A stretch of 44,430 nucleotides of DNA from Anaerolineae bacterium (GTDB lineage Bacteria > Chloroflexota > Anaerolineae > Anaerolineales > Villigracilaceae), in NCBI GenBank assembly GCA_003130845.1, contig QEXW01000153.1, positions 1 to 44,430 on the forward strand, read 5' to 3'. The notes below the pieces were generated by a model that saw only the letters and a list, made by a program, of their open reading frames with translations, made no database searches and was not told the origin of the DNA. Positions 1 to 44,430 of the stretch are shown one piece after another; positions within the stretch are counted from its first letter, which is position 1; each line of letters starts with the position of its first letter. Both the position numbers and the translations under genes were made by a program.

Positions 1-1
1 A

Positions 2-50
2 CCCTCACCCCCGGCCCCTCTCCCTTGGGGAGAGGGGCCGGGGGTGAGGG
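2..50. repeat. Perfect 23-bp inverted repeat with 3-nt loop (REP/MITE-like)
   Basis: Bases 2-24 are the exact reverse complement of bases 28-50, separated by TTG. The arms are very G/C-rich, with purines and pyrimidines segregated by strand. No T-run follows on either side, so an intrinsic terminator is unlikely. The right arm ends directly before the AAAGG ribosome-binding site of the cytochrome gene. A dispersed palindromic repeat of the REP/MITE kind is the best guess, but only one copy is in this window. Confidence 0.75.
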
Positions 51-61
51 AAAGGTGTCCT

Positions 62-1486
62 ATGAACAACAAACTCGGCTGTCTCTCTCCGCTTGCCCTG
101 GTCAGTTTCTTCCTGGCTGTGTTGGCCCTGCTCGTCGCTGAAATCCTGAATGGCAACGCCATGTTCAGCCCCGGCGCGCTGCACGCCGCCCATGCCGAAA
201 TCGGTGACGACTGCGGCCAATGTCATGCCCCGTTTTGGGCCTCCGAGCGCATGACCGAACGCTGCCTGGTCTGTCACACCGAGATTCAGGCGGAATTGGG
301 AGATTCATCCACCCTGCACGGGACTCTCGTCAAAGGGGCAAATTCTACCTGCCAGGCCTGCCACACGGAACACGCTGGCCCCTCCGCCGTGCTGACTGTT
401 ATGGATACCGCCACCTTCCCTCACGAGGTCACCGGCTTTGCCCTAACCGCACACCGCAGCCGTTCCCCTGGCATTCCCTTCGCCTGTAGCGATTGCCATA
501 CCGAGAGTATTTCCCGGTTCGACCAGCAAACCTGCGCCGAATGTCACCGCACGCTCGACGCCGTTTTTACTGCCGCGCACCAGTCCGATTTCGGCGAAAA
601 TTGCCTGGCCTGCCACGATGGTCACGACCGTTTCAGCGCGTTCGACCATGCCCAAACCGCCTTTGCCCTGACGGGCAAACACCAGAGCGCGGCCTGCTCG
701 GCCTGTCACGCCGGGGCGCGGACGGTGGCCGATTTGCAAGGCCTGGCTGCAACCTGCGAATCCTGTCACCTGAACGATGACGCTCATGATGGGCGATTTG
801 GAACCAACTGTGGCGTGTGTCACTCCCCCGCAGGCTGGAAACCGGCCCAATTTGACCACAACCTGGCCGCCTTCAAACTGGAAGGCAAGCACGCCAGCGT
901 ACCATGCGAGAGTTGCCACCAAAACGGCCAATACCAAGGCACGCCCCAAGACTGCTACTCCTGCCACAAAGCCGATGACGCCCACAACGGTCAATACGGC
1001 ACGGCCTGCGAAACCTGCCACACCCCCACCGATTGGAAAAACGCCACCTTCGACCATAACCTGAGCCGCTTCCCGCTCACCGGCGCGCACGTCACCGTAC
1101 AATGTGAAAGTTGCCATCAGAACCGGGTCTTCAAAGGCACGCCCACCGAATGCGCCGCCTGTCACCGCGAGCCGGAATACCACGCGGGCATGTTCCCCGG
1201 CCAGGCCTGTTCACAATGTCACACCACCACTGCCTGGCGCCCGGCGCAATACACCGGCCCGCACACCTTCCCGATGAATCACGGACAGGAGGGAGGCCGC
1301 GTCAACACCTGCGCCGATTGCCACCAGCCCACCCTAGCCACCTGGACCTGCTACACCTGCCACGACCAGGCCGAAATGACACGCAAACACACCAAAGAAG
1401 GCATTTCCAACTTTGGCGATTGCCTGCGTTGTCATCCGACGGGTCAGGAGAAGGAGGGCGCAGGGGAGCAGAAGAACGACGATTGA
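62..1486 (+). CDS. Multihaem cytochrome c with 18 CXXCH motifs, membrane-anchored
   Basis: A 474-residue protein expected to carry electrons outside the cytoplasmic membrane. The N-terminus has one hydrophobic segment (about residues 7-26), a signal anchor or signal peptide. The rest contains 18 CXXCH haem-c attachment motifs. Much of the middle is built from a repeated module: F-D-H-N then F-x-L-x-G-x-H, two CXXCH motifs, then H-N/D-G-x-x-G before another CXXCH. Many extra His residues could be distal haem ligands. The start chosen is the ATG at 62, with AAAGG at 51-55; an in-frame GTG at 44 lies inside the palindrome and is unlikely. The stop abuts the stop of the convergent TPR gene. Its redox partner is not visible here. 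I am sure of a multihaem c-type cytochrome, not of the substrate. Confidence 0.93.
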   Translation: MNNKLGCLSPLALVSFFLAVLALLVAEILNGNAMFSPGALHAAHAEIGDDCGQCHAPFWASERMTERCLVCHTEIQAELGDSSTLHGTLVKGANSTCQACHTEHAGPSAVLTVMDTATFPHEVTGFALTAHRSRSPGIPFACSDCHTESISRFDQQTCAECHRTLDAVFTAAHQSDFGENCLACHDGHDRFSAFDHAQTAFALTGKHQSAACSACHAGARTVADLQGLAATCESCHLNDDAHDGRFGTNCGVCHSPAGWKPAQFDHNLAAFKLEGKHASVPCESCHQNGQYQGTPQDCYSCHKADDAHNGQYGTACETCHTPTDWKNATFDHNLSRFPLTGAHVTVQCESCHQNRVFKGTPTECAACHREPEYHAGMFPGQACSQCHTTTAWRPAQYTGPHTFPMNHGQEGGRVNTCADCHQPTLATWTCYTCHDQAEMTRKHTKEGISNFGDCLRCHPTGQEKEGAGEQKNDD

Positions 1487-2497
1487 TTAGGGAGCGGTTA
1501 AAGTGGGAAAGGCGAACGTGCAGGCTTGCAGGCTAGGATATTTGCCCAGTTTGGCGAGCTTGGCGTCTAATTCTTGACTGTCGGTGACGATAATCTCAAT
1601 AAAAGCCAGCGCGCCATTTGCGTCCCCGTTTTGAATGGCGTTCGTGGCTTCTTGCCAGTTCCAAAACATCTTGACGGCGTCTTTTTGGTAATTTTCCAGG
1701 CAGGGCGGAACGGTTTCGGCGCGTTGGGCTTCGTATAGGTTAGCGGCGTTTTGCGCCAGGCTTTCGGCTTCGGAGGCCTTGAGGGTTTTCTTGTTCAGTT
1801 GCTGTGCAACAAAGTCCATGTCGGTCAGCAGTTGGTTGACGCGCGCCAAGTGGGCGTTCATGTAGGTTTCAACTGCCTGGCAGGTGCAAGGGTCTGGCGT
1901 AGGGGTGGGGGTTTGGTATGGGCGCAGGGCCAGGGTTGGCTGAGGAGTACTACCGGTGATTGGAATCTGTGGACCGGCGGGTGATGGAATTGCCTGGGCG
2001 CGGACATTGCCAGGGCGGTTGAGCATCACGGCCATTCCCAATCCAATACAGCCCAATACCAGGCATCCGAACAGGCCGGCGAGGGCAGCAAGGAACCAGC
2101 GGGGAATCTGTACAGTTTTTTTCTTTTCCTTTTTTATCTTTCCGGGAACGATGGGTGCAGATGCTGGGTCAGGCTGGAGCGCCTGGTTCCACGGGTCGTC
2201 TTTTTCAAGGGGGACAAAGGCTGGTTGGGGTTTGGGCAGCGTGGTGGCGGGCGGCGTTTCGGCTACCAGGCGTTCTAGCGCCTCGCGTGCGTTGGGATAG
2301 GCTGGGTCGAGGTTCAGGACTTGTTGAAGGGCCTCAATGGCTTGGCTGCGTTTGCCGCAGTAGCGGGCGTAAAGATACCAGGCATCGGCGTTTAAGGGTT
2401 CTGCCTGCACGGTTTGTCTTAATAACTCTCGCCCATCGGCTTTGTTTCCCGCCTCAATCAGGTTGATGGCGCGCAGCAGAATTTGGTCAGAATCCAT
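1487..2497 (-). CDS. TPR-repeat membrane protein of unknown function
   Basis: A 336-residue protein. Residues 1-70 look like tandem tetratricopeptide repeats (A-x-x-L-I-E-A-G then D-A-W-Y-L-Y-A-R-Y, with later helices including L-N-L-D-P-A-Y-P-N-A). A Pro/Lys-rich linker follows, then a single transmembrane helix near residues 133-160. After a Thr/Pro-rich stretch comes a helical C-terminal domain with a Cys pair (CTCQ) and further Cys residues, probably extracytoplasmic. The TPR part would therefore face the cytoplasm. This layout is common among Chloroflexota proteins, but I do not recognise a characterised family. The gene is convergent with the cytochrome gene, with no gap. Confidence 0.8.
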   Translation of the reverse strand: MDSDQILLRAINLIEAGNKADGRELLRQTVQAEPLNADAWYLYARYCGKRSQAIEALQQVLNLDPAYPNAREALERLVAETPPATTLPKPQPAFVPLEKDDPWNQALQPDPASAPIVPGKIKKEKKKTVQIPRWFLAALAGLFGCLVLGCIGLGMAVMLNRPGNVRAQAIPSPAGPQIPITGSTPQPTLALRPYQTPTPTPDPCTCQAVETYMNAHLARVNQLLTDMDFVAQQLNKKTLKASEAESLAQNAANLYEAQRAETVPPCLENYQKDAVKMFWNWQEATNAIQNGDANGALAFIEIIVTDSQELDAKLAKLGKYPSLQACTFAFPTLTAP

Positions 2498-2575
2498 CGT
2501 TTTATCCGTAAATAGTCTCTTGTTAGTGTAGCACGCCGATTTGACCAGAATGTTTGCAGGAGCATTGTAAAACTC

Positions 2576-2610
2576 ACAAAAATATGCGCCAGCGATGTGA
2601 ACGCTGGCGC
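2576..2610 (-). terminator. Rho-independent terminator after the HEAT-repeat gene
   Basis: The arms GCGCCAGCG (2586-2594) and CGCTGGCGC (2602-2610) form a perfect 9-bp stem with a 7-nt loop. Reading the minus strand, the stem is followed by ATATTTTTG (2577-2585). It sits about 33 bp past the stop of the HEAT-repeat gene and would end the hemerythrin/HEAT transcript. Confidence 0.8.
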
Positions 2611-2642
2611 AATGACTGCAAACATGCCGTCATGAGTTCAAA

Positions 2643-3422
2643 CTATTGAACGTATTGGTAGGCTTCTTCGGCTTCGCGGCGTACAATGTAGGCATAATCC
2701 CATTCATAATGCTCGTCAATGCCCATCAGTCGTTCCAGGATGGTTTTGAGAGAGTGGCGCTCTTCGGAGGTCAGATGACCAAATTTTGCCAGTTTTCCTA
2801 GGCTGCGCACGGCTTTGGCGCGGATGACCGGGCTGCTATCAGATAGGTTGCGCCGCAATTTCTCAAGAATTTCTGTGCGGACTGCATCAGAGAACGATGG
2901 AATGCATTCGGCAAATTTGCCCACTGCGCGCGTGGCGGTGTCGCGTAGTTCCAGGTCGGGAGAGTTGAGGGCTTCGAGTGCTAAGGGGATGGCCTGCTCG
3001 ACGCGTGGGGATTTGATTTTCCCCAGCGCGTATAAAATAAAAACTCGCCGCGCCGGGTTGTCGGTGGCGTGGTATTCAGCAATCAATGGCTGGATAGCAT
3101 CGGCGCCAATTCGCCCTAAGGCGTGACCAATGGTCAGTTGGGCTTTTAGGTCGCCGTCATCCAGCTCGCGCAATAGTTCGGGGATGACCCAATCGCCAAA
3201 CCCCACCACCAGGCTGACGGCTTCGTTCAGGACGGGGACCAGGTCGGGGCGGTCGAGCATGTCGAAGTGGAACAGGGTGGCCACCATTTCAAACAGCGGA
3301 CGGGCTTCTTTCGAGCCGATGCGGGCGATTTCTTTTCGGACGAGTTCTAATCCTTGGTGAATTTTCTCAGCGTCGGCGCTGGATAGCAGGTTTTCAATTT
3401 GTTGGTAGGGGTGTTCGGGCAT
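2643..3422 (-). CDS. HEAT-repeat protein
   Basis: A 259-residue soluble protein made of repeating helical pairs. Segments such as GDLKAQLTIGHALGRIG, DLELRDTATRAVGKFAE and SSPVIRAKAVRSLGKLA have the D-x-x-V/L-R-x-x-A-x-x-A-L-G-x-I/L pattern of HEAT or PBS-lyase-type HEAT repeats, which act as protein-binding scaffolds. There is no signal peptide. The start is well set by GGAGGAG a few bases upstream of the ATG. It lies 27 bp downstream of the hemerythrin-like gene and is probably co-transcribed with it. A role tied to the hemerythrin protein is inferred from adjacency alone. Confidence 0.85.
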   Translation of the reverse strand: MPEHPYQQIENLLSSADAEKIHQGLELVRKEIARIGSKEARPLFEMVATLFHFDMLDRPDLVPVLNEAVSLVVGFGDWVIPELLRELDDGDLKAQLTIGHALGRIGADAIQPLIAEYHATDNPARRVFILYALGKIKSPRVEQAIPLALEALNSPDLELRDTATRAVGKFAECIPSFSDAVRTEILEKLRRNLSDSSPVIRAKAVRSLGKLAKFGHLTSEERHSLKTILERLMGIDEHYEWDYAYIVRREAEEAYQYVQ

Positions 3423-3449
3423 GACTCTCCTCCGTTGAGGGGCGCGCGC

Positions 3450-4007
3450 TTATTTCCAGTCGTCGGCCTCTTCTTTCAGCGCCGCTACGATTTTTTCGTA
3501 ATATTCGATGGGATGCTGTTCGCCCTCTTCAAATACGATATGGTTATAGGCTTCGGCGATTTTGTATTGCTCTTCGGGGGGGATGAGTTGCTCGGCCAGG
3601 GGGAAGATGATGCTGCGTGAGCGGTCAATATGCTGGCGCAGCATGGAAGTGTAGCCACTGGTCATCCAGACGATGTCGTTGCGGCCTTCCAGGTTGCCGG
3701 CCTGCCAATGCCGCGCGGCGGCAAGGATGTCATCGCTCATGGCTTGGCTTTGTTCAATTTCTTCCAGCATGTGTTGGAGTGGACCGCTATCGGATGTCAG
3801 GCCATGTTCTTCCATGACATTCAGCAATACCCGCTCCTTTTTGAAATAATATCCTTCAATGAACTCTTTGATGAAAGTGCACCCATAGATAAAGAAGCCG
3901 GGCTGGACCGGTTTGTTTTGTGCTGCGCTGACTGCTCCTAGCCCAAATACCGCCAAAAAGCGGTCTATCAGTTCTTGGTCGTGGCGAAGGATTTTGGTCG
4001 CTTTCAT
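3450..4007 (-). CDS. Hemerythrin-like (HHE) domain protein
   Basis: A 185-residue all-helical protein resembling the hemerythrin HHE cation-binding family, whose members bind a di-iron centre and handle O2, NO or iron. Candidate ligands are His9 (RHDQE), Glu58, His79 (LQHMLEE), and His126 with Asp128 (RQHIDRS, followed by the typical IIFPLAEQL). The usual second motif HHxxEE reads YYFKKE (Tyr53-Tyr54), so at least one expected His ligand is missing. The gene has an AAGGAA ribosome-binding site. It is divergent from a Crp/Fnr-family regulator across a 125-bp region containing a dyad. This suggests redox- or nitrosative-stress control, but the altered site makes the chemistry uncertain. Confidence 0.8.
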   Translation of the reverse strand: MKATKILRHDQELIDRFLAVFGLGAVSAAQNKPVQPGFFIYGCTFIKEFIEGYYFKKERVLLNVMEEHGLTSDSGPLQHMLEEIEQSQAMSDDILAAARHWQAGNLEGRNDIVWMTSGYTSMLRQHIDRSRSIIFPLAEQLIPPEEQYKIAEAYNHIVFEEGEQHPIEYYEKIVAALKEEADDWK

Positions 4008-4046
4008 GGCGAGATTTTCCTTGTGAGGTGTGTTACGTACAATGTA

Positions 4047-4061
4047 TCACAAAATGTGTGA
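4047..4061. promoter_or_regulatory. Inverted repeat TCACA-N5-TGTGA in divergent regulator/hemerythrin region
   Basis: A perfect 5+5 bp dyad in the 125-bp region between the hemerythrin gene and the Crp/Fnr-family gene. The half-sites are those of Crp-type operators but in everted order (TCACA first). A wider pair, TTGTGA (4021-4026) and TCACAA (4047-4052), is in the usual order but 20 bp apart. Either may bind the adjacent regulator; this is inference. Confidence 0.4.
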
Positions 4062-4120
4062 CAATTTCAATTGCAAAGAGATGTTTATCGGCAAGAGGCG
4101 TGTGTGACGAAAACTTCGGG

Positions 4121-4126
4121 TAAAAT
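4121..4126 (+). promoter_or_regulatory. -10 element TAAAAT, 6 nt before the ATG (likely leaderless)
   Basis: TAAAAT ends 6 nt before the ATG at 4133, and no Shine-Dalgarno sequence is present. Transcription would start at or next to the start codon. No convincing -35 element is found at 16-18 bp spacing, so an activator may be needed. Confidence 0.5.
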
Positions 4127-4132
4127 CATCGC

Positions 4133-4831
4133 ATGCAATTGCTTCGAATTGATTACCGCCAGAAACTAGATACTTTACGCTCAAACATTTTTTTTCAGGG
4201 CTTAAGCGATGAATCGTTGAACGAGTTGGCTGGTTTTACCACCCTGCGGCGTTTTGAGCGAGGAGAAGTGTTGTTTTGGGAAGGTGACCCATGTGCTGGG
4301 TTACATATCATTCAAACGGGCAGTGTTAAGCTGTTTCGTATTTCGCCGCAAGGAAGGCAGCATATTCTCCGTGTTATTCAGGAAGGGGACACTTGCAACG
4401 AAGTGCCGGTCTTTGATGGCGGCACGAATCCTGTGAATGTGGAAGCGTTGGAGGAGACAACGGTTTGGGTCGTTGAAGCCAATGCGGTGCAGACTCTGAT
4501 GCGTAATGACCCGGCTTTTATGCAGAAAACCATTCACAATTTATCACGCATGTTGCGCCATCTGGTGAATATGGTGAGCGAAATGGCGTTTTACCAGGTG
4601 ACGCATCGCCTCGCCAGGCTGATTGGTGAGATTCCCCAGGAGGAATTAAGCGGCGAAGGGCCAACCCGCTGGACGCAAGACCAATTGGCAGCGCGGTTGG
4701 GGACGGTGCGCGAAGTGGTGGCTCGTTCTTTGCGCGAGTTGGAACGCTCGGGGGCGATTTGTGTGGAAAACCGGCGGATTGTGATTCGGGACACCGAAGT
4801 GCTTCAGCAGTGGGCACAGCCGTGGAATTGA
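4133..4831 (+). CDS. Crp/Fnr-family transcriptional regulator
   Basis: A 232-residue DNA-binding regulator. Residues about 20-135 form the cNMP-type beta-roll sensor (FERGEVLFWEGDPCAGLHII, GSVKLFRISPQGR). A dimerisation helix follows, then a Crp-type winged helix-turn-helix at about 181-210 (TQDQLAARLGTVREVVARSL). The N-terminus lacks the Cys cluster of Fnr, so no 4Fe-4S centre is expected there. The Arg that binds cyclic nucleotide phosphate in Crp is not seen in the cassette (GGTNPVNVEALE), so cAMP is an unlikely ligand; haem or another signal is possible. It is divergent from the hemerythrin-like gene, which is its most likely target besides itself. Confidence 0.92.
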   Translation: MQLLRIDYRQKLDTLRSNIFFQGLSDESLNELAGFTTLRRFERGEVLFWEGDPCAGLHIIQTGSVKLFRISPQGRQHILRVIQEGDTCNEVPVFDGGTNPVNVEALEETTVWVVEANAVQTLMRNDPAFMQKTIHNLSRMLRHLVNMVSEMAFYQVTHRLARLIGEIPQEELSGEGPTRWTQDQLAARLGTVREVVARSLRELERSGAICVENRRIVIRDTEVLQQWAQPWN

Positions 4832-4865
4832 GGACGCTCTGAAGGGATGGCGGCGCGTTGTTCGC

Positions 4866-6560
4866 TTAATCAGGCAAACCGGAGGCTTTTACATCTTTTA
4901 GGTTTAATTGCAACGTTTCCCTGCCGTTGAATTCGTTCTTTTCGAGGGAGTACATTACATCCACTTTTGCGCCGCAGGGCAAATCGGGCAGGCGTGCGCC
5001 AATGCGGAACCCAATGGCATCAAAGATAACTCGCCCATCGGTCAATTTCATTTTTAGGTGTTTGCCTTCGCTGCCTACAACGCGTGCTTCTTTGACGATA
5101 AGGTCGCGGCTGACGAAGATGGCATCGCGATTGCCGTAACCGGTGGGTTGAAGGTAATCTAGGAATTTCAACACCTCGCCGGTCATTTGGGCGAGTGGCA
5201 CTTCCATGTCTGCGGTTAGGGCGGGGCGCAAGTCCAGGCCTTCTAACTCGCGGCGGGCGATTTCTTTCAGGCGTTCTTTGAGAGCGGGGAGCTTTTTGTT
5301 TTCTACGGTAAAGCCGGCGGCGGCGGCATGTCCACCGTGTCGTAGCAGCAAATCTTTGCATTCATCGAGTGCGTTGGTGATGTGAAATTCAGGGATGGAG
5401 CGACAAGAACAGCGGGTGGTCTCTTCTCCCACTTGTCCGACGGCTGCCGGGCGGTAGAAGGTTTCAACCAGCCGAGAGGCTGCCAAGCCAACAACGCCAG
5501 AGTTGAACGTGGAATGAACAGCGAACATGAGGTGTGCGCTTGGGTCGTCTTGCAGGGCAATTTGTTCGGCTTGTTCTTGAATTTCGCGGGTAATTTTTTG
5601 CCGTTCTCGGTTTTGTTGGTCAAGTTTTTGGGCAAGTTGCCCGGCCACTGAGACATCTTGAGTTGTCAGCAGGTCAAAAGCCGCCAGGGCCGATTCCAGC
5701 CGCCCGGCAGCATTGAGGCGCGGACCAAGCACGAAGCCGATGTCGGTGGCGGTGGTTTTGGACAGGGAGAGATTGGCAACCTGGGCGAGGGAATACAATC
5801 CTTGGCGAGTGCAAGCGCGAATTTTGAACAAGCCTTTGCGCACAAGCATACGGTTTTCACCGGTGAGGGGGGCTAAATCGGCCACTGTGCCTAGGGCTAC
5901 TAGGTCCAGTAGATTGTCGAGCAGTTCGGCCGGCGGTTCAAGCGCTTGGGCAATTTTGTATGCCACACCCACGCCGGCCAGGTCTTTATCTGGATATGGG
6001 TCGCCTTCTTGCTTGGGGTTGATGACGGCCAGGGCGGGGGGCAGTTCTTCATCGGGGTGATGATGGTCGGAGATGATTAGGTCGAGGCCAATGCGTTGGG
6101 CATGGGCGGCTTCGGCTGGGGAGCGAATTCCGCAATCTACGCTGATGACGAGTTTGATGCCTTCGGCTTGCAGGGTATCGAAGGCCTCGGTGTTTAATCC
6201 ATAGCCTTCCTCGAAGCGGTTGGGGATGTAGCCGCGCACGTTTCCGCCGAGAGCGCGCAGCGTTTGGACAAGCAGGGCGGTGGCGGTGACACCATCTACG
6301 TCATAGTCGCCGTAGATAGCAATCGGTTCGTGGTGTTTCAGAGCTTGTCGAATGCGTTCTACTGCGGTCTTCATGCCCAGCAATTGCATGGGGTCGGTGT
6401 TGAAGTTGGTCTGGGCGCGCAAGTAGGCTCGTGCGGCGGCGTCGGTTGTGTAGCCGCGATTGTAAAGAAGTTGCTGTAAGATTTCTGGAAACGCCCGCAG
6501 TTCGGCGCGTGCCGTTGGTGAAAGGGGAGGGGAGATGAACCAGCGTTTGGTATGTGCCAT
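4866..6560 (-). CDS. recJ: Single-stranded-DNA-specific 5'-3' exonuclease RecJ
   Basis: A 564-residue DHH-superfamily nuclease acting in recombinational and mismatch repair. Motif I is GDYDVDGVTA (Asp85, Asp87, Asp89). ISVDCG (Asp142) and SDHHHPDEELP (Asp165, His166, His167) follow, then the FVLGPRLNAAGRLESA block. A DHHA1 domain has GGHAAAAGF near residue 408, and the C-terminus is an OB-fold-like domain (VVGSEGKHLKMKLTDG). Length and motif order match RecJ. The start is the ATG at 6560 (MAHTKRW), with AAAGG 8 nt upstream. A longer in-frame extension would overlap the next gene and has no RecJ character. The gene converges with the Crp/Fnr-family gene, 34 bp apart. Confidence 0.95.
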   Translation of the reverse strand: MAHTKRWFISPPLSPTARAELRAFPEILQQLLYNRGYTTDAAARAYLRAQTNFNTDPMQLLGMKTAVERIRQALKHHEPIAIYGDYDVDGVTATALLVQTLRALGGNVRGYIPNRFEEGYGLNTEAFDTLQAEGIKLVISVDCGIRSPAEAAHAQRIGLDLIISDHHHPDEELPPALAVINPKQEGDPYPDKDLAGVGVAYKIAQALEPPAELLDNLLDLVALGTVADLAPLTGENRMLVRKGLFKIRACTRQGLYSLAQVANLSLSKTTATDIGFVLGPRLNAAGRLESALAAFDLLTTQDVSVAGQLAQKLDQQNRERQKITREIQEQAEQIALQDDPSAHLMFAVHSTFNSGVVGLAASRLVETFYRPAAVGQVGEETTRCSCRSIPEFHITNALDECKDLLLRHGGHAAAAGFTVENKKLPALKERLKEIARRELEGLDLRPALTADMEVPLAQMTGEVLKFLDYLQPTGYGNRDAIFVSRDLIVKEARVVGSEGKHLKMKLTDGRVIFDAIGFRIGARLPDLPCGAKVDVMYSLEKNEFNGRETLQLNLKDVKASGLPD

Positions 6561-6624
6561 GCGGCTTGCCTTTAGAGTAAAAAAGTGGATGGAGTATAAA
6601 TGGCGAAGAGGTGCAAGGCAAGAC

Positions 6625-7440
6625 TTAGGGCCAAGGAATTTCAACGAATTTGGTGTAACCGTGTTTTTCGGCGGCGGTAATTCGTCCGTGGGATGGCTCG
6701 GAACAACCCGGTTCATCTGTGACGCTGATGATGGTTTCGTACGACCCCAGGGATTGCATGACAATTTGTCCGGCGCGACACACCCATACCTGTAGCACGT
6801 AGGGTGTTTGGAGTGAATCATCACCGGCGCGCAAGATGAGCGGACTCCAGGTAATGATTACTTCGTTGCCTTTGCGTTGGGCGCTGACGTTGGTGAGTGG
6901 TCCGTAGAAAGGCGATTTCGGTAAATTGTAATCATCGGGATGGATGATGGGAGCGGTGAGGGGGTCGCCGTTGATGTCCATCAGGCTGGCCTTTACCCAG
7001 CAAGATTTGTTGTCGCCGCGTGACTTGGTCAGCAACCAGGAGCCGTCTTCGTTGCGTCCGATGATGTCTTGGTTAGCGCCTTTGACCAGGCCATACAGGT
7101 ACAGGTACATTGCGCCGGGTCCATAGCGACAACTCACTTTATCAGCATTGATTTTGCCGCGTAGGGGAGTGTAGGTGGGTGTGAGCGTGGGGAGTTCGGT
7201 GATGGTGGGGGTGATTGTCAAAGTAGGGGTGAGCGTTGGGGAGGCGGTAAAGGTCGCTGTGGCAGTCGGCGGGTTGGTGGGGGTGCTGGTAGGGCTTTCG
7301 GTTGGCGTGGAGGTTGGTGATACGGTAGCCGTATCGGGCAGGGGGCTAGGGCTGGTCTGAGCGGTGGGCGTAGTGGGCAGGGTGCAGGCCACCAGCAGCG
7401 TTCCGAGCAGAACAAAGCTGAGCAGCAGGGGCGTTTTCAT
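6625..7440 (-). CDS. Lipoprotein with Thr/Pro-rich linker and SH3b-like domain
   Basis: A 271-residue predicted lipoprotein. The signal peptide ends in the lipobox LLVAC. A low-complexity Thr/Pro/Ser linker rich in T-P-T units spans roughly residues 21-100 and is a typical cell-surface spacer. Residues about 100-170 (VSCRYGPGAMYLY, WLLTKSRG, CWVKASL) fit a bacterial SH3 domain of the kind that binds cell-wall or other ligands. The last 90 residues are beta-rich (NEVIITWSPL), like a fibronectin-type fold. The start at 7440 has AGAAGG upstream. The next gene on this strand is recJ, 64 bp further on. The ligand is unknown. Confidence 0.82.
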   Translation of the reverse strand: MKTPLLLSFVLLGTLLVACTLPTTPTAQTSPSPLPDTATVSPTSTPTESPTSTPTNPPTATATFTASPTLTPTLTITPTITELPTLTPTYTPLRGKINADKVSCRYGPGAMYLYLYGLVKGANQDIIGRNEDGSWLLTKSRGDNKSCWVKASLMDINGDPLTAPIIHPDDYNLPKSPFYGPLTNVSAQRKGNEVIITWSPLILRAGDDSLQTPYVLQVWVCRAGQIVMQSLGSYETIISVTDEPGCSEPSHGRITAAEKHGYTKFVEIPWP

Positions 7441-7536
7441 GTGTTTTCCTTCTGGTAATTTGAGATGAAATTTCATACAATTGATAATGAGTCTTCAAAA
7501 ACTACAAGTTGTTTTTGGGGATAATCAACTTGGCAT

Positions 7537-7546
7537 AGGAGGTGAG
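7537..7546 (+). promoter_or_regulatory. Strong Shine-Dalgarno AGGAGGTGAG fixing the start at 7553
   Basis: A near-perfect anti-16S complement 6 nt upstream of the ATG at 7553. It rules out the longer in-frame start at 7481. Confidence 0.85.
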
Positions 7547-7552
7547 AAGTGT

Positions 7553-7909
7553 ATGAAAAAATTTAAGATTCGTAAGCAAGATTTTCCTGAATTTACCGGC
7601 GATATCGAAGTAGAGGTGGATGAGACACAGTTCGAGGTTGTGCCGGAGCGGTTTCCGCCGGGGTTGGCAGATAAGTTGTACAAGGGTCAGCGCGTGCGTT
7701 GGGTAGCAAATTTTGTTGTAAAGAAGAAACCCGGCATTGCCAAGCGGGGCGGCAAAGTTAAGTATGCGATTGAGCTGGCGAAATCTACAGGCGAGCTGGT
7801 GTATTTTGATGGGCAGAACATTTTGCCGTTGGCTTATGTTGATTTGGGAAATGGCAACGTGCGCGCTGAATTGGAGGCCGATGACCCATCTACGGGTTGG
7901 ACGCCTTAG
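7553..7909 (+). CDS. Small conserved-looking protein of unknown function
   Basis: A 118-residue protein with no signal peptide or membrane segment. It starts with a basic stretch (MKKFKIRKQDF) and continues as a beta-rich acidic/basic mix (GDIEVEVDETQFEVVPERFPPGLADKLYKGQRVRW) that could be a small barrel. I do not recognise the family. Its strong Shine-Dalgarno sequence shows that it is translated as a separate gene. It is divergent from the SH3b-type lipoprotein gene across 112 bp, which includes a 12-bp palindrome at 7465-7476. Its stop overlaps the stop of the giant cyclase-like gene by 4 bp. Confidence 0.7.
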   Translation: MKKFKIRKQDFPEFTGDIEVEVDETQFEVVPERFPPGLADKLYKGQRVRWVANFVVKKKPGIAKRGGKVKYAIELAKSTGELVYFDGQNILPLAYVDLGNGNVRAELEADDPSTGWTP

Positions 7910-10900
7910 TGCTGGGTTGTATTCCATGCATCTAAAATAACGCGGTTACGATTGCTCGACAGGAATTCCTTGCGCTTGGTTTCATCTGGAATTTGTGCAG
8001 CGCGTGCTTGAAGCAATGCGTGGGCGGTTTCCAGCATTTGCTGAGCGCGCGCATCGCATGTTTGCCTGAGTACTTGCCAGCAGATGGCATATACTTTGAT
8101 GGGATCATCGGTGCTATCTAAATTGTTATGTCGTTCGAGCAGGGATAAAATTTCCTGAACGTGGTGGGTTGCTTGTGATACATCGCCTTGTCTCAGGGCA
8201 ATTTCGGCTAAGCCGGCGATGGGTTCAGTGGCCAGCACCCGGTGGTCTAACTCAAGGCGAATTTGCACAGCGTGTTCGTACGCTTGTTGGGCTTCTGTGA
8301 GTCTGCCCAGTTCAAGGAAATTGTGTCCAAGGTAGGTAAATGCCCAGGCAGCGCCCGAATGTTCGCCAATTTGTTGGGCAATGGTGAGTGCGTTTTGGGC
8401 GGCGCGGATGGCGGCTTCGTTTTGGCCAAGTGCTGCGAGATGAGAACTTAGGTTGACCAGCCCCATGGTTTCATGGTATTTGCTGCCAATTTCACGGGAA
8501 ATACGCAAACTGGCTTCGGTGTATTCGCTGGCGCGCTCGTAGTTGCCCAGGCTGCCTTCAATGAAGCCCAAATTGCCCAAGATGAGCGCCTCGCCGATGC
8601 GTGCGCCAATTTGCCGTGCCAGAGCAAGCGACTCTTCGCTGTAGCGTCGCGCTTCTAGAAAGTCGCCGCGTCGAATAGCCGCCATGCCCAGGTTGGCGAG
8701 TGGCCGGGCTTGCAGGCGCAAGTCACCTATCTGGCGTGCAATTTCGTAACTTTGATAAAAATAGTTTGCGGCTTGGTTTAGGTCGTTTTGCTCTGCATGG
8801 AACATGCCAATTGTGTTCAAGAGCTTGCTTTCCATTTGCTGGTTGCCCAAGGCGCGTGCTAAGGCCAAGCCTTTTTCCATGAACTCTTGTGCCTGGTCAT
8901 ATCCGCTCAAGCGCTGTGCGGCGTTGCTGAGGAGGTTGTAGATGATAATTTGTTGTGCTGGTTTCCCAAGTTCTTCTGCCATTGAGAGCGCTTGTAAGCC
9001 GATGGTCAGGGTTTGGGCGGCATCGCCTTTGTCGTAAATCACTTCCGTTTTGCGAATGAGAACTTCGAGTGCGCGTTCTGGTTCAGGGAGTTGCGCGGCC
9101 AAGTGTTCTAATGTTTGTAGGTCGCGCAGGCAGTCTTCGTATCGGCCCTGGGTGTGATAGATTTCCAGCCGTGCGAGAAGCAGGTTGTATTGTTCGGCCA
9201 GGTCTTCTTCTGGGGTAAGTTGTAAGGCACGGGTGTAATAATCATCTGCTTGACTGTTTTGGTAAGCATTTTTGGCGGTTTCAGCGGCTAAGCGCAGGTA
9301 GAGCCGGGCTTTTGGTACAAGCGAGGCGCGCTCGGCATGATATGCCAGTTCACCGTAGTGATTTTTTATTTCTTCGCTATAGAGATGCTCAAGCGCTTCG
9401 ACCGCGATGGCGTGCAACGCTTGCCGCCGCGCATGGAGTTGCATGTTGTAGGCGGCGTCCCACATCAGTGCGTGGCGGAAGATGTAGCGGATTTCGCTCA
9501 ATGCCGCCCAGATGGCTTCGTGTTCGGCACTGTTTAGGGCCATTGGCAAGATGGTGGGTGAGATGTCTTGCAGTTCCAGCAGGCGTGTCAGGACACGGAT
9601 TTCGAACTCACGCCCTAGAATGGCTGCGCTTTGAACGGCCTCTTTGACTTCTTGCACGAGCCGGTCTAAGCGGGCGATGAGCAGGGCGTTGACATCGAGC
9701 GGTAAGGTAGGGGTACCTTTCCCTGATACGAAGCTCCAAATGCCGGTTTTCTGGCTGAGCAGGCCTTTTTCTTGCGCATAACGAAGGATTTGTTCGGCGA
9801 AGAAAGGGTTCCCTTCGGCGCGTGTTTCAACAACATGCAGTAAGGCTTGGCTCACTGGACCGTTCAGGTGTGATTCCAGCAAGCTTTTGAGCGCCTCTCG
9901 ATTCAGGTGGTCCAGTTGAATTTCGGCGTGGGGGAGTTGTTCGAGCGATAGTTTTAATTTTTCATAGCGCGAGGTGGCAATCAATCCAATCGGATAGCGG
10001 GCGCTTTCATTGGCGGTCAGGGCGCGTAGCAAACGCGGCAGGTATTCGGCGCTGTCATCGTCTAGCCAGTGAATATCTTCGATGAACAGAATGACAGGCT
10101 GACGCAAACTTTCCGCTTGCAACAGCGCGGTGATGCCGAGCAAGGTGTTTTGGTAGCGTGCTTCGGCGTCGAACTGTTCGTAGAGTGAGGCAGACCAGCG
10201 CAAACCAAGCAGGGCGCCCAAGAAGGTGCGGGCGCGTTCCAATTGCTCGCTCAGTTCTGTTTGGGTGGGTAGGGAAGCAATCAACTCATCCAATTTTTTG
10301 TTGAAGTTGCGCTTGTTTCGCTCATCGCCAGATTGTTCTGCAACACCAAAGTAGTGTCTGAGCCAGTATCGGAAGGGGTTAAGAGATTCCCGCAGCAGTT
10401 GGTCAGTTTGTGCGAGAAACCAGACAATTTGTTTGGTGGGGATGGTCCCGAGAAATTCATACACCAGCCGGCTTTTGCCCATGCCGGGTTCGCCAAATAC
10501 CACCATGAGACCGGCAGCGTGGCCTTCGAGCAGAGGGCGGATAAATTCCTGCAGGTGTTGTATTTCTGTTTCTCGCCCGACCATTTGACCGTCGTAGTGG
10601 GTTTCTCGGGCGGGTTTTCTTCCGAGCAGGGCAAAAACGTTTTGCGGTTGACTGAAACCTTTGAATGGGCGTGCTTCGATATATTCAAAATCGAAATTGG
10701 TGCGTGCGCGCCGGACGATAAACTCATCTACCCACACTTCGCCTGCTTGAGCCGAGGTCATAAAGCGTGCTGCCAGATTGACACCGCGCCCAAAGGTCGC
10801 ATATTCTTCCGAAAGGGCACTCCCAATGCAGCCGGCGTGAGCAATGCGATACGTCATGCCGGCGTGCAAGGGTGTGTGAACGCGTGCGCGCAGGTCTACC

Positions 10901-11862
10901 ACAAAACTCAGAGCGCGTTCGACATCGTTTTCGTAGGCCAAAGGGGCGCCCCAAATCACCAGGATGTGCGGTCCTTTATCGCCAAAATAGAGTTTGACTA
11001 ACCCACCATAGTGCTTTTGCAGGTCAAAGACTGTCTGCATAACGCGTTCGAGTTCAGCATCTTGGGTGACTTGGGGCAAGCCAACAAATAACCCGACCAC
11101 TTGGCGGAATTCGCCTGCAAAGCGTTGCGTGAAAAGGATTTTTGGAAAGAAACGGCTGGCAAGGTCTAGGTCAAACGGTGGGAGTTGGATTGGTAAGGCG
11201 GTTGGTCGTGCACCGCGATAGTGGGTTAATCGAAAGTGATTTGCTACCGCTTCAACTTGTGTGACTTCGCGCACTATTCTGTAAAACGAAGGCGAAAGGA
11301 TGATTTGTCCGCGTTGGGCGAAGTGTTCGGCTTGTGCGCTTTCGTCAATGGCAGAGCCTTTGAAGTAGCATACCGCTTGTTGTCCGTTGCGCGATTCCAA
11401 GATGCCCCACGCTACATCACCTACGGCTAGCCCAATTTTGACGGCGATAGAGAACGCACCATAGGGCGTGACCTGCTGCGCTTGGGTCTGAATATGCTCT
11501 TGGATGGCCAAGGCGGCTGTTAAGGCGCGTTCTATGCTCTCCTGCTGGTGTTCGCTCAGCGGGAACAAGGCGGTGAACGCATCGCCGGCTTGCGTGGCGA
11601 TGAAGCCTCCTTGCTCGTAGACGCTGGAAATCATCGGCTCAAATGCTTTGCGCAGCACGACGGCCAAAACTTCTGCACCGTGTTGTCCATGTGTCATTAA
11701 TTCGTCGGTCATTGCTGAAAAACCCGACATGTCGGCGAATAGGCCAACGGCAACAAATTCCCCTTTTGTTTTGCCAATGGCGTAGTGTTCCAAGATAGGG
11801 TGGGGGACAAGACGGTGCATTGCAGGCAACATTTCGGAGAGTGATGATAAAAAAACGGGCAT
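7906..11862 (-). CDS. Soluble-adenylyl-cyclase-like protein: two cyclase domains, ATPase, TPRs
   Basis: A 1318-residue cytosolic signalling protein. Cyclase domain 1 (about 30-200) carries both metal-binding Asp residues, Asp44 (FADMSGF) and Asp94 (QAGDAF), but lacks the Asn/Arg transition-state pair. Cyclase domain 2 (about 250-410) lacks the first Asp (FVGLPQV) but has Lys290, a DKG motif (295-297) and intact VNLAARF (Asn362, Arg366). Together they make one complete active site, as in animal soluble adenylyl cyclase. A P-loop ATPase follows (Walker A GEPGMGKS 457-464, Walker B ILFIED 591-596). TPRs fill about residues 850-1300. The chosen start (MPVFLSSL) follows an extended -10; a longer reading frame would run through the divergent gene. 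Activity as an adenylyl cyclase is inferred from residues. Confidence 0.9.
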   Translation of the reverse strand: MPVFLSSLSEMLPAMHRLVPHPILEHYAIGKTKGEFVAVGLFADMSGFSAMTDELMTHGQHGAEVLAVVLRKAFEPMISSVYEQGGFIATQAGDAFTALFPLSEHQQESIERALTAALAIQEHIQTQAQQVTPYGAFSIAVKIGLAVGDVAWGILESRNGQQAVCYFKGSAIDESAQAEHFAQRGQIILSPSFYRIVREVTQVEAVANHFRLTHYRGARPTALPIQLPPFDLDLASRFFPKILFTQRFAGEFRQVVGLFVGLPQVTQDAELERVMQTVFDLQKHYGGLVKLYFGDKGPHILVIWGAPLAYENDVERALSFVVDLRARVHTPLHAGMTYRIAHAGCIGSALSEEYATFGRGVNLAARFMTSAQAGEVWVDEFIVRRARTNFDFEYIEARPFKGFSQPQNVFALLGRKPARETHYDGQMVGRETEIQHLQEFIRPLLEGHAAGLMVVFGEPGMGKSRLVYEFLGTIPTKQIVWFLAQTDQLLRESLNPFRYWLRHYFGVAEQSGDERNKRNFNKKLDELIASLPTQTELSEQLERARTFLGALLGLRWSASLYEQFDAEARYQNTLLGITALLQAESLRQPVILFIEDIHWLDDDSAEYLPRLLRALTANESARYPIGLIATSRYEKLKLSLEQLPHAEIQLDHLNREALKSLLESHLNGPVSQALLHVVETRAEGNPFFAEQILRYAQEKGLLSQKTGIWSFVSGKGTPTLPLDVNALLIARLDRLVQEVKEAVQSAAILGREFEIRVLTRLLELQDISPTILPMALNSAEHEAIWAALSEIRYIFRHALMWDAAYNMQLHARRQALHAIAVEALEHLYSEEIKNHYGELAYHAERASLVPKARLYLRLAAETAKNAYQNSQADDYYTRALQLTPEEDLAEQYNLLLARLEIYHTQGRYEDCLRDLQTLEHLAAQLPEPERALEVLIRKTEVIYDKGDAAQTLTIGLQALSMAEELGKPAQQIIIYNLLSNAAQRLSGYDQAQEFMEKGLALARALGNQQMESKLLNTIGMFHAEQNDLNQAANYFYQSYEIARQIGDLRLQARPLANLGMAAIRRGDFLEARRYSEESLALARQIGARIGEALILGNLGFIEGSLGNYERASEYTEASLRISREIGSKYHETMGLVNLSSHLAALGQNEAAIRAAQNALTIAQQIGEHSGAAWAFTYLGHNFLELGRLTEAQQAYEHAVQIRLELDHRVLATEPIAGLAEIALRQGDVSQATHHVQEILSLLERHNNLDSTDDPIKVYAICWQVLRQTCDARAQQMLETAHALLQARAAQIPDETKRKEFLSSNRNRVILDAWNTTQH

Positions 11863-11876
11863 GTTCCATTTGGAAC
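11863..11876. promoter_or_regulatory. Palindrome GTTCCA-N2-TGGAAC before the cyclase start
   Basis: A 6+6 bp perfect dyad directly upstream of the ATG at 11862, inside the leader of the giant cyclase gene. It could be an operator or a hairpin masking the start. No clear Shine-Dalgarno sequence is present. Confidence 0.35.
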
Positions 11877-11893
11877 GGGCCCGCCTTTTTCCG

Positions 11894-11902
11894 ATTTTAG
11901 CA
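11894..11902 (-). promoter_or_regulatory. Extended -10 promoter TGCTAAAAT for the cyclase gene
   Basis: On the minus strand TGCTAAAAT matches the TGnTATAAT extended -10 consensus closely. It lies 31 nt upstream of the chosen ATG. No good -35 is seen, as expected for extended -10 promoters. Confidence 0.5.
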
Positions 11903-11941
11903 CATGAGAAAAGACTTATCTTCCCCAATTTTGTTTTTGGG

Positions 11942-11947
11942 TACAAT
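11942..11947 (+). promoter_or_regulatory. -10 element TACAAT, 7 nt before the ATG (likely leaderless)
   Basis: TACAAT is separated by 7 nt from the ATG at 11955, with no Shine-Dalgarno sequence between. The spacing puts the transcription start on the start codon. Confidence 0.5.
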
Positions 11948-11954
11948 CCCACGC

Positions 11955-12818
11955 ATGATGCGGCGCGTGTTTCTCTTATCTGTTTTGGTGTCTGCTGTTT
12001 TCGGGCTGGCCGTATTCTTATACTATCGGGGTCGCCCTCTTCCGCTAGAAATGCGCGAGGAAATCTATCCGTGTGTCGTCTATTATCGTAAAACACACAG
12101 CATACCACGCCCGATGATTGCTCACATTGTGACCGTAGATTTGACTTGCAAAAATATTCGCGTATTCGTTACTCCGCCTGAAAAAGGGGATAAGCAAAAC
12201 CCTCTGCGCGCCCGCACGACATCTGCTTTTGCACAGGAATTTGGTGTGCAGATTGCCATCAATGGTGATGGATTTACGCCTTGGTGGTCGAACAACCTGT
12301 TCGATTATTACCCCCATCCTGGCGACCCGGTACGTCCTTTGGGGTTGGCGGCTTCAAATGGACGACAGTATGGCACCGCCGAGCCCAAAGCGCCTATTCT
12401 TTACATCAATGACCGCAAAGAAGCCTCCTTTGGTAAACCGATTCGTAAAGTGCATACCGCCATTTCGGGGATGAGCTGGTTGGTGCGTGACCGCAAGGTA
12501 ATTGAAGACTTGAATGATACCTATGCTGCCCCGCGCACGGCGGTAGGATTAGATGGCCCTGGCACACGCTTAATCCTGATTGTGGTGGATGGCCGGCAAC
12601 CATTTTATAGCGAGGGCGCCACGATTGCTGAGTTGGCTGAGCTGATGTTGTATTATGGCGGGGATAATGCCATCATGCTTGATGGGGGTGGTTCTTCAAC
12701 GATGGTGATTGATTGGCCAAGCAAGGGATTGCAGGTGATGAACTCGCCGATTGATTTAGGAATTCCAGGTCGTGAGCGCGCGGTAGGAAATCATTTGGGT
12801 ATTTTTGCTGTGCCCTAA
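11955..12818 (+). CDS. Phosphodiester glycosidase (NAGPA-domain) family protein
   Basis: A 287-residue protein with an N-terminal hydrophobic anchor (about residues 5-22), so the domain lies outside the membrane. Motifs fit the NAGPA/DUF2233 phosphodiester glycosidase family: QIAINGDGF, RTAVGLDG, LIVVDGRQP and AIMLDGGGSSTMV near the C-terminus. Characterised relatives remove N-acetylglucosamine from phosphodiesters, and bacterial ones are linked to cell-wall or exopolysaccharide turnover. The ATG at 11955 sits 7 nt after a -10 box; an alternative ATG at 11904 would lie upstream of that box. The gene is divergent from the cyclase-like gene. The substrate is not predictable from sequence. Confidence 0.88.
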   Translation: MMRRVFLLSVLVSAVFGLAVFLYYRGRPLPLEMREEIYPCVVYYRKTHSIPRPMIAHIVTVDLTCKNIRVFVTPPEKGDKQNPLRARTTSAFAQEFGVQIAINGDGFTPWWSNNLFDYYPHPGDPVRPLGLAASNGRQYGTAEPKAPILYINDRKEASFGKPIRKVHTAISGMSWLVRDRKVIEDLNDTYAAPRTAVGLDGPGTRLILIVVDGRQPFYSEGATIAELAELMLYYGGDNAIMLDGGGSSTMVIDWPSKGLQVMNSPIDLGIPGRERAVGNHLGIFAVP

Positions 12819-12831
12819 AGGCTCAAAGCCA

Positions 12832-12854
12832 GGTGAACCCAATCACCCTCTTTT
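12832..12854 (+). terminator. Weak intrinsic terminator candidate after the glycosidase gene
   Basis: GGTGA (12832-12836) and TCACC (12843-12847) form a short stem with a 6-nt loop, followed by CTCTTTT. The stem is only 5 bp, so termination would be partial. Confidence 0.35.
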
Positions 12855-12944
12855 AGTATTTTCAACAGATGTTGCACCGTGTGGTTATCTTTGATGTAAG
12901 GCGAATTTTCTTGTAAGGCAGGTCCTATGCGGAGCGCTCTCACG

Positions 12945-12950
12945 TATAAT
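12945..12950 (+). promoter_or_regulatory. -10 element TATAAT, 7 nt before the ATG (likely leaderless)
   Basis: A consensus TATAAT is followed by 7 nt and then the ATG at 12958, with no Shine-Dalgarno sequence. No -35 at proper spacing is evident. Confidence 0.6.
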
Positions 12951-12957
12951 TCACCGT

Positions 12958-15900
12958 ATGCAAAAGACTCTCGGTGAGCAAATCGAAGATTTGCGCCGCG
13001 CCATTCAGGCCCAAGAGGCACTTCGCTCGACGCTGGGTGCAGACGTCGTAGATATTGCTCTCTCCGTTTTGCGGCAGAAGCTCATCGAGTTGGAGCGCCA
13101 TCAGGCCGAAGAGATGGGCCGCGAGCAGCGTAAAATGGTTACGGTTATGGTTGCGGATGTCTCTAATTTTACGGCTTTGGCTGCTGGCATAGACGAAGAA
13201 GAAGTGGCAAACTTGATGAATCGGGTGTGGTCGCATGTAGACCTTATCATCCAGGCCCATGGAGGCCACATTCATAAGCACATGGGGGATAATGTGATTG
13301 CGCTCTGGGGCGCCTTGATGGCGCGCGAAGACGACTCCGAACAAGCAGTGCGCGCCGCGCTTAAAATTCAGCAAGAGATACCTGGTTGGGCGCTTGAACA
13401 CCCGGTTCAGATGCATATCGCTATTCATAGTGGCTCGGTTTTATTGGGAGAAGTGGGTACAACCCATGAAATTACAGCGGTGGGGCGCGCAGTCCATGTG
13501 GCCAGTTTGTTGACCACTGAAGCACGTCCGGGGGAAGTGGTAATTTCTCAACACACACTGCGCTTGATACGCGGTTTGTTCGATGTCGAACTATGTTCTG
13601 AATTGCCCATCTCGGGTTATGACCGGCCTTTGGCAGTCTATCGAGTTTTGCGTTCACGACCGTATGCCTTTCGCCCACGCACGCGTGGCGTGGAGGGCAT
13701 TGAGACGCGTATGGTTGGTCGCGAAGTAGAATTTCGTGCTCTGCAACATGCTCTGCAGGCGGTGCTGGAAACAGGCACAGCGCGCAGTCTGACGGTCCTG
13801 GGCGAGGCTGGCATAGGCAAAAGCCGTTTGCTTTACGAATTTGAGACTTGGCTCACACCGCGTGCCAGAAATTTCTGGATTGTGCGCGCCCGTGCTGCTG
13901 AGCGCACAACACGCGTTCCGTATACACTTTTGCGCGAGGCAATTACTCTACGTTTAGATATACCGGATGATGCCCCACTTGAACTTGCGCGCCAACGTTT
14001 GGAACGAATTGTGCAAGATATTTTGCCGCAAGATTCTGCTGCGCTGGAAAAAGCCCACTTCGTTGGACAATTGCTTGGTTTTGACTTTTCTGATGCGCCT
14101 GAACTGCGCGGCATTCTTTCGGACCCGGCACAAATTCGTGACCGGGCCTATCATTACTTATCTCAAGTTATTGCTGCCATCGCTGCCCGTCAGCCGGCTA
14201 TCTTGCTCTTGGAAGATTTGCATTGGGCGGATGATGCCTCGCTCAGCTTGCTGGAGTATCTGATGCAGCAGCTGCGCAATTTGCCCGTTTTTCTGGTTAT
14301 GACGGCGCGTTCGGCTTTGCTCAACCATTTGCCCGATTGGGAGCAACGCATCCCAGGACAACAGTTCATTCATTTGAGCCCTTTGGATGAAAGCGCGAGC
14401 CGTGCTTTGTTGCGTGAAATTCTACAAAAAGCGATTACTGTCCCAGCGGTTCTGGAAGAACTGGTAATGAGCAGCGCGGATGGTAATCCGTTCTACATCG
14501 AAGAACTCGTTAAGATGCTGATTGAGGATGGCATCATTCAGACAGGAGAAATCTGGACGGTGGATGAAACCCGCCTGGCGCAGCCGCGTATGCCTCTCAG
14601 TTTGACAGGTATTTTACAAGTCCGTTTGGATAGCTTACCTGAGCGAGAACGGCTTGTTTTGCAGGCTGCTTCGGCGATTGGGCGCGTGTTTTGGGATGGC
14701 GCTCTGGCTGTCTTAACCGGACTACGTCCTGATGAAATTGCGTTAGCCTTAGATGCCTTGCAAGCGCGTGAATTGATTTATCCTCAATCGCATTCCACAT
14801 TCAGCGAGCAGGGCGAGTACGTCTTCAAACATGCGTTGTTACGCCAGGTGACCTATGATAGTATTCTGAAGCGTCAACGTCGTCAGTATCATTTGGCTAT
14901 CGCAGAATGGCTAACAACCCAAATTCGAGAGCGCCTTTCTGAATATTCGGCTTTGGTGGCCGGGCACTTTGAAGCCGCCGAAGACTGGCGACACGCTGCC
15001 TTGTGGTATGGTCAGGCGGGTAAACAGGCCTACGATACCTACGCCCCTCAAGCAGCCGTGGAGTATCTTCAGAAAGCGCTGCAGTTTGCGCGCTATACCA
15101 ATCTCCCCGATTCTGAGCGCATGGATTGGTATGAATTATTAGGAAAATCGCTCTTTGCTCTGGCACGTTACCAACAAGCACTCGAGGCCTATCAAGAGAT
15201 GCGCGCCTTGGCGGATACTACCGCCAGCGTGAATGGTTGGGCAAGGGCTTGGTATAACATTGCGTATGTTCATGACCATTTGGGCAATAACACCCTCTCG
15301 CTCGAAAGCGCTGAAAACGCCTTGCGTTTGGCCGATAAGGGCGCTCGGCCAGAATTGCTCATCCGGGCTGTGTATGGCAAAGGTTGGGCGCTCTATCGTT
15401 TAGGCGATGCCAACAGCGCTATCCACCTCGGTGAATTGGCCTTGCGGATGGCACGCCAACTCGAAGATAAGATACATTCTCAGCGAGAAATGGCACAAGC
15501 CTGTCAGTTGCTCGGTGCAGCGTATGAATTACATGGTGAGTTGGAAAAATCGGCTCAATATGAGCAACGTGCGCTGGATTTATACCGCCTGTTGCGCGAC
15601 CGGCGTGGCGAGGCGGCCATGCTTAACAATCAAGGCGTAGGCGCTTTTGTGCGTGGTGATTATCAGACGGCTCTTTCTCGCTATGAAGAAGCCTTAAAAC
15701 TAGCCCACGAAATTGGCTCTCAAGACCGCCTGACCGTTTTCCTCAGCAATCGCGGCGGGGCGTATGTGGCGCTTGGACAGTTCCAGATGGCCGAGGCTGA
15801 CTTGCGGCAGGTTATCGAACGGGTGGGGAAAGACACAACGCATTATTTACCTCTCACCTATGTCTTCTTAGCAGAAGCCTTACTAGGGCAAGGCAAATGT

Positions 15901-16251
15901 GCAGAAGCCTGTGAATCTGCTCAAATGGGGTTGCGCCTGGCGCAAGAATCCGCACAACCGGATGTGGTTTCTTCGGCCTATCGTGTTTTAGGAAATTGTT
16001 CTGCGCAAAGGATGGCGCAAGAAGGATGTTTGGCGGGTTGTTGTTCCCCCGAAGATTGTTATCGTGAAAGTATCCGCATTGCTGAGGGAATTAATGCCCA
16101 GGCGGATAAGGCCCGCGCGCTGCGTGATTGGGCTATATTCGAAGAAGCATGTGGCAATCACGCTCACGCTGAAAGACTTCGCACGGAAGCGCAAGTTTTG
16201 TTTAAAAAATTGGGAATGACTTTAGAAGCACAACGCTTGGAGAAATCATGA
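12958..16251 (+). CDS. Degenerate cyclase-domain / AAA-type ATPase / TPR regulator
   Basis: A 1097-residue protein. An N-terminal coiled-coil-like helix (residues 5-58, EQIEDLRRAIQAQEALR) leads into one class III cyclase-homology domain (about 60-235). This keeps Asp67 and Asp111 for metals and Lys107 for purine recognition. The transition-state Asn and Arg of VNxAxRL are replaced in AVHVASLL (His180, Leu184), so catalysis is doubtful. A P-loop ATPase follows (GEAGIGKS 282-289; later AILLLEDLHWADD) and then many TPRs to the end. A late Cys-rich patch (EGCLAGCCSPEDC) is unusual. ATPase-TPR proteins of this type act as signal-responsive scaffolds or regulators, though no DNA-binding domain is seen. 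Its stop overlaps the next start (ATGA). Confidence 0.9.
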   Translation: MQKTLGEQIEDLRRAIQAQEALRSTLGADVVDIALSVLRQKLIELERHQAEEMGREQRKMVTVMVADVSNFTALAAGIDEEEVANLMNRVWSHVDLIIQAHGGHIHKHMGDNVIALWGALMAREDDSEQAVRAALKIQQEIPGWALEHPVQMHIAIHSGSVLLGEVGTTHEITAVGRAVHVASLLTTEARPGEVVISQHTLRLIRGLFDVELCSELPISGYDRPLAVYRVLRSRPYAFRPRTRGVEGIETRMVGREVEFRALQHALQAVLETGTARSLTVLGEAGIGKSRLLYEFETWLTPRARNFWIVRARAAERTTRVPYTLLREAITLRLDIPDDAPLELARQRLERIVQDILPQDSAALEKAHFVGQLLGFDFSDAPELRGILSDPAQIRDRAYHYLSQVIAAIAARQPAILLLEDLHWADDASLSLLEYLMQQLRNLPVFLVMTARSALLNHLPDWEQRIPGQQFIHLSPLDESASRALLREILQKAITVPAVLEELVMSSADGNPFYIEELVKMLIEDGIIQTGEIWTVDETRLAQPRMPLSLTGILQVRLDSLPERERLVLQAASAIGRVFWDGALAVLTGLRPDEIALALDALQARELIYPQSHSTFSEQGEYVFKHALLRQVTYDSILKRQRRQYHLAIAEWLTTQIRERLSEYSALVAGHFEAAEDWRHAALWYGQAGKQAYDTYAPQAAVEYLQKALQFARYTNLPDSERMDWYELLGKSLFALARYQQALEAYQEMRALADTTASVNGWARAWYNIAYVHDHLGNNTLSLESAENALRLADKGARPELLIRAVYGKGWALYRLGDANSAIHLGELALRMARQLEDKIHSQREMAQACQLLGAAYELHGELEKSAQYEQRALDLYRLLRDRRGEAAMLNNQGVGAFVRGDYQTALSRYEEALKLAHEIGSQDRLTVFLSNRGGAYVALGQFQMAEADLRQVIERVGKDTTHYLPLTYVFLAEALLGQGKCAEACESAQMGLRLAQESAQPDVVSSAYRVLGNCSAQRMAQEGCLAGCCSPEDCYRESIRIAEGINAQADKARALRDWAIFEEACGNHAHAERLRTEAQVLFKKLGMTLEAQRLEKS

Positions 16252-16475
16252 CGGATTTACGTAAATATGCCTCACAAACCACCTTGCGCTTGGTCTTGGG
16301 CGCACTTCTCATTTTGTTTACCATTGGTATTGCGCTCATCGGATTGATTTACGGCCTGGGTGCAGCCGTGATGGGCTTTCTGTGTCTACTGGGCGCGCTC
16401 TTGCCGATTGGCTTGGTTTGGTTGGCCTTGTTTGGGCTGGATGTGGTGGTTAAGCGCCTGAACCGTGACGAATGA
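16248..16475 (+). CDS. Small membrane protein, translationally coupled
   Basis: A 75-residue protein with two closely spaced hydrophobic segments (about 14-37 and 41-66) and a basic C-terminal tail (VVKRLNRDE). I do not recognise a family. Its ATG overlaps the stop of the cyclase/ATPase/TPR gene in the sequence ATGA, so translation is likely coupled. It might anchor or modulate that protein, but this is only positional inference. Confidence 0.7.
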   Translation: MTDLRKYASQTTLRLVLGALLILFTIGIALIGLIYGLGAAVMGFLCLLGALLPIGLVWLALFGLDVVVKRLNRDE

Positions 16476-16498
16476 AGGGTGCGTGGTTCTGACCTGCT

Positions 16499-17143
16499 AT
16501 GAAACCCTCTACGACCTTGTTGACTTTTGAAGATTGGACCTTGCGCGTTCTTCCCTCGCCGGCCAAGCGCATCCTGTTGATGTTGCACGGTTGGACCGGT
16601 GACGAAAATTCGATGTGGGTCTTTGCCCGCAACTTTCCCACCGATTATTACATCATCGCCCCGCGTGCCCCATACCCCGCACCGGAGACGGGCTATTCCT
16701 GGCGCGCTCCAGCACCGCGTGGGAGTTGGCCAACTCTGGATTTGATGCGTCCCTCGGCAGAAGCACTGCTCGACTTGCTAGAAGCCTTTGGCCGCGCGTA
16801 TGGATTGGACGCCTCCACCGTAGATGTGATTGGCTTTAGCCAGGGTGGAGCGATGACCTTTACGCTAGGTTGGCTCTACCCTCAGCGGATACGCAAAATG
16901 GGCATCCTGGCCGGTTTTGCTCCGCAAGGAGCAGAAGACCGTTTTCAGCCAACTTTGCTGAGCGGAAAACATGTCTTTGTCGCGCATGGGACACAGGATA
17001 CGATGGTGCCACTCGCGATGGCACAACGTACAATTCATCTGTTGCAAAGCGCAGGTGCCACAGTCACATACTCTGAAAGCCATGTTGGCCATAAACTGAG
17101 CGCGGAGGGCCTGGCGGCACTGGAAACTTATTTGCGCCTTTGA
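16499..17143 (+). CDS. Phospholipase/carboxylesterase-family alpha/beta hydrolase
   Basis: A 214-residue cytoplasmic serine hydrolase. The oxyanion motif is LLMLHGWTGDE (about 27-36). The nucleophile elbow is GFSQGG with Ser114, the acid is Asp167 in GTQDTMVP, and the base is His198 in HVGHKLS. This is the full triad of the Abhydrolase_2 carboxylesterase group. Length and motif order fit. There is no signal peptide and no obvious Shine-Dalgarno sequence. It follows the small membrane protein gene by 23 bp, so it may belong to the same transcript. The substrate (short-chain esters or lysophospholipid) cannot be told. Confidence 0.9.
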   Translation: MKPSTTLLTFEDWTLRVLPSPAKRILLMLHGWTGDENSMWVFARNFPTDYYIIAPRAPYPAPETGYSWRAPAPRGSWPTLDLMRPSAEALLDLLEAFGRAYGLDASTVDVIGFSQGGAMTFTLGWLYPQRIRKMGILAGFAPQGAEDRFQPTLLSGKHVFVAHGTQDTMVPLAMAQRTIHLLQSAGATVTYSESHVGHKLSAEGLAALETYLRL

Positions 17144-17196
17144 CTTCCTTCACCTGTTCGCGTGCTAAAATCCTTTGCAAACGCCCAATCTGTCAA

Positions 17197-17225
17197 TTGA
17201 CGGATACCGCCAAAGCGAGTATCCT
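17197..17225 (+). promoter_or_regulatory. Sigma-70-type promoter TTGACG-N17-TATCCT
   Basis: The -35 TTGACG (17197-17202) and -10 TATCCT (17220-17225) are spaced by exactly 17 bp. They lie 36 bp upstream of the L,D-transpeptidase start and probably drive the following plus-strand run. Confidence 0.6.
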
Positions 17226-17261
17226 CTGCGGGTACACTGGCTGACTTGGTAAGCACAACGT

Positions 17262-18362
17262 ATGTCTTTGTCTCGACGCGATTTTCTCAAACTGGTTGGA
17301 GGGGTGGGCGGCTATTTGGCGCTCAAACCGTTTAGCCGCGTTTTGCCTTTACCGGAATTCCCCTCCGGCGAGCGGTTAGGACGGCTTGTTGCTACGTTAG
17401 ATTTGGTATCTGCTCCCCGCGCCGATTATCCCTCCGTTGGACGCTTGTACCCTGATACGGTTGTTCCCTGGTTGCGCGAAACCGTTGCCCAATCTAACGA
17501 CCCGCAGGTGATTAACCAGCGTTGGGTGGAAACCCCTCAAGGTTACCTCTACTCGGCGTATGTTCAACCGGTTCAAAACCGTCCCAACCAACCCCTGCAA
17601 GCGATTCCGGCTGGACAGAACGGCTTCTGGGCCGAAGTGACGGTGCCATACGTGGATTTTGTGCTAGAAAACCCCGTTCCCATGTCACCATGGCTCAAAC
17701 ATGCGGTGGAAATGCGCCAACCAACCCGCCTCTATTACAGCCAAGTGGTGTGGGTGGACCAAATTAAAATCAGCGAAGTAACAGGAAACATCATCTACCG
17801 CGTCAGTGAACGCTATGGCAGTTATGGCGATGTGTTTTGGGCCGAGGGGGCTGCTTTTCGTCCTATCACGGCAGAAGACATTGCTCCTATTCATCCCGAA
17901 GTGGACCCCGCTCAAAAACGAATTGTTGCGAACCTGACCTATCAAACGCTTTCCTGTTACGAAGGTCAGACAGAAATCTACTTTTGCAAAACCTCCAGTG
18001 GGCGCAAAGTAGATGCCCAAGGTAACCCAACCGACACCTGGTCCACGCCGGTTGGGGATGGACACCGCACCTGGAGGAAGATGATTTCCGTCCACATGGC
18101 TGGCGGTACAGTAGATGCCGGTTGGGACACTCCCGGTGTTCCCTGGTGTGTGTTTTTTTCGGGCAATGGCGTTGCCATTCACTCTACGTTTTGGCACAAC
18201 AACTTTGGCACAGCGCGTTCGCATGGCTGTCTGAACGTTGCACCCGAGGATGCCAAGTGGATTTTCCGCTGGACAACGCCGGTGGTAGAACTAGAACCGG
18301 GCGATGTGACGGTTGGAATGCCAGGTGGGACCCAAGTGGATGTGCGTGAGAAAAAGTATTAA
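17262..18362 (+). CDS. L,D-transpeptidase (YkuD domain) with Tat-type signal
   Basis: A 366-residue exported enzyme. The N-terminus SRRDFLKLVGG is a twin-arginine signal, followed by a hydrophobic stretch. The catalytic YkuD domain is at the C-terminal end: AIHSTFWHNNFG then SHGCLNVAPEDAKWIF, with His321 and the nucleophile Cys323 in the HGCLN motif. Such enzymes form 3-3 peptidoglycan cross-links or attach proteins to the cell wall. The central region (about 60-200) is not assigned to a known domain. The pathway is supported by the motif; Tat export is inferred from the twin-Arg motif. It is the first gene of a closely packed plus-strand series. Confidence 0.92.
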   Translation: MSLSRRDFLKLVGGVGGYLALKPFSRVLPLPEFPSGERLGRLVATLDLVSAPRADYPSVGRLYPDTVVPWLRETVAQSNDPQVINQRWVETPQGYLYSAYVQPVQNRPNQPLQAIPAGQNGFWAEVTVPYVDFVLENPVPMSPWLKHAVEMRQPTRLYYSQVVWVDQIKISEVTGNIIYRVSERYGSYGDVFWAEGAAFRPITAEDIAPIHPEVDPAQKRIVANLTYQTLSCYEGQTEIYFCKTSSGRKVDAQGNPTDTWSTPVGDGHRTWRKMISVHMAGGTVDAGWDTPGVPWCVFFSGNGVAIHSTFWHNNFGTARSHGCLNVAPEDAKWIFRWTTPVVELEPGDVTVGMPGGTQVDVREKKY

Positions 18363-18395
18363 CTATCTTCCCGTTCAAAGAATTAGAGGTGGTTT

Positions 18396-19112
18396 ATGGA
18401 GTTAAACCTATCGTTTGGCCTGGCGTTCTTGGCCGGTATTGCTTCGTTTCTATCCCCGTGTGTGTTTGCGCTCGTCCCGGCCTATGTGGGCTATTTAGGC
18501 GGGCGCGCCGCAGGGGGCGAAGCAGATGCCGAAAATCGCTGGCTGACTTTTACCCATGGCCTGGCGTTTGTGCTTGGTTTTAGCGTCGTTTTTGTTCTGT
18601 TGGGGGTGGCTGCTTCCGCTTTGGGCGGCTTGCTCTACGACTTGCGCATTTGGCTGGCGCGTATCGGGGGGGTGATTATTGTCCTCTTTGGATTGCACAT
18701 GACTGGCATTTTTCGTATTTCTTTTCTGGAGTACGACACCCGCGTTCAGACTCTCCCCGACCCCAAACTAGGGTATCTGTCCTCAGCACTGATGGGCGTC
18801 TTCTTTTCGGCGGGCTGGTCGCCCTGCGTGGGACCGGTGCTAGGCGCCATCTTGACCTTTGCCATGAACGGCGGTTCGGTCGTCTATGGCGCTTCTTTGC
18901 TCTCGGCCTATTCTGCCGGCTTGGCCATTCCCTTTTTGCTGGCTGCGCTGGGCATTGGTTGGGTAACGACCATCTTACGGAAATATGGCAAAGTCTTGCG
19001 CTATGTCGAAATTATTATGGGCATTCTGCTGGTGATTGTAGGCATTATGCTGATGTTTGGCGTGTTCAATTTGCTGGCGCGCTATGGTTTATGGGTTGAT
19101 TTTGGTTTATAA
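18396..19112 (+). CDS. ccdA: Cytochrome c biogenesis/thiol-disulfide transporter CcdA
   Basis: A 238-residue six-helix membrane protein that passes electrons from cytoplasmic thioredoxin to extracytoplasmic thiol partners. The two functional Cys residues are visible: Cys22 in SFLSPCVFALVP and Cys144 in SAGWSPCVGPVLG, each with the family Pro. AGGTGG upstream gives a good ribosome-binding site. The next gene, 11 bp on, encodes a glutaredoxin-like fusion, which fits a thiol-redox role. CcdA could serve cytochrome c maturation for haem proteins such as the 18-haem cytochrome in this window. Confidence 0.95.
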   Translation: MELNLSFGLAFLAGIASFLSPCVFALVPAYVGYLGGRAAGGEADAENRWLTFTHGLAFVLGFSVVFVLLGVAASALGGLLYDLRIWLARIGGVIIVLFGLHMTGIFRISFLEYDTRVQTLPDPKLGYLSSALMGVFFSAGWSPCVGPVLGAILTFAMNGGSVVYGASLLSAYSAGLAIPFLLAALGIGWVTTILRKYGKVLRYVEIIMGILLVIVGIMLMFGVFNLLARYGLWVDFGL

Positions 19113-19123
19113 AACAATTTGCC

Positions 19124-20101
19124 ATGCTCGAAGTTGTCCTCTTTTCCCGCACCAATTGTCACCTGTGCGAACAGGCCAAAGCTGATTTGCAAGCGCTTCA
19201 GACAGAAATCCCTCACACGCTGTTGGAAGTTGACATAGACAGCGATCCGGTCGTTCACAAAAAATACTTCGATAAAATACCCGTTGTCGAAGTCGGCCCC
19301 TATCGCCTAAAAGCCCCCTTCTCACGTGCCGAATTGCGCATGACGTTGGGCGCAGCACGCGATTCACATAGCCAGAAAGTGCGCTTGGCGAACAATCCGC
19401 CTGTCACTTCTATCACTGGAGCGGACCGCTTTTCGTACTGGATTGCCAACCATTGGCTGGCAATGGTGATGGCATTGTTCATCTTGTATGTTGGTTTGCC
19501 CTTTCTGGCGCCTGTACTGATGAAAACGGGCGTACAAACACCGGCGCGCATTATTTACACGGTGTATAGCCCGCTTTGCCATCAACTCGGTTTTCGCTCC
19601 TTCTTTTTATTTGGCGAACAGCTTTACTATCCCCGCACCATCGCCGGCATAAGCGGCGTGAAAACCTTTGGGGAAGTGACGGGCATTGATGAAAGCAATA
19701 GCGGTTTGCTAGAAGCACGGCAGTTCATCGGTAATGAGCAAGTGGGGTATAAAGTGGCTTTGTGTCAGCGCGATGTTGCCATTTACACTGCCATCGTGAT
19801 ATTTGGCTTGTTGTATGCCCTCACCGGACGGCGCATTCAACCTCTGCATTGGATAGGCTGGCTAGCGATTGCAATTGCTCCCCTCGGTTTAGATGGTTTT
19901 TCACAATTAATTAGCCAATTAGGATTGCCATTTATTCGCGATTGGCTTCCCTTCCGTGAATCTACGCCTGTTTTGCGCGTGGTCACCGGCTTTTTGTTTG
20001 GGTTTGGTACGGCTTGGTTTGGCCTGCCCTATGTGGAAGAGTCCATGAAAGAGACCCGCGATGCGCTGGTGCAGAAATTTGCCACCCAGCCCAAGAAGTA
20101 G
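19124..20101 (+). CDS. Glutaredoxin-like domain fused to DUF2085 membrane domain
   Basis: A 325-residue fusion. Residues 1-78 are a glutaredoxin/thioredoxin-like fold with the redox motif Cys12-His-Leu-Cys15 and the cis-Pro segment KIPVVEV. After a linker, a transmembrane helix (about 110-130) leads into a DUF2085-type membrane domain with its two signature Cys sites, Cys152 (PLCHQLGFRSF) and Cys214 (ALCQRDVAIY), and three or four more helices. DUF2085 has no assigned function. Joining it to a thiol-redox domain, directly after ccdA, suggests that its conserved Cys residues undergo thiol-disulfide exchange; that is inference. The start ATG at 19124 has no strong Shine-Dalgarno sequence. Confidence 0.85.
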   Translation: MLEVVLFSRTNCHLCEQAKADLQALQTEIPHTLLEVDIDSDPVVHKKYFDKIPVVEVGPYRLKAPFSRAELRMTLGAARDSHSQKVRLANNPPVTSITGADRFSYWIANHWLAMVMALFILYVGLPFLAPVLMKTGVQTPARIIYTVYSPLCHQLGFRSFFLFGEQLYYPRTIAGISGVKTFGEVTGIDESNSGLLEARQFIGNEQVGYKVALCQRDVAIYTAIVIFGLLYALTGRRIQPLHWIGWLAIAIAPLGLDGFSQLISQLGLPFIRDWLPFRESTPVLRVVTGFLFGFGTAWFGLPYVEESMKETRDALVQKFATQPKK

Positions 20102-20109
20102 TTGAATGT

Positions 20110-20901
20110 ATGGAATTTATTCACACTGGCGGCTTGCGCTATCTCACCTTTGACATCTTCCCATCAGAAGTGGTTCACGCCGTGTTTACCCGTCAGGGCG
20201 GGGTGAGCCCAGAACCCTGGCAATCTCTCAACGTGGGAGGCACGGTAGGCGATGAACGGTCTCGTGTCCGCGAGAATCGTTATCGCTCCTTTCACGCTGT
20301 GGGGCGCCAGGTCAACTCTCTGTTTGATGTCTGGCAAGTACATAGTGCGGATGTCGTTCTGGCGAACGCCCCGCACCCGCGGTACGAAAACCCACCCGAA
20401 TTTAAGGCCGATGCCATCATCACCGATAACCCTGCGGTAACCTTGTTCATGCGCTTTGCAGATTGCACGCCCATCCTGCTCTATGACCCGCGCAAACGAG
20501 CGGTGGGCATTGTCCACGCCGGCTGGCTTGGCACCGTACGCCGCGCTGCCGGCGAGACGGTCAAAGCCATGCGGGCTGCATTTGGCTCAAAACCCTCTGA
20601 TATTTTGGCTGCCATCGGCCCTTCCATTGGCCCCGACCATTACGAAGTGGGGAATGACGTTGAAACGCAAGTGCGATATGCTTTTGGCAAAGAAGCCGAG
20701 TTGCTTTTGCATCGTAATCACGGCCCGAAAGCACATTTTGACTTGTGGATGGCCAATCAACTGGTACTTCGCCAGGCGGGGGTAGAGCAAATTCAGGTGG
20801 CCGGTTTGTGTACGGCTTGTCACCCGGCCGACTGGTATTCCCATCGCGCTCAAAAAGGCAAAACAGGACGCTTTGGCGCGTTGATTGCCCTACGGCAGTA
20901 A
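20110..20901 (+). CDS. pgeF: YfiH/PgeF-family multicopper/purine nucleoside phosphorylase-like protein
   Basis: A 263-residue protein of the laccase-domain (DUF152) family. Members have been shown to act on purine nucleosides, or to edit wrong peptidoglycan precursors (PgeF). Family motifs are clear: VHSADVV, FADCTPILLYDP, GIVHAGWLGT, IGPSIGPDHYEVG and LCTACHPADWYSHR, with the His/Cys/His metal-site residues. The chosen start at 20110 (MEFIHTG) begins 8 bp after the preceding stop; a longer frame overlaps the previous gene. Which reported activity applies here cannot be decided from sequence. Confidence 0.92.
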   Translation: MEFIHTGGLRYLTFDIFPSEVVHAVFTRQGGVSPEPWQSLNVGGTVGDERSRVRENRYRSFHAVGRQVNSLFDVWQVHSADVVLANAPHPRYENPPEFKADAIITDNPAVTLFMRFADCTPILLYDPRKRAVGIVHAGWLGTVRRAAGETVKAMRAAFGSKPSDILAAIGPSIGPDHYEVGNDVETQVRYAFGKEAELLLHRNHGPKAHFDLWMANQLVLRQAGVEQIQVAGLCTACHPADWYSHRAQKGKTGRFGALIALRQ

Positions 20902-20937
20902 TTTGTGGTTCTTGGGACGTTTTTTTAGAGAGGAAAG

Positions 20938-21831
20938 ATGACCCTGGCTGCCTACTTGGCCGTTATTTCTGGCATTCTCATCGAAATCCTCTTGCTGTGG
21001 GAAGCCGCCGACCGGCGCAATACTCTCCTGCACCCCTCAACCCTTGTTGCCCCATCGTTCAATCGTCTACAACAGGGCATTGCTCTGTTTGCGCTCATTG
21101 CCTGGTTGGCAATTACGTTGGCTGAATTTTTTAAGCCCTCGGTGAGTGCAAGCATCTTGGCTGCTCTCCAGAGCGCCGTTATGGCGCCAACTTTTGCGTT
21201 TTTGTTTATTTTTGGCATGGTCAGCCCCAAGCTGCTGCCGCGTGTTAATGAACAAACCATTGTCACCACCAGCCTGGTAACGTTCTATAGTTTGCTCAGC
21301 ACAGCGCGTTTCGAGTGGTTTTGGTTAGCGATTTTGCTCTTGCCAACACTCGGTATCTTTTGGATGGGATTGACCTCGCGTACGATGCATCCCTATCTCA
21401 AAAGCCTGCTATATTTTTGGTATTTGGTTGGCTTGCTGATTATGGCTTTGCAACACAATCTGAAGATATTTATTCCCTCATCTCCGCAAGACTTGAATGC
21501 AGTTGCAATGACCAATTTAGATTATTTCCTGGGTGGTGCAGCAGGTGTTTTTCTGCTTCTGCACAGCATTTTCCTGGTGCGCTTTTTTCTTATGCTCACT
21601 GCGTTGATTCGCCCTGCCAACCGCCATCTCATCCTTCGCACCATGCCTCGCTTGTTTAATGACCGGCAAATTCCGCCTGTCCAATTTATCGGATTGCTAA
21701 CCTTTTTTGGCGCCATACTCGTATTGAACCACTTCACCGGAATTCTTTCTTCTACCAGCGTGCTTAATCTTTTGATTTTATTTGCAGTGCACTTCATGGA
21801 ACGCCCGGTTTTTCTGACGGACAGATTGTGA
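20938..21831 (+). CDS. Polytopic membrane protein of unknown function
   Basis: A 297-residue protein with about seven hydrophobic segments and no recognised catalytic motif. It starts at an ATG preceded by AGAGAGGAAAG, a strong ribosome-binding site. Its end overlaps or abuts the next gene, and the two following genes are also tightly packed, so it belongs to an operon with two glycosyltransferases. A role in lipid or glycolipid handling is possible from context, but nothing in the sequence proves it. Confidence 0.75.
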   Translation: MTLAAYLAVISGILIEILLLWEAADRRNTLLHPSTLVAPSFNRLQQGIALFALIAWLAITLAEFFKPSVSASILAALQSAVMAPTFAFLFIFGMVSPKLLPRVNEQTIVTTSLVTFYSLLSTARFEWFWLAILLLPTLGIFWMGLTSRTMHPYLKSLLYFWYLVGLLIMALQHNLKIFIPSSPQDLNAVAMTNLDYFLGGAAGVFLLLHSIFLVRFFLMLTALIRPANRHLILRTMPRLFNDRQIPPVQFIGLLTFFGAILVLNHFTGILSSTSVLNLLILFAVHFMERPVFLTDRL

Positions 21832-21836
21832 CTTCT

Positions 21837-22394
21837 ATGCTCTCTCAGCATTCGTCTCGGGTAATTCAAGACATTGCGCGCCTTCTAAATGTCCTGCTCT
21901 GGTTTGTAGCCGCTTTAGCGCCGATGATGGTCTTGTTGAGCGTGATAATCGGTGTAGACCAAGTGACACAACATCGCGCTTTGTTGGCTGAGTTGGCAGC
22001 GCATGGCCGAATCGTGACGGCTAAGGTGTATGATATTGACCTGAAGCAAAACCGCGGTCAGATTTTTCTGTTTTGTTCGGAATCCGACCAGCCGGCACAA
22101 TTAGCGGTCATTTCCCCTGCGGAGTTTTATCCGGCGGATTGGGTGCATTCACTCCAAAAAGACCAACCGCTCGAAATTATCTGGGTGCCGCCAGGGCCAT
22201 ATCGCCACGCCTATCATGCGGTGCCACTTGCGTATTACGATACGGTACGCCACCATCTTGGCATAACCAGAGATGCGGTTGGTCTGTTTTTATTTTTTCT
22301 TGCCATCATTATCTACCGGCCACATTTTCTCTTTTTAGGCTTTCTTTCCCTTGAGGAAATAGACATCCCTGCCTTCACCAAAGGAACTGCATGA
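21837..22394 (+). CDS. Membrane protein of unknown function
   Basis: A 185-residue protein with an N-terminal hydrophobic segment (about 15-40), a central soluble part of about 100 residues (VTAKVYDIDLKQNRGQIFLFC onward) and a C-terminal hydrophobic segment. The soluble part is probably extracytoplasmic or a small beta domain; I recognise no family. A GTG at 21828 would extend it by 3 residues and overlap the previous stop as GTGA, so the start is uncertain by 9 bp. The stop overlaps the next ATG (ATGA), indicating coupling to the glycosyltransferase gene. Confidence 0.7.
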   Translation: MLSQHSSRVIQDIARLLNVLLWFVAALAPMMVLLSVIIGVDQVTQHRALLAELAAHGRIVTAKVYDIDLKQNRGQIFLFCSESDQPAQLAVISPAEFYPADWVHSLQKDQPLEIIWVPPGPYRHAYHAVPLAYYDTVRHHLGITRDAVGLFLFFLAIIIYRPHFLFLGFLSLEEIDIPAFTKGTA

Positions 22395-23569
22395 ATTTTT
22401 ATTTTGTCCTGTCTAGCGTTGCCTTTGTCATCGCCTTGGTTATCTTGTATTGGCTTCACACCCAGGCTTGGCTGGATATACAAACTCCACATGTCACGCC
22501 ACCTACCACAGGTCCTTTGGTAAGCGTTATCGTCCCGGCCCGCAACGAAGAGAAAAATATTCGCCGCTGTGTCGAAGCGCTCTTGGCGCAAGATTACCCC
22601 AACTTGGAAATCCTGGTGCTGGATGACCGCTCGACGGATTTGACCCCCCTCATTTTGACCGAAATTGCCGAGCGTGACCCTCGCTTGATTGTTTTGAAAG
22701 GGCATGAACTTCCCCCCGGCTGGGCGGGAAAACCCCATGCCTTGCACCAGGCTTCACAGCAAGCCCACGGCGAATGGCTTTTGTTTATAGATGCTGATAC
22801 CTTCCTGCACCCTAACGCTGTTTCAGCGGCGTTGGTCGCAGCGCAAAACAACCGAGCCGATTTATACACTGTCATGACGGAACAAATCACCGGCTCCTTT
22901 TGGGAGCGCGTGGTGATGCCGCTCGTCATGACCGCACTTTCGGTTGGCTTTTCACCCCGCAAAGTCAACAACCCCTCAACGCGCGATGCGATTGCCAACG
23001 GTCAGTTTATCCTGATTCGGCGCGTGGTGTACGATGCGATTGGCGGCCATGAACGGATTAAGAACCAAATTGTGGAGGACAAAGCCATTTCTGAGCAGGT
23101 CAAATGGCATGGCTACCGTTTGGTTGTAGCGGATGGGCGCGGTGTGGCGCAGACTCGTATGTACACCGATTTCGCCTCCATGTGGGAAGGCTGGACCAAA
23201 AATATCTACCTTGGTTTGTCAGACCGCCCTGCCATGCTTGTGCTGGGCGCCTTTGGGGCTTTCCTGGCGCTCATGGCGGCGCTGGTCCTGCCGCTTTGGC
23301 CCATTTTGGGCTGGTTCTGGTATCTGAGCGGCGGGGCGTGGATGGCGCAGGTGGTGATTCTGCAATCTCTGGTCGTTTGGGCCGTGTTGCTTGGGGCGCG
23401 CATGCAAGTCAACGCCCGCATGAATATTCCCTTATGGTATGCTTTCAGCACACCGCTGGGAGCGGGCGTTTTTGCCGCGATGATGTTTGTCTCTGCCTGG
23501 AAGGTTCTTTCTGGGCAGGGTGTCACCTGGAAGGGACGCACCTATGACCCCAAAACAGTTCGCAAATGA
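22391..23569 (+). CDS. Family 2 glycosyltransferase, membrane-bound (HpnB/CrtQ-like)
   Basis: A 392-residue GT-A glycosyltransferase. A first membrane helix (residues 1-20) precedes the catalytic domain: VSVIVPARNEEKNIRRC, EILVLDDRSTD, FIDADTFLHPNA (the DxD metal site) and VEDKAISEQVKWHG. Two or three C-terminal helices follow (about 275-375). The arrangement resembles GT2 enzymes that glycosylate isoprenoid lipids (hopene-associated HpnB, carotenoid CrtQ) rather than a polymer synthase. AAAGGA precedes the start. It overlaps the next GT4 gene by 26 bp, so the two may act on one glycolipid; the acceptor is not known. Confidence 0.85.
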   Translation: MNFYFVLSSVAFVIALVILYWLHTQAWLDIQTPHVTPPTTGPLVSVIVPARNEEKNIRRCVEALLAQDYPNLEILVLDDRSTDLTPLILTEIAERDPRLIVLKGHELPPGWAGKPHALHQASQQAHGEWLLFIDADTFLHPNAVSAALVAAQNNRADLYTVMTEQITGSFWERVVMPLVMTALSVGFSPRKVNNPSTRDAIANGQFILIRRVVYDAIGGHERIKNQIVEDKAISEQVKWHGYRLVVADGRGVAQTRMYTDFASMWEGWTKNIYLGLSDRPAMLVLGAFGAFLALMAALVLPLWPILGWFWYLSGGAWMAQVVILQSLVVWAVLLGARMQVNARMNIPLWYAFSTPLGAGVFAAMMFVSAWKVLSGQGVTWKGRTYDPKTVRK

Positions 23570-24689
23570 AGCAACCACCACGCCCAAAGTGTTGTTTGTT
23601 GACCTATCGCACCGTTTTGGCGGTTCTAGCACCCGTGCTTTAGGACAACTTTCACTTCTACCGCCTGACCAGGCCGGGTTAGCGGTCATCCAAGATAGCC
23701 CGGTCTGCCGCCAAGCGCACAGCATGGGGTTGACTGTGCATGTGGTGGGGCGCTCCAAAACCGATTGGCGCATTTGGCCCAATCTGGTTCGGCTCGTCCG
23801 TCAGCATGGCTACCAAATCGTAGATACCCAAAACATCCAATCCAAATTTTGGGCTAGCCTGGCTGTGCCTTGGACAGGGGCCGTCTTGATTTCCACACTC
23901 AACAGCTGGTATGTTTTTGAACACGGTAAAAATTGGCGGGCAACCGTGTATACCGCGCTGGAATTGTTGACGAATTTTCGGCTGGGCGGCTACATCACTG
24001 TCTCCAAAACCGTACAGCAGGCTGTACAGGCGGCGTATCCGCATGCTCCCTTTGTTGAGTTGATTTATAACGCTGTGGACATCCCCACTCCCTTGCCGAT
24101 GCCAGACCGGGCTTGGTTGGCGCAAACCTTTTCTATACCGCACAATGCTCTCATTTGCTTAGCAGTCGGACGCTTGGTGTGGGCCAAGGGATATGAAGAT
24201 TTAATTGAAGCCATGTCTTTGGCAGCACAGCAAGAACCCTCCTTGCACTGCCTCATTATCGGCGAAGGCAACTTGCGCGCCTCGCTGGAGACCCTGTTGC
24301 GTGAAAAGCATCTGACTCAGCGTGTGACGTTGGCCGGCTACCACCCCCCAGAAGTTGTTTTTCCTGCCTTGCGCGCCAGCGATATCTTTGTCATGTCCTC
24401 ACGGCAGGAAGGCACGCCGATTGCCTTACTCGAAGCCGCAGCTCGTGCCTTACCGATTGTCGCAACGTCTTGCGGAGGCATCCCTGAACTGGTGACGGAT
24501 GAGCAGCATGCCCTGCTTGTGCCGCCTGGACGACCTGATTTATTGGCTCAATCTCTGCTGCGTCTGGCGCGCGACCCGGCTTTGCGTCAACGCCTGGGAC
24601 AGGCGGCTCGCGCTCATGTTCAGGCGCATTTCAGCCTACAAGCACAGGTACAGGCTACTCTTGCTGCCTATCGGAAGGCCTTGGGCTAA
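23544..24689 (+). CDS. Family 4 (group 1) glycosyltransferase
   Basis: A 381-residue soluble GT-B glycosyltransferase. The N-terminal domain begins KVLFVDLSHRFGGSSTRALGQL. The C-terminal donor-binding domain shows LICLAVGRLVWAKGYEDLIEA, HCLIIGEGNLRASLE, VFPALRASDIFVMSSRQEGTPIALLEAAA (the EX7E-type motif) and IVATSCGGIPELV. The start at 23544 overlaps the end of the GT2 gene, a sign of coupling. Sugar and acceptor are unknown. The gene ends 155 bp before the exopolysaccharide operon, which has its own promoter, so it belongs to the preceding unit. Confidence 0.9.
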   Translation: MTPKQFANEATTTPKVLFVDLSHRFGGSSTRALGQLSLLPPDQAGLAVIQDSPVCRQAHSMGLTVHVVGRSKTDWRIWPNLVRLVRQHGYQIVDTQNIQSKFWASLAVPWTGAVLISTLNSWYVFEHGKNWRATVYTALELLTNFRLGGYITVSKTVQQAVQAAYPHAPFVELIYNAVDIPTPLPMPDRAWLAQTFSIPHNALICLAVGRLVWAKGYEDLIEAMSLAAQQEPSLHCLIIGEGNLRASLETLLREKHLTQRVTLAGYHPPEVVFPALRASDIFVMSSRQEGTPIALLEAAARALPIVATSCGGIPELVTDEQHALLVPPGRPDLLAQSLLRLARDPALRQRLGQAARAHVQAHFSLQAQVQATLAAYRKALG

Positions 24690-24715
24690 ATTTGGATTTG
24701 CTTAGTCTAAAAACC

Positions 24716-24744
24716 TTGCTTATCAAGCTAAACCGGCTTATAAT
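24716..24744 (+). promoter_or_regulatory. Promoter TTGCTT-N17-TATAAT for the plus exopolysaccharide operon
   Basis: The -35 TTGCTT (24716-24721) and a consensus -10 TATAAT (24739-24744) are spaced 17 bp. Transcription would start near 24751, giving a leader of about 93 nt before the Wzz-GGDEF gene. Confidence 0.75.
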
Positions 24745-24745
24745 T

Positions 24746-24768
24746 ACCTTTCAAAAAAATAGAAAGGT
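24746..24768. promoter_or_regulatory. Dyad ACCTTTC-N9-GAAAGGT over the transcription start
   Basis: Perfect 7-bp inverted arms with an A-rich 9-bp centre begin 1 bp after the -10 box, so the dyad covers the predicted transcription start. This is a classic place for a repressor. It could instead form a hairpin at the 5' end of the message. The regulator is not identified. Confidence 0.5.
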
Positions 24769-24843
24769 CTTTGGGGGCGTTTAGTGTGAATTCGCCTACT
24801 TGTTGCATTTGACAATGCCCACCTTTTATGAGGGAAAACGAAC

Positions 24844-26004
24844 ATGGAGTTCAATTTATTTTTGCGCACATTGCAACGCGGCTGGTGGATGATTGTTCTA
24901 TCGGCTTTGGTTGCTACTACGGTTTCGTTGGTTGTTTCCTATATCACACCGCCCGTGTATGAAACTTCGGCTCGTTATGTCGTTTCTCCCAATGCGGGTT
25001 TGTTCTCAAGCAGTTGGGAACTGCTCTCTAGCCTCGATACGCTGGACCGACGTTCGATTGTCAACACCTACCGTGAAATGATAGCCAGCCCTTCGGTGTA
25101 TGAACGCTCACCCGAAATTCAAAAAATCATGCGCGAAATGTCGGATGAGTTCACCGTTTCAGTGACAGTTGTGCCGGATACTAACATCTTGAAACTCACC
25201 GTAGAAGGCCCTGACCCGCGCTTGGTTGTGCTGGTTGCCAAAGCCATTGGGGTAGAAGTATTAGCATACATCAACGAATTGAATCCCATTTACACCTTGA
25301 GTATTTTGGAAGAACCACAACTGCCCACTGCTCCGGTGCGTCCACAGCCGTTGGAAAATGCCTTGCTGGCTTTGGCGTTTGGCGGCATGGTGGGGTTGGT
25401 GTTGGCGTTTTCACGCGAGCAGCTGCAAAACACACTCGATAAACTGCGCGAGCGCTCTATCATTGATCATGTGACTTCGGTTTACACCCGTACCTACTTT
25501 GAGCGGCGTCTGCTCGAAGAAATCACCCAAAATCCCAATGCCAATTTTGCCGTTGGCATTATCAATTTGCGCGGTTTGGAGCAAGTGTTGAACGTCTTGC
25601 CTGAACCGATTTTCAACCGTGTGCTTAGCACAGTTGCCCGCAAGCTCAAGAACGAATTACGCGGACGAGATATTGTTGGGCGATGGGGCAGTACACAACT
25701 TGCTGTTATCCTGCCTGGTACTTCTGAAATGGCCGTAGAGCCAGCCTTCAAACGATTGCAGGTGTATCTCTCTGAGGCAATTGCCGTAGATAACATTGGT
25801 GATATGTCCTTCAACCCAGACCCTTGCATTGGCGCCACGTTTTACACCATGTTCGATACGGTGGAAGCGCTTACCGAACGGGTTCAAACTGCGGCAGAGC
25901 GGGCTTCGGCCATGTCGCAAGCGACGGTGGTGGTCGTCCGACCCCCGGCTCTGTTCACCCAAGAAAGCGTGGGGGATGTTCATTTTCGCGCCACAGGTAG
26001 CTGA
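24844..26004 (+). CDS. Wzz-like chain-length protein fused to a degenerate GGDEF domain
   Basis: A 386-residue inner-membrane protein. The N-terminal half is Wzz-like: TM1 (about 15-33), an extracytoplasmic part, the Pro-rich segment LPTAPVRPQPL (160-170) and TM2 (about 171-189). Such proteins set polysaccharide chain length. The cytoplasmic half (about 205-365) is a GGDEF fold, entered by DHVTSVYTRTYFERRL. The GGEEF loop is GSTQL (282-286) and the first metal-binding Asp is absent, so cyclase activity is unlikely. Arg273 and Asp276 form an RxxD motif, five residues before the loop, where diguanylate cyclases bind c-di-GMP. GAGGGAAAA precedes the ATG. It is first in the plus operon. I infer a c-di-GMP-responsive chain-length regulator. 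Confidence 0.88.
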   Translation: MEFNLFLRTLQRGWWMIVLSALVATTVSLVVSYITPPVYETSARYVVSPNAGLFSSSWELLSSLDTLDRRSIVNTYREMIASPSVYERSPEIQKIMREMSDEFTVSVTVVPDTNILKLTVEGPDPRLVVLVAKAIGVEVLAYINELNPIYTLSILEEPQLPTAPVRPQPLENALLALAFGGMVGLVLAFSREQLQNTLDKLRERSIIDHVTSVYTRTYFERRLLEEITQNPNANFAVGIINLRGLEQVLNVLPEPIFNRVLSTVARKLKNELRGRDIVGRWGSTQLAVILPGTSEMAVEPAFKRLQVYLSEAIAVDNIGDMSFNPDPCIGATFYTMFDTVEALTERVQTAAERASAMSQATVVVVRPPALFTQESVGDVHFRATGS

Positions 26005-26092
26005 ACACCGCACTTCTTCCTTGCTTGACCTCTTCAGAACGACCAGGGAGAGACTTTTATCGTTCGAATTTGAACCATCAAAAAGGTGCAAT

Positions 26093-28360
26093 ATGCCTGA
26101 ATCTTACAAGCGTATTTGTGTTCGTGTGTTCTTAATGGTGTTTATTGTTATTTTGTTTTCAGTTCACACCTTTCCGGTGGCAGCACAGGGAGCGCGTTGG
26201 CAACAGCCAGACCCAACAGCCAACGTATTTTCGTTTGCTCAGCTTGGCTATGTTGAACGCATTATGATTAGTCCGTACGATACTACACAGGTTTCGTTTG
26301 GCATCCCAGCCACCTGGGTGTTGACTCCTGATTCTTCCATCACCTTGCGTTTGAACTTTGCCAGTAGCCAGGCCGGCGTACAGAACACGGGGGAATTTCC
26401 CGGTGGCACTCTGCGGATTAGCTTCAATGGTGTTATCTTGCGCACCATCACTCTCGCGAAGGTGGGCGATTTCGTCGAAACCATTCCCCTCTCTCCTGAA
26501 GCCCTGCAACCTGTTGCTGCCGATGGTCGTCATCGCATTTCTTTTATCTTTGACGCCCGCTTTAGCTGTGAAGACCGAACCATTACCTCCTCGCTTGTCA
26601 TTCGCGATAGTTCCACGATTGACCTTAGGCATCAAACCATTCCGCTTCAACCCAACCTGACGACTTTCCCGCGCCCCTTCTATCAACCTGGCTCCATCCT
26701 CCCCTCACAGACCATCATTGTGGTTCCAGACGCTCCTTCTGAAGCCGAGCTGCGCGCAGCCATGCTGGTCTCGGCCGGTTTAGGTGCATTGACGGGTGGT
26801 AATTTGCAATATCGTCTCATCCCTCTCAGCCAAGCAGCCGCATTCCAGAACACTCCTGCCGATTTCATCTTGATTGGCTTGCCAGGTTCACTTTCTATCC
26901 TGGAACAGGTGCAACTCCCTTATTCTGCCAAAGAAGGAGGCTGGTTGCTGGAAGGTATCACTCCAGAAGATGGTCTCTTGCAGCTGGCTGTTTCACCATG
27001 GAACCCTAACCACCTGGCTCTGGTGGTCAGCGCAAATTCCGAGGTTGGTCTTATCAAAGCGGCGCAGGCGCTCAGCACGGGTAAGTTGGTTGCCACAGGC
27101 CGGCCTGATGTCTCGGTCATCAGCCAAGTTAACCCGGCAATTTTGAACGAATCTGTTCCGCAGGATCAAACCCTGTTTAGCCTGGGTTATGAAAATACCA
27201 CTTTGGGCGGTTTTGAAGGAACGTATGCCGCCTACTTCTTCCCCGCTTCTGCCGACCAGGTGCTTTCGTTGGGTGGCTATGTGGATATGGTTGTTTCCAG
27301 CACCAATCTGCTCGATGCTGAAAAAAGCGGTATGACCGTCTTCTTGAACGGGCGTTTTTTGGGCAGTTTGCGCTTTACCGGCGATGCCGAACAGGTGACA
27401 ACAACCCGTTTGCAGATTCTGCCAGGTATGTTACGGCGCGGTAATAACTTACTTGAAGTCTATAGCGACTTAATTCCAATTTACGATTGTTTTTCGCCTG
27501 ACTTATCGAGCAATGCGGTGGTCATTAGTGGCCTAACCAACATCCATCTGCCGGTGACAAGTCAGCAAATTGAACTTGGCACGCTCATTAACCTAGGAGA
27601 TTTCCCCTCTTTATTCTCCACAGACCGTAGTTTGGGTGACTTGGCCTTTGTGTTGGCTCGCAATGACCCCGCAGGCTGGGAAATGGCTTCCAAGTTGGCG
27701 TTTTTTATTGGGCGCAGCGCCTCCATCCCGGTGGCCAATCTCCAGGCGGTCTATGCCGATGTGGTTTCAGACGAAATTCGTCAAAAACACAACCTGATTA
27801 TGGTTGGAAGGCCTAGCCGATTGCCTTTAATGACGGAAATCAACGCCCAACTTCCGGCACCGTTTGATTTAGATACCGAGCAAGCCGTACAGCCCGCTCT
27901 GCTTGTGAATTATCGCTTGCTACCGGGCGTAAACGTTGGCTACTTACAATTGCTGGCTTCTCCTTGGCAGCCGACCAACGCTCTCTTACTTGTCTCTGGT
28001 AATTCAGAAGCAGGCGTTCCAATGGCGGCAGAAACGCTGCTTACGCCCGCGCGCCTTTCCCAACTCAGCGGTAATTTTGCCATCATCTACAACGAACAAG
28101 TTCTGACGACCGACACCCGTCTGGGACCGACCAAAGAGGCGCTTGGCGCCCAATTACCGGTCGCCATGACGGTGACACCTGCGCCAAGCACGGTAGCGTT
28201 GCCTGAATTTGACATGAGCCAAGTGGAGGAACGCCCGGCGTGGGTCTTGCCGGTCATCATTGCGCTATCTGCCATCAGTCTGGTGATTGTCCTGCTTGTT
28301 GCCGGGCGTGCTTTTCTCGTCCGCAACGCAGATAACAAAAATCGCACACTCCAAAAATAA
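26093..28360 (+). CDS. BcsB-like cellulose-synthase accessory subunit
   Basis: A 755-residue exported, tail-anchored protein. A signal peptide (about 1-32, ending FPVAAQG) is followed by two similar beta-rich halves with BcsB features: LRISFNGVILRTI, ARFSCEDRTITSSLVIRDSS, then SGMTVFLNGRFLGSL and PIYDCFSPDLSSNAVVI. The alternating flavodoxin-like segments end in IVVPDAP and LIMVGRPS. One C-terminal helix (about 716-738) precedes a short basic tail. In cellulose synthase, BcsB lies outside the membrane, guides the polymer and holds BcsA through its tail helix. The GT2 gene 22 bp downstream is the likely partner. AAAAAGGTG sets the start; a longer frame overlaps the Wzz-GGDEF gene. The polymer need not be cellulose. 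Confidence 0.85.
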   Translation: MPESYKRICVRVFLMVFIVILFSVHTFPVAAQGARWQQPDPTANVFSFAQLGYVERIMISPYDTTQVSFGIPATWVLTPDSSITLRLNFASSQAGVQNTGEFPGGTLRISFNGVILRTITLAKVGDFVETIPLSPEALQPVAADGRHRISFIFDARFSCEDRTITSSLVIRDSSTIDLRHQTIPLQPNLTTFPRPFYQPGSILPSQTIIVVPDAPSEAELRAAMLVSAGLGALTGGNLQYRLIPLSQAAAFQNTPADFILIGLPGSLSILEQVQLPYSAKEGGWLLEGITPEDGLLQLAVSPWNPNHLALVVSANSEVGLIKAAQALSTGKLVATGRPDVSVISQVNPAILNESVPQDQTLFSLGYENTTLGGFEGTYAAYFFPASADQVLSLGGYVDMVVSSTNLLDAEKSGMTVFLNGRFLGSLRFTGDAEQVTTTRLQILPGMLRRGNNLLEVYSDLIPIYDCFSPDLSSNAVVISGLTNIHLPVTSQQIELGTLINLGDFPSLFSTDRSLGDLAFVLARNDPAGWEMASKLAFFIGRSASIPVANLQAVYADVVSDEIRQKHNLIMVGRPSRLPLMTEINAQLPAPFDLDTEQAVQPALLVNYRLLPGVNVGYLQLLASPWQPTNALLLVSGNSEAGVPMAAETLLTPARLSQLSGNFAIIYNEQVLTTDTRLGPTKEALGAQLPVAMTVTPAPSTVALPEFDMSQVEERPAWVLPVIIALSAISLVIVLLVAGRAFLVRNADNKNRTLQK

Positions 28361-28382
28361 AAAGAAAAGGGGGACTGCTGCT

Positions 28383-29552
28383 ATGGCATTTCTTTTCTGG
28401 TTTGCGGTGTTGTTTATCCTTTACGTCTATTTCGGTTACCCGTTGTTGGTGGCGCTTCTGGCGCGTTTTCGCCCCGCTCAACCACCGGCCTTGAAGGAAC
28501 TGCCCTCGGTCACGCTGCTCATTGCGGCCTACAACGAGGAAAAAGTGATTGCCAGCAAACTGGAAAATTCACTCGCGCTTGATTACCCGCGTCAGAAACT
28601 ACAAATCTTGGTCGCTGCGGATGGCTCATCCGACCGGACGCCTGACATCGTCCGTCAGTTCGAGGCACAAGGCGTTGAGCTGAACTATATCCCCGAGCGG
28701 AATGGCAAAATGGCGGCCATTGTGCGCGCTATGCCACGTGCGCGCGGCAGCATTGTAGTGATTTCTGATGCCAACAATATGTACAATGAACAGGCGATTC
28801 GAGAACTGGTCAAACCGTATGGCGACCCCAAAGTGGGTGCGACGACCGGTGCGAAGTTGATTCTCGAAGATGAAAGGCAATTGAGTTTTGCCGAAGGCTT
28901 TTACTGGAAATACGAATCGTGGATTAAAGAAAATGAAACCCGCCTGAGCACCTGCACTTCAGCCGTAGGCGAGATGCTCTCTATCCGCAAGGAACTCTTC
29001 CAACCGCCCACACGCAAAATCGTGAATGATGACCGTTACACTGTGTTTAACCTGATTCGGCGCGGCTATCGTGTGTATTACACCCCAGCAGCGCGTTCTT
29101 ACGAAACGGTCTCCAAAACCGCGAAGGATGAAATTGTACGCCGCACCCGCATGGTGGCTGGAGCGTATCAGACGGTGGCGATGGCCGGTGAACTTCTGCC
29201 GTTTAATCGTCCGTTGGTGTTGTGGCAAGTCATTTCACACAAATATTTGCGCGCTTACGTGCCATTTGCCATGATTTTGGCGCTGATTTCCAACCTGGCA
29301 CTGGTTGTTTTTCCACCCAAAGCAGGTTCTTTCTGGCAGTTGGCCTATCCCTTCAATGTGATTTTCCTGGCTTTACAAGCGGGATTTTATGGCTTGGCTG
29401 TGTTTGGGAATTTTGTGCGTTTTAAGGGCCCGCTGGGTAAACTTTTGTATCTGCCCACGTTTTTGGTCAATTCAAATTACGCTGTTCTGATGGGCTTGTT
29501 TAGTTTCTTAACCAACAAAAATATCCATCTTTGGCAACGCGTTGAACGTTGA
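28383..29552 (+). CDS. Membrane family 2 glycosyltransferase, synthase-like, no PilZ domain
   Basis: A 389-residue membrane GT2 enzyme. After one N-terminal helix comes the GT-A domain: VTLLIAAYNEEKVI, LVAADGSSDRT, VVISDANNMY (second Asp site), IVNDDRYTVFNL (catalytic Asp position) and RRTRMVAGAY in place of the QxxRW motif of processive synthases. Three or four C-terminal helices follow. Size and layout match synthases such as those for N-acetylglucosamine or cellulose-type polymers, but there is no C-terminal PilZ domain. Together with the BcsB-like protein it could form a secreting synthase. The altered QxxRW leaves a non-processive role open. AAAAGGGGG lies upstream of the ATG. Confidence 0.87.
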   Translation: MAFLFWFAVLFILYVYFGYPLLVALLARFRPAQPPALKELPSVTLLIAAYNEEKVIASKLENSLALDYPRQKLQILVAADGSSDRTPDIVRQFEAQGVELNYIPERNGKMAAIVRAMPRARGSIVVISDANNMYNEQAIRELVKPYGDPKVGATTGAKLILEDERQLSFAEGFYWKYESWIKENETRLSTCTSAVGEMLSIRKELFQPPTRKIVNDDRYTVFNLIRRGYRVYYTPAARSYETVSKTAKDEIVRRTRMVAGAYQTVAMAGELLPFNRPLVLWQVISHKYLRAYVPFAMILALISNLALVVFPPKAGSFWQLAYPFNVIFLALQAGFYGLAVFGNFVRFKGPLGKLLYLPTFLVNSNYAVLMGLFSFLTNKNIHLWQRVER

Positions 29553-29559
29553 GTGTTAC

Positions 29560-30594
29560 ATGGCTTCCTGGCGCAACCGCGTATTTTCCACTTCACTTGC
29601 GTTGGCGTTTCGAGTAGGGCTATTTGACCGATTACGGCTCCTGCATGCCCAATCGCTCACCGTATTAAACTATCATCGCATTGACCATTTCGATTCCCCC
29701 GAGTTTGACCTGTTCAAGCCGAACGTCAGTGCGACGCCACAGGAATTTTCTCGCCAAATGGATTACGTTCGGGGGCGCTACAATGTCATTTCGGTTCAGC
29801 AATTGGCGGCCTGGCTTAAGGGTGAAGCCAGCTTACCTCCACACGCCGCACTAATCACTTTTGATGATGGCTATGCCGATAACTTGACCTATGCTTTTCC
29901 TATTTTGAAGGCGTGCAACTTGCCGGCTGTCATTTTTCTGACCACCGGCTTTTTGGAAACAACCCGTCCTTTTTATTGGGACTTGGTGGCTTATTGTTTT
30001 CATCACACCCGCCGTGATTCGGTCATCTTGCCGGGCCTTGGCGAGCGTTTTTGGAATAGCGTGCCGCAACGTGAAAAAATCATGCGCGCTTGGATTGAAA
30101 TGCTCAAAACGTTGCCGGATGATGAAAAAAATGCCCGGATTGAGAATTTGCCGGCTTCCTTGGGTGTTTCTATCCCTGAGAAACGGTTTGCCGGTTTGTA
30201 TTTGACCTGGGAACAAATTCGTACCATGCACCGCCAAGGAATCGAATTTGGCTCGCACACCGTTTCACATCCTATTTTGACGCGCATCTCGCTTGAGCAG
30301 GTTCATCGTGAATTGACCGAATCGCGCCGTACACTTGAACAGGAAATCGGTGAGCCAGTTGTCTCCTTGGCCTATCCCAACGGTCAGGCTACCGATTTTT
30401 CCCCCGCTGTTGTTCACGCCGCACAACAGGCCGGGTTTTTGCTGGCGTTTAGCCTACTCCCTGGCCCTACCCGTTACCAAACGGTCCGGCGCAGCCCGTT
30501 TACCATTCGGCGCATTTATATTGGCAACACCGATACTCTGCCCCGCTTTGCGGCTAAACTGAGCGGCCTAGCACGGCTTAGTGCTGTGTTTTAA
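29560..30594 (+). CDS. Polysaccharide deacetylase (CE4/NodB-type)
   Basis: A 344-residue hydrolase of the NodB homology family, which removes N- or O-acetyl groups from polysaccharides using a bound metal. Motif 1 is TFDDGYAD (Asp102, Asp103), motif 2 is GSHTVSHP at about 231-238 (two metal His residues), and LAYPNGQ follows as the next family block. There is no clear signal peptide, only a weakly hydrophobic N-terminus, so its location is uncertain. It begins 7 bp after the GT2 stop. It is the last gene of the plus operon and overlaps the convergent GT4 gene by 17 bp. It probably tailors the polymer made by this operon or a lipid-linked precursor. Confidence 0.9.
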   Translation: MASWRNRVFSTSLALAFRVGLFDRLRLLHAQSLTVLNYHRIDHFDSPEFDLFKPNVSATPQEFSRQMDYVRGRYNVISVQQLAAWLKGEASLPPHAALITFDDGYADNLTYAFPILKACNLPAVIFLTTGFLETTRPFYWDLVAYCFHHTRRDSVILPGLGERFWNSVPQREKIMRAWIEMLKTLPDDEKNARIENLPASLGVSIPEKRFAGLYLTWEQIRTMHRQGIEFGSHTVSHPILTRISLEQVHRELTESRRTLEQEIGEPVVSLAYPNGQATDFSPAVVHAAQQAGFLLAFSLLPGPTRYQTVRRSPFTIRRIYIGNTDTLPRFAAKLSGLARLSAVF

Positions 30595-31819
30595 GATGCT
30601 TCCCATACACATCTAAAATTGAGCGCGCAATCGGCGGCCAAGCGAATTTTGTTTCCGAGAGATGCTTGGCATAACGTCCCATCGCTTCAGCCTGGGCCGG
30701 GTCATTCACCACCTTGCAGATGGCTTCGGCCAGGTGCGCCGGCGATTGGGGCGGAACGAGAAATCCGCTTTTTTCATGTTCCACCACTTCTGGAAAAGCG
30801 CCCACATTGGTCGCTATCACAGGACGGCCAAAGGAATAGGCCACCTGTACCGCACCGCTCTGTGAACTGTTGATGTAGGGCAAGACAACGACATTTGCGC
30901 GGTGCATCAGCGGAGCAATTTCTTCCATAGCCAGGTAACGACTGTCGAAGCGCACCACCTCTTCCAATTCCAAATCTTTCACCTGTTGCAGAAGCGCGTT
31001 CATATCAATATATTTGGTTGGCATACCCGCAATCAAAAGCCGGGCTGAAGCATTACAAGCATACACTTCTTTGAAAGCGGCAATCAAATCGGGCAGGCCC
31101 TTGCTGGGGGTTAGAATGCCAAAAAATACCACTAAGCGATTTTCATCGCGCAGGCCATATTTGGCTTGCATTGCCCTGCTTTGGGCCTCCACATCGGGCG
31201 GGATGGGAAAAATCTGCTCATTGCCGTGTACAATCTCATGCAAGCGTTCGCGCGGAATCATTGGGTAGAGCGCGTGAAATTTTTCCAGGTTGCTAGCGCC
31301 ATGTAGGAAGAGCAAGTCAAACGATTGATAAACGATAACTTTGAGGCGATCGTTGATTTTGGCGACGAGCCCTTGTGTTTCGCGCGATTCAAACTCGTGG
31401 CAGATTTGCGTTAACGTTAAACCGCGCCATTTGAGATATTGCAGAAACAGCCCCTCAAACGGAAATTCCACTTCTCCAAATTGCACAATATCAGGCCGTT
31501 GCCGGAGCAGGTAATTCATCAGTCGCAGCAACTGGTGGATATAGCGAATGGCGCGTGCGCCACGCCGGGCGGTCCAAAACAGTTTGCGCAGGGCCTTTTC
31601 CACGACATTGCGCGGTGGTTTGGCTAGACGGGGGTCTGAGAGCGGCCACAACTTGAGGAAACGGTTCACTTGGAAGTTGTGCGGAAACTCACCCAATTCG
31701 TAATTTTCGGCGGTCACCAAGGTCACATCTGCGCCTTCAGCGGCCATGGCTTGGCACAACTGATAGGCGTAGTGAATCATTCCGCCTGTGCCGCGGGGTT
31801 CAACAACGTAAATTTTCAT
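30578..31819 (-). CDS. Family 4 glycosyltransferase
   Basis: A 413-residue GT-B enzyme. The N-terminal domain starts MKIYVVEPRGTGGMIHYAYQLCQAM. The donor-binding domain has LVVFFGILTPSKGLPDLIAAF, ARLLIAGMP, FDSRYLAMEEIAPLMHRANVVVLPY and FGRPVIATNVGAFPEVV. The first Glu of the usual EX7E motif is replaced around INSSQSGAVQVAY. Its ATG overlaps the previous stop (ATGA), so it is coupled to the upstream GT4 gene. It is the last gene of the minus exopolysaccharide operon. Sugar specificity is unknown. Confidence 0.9.
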   Translation of the reverse strand: MKIYVVEPRGTGGMIHYAYQLCQAMAAEGADVTLVTAENYELGEFPHNFQVNRFLKLWPLSDPRLAKPPRNVVEKALRKLFWTARRGARAIRYIHQLLRLMNYLLRQRPDIVQFGEVEFPFEGLFLQYLKWRGLTLTQICHEFESRETQGLVAKINDRLKVIVYQSFDLLFLHGASNLEKFHALYPMIPRERLHEIVHGNEQIFPIPPDVEAQSRAMQAKYGLRDENRLVVFFGILTPSKGLPDLIAAFKEVYACNASARLLIAGMPTKYIDMNALLQQVKDLELEEVVRFDSRYLAMEEIAPLMHRANVVVLPYINSSQSGAVQVAYSFGRPVIATNVGAFPEVVEHEKSGFLVPPQSPAHLAEAICKVVNDPAQAEAMGRYAKHLSETKFAWPPIARSILDVYGKHLKTQH

Positions 31820-32955
31820 GGTTGTGTGCTTCCTATGAGGGAAAAATAGAGTGTTTCCAGTGCTTGGATTTGCCGTGCGATGTCGAATTTTTCTTCACAA
31901 ATTCGCCGACCGGTCTGCCCCCATCTCTCGCGCTGCGTGGGGTTTTGTATCATTTCGCTACAAGCGGCGGTTAACGCTGAAACATCTGCTGGCGGCAGCA
32001 ATCTGCCGTTTACTCCGTCTTCTACCATCTCTGGCACTCCGCCCACGTTGGAAGCGATGATTGCTTTGCGCGCTGCCATGGCTTCCATCAATACCGTTGG
32101 CAAGGCTTCGGTCAGCGTGGGTAGCACGAAAAAATCACAAACCGAGAGAATTTCTGGGATGTCTTTGCGCTGACCCGCAAAGATGACACTTTGGCCCAAG
32201 TGCAGTGAATTCGCTTGTGCACGTAGTGTAGGACCATATTCGCCATCACCTACCACTAGGTACTGGAAATTAGGGTATTGCTCTCGCAACTGAGACATAG
32301 CCTGCAACATGTATTGAATGCCTTTCGGCTCGCGCAACACCGCAACTGTCACGGCTACGACCGCCTCGGGGCGCAAGCCCAATGCGCGCCGTTTTTCTTG
32401 GCAGAAGGTGGGCGAACGTTCAGCAAACGTAGAAAGCTCAATCCCATTGTAGAGCGTGATGATTTTGTGGGGGGACATCTTTCCATCGCGCAGGTGATGT
32501 TGTCGCGTGCTTTCGGAGACTCCAATCGAAACGTTACACCAATGCTTGAGCGCATATAGGCTTAGGCGGTAGCGCCAATATGCGCGCCGTTCTTGCGGGT
32601 TGTCCAACGTGTGCAGGGTGGCAACTGCTGGGATGCCGACCAACCGCGCCGCAAAGCTGCCCAAGATGACGGAAAACTCCAATTGCAAATGCAATAAGGC
32701 TGGCTGATGCTGTCGCAGATAGCGCAGAATTTTAATTAGATTGGCCGGGTGACGCAGATTGGGAATGTTCAGCAAATCAACAGGAATACCTGCTCGTTCG
32801 ATCTCGCCTGCCATCGGGTTGCCTGCACGTTCTTGCAGAGCACACACCCGCAGGTCAAAACGCTCTCGGTCCAGGCGTTCCAAAATGGCCAGCGTCAGTC
32901 GTTCTGCTCCACCGTGTCCTAGGCTGTCAATCATCCAGACGATGCGAGTTTTCAT
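31816..32955 (-). CDS. Family 4 glycosyltransferase
   Basis: A 379-residue GT-B enzyme. MIDSLGHGGAERLTLAILERL is the typical acceptor-side GGAE motif. The donor side shows VTVAVLREPKGIQYMLQAM, YLVVGDGEYGPTLR, FFVLPTLTEALPTVLMEAMAARKAIIASNVGGVPEMV (EX7E). The start taken is the ATG at 32955 (MKTRIVW), 5 bp after the Wzy-like gene; an ATG at 32973 would overlap that gene by 13 bp and is possible. It probably adds one sugar to the lipid-linked repeat unit. Confidence 0.9.
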   Translation of the reverse strand: MKTRIVWMIDSLGHGGAERLTLAILERLDRERFDLRVCALQERAGNPMAGEIERAGIPVDLLNIPNLRHPANLIKILRYLRQHQPALLHLQLEFSVILGSFAARLVGIPAVATLHTLDNPQERRAYWRYRLSLYALKHWCNVSIGVSESTRQHHLRDGKMSPHKIITLYNGIELSTFAERSPTFCQEKRRALGLRPEAVVAVTVAVLREPKGIQYMLQAMSQLREQYPNFQYLVVGDGEYGPTLRAQANSLHLGQSVIFAGQRKDIPEILSVCDFFVLPTLTEALPTVLMEAMAARKAIIASNVGGVPEMVEDGVNGRLLPPADVSALTAACSEMIQNPTQRERWGQTGRRICEEKFDIARQIQALETLYFSLIGSTQP

Positions 32956-32960
32956 CCTGT

Positions 32961-34526
32961 CTATCCCTGCCATTGGATTTGATTTTTTTGATACATTGCC
33001 TGAAGAATCTCACGATTAATCGCAACGGCTGACATCGCAAAGCCGATTAACACCCAAATATACCGAAAGAGCAACCCGTGTAGGAACATTCCACTGATTA
33101 GGAATGTGGTGAGCGAAAATATCAGGGCAACAGTCCAAGAGGTCCAGCTGGTGTGGATGTGATACTCATCATATTTTTTATATGACCGCCAAAGCGACGC
33201 AAAGAGCGAGAAAAAGAAAAACGCAAAGGTGAGAAAGCCTGCTAACCCCATTTCTGAGAGAATCTCGACATAGAGTGAGTGTGGGTTCTTTCTACCTTGC
33301 GCCGAGGCGCGGTAGGTGGAATTCACTAATCCCAATTCGCTGGCATATTTCCAGTAGTGGTTCGAGTAGTTACCAAATCCAACGCCGAGAAAGGGATGAT
33401 CCCAAAACATCGCCATGCCGGCTTTCATTTGGTTATTGCGGCTGACAAAAGAGGAATCTTGGTATAGCGCATACTCGTCATTGGTCTGGAACACCGCGCG
33501 CAGAGAAAATAACCGTTCGGTGTAGTTAGAGGGTAGCAGGATGAACATCGAGATGATAACCAATGCCCCGACCATCATCTGCACAGGTCGGATTTTCATT
33601 TCCAGGGCTACCAATGGCAAAATGAGACCCATCGCCAGAAAAGCACCGCGACTATTGGTGAAGATGACTGCCAGCAAAAGCACCAGGGAGGCGAGCAGTG
33701 CCAATAGTCTGCGGCGGCCATTCTTTTCATAGCGCAGCTGATATAGGGCGAGCGGCACGGAGGCTGCCAGCACTTGCCCCCACATGTTTGATTCGCCAAT
33801 TGGTCCGCCATACCGTAACGTGCCGCTTGCATCCAGTTGTCCAATGATGCTCAATTGCGCCAACCCCAAAAAGGTCTGTTCGGTGCCGCTCATCATCTTA
33901 ACCACCCCCAAACCACCGACAATTGTCATGGTTGCCAGGAAAACGCGCAAACAAGTTTCCCATTTTTCTCGTGTATCCAGCGTGACGAAAATGATAATGC
34001 CGATTAGAATGTCTTTGGTGACGTCAATAATTACATTCAGTGCATCACCCAGGTCAGACGAAACCAAACTGGAGCTGACAATGACCCCATAAAAGAGCAG
34101 CAGTGTCCATTCGGCCCGACCCATTTGGGGTAACTTAAACTTACCGGTTTGCAAAAAGTAATTTGCTATGATGCTGACACCAATCACTGCCACCAGCGGC
34201 TTGTTAATGCTGGGTAGCCCCTGGGTGGTCATCAAGTCAGATGCGTTGGTAAAGACCATGATGGTGAGAAGATAGGCGCCCAACTCTGGTTTCTGATAAA
34301 TTGCCATGACGATGACGAACCCAATGATGCCCGCAAAAGCCAATACTTTGAGTTCCATATCGCCATAGGCGATGCCCAATCCGCCGACACTGGCAGCAAG
34401 CAAAGCGGCGACGGCAAATATCCCCCACGGAATGTTGCGGGTGTAAAGTTTGGGTAGGTAATGGGTGCTTCTGTCGTTTTCTGGCGTCATGGTGCTAGAA
34501 GAAGTGGAATGGATGTGCGTATTCAT
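32961..34526 (-). CDS. Wzy/O-antigen-ligase-family membrane protein
   Basis: A 521-residue membrane protein with about 12 hydrophobic segments and one large extracytoplasmic loop (about residues 345-430). The loop holds FWDHPFLGVGFGNYSNHYW and NPHSLYVEILSEMGLAG, the typical G-x-G-x-x-N-x-x and H-N/S-x-x-L pattern of the Wzy_C/O-antigen ligase family. Such proteins polymerise or transfer lipid-linked repeat units. Being next to Wzx and GT4 genes favours the polymerase role. It would work with the Wzz-like protein of the plus operon, which should control its product length. Confidence 0.88.
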   Translation of the reverse strand: MNTHIHSTSSSTMTPENDRSTHYLPKLYTRNIPWGIFAVAALLAASVGGLGIAYGDMELKVLAFAGIIGFVIVMAIYQKPELGAYLLTIMVFTNASDLMTTQGLPSINKPLVAVIGVSIIANYFLQTGKFKLPQMGRAEWTLLLFYGVIVSSSLVSSDLGDALNVIIDVTKDILIGIIIFVTLDTREKWETCLRVFLATMTIVGGLGVVKMMSGTEQTFLGLAQLSIIGQLDASGTLRYGGPIGESNMWGQVLAASVPLALYQLRYEKNGRRRLLALLASLVLLLAVIFTNSRGAFLAMGLILPLVALEMKIRPVQMMVGALVIISMFILLPSNYTERLFSLRAVFQTNDEYALYQDSSFVSRNNQMKAGMAMFWDHPFLGVGFGNYSNHYWKYASELGLVNSTYRASAQGRKNPHSLYVEILSEMGLAGFLTFAFFFFSLFASLWRSYKKYDEYHIHTSWTSWTVALIFSLTTFLISGMFLHGLLFRYIWVLIGFAMSAVAINREILQAMYQKNQIQWQG

Positions 34527-34581
34527 TCAAAAAGCCTTTTCTGCGGAGCAGGAGAGTAGCCTGTTCGGCGTTACGTTTGGG

Positions 34582-36048
34582 TCAAGAACGCTTGGCGGTC
34601 AGTACCAATTGTGCTAACCGAAAGAGCGCATCACCTTCCAAGCGCCAGATGATGAGCAAGTAAAGCGTGGCACCGGTCAGAACAACCATCGGCAATTGGG
34701 CAAACGGGCTCAGGTTTTGTGTGAAGAGAAGGGTCCCCCAGGCGGTTGGCAGCATAAACACAATCCCCAGCGCTGCGGGTTTTATCTCAGCGAGAATGTC
34801 TCCCCATGAAACATGGATGAAGCGCCCGGCGACATACAGCGTAATGGCCTGGTCGAAAATGATGGCAATCAGGTAGCCCCAGGCAAAACCAAGCAACCCG
34901 AATTGCGAGCCAAGCAGGAGGGCCGGCACCAAGATGGCTGCGCTCATGATGTTGAGTTTGAAGAGGATATCCGGTCGCCCAAGGGCTTTATAGACATCCC
35001 CCGCATGATATCCGACGGAGTAAATCAGCGCGTACATAGAGAGGATGCGCAACAGCGGAATGGCTTCCAGCCACTGCTCACCGAAGAAGACGCGTACAAT
35101 CGGTTCCGCGGCGACAAGCAATCCAAAGCAGAGCGGCATGACAATCAGTTGCACCAGGCGGATGGAGACCAAAAAGCCACGCCGCAACTCATCGGGCTTA
35201 TCTTGAATGGAAGAAAAGGCCGGAAATAAGACCGAAGCAATCAGCCACAAATTCCCCACAATCAACATTTCTGGCAAGCGGTAGGAGATACTAAACACAC
35301 CGAGCGCGGCCACTCCCAACAGCCGTCCAATCACAAGGTAGCTCAAATTATCTACAAACACCGCCAAAACATCCACTCCTGTCACTGAAGCCCCGAACTG
35401 GATTAATTGACGGGCTAGCGGTAGATTGATTCGCAAGCGGGGCCGCCAAGGCTTGATGAGCCATGCCGCCAGCGTTGAGGCTAGCGCCCCCGCCAACTGT
35501 CCAAAGACCAACGACCATACCCCTAAGCCGCTCAACGCTAGCCACAGTGAGAGGATACCTTTGACAACGGTATTGCCCATATCGGGGATGAATTTGCGGC
35601 GGTAGTCTAGGTCGCGCATCAGCAAGTTGATGTGAGTTGCCCCCAGGGCGTTGATGGCAAACGAAAGCCCCAGCCAGCTTAAAACGGGCGTCACTTGCGG
35701 TTCTTGAAAATAGGCTGCAAAAAGAGGAGCCAGCGGTAAAACCAACAGTGAAAGCACGACCCCAAGGAGCAGATTGATGGTGAAGACCGTGTTCGCAGCC
35801 TCTTCCACATCGTCACGCCGTTGAATGAGCGCTAGCCCTAACCCTAAATCTTTGACCACCGCAAGGTAATTCATCGCAACCACTGCAATGGCCACAAGCC
35901 CGAAATCTTCTTTGCTCAGCAGACGGGCCAAAATAGAGGTCGTCAGCAGCAAAATGCTTTTGCTAACCCCAAACGATAGAAAATTCCAAATCACTCCTCG
36001 CCCTGCTTTACGGGCAATCGAAGTGCGTTCATTCGATGAGTTGTTCAC
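34582..36048 (-). CDS. Wzx-type polysaccharide flippase (MOP superfamily)
   Basis: A 488-residue protein with about 12-14 membrane helices and the N-terminal signature of lipopolysaccharide/exopolysaccharide flippases: RKAGRGVIWNFLSFGVSKSILLLTTSILARLLSKEDFGLVAIA, then GLGLALIQRRD. It moves lipid-linked repeat units across the membrane. The start is a GTG at 36048, supported by AAGGG 7 nt upstream; no in-frame ATG lies nearby. It sits between the Wzy-like gene (55 bp) and an acyltransferase-like gene (21 bp) in the minus operon. Confidence 0.9.
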   Translation of the reverse strand: MNNSSNERTSIARKAGRGVIWNFLSFGVSKSILLLTTSILARLLSKEDFGLVAIAVVAMNYLAVVKDLGLGLALIQRRDDVEEAANTVFTINLLLGVVLSLLVLPLAPLFAAYFQEPQVTPVLSWLGLSFAINALGATHINLLMRDLDYRRKFIPDMGNTVVKGILSLWLALSGLGVWSLVFGQLAGALASTLAAWLIKPWRPRLRINLPLARQLIQFGASVTGVDVLAVFVDNLSYLVIGRLLGVAALGVFSISYRLPEMLIVGNLWLIASVLFPAFSSIQDKPDELRRGFLVSIRLVQLIVMPLCFGLLVAAEPIVRVFFGEQWLEAIPLLRILSMYALIYSVGYHAGDVYKALGRPDILFKLNIMSAAILVPALLLGSQFGLLGFAWGYLIAIIFDQAITLYVAGRFIHVSWGDILAEIKPAALGIVFMLPTAWGTLLFTQNLSPFAQLPMVVLTGATLYLLIIWRLEGDALFRLAQLVLTAKRS

Positions 36049-36055
36049 TGTGTTT

Positions 36056-36060
36056 CCCTT
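36056..36060 (-). promoter_or_regulatory. Ribosome-binding site AAGGG supporting the GTG start of Wzx
   Basis: AAGGG lies 7 nt before the GTG at 36048. It supports a non-ATG start. Confidence 0.6.
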
Positions 36061-36069
36061 TTTGGCCGG

Positions 36070-37245
36070 TCAAATATGTCGTTTGTCAACCCGATGGGTA
36101 ATCCAATCCGGGCGATATTTTGCCACTTGCAGCAACCAGGCTTTCCATTTTTGCGCGAAGCGGACACTGGTCAAAGCCGCCTTTCCAAGCGGGGATAGCG
36201 TCAGCCATCCTTCCACGAGATTTCTACGCCCAGGCCAAATTTTGTTTACATACGAATTGGGCTGGGTGGAACTATCAATGTACTCTAAATCGCGGAAGGC
36301 ATCTTCAGCGTGTTCTAGCATCTGAATCAGATTGACCGTTCCCGGCGAATATTTTGCGTAGCGCGTGTCCCAACCCAGCTTGAAACCAAAACCCACATTG
36401 CCCGAAAGTAGATTCACGGTGGAGGCGATGATGGTTTGGTCCAAGCGGAGTTCGGTGAGGAATAAACGACCCGCACGCTGAAAACCCGCACTCATCTCAC
36501 GAAAGAATTCTAAATCGTTCGCGCGAGAAGCAATGGAGGTCTTTTGTTGTTCCTTCCAACCCATGTGTTCTAACCGTAGGAATTCTTGCAAACTGTGGTT
36601 CAGCGGCTGGTCTCCACGCTGGACAATCCAATCTACCGTGCCTAATGCTTTGAGTTGTCGCACATGCCGTTGATAGTCTTTGTGTGCATGATGAGAAATG
36701 CTTGGCAATGCCTGAAAGTCATTCTGACCGGGGCGCAGCACGGGGCGTTGCCAGGTTTGCAAGAGGTGCCACTGGAAACCGGAAGCCGAAATAGCCGCCC
36801 TGGTTTCTGCTGCCGCAGCAAGCTCTTGCGGAAAATTATCCACATATAGCCCGTGCCAAAGGTGTTGTTCTGTGGCCAGGAATTGTGCCAAACGTTGCAG
36901 CGCTTGTTGCGCATAGTCTCTATCTAGCAATAAACCGGATAGATACGAATGCTCTGAGGCAAACATGGACAAGTGCGGTAAAGGAAAATGCCGATTGGGT
37001 TGATGAGATTGGAACAAAGCAACCCCAATCAGCGTGGAAGTGCCTCTGGTCTTTCTCTCGATGAATATACCGAACGCGTTTTGATTTGCCATAAGATGCC
37101 GAATGGCCGGTATGACAAAATAGGGTGAGAGAAACGCGTTTGGCACGCTGGCCCGTGTCTCCAAGTCCACCCAGGCTGAAAGTGATTGCGCAGCAAATTC
37201 GGTTGCAGGCACGAGTTGCAGGGTAATTTCAGACCATGAATGCAT
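36070..37245 (-). CDS. FemAB/GNAT-like acyltransferase, paralogue A
   Basis: A 391-residue soluble protein resembling the FemAB-like/CelD (GNAT_6) group often found in exopolysaccharide clusters, where acyl or aminoacyl transfer to sugars is the usual proposal. The C-terminal GNAT core includes LRLEHMGWKEQQKTSIASRA, RLFLTELRLDQTIIASTVNL and GFKLGWDTRYAKYSPGTVNL. It is clearly paralogous to the next gene upstream over its whole length (PNAFLSPYFVIPA, PNRHFPLPHL, WPGRRNLVEGWLTLSPLGKAA in both with few changes). It starts 7 bp after that gene, so tandem duplication is likely. The donor and acceptor are unknown. Confidence 0.82.
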   Translation of the reverse strand: MHSWSEITLQLVPATEFAAQSLSAWVDLETRASVPNAFLSPYFVIPAIRHLMANQNAFGIFIERKTRGTSTLIGVALFQSHQPNRHFPLPHLSMFASEHSYLSGLLLDRDYAQQALQRLAQFLATEQHLWHGLYVDNFPQELAAAAETRAAISASGFQWHLLQTWQRPVLRPGQNDFQALPSISHHAHKDYQRHVRQLKALGTVDWIVQRGDQPLNHSLQEFLRLEHMGWKEQQKTSIASRANDLEFFREMSAGFQRAGRLFLTELRLDQTIIASTVNLLSGNVGFGFKLGWDTRYAKYSPGTVNLIQMLEHAEDAFRDLEYIDSSTQPNSYVNKIWPGRRNLVEGWLTLSPLGKAALTSVRFAQKWKAWLLQVAKYRPDWITHRVDKRHI

Positions 37246-37252
37246 ACGGTGC

Positions 37253-38401
37253 TTATTGACTGCTTTTCAAGCGTGAACGTAGAGCGGATTTGAGTTTTTT
37301 GGCGTTTTGTACTGCTTGTAATGCCGCTTCTCCTAGCAACGTGAGTGAAAACCAACCTTCGCACAACTTGCGACGACCAGGCCAAAATTCATTGATGTAT
37401 GAATCTGGCGCAGTACAGCCATCAATATAAGTTAAGGATGGACACTGCGCCAGGTGTTGAATGAACTTGATTTCGTTAATAATCCCTAAGCCATATTCTG
37501 CGTATGCGTTATCCCACCCGATTTTCAATGCAAACCCAACCTCAGCGGAAATGATGTTGGCAGTAGAGGCAATCACTTGCCGATTTAGACGGATTTCTGT
37601 CAGATAGGCGCGACCGGCGCGATGAAATCCGTTCATCATTTCTCGGAAGAAATTGGCTTCGTGCGGGTTGGAAAGCAAAGATGTTCCATTCTCTTTTTTC
37701 CAGCCGGAATGTTCTACGCGTAGGAAATCTTCTAGGCTGGATTGGAAGGCGTTTGGCGCATTCATCTGCACAGCCCATTCAATGACACCATGCTCTTCTA
37801 ACCGCTTTAAGTTTTTTTGATAATTTTTTTGTCGTCGTTTTGGAATGTAAGAAGTCAGGGTAGTTTCTGCTTCTTGGGGGAACAAAATTGCCCGTTCCCA
37901 TTCTTCCACTCCATGCCAGCGTATATGCTGTTCGCGAGCGGCGTCTTGGGCTTGCTCGTTCCAAAGGATTTCTTGCGAGGCGTTGTTGATATACAACCCG
38001 TGCCAAATCTGCTTGGTATGGCGCAGCGTTTGGTATAGATGTGCTTGCACCTCGGCAGCGCAACTTTGGTCAATCAGGAAGTCGGAGAGATAAGAATGAA
38101 TCGATAAAAATGCAGCGAGATGTGGCAGAGGAAAACGGCGGTTGGGTCGCCGAGTCTGAAACCAAGCGACACCCACCAAATCGCGACTGCCCGCGGAGAG
38201 TTTCTCTATAAATATCCCGAAGCATGCTTCGGCTGGTACCAAGTATTTCAGTGCAGGCAGTACAAAATACGGGGAGAGGAAGGCATTCGGGTATATGGCG
38301 CGCTTTTCGAGGTCAGCCCAGGCTGCGACGAGGCGATGGTCTACCTCGGCAGGGGTCAGGAAGCGTGTTTCGTAGCGGCATGAACTTTGGTTAATGTTCA
38401 T
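37253..38401 (-). CDS. FemAB/GNAT-like acyltransferase, paralogue B
   Basis: A 382-residue protein with the same organisation as its neighbour: PNAFLSPYFVLPA, PNRRFPLPHL, WHGLYINNASQE, VEHSGWKKENGTSLLS, RAYLTEIRLNRQVIASTANI, GFALKIGWDNAYAEYGLGIINEI and WPGRRKLCEGWFSLTLLGEAA. The start at 38401 has AAGGAT 6 nt upstream, inside the end of the preceding gene. The two paralogues differ most in their N-terminal 30 residues and in the middle, consistent with different sugar targets. The function is inferred from family and neighbourhood only. Confidence 0.82.
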   Translation of the reverse strand: MNINQSSCRYETRFLTPAEVDHRLVAAWADLEKRAIYPNAFLSPYFVLPALKYLVPAEACFGIFIEKLSAGSRDLVGVAWFQTRRPNRRFPLPHLAAFLSIHSYLSDFLIDQSCAAEVQAHLYQTLRHTKQIWHGLYINNASQEILWNEQAQDAAREQHIRWHGVEEWERAILFPQEAETTLTSYIPKRRQKNYQKNLKRLEEHGVIEWAVQMNAPNAFQSSLEDFLRVEHSGWKKENGTSLLSNPHEANFFREMMNGFHRAGRAYLTEIRLNRQVIASTANIISAEVGFALKIGWDNAYAEYGLGIINEIKFIQHLAQCPSLTYIDGCTAPDSYINEFWPGRRKLCEGWFSLTLLGEAALQAVQNAKKLKSALRSRLKSSQ

Positions 38402-38408
38402 AATATCC

Positions 38409-40115
38409 TTAAGGGGCACGCAGTTGTTCAAGTTGCAGCAGGGCTGAATTGAACCCCAGAGATTGCACAGCGTTCGGATGCGCTTGATATAACTCTCGCA
38501 AGGTACGTGAATAGCCGGTTAGCACAATCATGCTTGGAGCGGCGAGGCGAGAGAGTGCTTCGCTTACGAATGTTGTTTGCTCCCCTTCGAGTTCGGCATA
38601 ATAGACAACAACCGTCTCGCCGTTAGCATGCTGGAAACGGCGTTCGGTGAACAGGCCATCTACGCCTAAACGGTCGTATGGGTCAGATGTTTGAAATCCG
38701 CGCGCATATAACGCGTTCAAATAATACTCTGGCGCCCAATGGGTGACCACAATCGGCAGTTTCAATCGTAAAGCCGTTTCAATCACTTGCTGTCGCTCTG
38801 TGGCAGCTTTTTGTGTGAAGTTCCTCCACTCGCCTAAAAGCACCCAACCATGACCATAGAGCGCCCGCACGCCCTCAGGAGTGGGAAAGGCAGCGCCAGG
38901 GCCCAAAACCACCCGAACACCGCTTTCGGCGGTTGGTTCATCGAATCTTCGCATTTCGAACCCGGGCCCCCAGGCTGCGTTCGCGCGGCTCAATTGCACT
39001 CCGACCAACCAGGGCGAGACCAGCACAACCAAAGAGAGCATCAACAGGATGACGTTTAAGTTCCGGCGCTGCGCAAACTGCATTAAAACCCATCCGCCTA
39101 GCCCCACCAGGAGTACCAGTGGCGGGAGAGAAGTGATGATAAATTTTGGCACACCCGATTTCAGCCAGGGCAAAGCGCTCAACAAACCAGCCATCACGGG
39201 CAACAGCAGGGGGTGACGTGTGCGCATGAGATGAGTTAAGCCCAGCAGAGCCAACCCAATCAAGCCTGGCGTAAACAACGGCGTGAGAGTCAGGCCAGAG
39301 CGCAACAAAATTTCGGATAGAGATACATCTGCTTGTGGACCTAGCGAGCCTGCCTGATTCATCACATACTGAACGGTTTGTACTTTGGCGAGAAAATCCG
39401 CTAGGCCGTAGCCACTCAGGGTGACCATTAACACAGCGCTCAGGCTGGCTAGGCTGCCCCACGTCACGGCATGCCGCCAATTTTTGGAGAGAGGTTTTTC
39501 CGTTGGCCAAATTAGCACATCAGCAAGGATAACCAGCGCGTAGGCTGCTACATTCCACCGAAAAGAAACCCCTAGTCCAAATAAAACGAGTGTGAGTGCA
39601 TACAAGAGGGAAGTGCGCGCAGCAGGCAAGGCGGTTTGTCGTAGGCAATAGCGCAAGAGCAGGTGTGCTGCCAGTGCCAAGCACATCGCAATCAGCGTGG
39701 GGGAGTATGTCAGACTCAGATAGGCCAATTCGGGTACAGCCAGCAAAAACGCTAGTGTTATCAGCGCTTTGTGTCCTGCCGTATGTTCGATTGAGATTTG
39801 CTTTAGCCAATCGAATGTGAGCAAAAGCAGCAAGATGGCAAAGCATACACCTGCCAGGCGTGTGAGTCGGAAGGCTGTATGGCGCAAGACAGGTTCGCTG
39901 GCCGGCAGCAAACTGAGTAAGCGGTCCATCATCCCATGATATGGAGAATAGACCGGCTGCACTTGTGGGTCACGCCCCATCACGTGATACGCAATGGAAG
40001 CGGCATCATCACCATCTATGTAAACGAACGTGCCTGCACGCCAGAAAATCAACCCCAGGAAGATTACTGGAAGTCCAATCCACCACCAATTCCAAGCATA
40101 CCGGTGTAAATTCAT
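38409..40115 (-). CDS. Polytopic GT-C/family-39-like membrane glycosyltransferase
   Basis: A 568-residue protein with about ten hydrophobic segments. The first extracytoplasmic loop carries acidic residues (VYIDGDDAAS, Asp34-Asp37) where GT-C enzymes of the GT39/ArnT type hold their catalytic Asp. The last 150 residues form a soluble, probably extracytoplasmic domain (RVVLGPGAAFPTPEGVRALYGHG onward). GT-C enzymes take sugars from polyprenyl phosphates. The assignment rests on topology and the acidic loop, so a non-enzymatic membrane protein remains possible. It lies between acyltransferase-like genes in the minus operon, 7 and 13 bp from its neighbours. Confidence 0.65.
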   Translation of the reverse strand: MNLHRYAWNWWWIGLPVIFLGLIFWRAGTFVYIDGDDAASIAYHVMGRDPQVQPVYSPYHGMMDRLLSLLPASEPVLRHTAFRLTRLAGVCFAILLLLLTFDWLKQISIEHTAGHKALITLAFLLAVPELAYLSLTYSPTLIAMCLALAAHLLLRYCLRQTALPAARTSLLYALTLVLFGLGVSFRWNVAAYALVILADVLIWPTEKPLSKNWRHAVTWGSLASLSAVLMVTLSGYGLADFLAKVQTVQYVMNQAGSLGPQADVSLSEILLRSGLTLTPLFTPGLIGLALLGLTHLMRTRHPLLLPVMAGLLSALPWLKSGVPKFIITSLPPLVLLVGLGGWVLMQFAQRRNLNVILLMLSLVVLVSPWLVGVQLSRANAAWGPGFEMRRFDEPTAESGVRVVLGPGAAFPTPEGVRALYGHGWVLLGEWRNFTQKAATERQQVIETALRLKLPIVVTHWAPEYYLNALYARGFQTSDPYDRLGVDGLFTERRFQHANGETVVVYYAELEGEQTTFVSEALSRLAAPSMIVLTGYSRTLRELYQAHPNAVQSLGFNSALLQLEQLRAP

Positions 40116-40128
40116 CTCTTGTTTTCCG

Positions 40129-41274
40129 TCAGAACGCCAGCTTTTTGAGTCGTTTCATAAACCTATACACGAGGGGTGAACGCTTTGCTGCTTGTTTTGC
40201 CGCCGTGAACAGGTTCCAGGCTGTAAACCCCAGGGTAGAGCGAAATAGCCGCAGCCAGTACATTCGCTCAGAATCGGTGGATAAACTCTTTTTATATTCT
40301 GCCTCGCCTGCCATAAAGTCGTACGTTTGATAGCCGAGCTGGGCGTTGCGCACAATGGCATAATAGTGTGAAACCAAGCCAGGCCGGTATAGATTGCCCG
40401 GTAGGTAGTGGAACCCACTCTGATAAAAATAGACCCGACCGCGATAGATGAAGTTATACAAATAGCCTAGCTCGACGGCAGGAGTGGAAATTCGTAAGAG
40501 CTGAATTTCCCCTTGCGCAAACCGCTGTGTGATGAGTGCCTGGTGAAAGCGGCAAAAAAACTCGTTTGAAAACGCACCGTCTTGCCCTCGTTCTTTCCAT
40601 TCCTTCTCGTGATAATACTTTAATTTCTCTAGAAAGAAGAGCGCTTCTTGCGCGTTTTGCGCTTCCTGAACTTCAACCCGTCCACCTTTTTCATATTCTT
40701 TGATAGAGCGGCGGATTTGGGCGCGTTTGTTGGCGCTGAGTAAACCGGCATAATCCATGTTTTGCTCTCGTATCTGTGCGAGATTGACGGAATAACTAGG
40801 CATGGTTTCTTGTACAACCATCCGGTGTTTTTGGGGATGTTCTTGCGGGTTGCCCAACTGCGCTGCAAATTGCGCTGAAATCGCGGGCAAGTACAGTTCA
40901 TCCCATCCTAGGGTGCGGCATGCCTGCTGGAACACAGAGAAATCTAGATGCAAGCTCGGATGGGTAAGAGCGGTGTTATATTCCTGATAGATTTTGTCGA
41001 AGTAAGGATTGGCTGTAGCGTTCAATGCCACAATGCGCCAAGGGTGGAAGAAGTTTTTGCGCTGGCTCATACCTGCAAAGAATGCCAGCACAGGTTCTTC
41101 GTTGGAAAATCCGATGAGGAGCCGAATATCTTGTTTTGTAGGCAGACTGCTGAGCCAGGTGGAAACCCAGCCCCAAGAAAGAAAATAATGATGAGGGCAG
41201 TGTTCCAGCATAGAGCGCCAGAGGTGTTCTGCGCGCTCCGGCTCTTTTCGCGGGTCAATGTGCGCGAATTTCAT
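40129..41274 (-). CDS. CelD/BcsL-type GNAT acetyltransferase
   Basis: A 381-residue protein of the CelD/BcsL (GNAT_6) acetyltransferase group associated with cellulose and exopolysaccharide loci. It has the opening HYFLSWGWVSTWLSSLP, a central MDYAGLLSANKRAQIRRSIKEYEK, and the GNAT core VELGYLYNFIYRGRVYFYQSGFHYLPGNLYRPGLVSHYYAI then YDFMAGEAEYKKSLSTD. It is only distantly related to the tandem pair downstream. Its ATG overlaps the stop of the GH26-like gene (ATGA), so the two are probably made together. Confidence 0.85.
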   Translation of the reverse strand: MKFAHIDPRKEPERAEHLWRSMLEHCPHHYFLSWGWVSTWLSSLPTKQDIRLLIGFSNEEPVLAFFAGMSQRKNFFHPWRIVALNATANPYFDKIYQEYNTALTHPSLHLDFSVFQQACRTLGWDELYLPAISAQFAAQLGNPQEHPQKHRMVVQETMPSYSVNLAQIREQNMDYAGLLSANKRAQIRRSIKEYEKGGRVEVQEAQNAQEALFFLEKLKYYHEKEWKERGQDGAFSNEFFCRFHQALITQRFAQGEIQLLRISTPAVELGYLYNFIYRGRVYFYQSGFHYLPGNLYRPGLVSHYYAIVRNAQLGYQTYDFMAGEAEYKKSLSTDSERMYWLRLFRSTLGFTAWNLFTAAKQAAKRSPLVYRFMKRLKKLAF

Positions 41275-42446
41275 CGGCGGACTTCTCCTAAAATGGCTGG
41301 ATTGTCCCCAACCAATTCACGGAATAGCGCTACTAATGCGGGATTATCCTGAACACGCATGGTGGTGTCGTTGGCCGGGTTGCCATCGTTTTGCCAGGCT
41401 TCGTTCCACCAGCTGAAACCAATCAGCGCCGGGTAGCGCATGGAGGTGATTGTCTCCAGTGCGTCGCGTGTCCAGGCTACCTGGTCGAGATAGGGATTGT
41501 TCTTGGCGCTGCCAAATTCGGTAATGATAATTGGCTTGCCAGGTGCTAATTGCGTCATGCGCGGATACATCGCATCCAGGCGTTCGCTAAAAATACTGTA
41601 ATACTGGCTATAGGGTGTATGCACGCCGTAAATACTGACCCCCAACCAGTCAATCCACGCATCGCCAGGATAGTAATTCTCAAACTGATTCCAGGCTTCG
41701 TTCGGATAGCTCCAACTATCAGCATGAAAAACCCAGGTGATGTTGTAAGCACCTTCTTCTCGGCACAGGCGGATGATATGGCGATACGCATCCCGAAAGC
41801 GCTCTGGCCCATCCGGCAGGGTTGGGTCACCATACTTTGTTGGTTCTTCACCGCCGTTGAAAATGCCCGACCAAGGGAAAGAATCCGAATTAACCTCTAC
41901 ACCATATTCCGCAATCAATGGCGTGCCAAAGTCGCGTGCGCTGCCGCACCAAGCGCGTACATCGGCGTCAAATTGTCCGCTGATGATGTTTTGAAGCGTG
42001 TAGAGCGGTTCATCGCCCCGTGATTTGAAAAAGGATTGCAACATTAGCCGCAGATAGGGGATACTCCCCTCTTCTCGAATCCAACGGGCGGTTTCCAGTG
42101 GGAACTCTTTTCCGCTGAACCAAAAGTGGGAGAAATATACCCAGGCGGCTTGTTTGCCAACTGCCGCTTCGTATTCGCGAAGCGCTTGGCGTGTGGTTAC
42201 TTGGGTATCGCCTCCACTCGGAAAAACCCCGTGATATAAGTGGTTGGCAGGTGGCAGAGGGATTGTTTCCCTTTTCGCCTCGGGCGAGGTTGTAGGTAAG
42301 ATAGTTTCACTTTCCTGAGTTTTAGGTCCCTCGTTGCGCGGGTTAGGCGCTGCCGGGCCAAATACCGAACAAGCCAGCGTGCTCCATACTAGAAACCATA
42401 ATCCAAGTCGTACCTTTAAGAATTGTTTGTGTTTATTTTTTTTCAA
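41271..42446 (-). CDS. GH26-like glycoside hydrolase lipoprotein
   Basis: A 391-residue predicted lipoprotein: basic N-terminus, hydrophobic core and lipobox STLAC with Cys26, then a Pro/Thr/Ser linker to about residue 65. The catalytic domain fits family GH26 (beta-mannanase type, TIM barrel). The acid/base Glu184 is in EYGVEVNSDSFPWSG and the nucleophile Glu310 is in KPIIITEFGS at the end of strand 7. The start is a TTG at 42446 backed by AGGAG 6 nt upstream; no usable ATG precedes the lipobox. Inside an exopolysaccharide operon it may trim or release the polymer, as other polymer systems carry hydrolases. This hints at, but does not prove, a mannose-containing backbone. Confidence 0.85.
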   Translation of the reverse strand: MKKNKHKQFLKVRLGLWFLVWSTLACSVFGPAAPNPRNEGPKTQESETILPTTSPEAKRETIPLPPANHLYHGVFPSGGDTQVTTRQALREYEAAVGKQAAWVYFSHFWFSGKEFPLETARWIREEGSIPYLRLMLQSFFKSRGDEPLYTLQNIISGQFDADVRAWCGSARDFGTPLIAEYGVEVNSDSFPWSGIFNGGEEPTKYGDPTLPDGPERFRDAYRHIIRLCREEGAYNITWVFHADSWSYPNEAWNQFENYYPGDAWIDWLGVSIYGVHTPYSQYYSIFSERLDAMYPRMTQLAPGKPIIITEFGSAKNNPYLDQVAWTRDALETITSMRYPALIGFSWWNEAWQNDGNPANDTTMRVQDNPALVALFRELVGDNPAILGEVRR

Positions 42447-42452
42447 ACGTTG

Positions 42453-42457
42453 CTCCT
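42453..42457 (-). promoter_or_regulatory. Shine-Dalgarno AGGAG that decides a TTG start
   Basis: AGGAG lies 6 nt upstream of the TTG at 42446. The encoded lipoprotein signal begins right there, so the TTG is the real start of the GH26-like gene. Confidence 0.7.
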
Positions 42458-42467
42458 GTTGGGCCGC

Positions 42468-43142
42468 TCAACGTGCTCCTTTTTGTCTGAACACAACGAA
42501 AACGGCCATCACCAGCAAACAGAAATCGAGCCAGATGCTGCGTCGTTCGATATAAGCAATGTCCATGCGCAGCCATTCGTCAAAATTTTCGCTGCCACGT
42601 CCATACACTTGCCACAGCCCCACAATCCCTGGCATGACATCCAGCCGCTCGGTTTGCCATAGTTTGTAGGTGTTGGCACTCCATGAAGTAGGGCGAGGCC
42701 CCACCAGGCTCATTTCGCCTTTGAGAACGTTAATCAGTTGGGGTAGTTCATCCATGCTGGTTTTGCGCAAGAAGCGCCCGATTTTCGTCACACGTGGGTC
42801 GTTTTTGAGCTTTAGCGGGCCGGTCAGTTCCCCATTGGCGTTGACTTGTGCCAATTGACTCTTAAGTTGCTCGGCGTTTGGCACCATGGTGCGAAACTTG
42901 AGCATTTTGAAACGTCGGCCTCCTTTTCCGGTGCGCATTTGTGTGAAAAGGACCGGGTCTTTGGGCGCAGAAATTTTGATTGCCAACGCAATCAAAAGGA
43001 GAAGGGGTAACCAGAAGGGCATGGTAAGAATGGTCAAACTCAAATCCATCACCCGCTTCATGAAGTGATAGGATTTGCCGACGAAAATGCGTTTTTCAGG
43101 ATTGAAGCGTGTAATCCATGCATATTGTGCATAGTGGTACAT
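42468..43142 (-). CDS. Undecaprenyl-phosphate sugar-phosphate transferase (initiating)
   Basis: A 224-residue enzyme of the bacterial sugar transferase family (PglC/WcaJ C-terminal type). It transfers a sugar-1-phosphate to undecaprenyl phosphate, the first step of repeat-unit assembly. Signatures are KRVMDL (29-34) before one membrane-inserted helix (about 35-57), KFRTM, the catalytic Asp131-Glu132 in [23 protein letters not shown], and [14 protein letters not shown]. The short form has no N-terminal four-helix domain. The ribosome-binding site GAGGAG is strong. It follows the membrane GGDEF-like gene by 65 bp and is the second gene of the minus operon. Confidence 0.95.
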
Positions 43143-43207
43143 TATCTCCTCCTCTTTTTTTCAAATAGTCTCTCAATCACCCTCTTCAGGCATGAAAGCA
43201 GGTTGTG

Positions 43208-44071
43208 CTAGTTTCGCTCAGCTTGTTGAAATTCTGGCACTGGAATAGGATGTGTTGCTGCGTGTTTCGCCAAGTTGGCTTCGGCTCGATTGAGCAGTTC
43301 TTCAAAGGTCAGTGCTTCATCGGGGAAAGAGGCCACGCTCCATTCCACCGATGCACCGACCGTTTGGCGGATGATTTGTTCGATGCGTTGCGCCAAAATG
43401 GTTGAGTTTTCCCGGTTGGTTTCGGCACACAATACGATGAAATGCCCCTCCGGTGCGCGCAAAATCAAGTCCGTTTGGCGTAGTTCATTGGTCATAATTT
43501 GCCCAATGCGTGCTGCCGCAAAATGGCGGAGCAAATCTTCTCGCATCAATTGATAAGCTTGCTGGTCTTTGTTAGAAGAGATTTGTTCTGGCTTGATGAG
43601 GATGACAGAAAGCGGGCGGTGATGTCGGCGGCTGCGGGTCATCTCTATCTCGATGCGTTCGGTGGCTTGCCGCAAATCTAGGGTACGGTTGTTATAAGTG
43701 GCCGTCGCCAGGCTATCCAAAAGCGACTCCGCTGTTCGTAAGTGTTGGTTTAACTGATACGACATCCAAACTGCCACTTCGATGAGAATAAATTCAATTG
43801 CCAAAATTTGAATGTATTGCATTCCATTCACACGCACATACGAATAGGCAATGGCGGCAAAGACCATCGCCCAAAACGCAAGCAGCGTTGTGACCGACAT
43901 CCAACTTAAGCGTGGTACAAACAAGTTCAAAGCGACAACAGCCACGATGAGAAAGTAAAAGTGCGACGGAAATTGGAAAATCAATTCAAAGTCATCAAAC
44001 ACCTCGCCGATGGAAAAAATCATCAGCAAGTACAAGACGAGCAGAATGAAATTTTTTCTCAGCTCATTCAT
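43208..44071 (-). CDS. Membrane protein with degenerate GGDEF domain
   Basis: A 287-residue protein with about four membrane helices (residues 8-106), a coiled linker (107-135) and a cytoplasmic GGDEF-like domain (about 135-275). The signature loop is PEGHF (207-211) in place of GGDEF, and the first metal-binding Asp is not found (VILIKPEQ), so it should not make c-di-GMP. Arg198 and Asp201 form RxxD, placed five residues before the loop exactly as in the inhibitory c-di-GMP site. AGAAGGG precedes the ATG. It is the first gene after the minus-strand promoter, in front of the initiating transferase. I infer a membrane c-di-GMP receptor for this operon. Confidence 0.82.
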   Translation of the reverse strand: MNELRKNFILLVLYLLMIFSIGEVFDDFELIFQFPSHFYFLIVAVVALNLFVPRLSWMSVTTLLAFWAMVFAAIAYSYVRVNGMQYIQILAIEFILIEVAVWMSYQLNQHLRTAESLLDSLATATYNNRTLDLRQATERIEIEMTRSRRHHRPLSVILIKPEQISSNKDQQAYQLMREDLLRHFAAARIGQIMTNELRQTDLILRAPEGHFIVLCAETNRENSTILAQRIEQIIRQTVGASVEWSVASFPDEALTFEELLNRAEANLAKHAATHPIPVPEFQQAERN

Positions 44072-44226
44072 GATAAGCCCTTCTGTTTTCTATAAAGCAA
44101 ACACACTCAGTCCCTCCGTGCTGTTCAAGCGTTGATGGGACACTAAGTTTGCGATTTTCAATTATGCTGGGGCATCTTTCTGGCGGGTTGTTCCCCATCA
44201 TGATTCTTGCATACCGCCATTCGTTG

Positions 44227-44244
44227 TGAGTTATTATATACTCA
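44227..44244. promoter_or_regulatory. Dyad TGAGT-N8-ACTCA covering the -10 of the minus operon
   Basis: Perfect 5-bp arms flank the -10 box (ATTATA on the plus strand, 44233-44238). A protein bound here would block the promoter. The short arms leave room for chance. Confidence 0.35.
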
Positions 44245-44261
44245 TCTTATCCAAAATTCAA
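44233..44261 (-). promoter_or_regulatory. Promoter TTGAAT-N17-TATAAT for the minus exopolysaccharide operon
   Basis: On the minus strand the -35 TTGAAT and a consensus -10 TATAAT are 17 bp apart. It lies about 160 bp upstream of the membrane GGDEF-like gene and is the only good promoter seen for the minus operon. Confidence 0.75.
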
Positions 44262-44339
44262 GCATAATTCCCTTAGTTTATATCCCCAACTTTGGTGATT
44301 GTTTCATCTGCCTTCGTTTACAGAAGGCGCGTTTTACGG

Positions 44340-44368
44340 TTGACTTGTCTATGCCTTTCTGCTAAACT
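44340..44368 (+). promoter_or_regulatory. Promoter TTGACT-N17-TAAACT of the last gene
   Basis: The -35 TTGACT (44340-44345) and -10 TAAACT (44363-44368) have ideal 17-bp spacing, 35 bp upstream of the ATG at 44404. Confidence 0.7.
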
Positions 44369-44371
44369 AGA

Positions 44372-44386
44372 ATTTGTCAGACAAAT
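44372..44386. promoter_or_regulatory. 15-bp palindrome ATTTGTC-A-GACAAAT over the transcription start
   Basis: A perfect 7-1-7 palindrome begins 3 bp after the -10 box and covers the expected transcription start. It looks like a repressor operator for the gene starting at 44404. The repressor is not in the window. Confidence 0.55.
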
Positions 44387-44403
44387 CTTCCCAGGCAGAA
44401 AGC

Positions 44404-44430
44404 ATGACAACGCTTCTTATCAAAAATGCA
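44404..44430 (+). CDS. Start of a gene cut by the window edge (possible amidohydrolase)
   Basis: Only nine codons are present, reading MTTLLIKNA. AGGCAGAAAGC upstream may serve as a weak ribosome-binding site. The opening resembles amidohydrolase-family enzymes, which often begin with a strand like LLIKNA before a metal-binding domain, but nine residues cannot settle it. A strong promoter and palindrome upstream support a real, regulated gene. Confidence 0.45.

Follow-up and report, generated by a model that had tools for sequence, protein, structure and literature searches.

Direct c-di-GMP receptors of exopolysaccharide production, namely BcsA, BcsE, Alg44, PelD and NfrB, have been described in synthase-type machines. 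PelD is a membrane-anchored protein with a degenerate GGDEF domain, an RxxD motif followed by a downstream Arg, and a gene within an exopolysaccharide locus (PMC8461298, PMC7112168); as portrayed in the sections of these papers devoted to it, it serves Pel and combines four predicted transmembrane (TM) helices with a GAF domain. Binding of c-di-GMP by PelD requires R367, D370 and R402 (PMC8461298), and R363, D366 and R395 are needed in the B. cereus protein (PMC7112168). SgmT is an I-site receptor whose active site is dead, and its residues are R763, D766 and R794; the R763A change abolished binding, R794 was assigned to a secondary site, and mutating the I-site or removing the GGDEF domain altered localisation only, with no phenotype in motility or development (PMC3509222). 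BcsE and PopA also combine a dead active site with an I-site; BcsE is soluble, SgmT is a histidine kinase without a predicted TM helix and PopA is a response regulator (PMC8461298, PMC3509222). Sensing of c-di-GMP on a co-polymerase is described for Alg44 (PMC8461298). Wzc, a co-polymerase of the PCP-2a type, consists of TM1, an alpha/beta periplasmic core, TM2 and then a cytoplasmic domain, which is a BY-kinase. The sensor of Alg44 is a PilZ domain, a fold unlike GGDEF, and works in the alginate system, and we know of no Wzz module in BcsE, SgmT or PopA.

We analysed a window of 44,430 nucleotides (the whole stretch of DNA under study, contig QEXW01000153.1 of an Anaerolineae bacterium) that encodes a Wzz-type protein fused to a degenerate GGDEF domain. 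The protein shares with PelD the membrane anchor, the degenerate domain with RxxD and a downstream Arg, and the exopolysaccharide locus, but it has only two TM helices, its periplasmic part is a PCP core and it gave no match to GAF; the parallel with PelD that an earlier note on this DNA had drawn holds, with these differences. With BcsE, SgmT and PopA it has in common the dead active site accompanied by an I-site, and the spacing from the Asp to the downstream Arg, 28 residues, is identical to that in SgmT (PMC3509222). We consider it somewhat probable that this is a Wzz/PCP co-polymerase of a Wzx/Wzy-type exopolysaccharide system whose dead GGDEF end serves as a receptor that binds c-di-GMP at an I-site it has kept (R273, D276 and R304). 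Such a protein would be the logic of PelD and BcsE placed on a Wzz protein. The earlier note knew of no described fusion of this kind, and we found no precedent for one in the full-text open-licence literature; in their relevant parts, PMC5532660, PMC11340318, PMC3584217, PMC7112194 and PMC4443731 place GGDEF domain and co-polymerase in separate proteins or treat just one of them generally.

Domain layout of the fusion protein

The fusion gene and the parts of its product are as follows.

24844-26004, + strand: Wzz-GGDEF fusion gene, 386 aa (open reading frame; both Pfam families matched)
24880-24945, + strand: TM1, residues about 13-34 (hydropathy; model helix 2-34)
24952-25347, + strand: periplasmic alpha/beta PCP core, residues 37-168 (model of residues 1-206 aligned to Wzc)
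25321-25350, + strand: Pro-rich segment P160-P169 preceding TM2 (sequence)
25348-25461, + strand: TM2 (residues 169-191) running on as a stalk helix to residue 206 (model, hydropathy)
25459-25938, + strand: degenerate GGDEF domain, residues 206-365 (Pfam match 206-354; fit to PleD 1w25)

From the N to the C terminus, the protein thus runs from TM1 through a Wzz-type periplasmic core, a Pro-rich stretch and TM2 into a single predicted helix and a GGDEF fold. Pfam Wzz was matched at residues 7-87 (E 8.9e-12, 45.6 bits against a cut-off of 25.5) and Pfam GGDEF at residues 206-354 (E 1.6e-13, over the curated cut-off); a GNVR match at 153-192 fell under the Pfam cut-off. The hydropathy plot marks membrane stretches at 13-36 and 169-191; a third stretch, at 125-146, also exceeds the threshold of 1.6, but the model shows it as a helix of the periplasmic part. 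Ahead of TM2, in the Pro-rich segment that the earlier note had reported, lie the prolines P160, P164, P167 and P169; across 57 aligned sequences P167 and P169 are invariant and P164 nearly so. An AlphaFold2 model built from the window protein and 56 relatives (pLDDT 90.2, pTM 0.66) has one unbroken helix, residues 169-206, joining TM2 to the GGDEF fold. Neither Pfam nor NCBIfam gave a match to a kinase family in the fusion protein, with E values up to 1 allowed, and an Rfam scan of the window gave no match at the gathering threshold.

When the Wzz half (residues 1-206) was predicted separately (pLDDT 88.7), its best fit was to Wzc (7nhr_C; Z 12.7, rmsd 2.7, 180 residues aligned), followed by other PCP proteins: KpsE (Z 12.4), WzzE (10.0) and WzzB (9.2). 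The best unrelated structure scored Z 8.7, which Wzc and KpsE clear well and WzzB only barely, and we therefore base membership of the Wzz family on the structural fits and the Pfam match taken together. Consistent with this assignment, two TM helices flank a periplasmic alpha/beta domain, as in Wzz/PCP co-polymerases. The order of parts is that of Wzc, but the GGDEF-like domain stands where Wzc carries its BY-kinase, and the periplasmic part is shorter, with 180 residues aligned to a Wzc chain of 565. For the other half, the overlay of the predicted domain on PleD (1w25) gave Z 23.1 and rmsd 1.8 over 166 residues, which confirms the GGDEF fold proposed earlier, and a Foldseek search with the whole model returned 146 PDB chains at E < 0.001. 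Sequence matches and predicted structures together establish both the PCP half and the GGDEF fold.

A Chloroflexota family with short forms

Homologues were found in 41 of 396 class genomes at E 1e-20 or better, in 45 places, none of which contains an internal stop. The class sample that we examined comprises the window and 40 further sequences; G124, G048, G372 and the second place in G318 lie outside it. In 30 of these 41 sequences, from 29 genomes, the GGDEF region is present; the other 11 are short forms that consist of Wzz only. All 30 aligned GGDEF-bearing sequences (the window and 29 others) match both the Wzz and the GGDEF Pfam families, and since the domain model also fits PleD, the fusion is not due to chance. 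Outside the class, a phylum sample of 400 gave full-length matches in eight genomes. Carriers in culture include Herpetosiphon aurantiacus DSM 785, Levilinea saccharolytica KIBI-1 and Leptolinea tardivitalis YMTK-2. The fusion reported in the earlier note is thus real, but it is a Chloroflexota family and not the single case it was taken for, and a second protein with a dead GGDEF domain lies in the same locus.

A one-off fusion or an assembly artefact was considered and ruled out by the 30 of 41 sequences in 29 genomes and by a near relative, L092 (Anaerolineales SKYG2), which is 87-88% identical to the window protein and shares its gene order. The contigs of three close homologues (L091, L107 and L119) bear the titles Flavobacteriales, Planctomycetota and Nitrosomonas and are possibly mis-binned Chloroflexota.

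In a tree of the Wzz half, the short forms are nested among the GGDEF-bearing rows; the label changes six times, and well-supported branches force three or more of these changes (the root serves for drawing only). Because of this nesting, the GGDEF domain has probably been lost more than once, as judged from the tree. Four kinase-fused rows form one starred branch (98/88); L005 and L259, labelled as short in the tree, are kinase-fused. Two relatives from the phylum sample carry an AAA_31 kinase-type domain behind TM2, starting at residues 263 and 247, on the cytoplasmic side that GGDEF occupies in the fusion family. Some short Wzz proteins (L062, L063, L064 and L070) end soon past TM2 and are encoded in similar clusters, and no BY-kinase match over the cut-off is present on their contigs. 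PCPs that have no kinase are known, for example GumC (PMC4443731, in the part that treats it). Given that short forms occur in similar clusters and nest within GGDEF-bearing rows, the GGDEF domain is dispensable.

The nesting of the short forms would also fit a vestigial domain that is decaying on an otherwise ordinary co-polymerase, as would the poor conservation of the fusion protein beyond residue 365. Over the last 11 aligned codons of the window gene and L091, dN/dS is 2.0, indicating that the tail is unconstrained. In three close pairs, however, the dead domain has dN/dS values of 0.054, 0.141 and 0.027, lower than those of the Wzz half (0.083, 0.216 and 0.052), and purifying selection, as estimated from these codon comparisons, acts on the dead domain in these pairs. 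In five other pairs, including those of the window with L091, L092 and L093, synonymous sites in the GGDEF region are saturated and give no ratio; the Wzz half of the window gene compared with L092 gives 0.053. Together with the lack of an internal stop in any of the 45 places, the three computable pairs make a vestigial domain very improbable.

The lost active site and the candidate I-site

Four features of the GGDEF half bear on its activity and ligand.

25564-25566, + strand: N241 at the metal-binding Asp column (Asp in 58/58 live controls and 1/30 fusion rows)
25660-25671, + strand: I-site motif R273-G-R-D276 (aligned to RKSD of DgcR 6zxm)
25687-25701, + strand: dead active-site loop GSTQL, residues 282-286 (sequence, alignments)
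25753-25755, + strand: R304, third I-site Arg position, 28 residues past D276 (PDB alignments)

For comparison we used a control set of 71 further GGDEF domains drawn from ten genomes; the loop is degenerate in 13 of them and the remaining 58 are live. In the last batch of these controls, 10 of the 20 domains were chosen among low scorers. A further 80 named loci were found with the I-site pattern, two of which (L169 and L170) matched in the GGDEF part only. As the search pattern was the I-site itself, these loci were kept out of the counts for R273 and D276.

The domain had been called catalytically dead, and the alignments establish this for the window protein and the family alike. GG(D/E)E is retained in none of the 30 class-sample rows and none of 57 named-set rows, the first Gly of the loop being kept on its own in 9 of the 30. 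Seven active-site columns that are conserved in 56-58 of 58 live controls drop to 0-4 of 30 in the fusion family, where the catalytic Glu is found in 0/30 rows, the metal Asp in 1/30 and the base Asn in 0/30. The intact fold would be in keeping with a diguanylate cyclase that is active through a site of unusual make-up, but given these losses, and GSTQL and N241 in the window protein itself, such a cyclase was ruled out as a candidate and we regard it as barely conceivable. The same columns bear on a different ligand, such as GTP, ppGpp or a sugar nucleotide. Two PDB entries, 9g85 and 9g86, are titled as PleD with c-di-GMP and ppGpp or pppGpp and lend this idea some plausibility. The nucleotide site has nevertheless lost its columns for the metal Asp, Lys, base Asn and Asp in 27 to 30 of 30 rows, so that a GTP-like mode of binding there is unlikely, and another ligand is on the whole improbable.

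The I-site motif lies where it had been claimed to lie. R273-x-x-D276 stands five residues ahead of the loop and falls on the I-site columns of DgcR without displacement; the two columns read R and D in 6zxm and A and A (AKSA) in 6zxb, which is titled as an I-site mutant, and the register of RxxD is therefore exact. R304 had gone unmentioned in the earlier note; its column is Arg in DgcR, SiaD and SadC, and the register of the triad is established by the alignments to these three proteins.

Conservation of the motif is less telling. R273 is retained in 25/30 fusion rows, against 51/58 live controls and 12/13 degenerate-loop controls, and D276 in 29/30, against 55/58 and 11/13. Retention of RxxD thus equals the background of live cyclases, which weakens the claim of binding. 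It is also what would be expected if the dead domain were a ligand-free docking or oligomerisation module, interacting with itself, a live cyclase or the companion protein described below, with R273 and D276 kept for the fold. That the domain persists although part of the triad is missing from 7/20 main-clade rows and 10/10 distant rows fits such a module as well. Against it, 20 polar columns are conserved in live domains and 16 of these have fallen below 80% in the fusion family, and both RxxD columns are among the four (D208, R273, D276 and R280) that stay at or above that level; by our own arithmetic the chance of this under random column decay is about 0.03. D208 and R280 presumably form a structural salt bridge. 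The third Arg also argues against a ligand-free module: it is found in 52/57 rows of the named set, which were selected by the RxxD pattern, and in 36/58 live domains (Fisher p 3e-4, disregarding kinship). All 13 degenerate-loop controls have it. On balance we think a docking module possible but rather unlikely.

Within the family, the R304 column reads Arg in 18 of the 20 main-clade rows and in none of the 10 distant ones. The complete triad is present in 13/20 main-clade rows, the window included, in 0/10 distant rows and in 31/58 live controls. Of the seven main-clade losses, four are R273P within a single lineage, one affects D276 and two affect R304. On this distribution of the triad, binding of c-di-GMP is likeliest for the window protein and the relatives closer to it, and in the distant clade it is doubtful.

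The surrounding locus and the proposed control of the co-polymerase

Other genes of the window include the following.

26093-28360, + strand: BcsB-like protein, the next gene downstream of the fusion (Pfam BcsB, 9.1e-56)
28380-29552, + strand: GT2 glycosyltransferase (Pfam; PilZ not matched with E up to 1)
29560-30594, + strand: polysaccharide deacetylase (Pfam PF01522, 6e-23)
32961-34526, - strand: Wzy-type polymerase/ligase (Pfam Wzy_C, 9.7e-20)
34582-36048, - strand: Wzx-type flippase (Pfam Polysacc_synt_3, 8.7e-82)
42468-43142, - strand: priming polyprenyl-phosphate sugar transferase (Pfam Bac_transf, 2.4e-63)
43208-44071, - strand: companion protein with N-terminal membrane helices and a second degenerate GGDEF domain (Pfam GGDEF, 4.8e-6)

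The gene order is GT2, GT4, fusion, BcsB, GT2 and deacetylase, with Wzy (about 7 kb from the fusion gene) and Wzx on the opposite strand. The priming transferase also matches NCBIfam TIGR03025 (7.2e-75), under the cut-off. Taking as the next recognised gene the next open reading frame within 1.5 kb that resembles a window gene, we found that of 78 named loci (L091-L168) 39 have Wzy, 37 have a BcsB-like gene and 2 run into a contig edge, counts that carry the same selection for the I-site pattern. Of the 29 fused loci in the class sample, 15 have Wzy and 10 have BcsB in this place, and 4, one of them at a contig end, have neither; the gene order there is less clean than in the named set. Although it adjoins the fusion in 37 of 78 loci, the BcsB-like gene is no obvious component of a Wzx/Wzy system. 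Three Acetyltransf_6 (GNAT-like) genes lie inside the polysaccharide cluster (36070-38431 and 40129-41274, both - strand). Elsewhere in the window, two large divergent genes (7906-12108, - strand, and 12958-16251, + strand) encode proteins that combine a nucleotide cyclase with AAA_16 and TPR.

A kinase partner next door was considered and rejected. In the 39 of 41 genomes with a hit that were searched (G048 and G372 lying outside), where over-cut-off matches alone were counted and short contigs limit the view, no match to TIGR01007 (BY-kinase) over the cut-off was found on the contig of the homologue, save in G213 at a distance of 1.3 Mb.

The companion gene adjoins that of the priming transferase, and a homologue is listed ahead of the transferase in 33 of 78 named loci. 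Its hydropathy suggests about four membrane helices, a layout similar to that of PelD but with no GAF match. The triad R198, D201 and R229 has the spacing seen in the fusion protein; across 23 companion rows (window included; two partial matches, L061 and L075, left out of the alignment) RxxD is present in 18 and the whole triad in 10. Recurrence of the companion beside the priming transferase would also suit the docking module considered above. The genome is equipped for c-di-GMP signalling, with 8 live GGDEF domains, 3 PilZ and 7 HD_5 (HD-GYP type) matches, but it gave no match to EAL.

In the reading that we prefer, that of a c-di-GMP receptor on a co-polymerase, c-di-GMP would bind the dead GGDEF domain as an intercalated dimer and bridge neighbouring GGDEF-like domains beneath the PCP ring. 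The signal could then pass through the helix formed by TM2 and the stalk and alter PCP assembly, which in turn may change polymer length or export, as the earlier note had proposed. Ligand binding would do here what tyrosine phosphorylation by the BY-kinase does in Wzc-type proteins. In favour of this reading we count the triads of PelD and SgmT, the constraint on the dead domain, the Wzy or BcsB neighbours, the lack of an over-cut-off BY-kinase near the gene in 39 genomes, the kinase-fused relatives and the c-di-GMP proteins of the genome; against it we count the background-level retention of RxxD, the incomplete triads, the short forms, the less clean gene order of the class sample, the SgmT mutants with their unchanged motility and development, and the absence of an EAL match. 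A broader proposal, which we put forward tentatively and think unlikely as a whole, is that in this branch of the Chloroflexota c-di-GMP took over control of the co-polymerase in the Wzx/Wzy pathway from tyrosine phosphorylation, with the fusion protein and the companion both reading c-di-GMP at their I-sites, possibly as a hetero-complex that couples chain initiation to chain length.

If the receptor reading is correct, control by c-di-GMP would reach the Wzx/Wzy pathway itself, by way of its Wzz co-polymerase, and the cytoplasmic place behind TM2, known for housing a tyrosine kinase, could house a ligand sensor instead. The cultured carriers make c-di-GMP control of the co-polymerase testable in this family.
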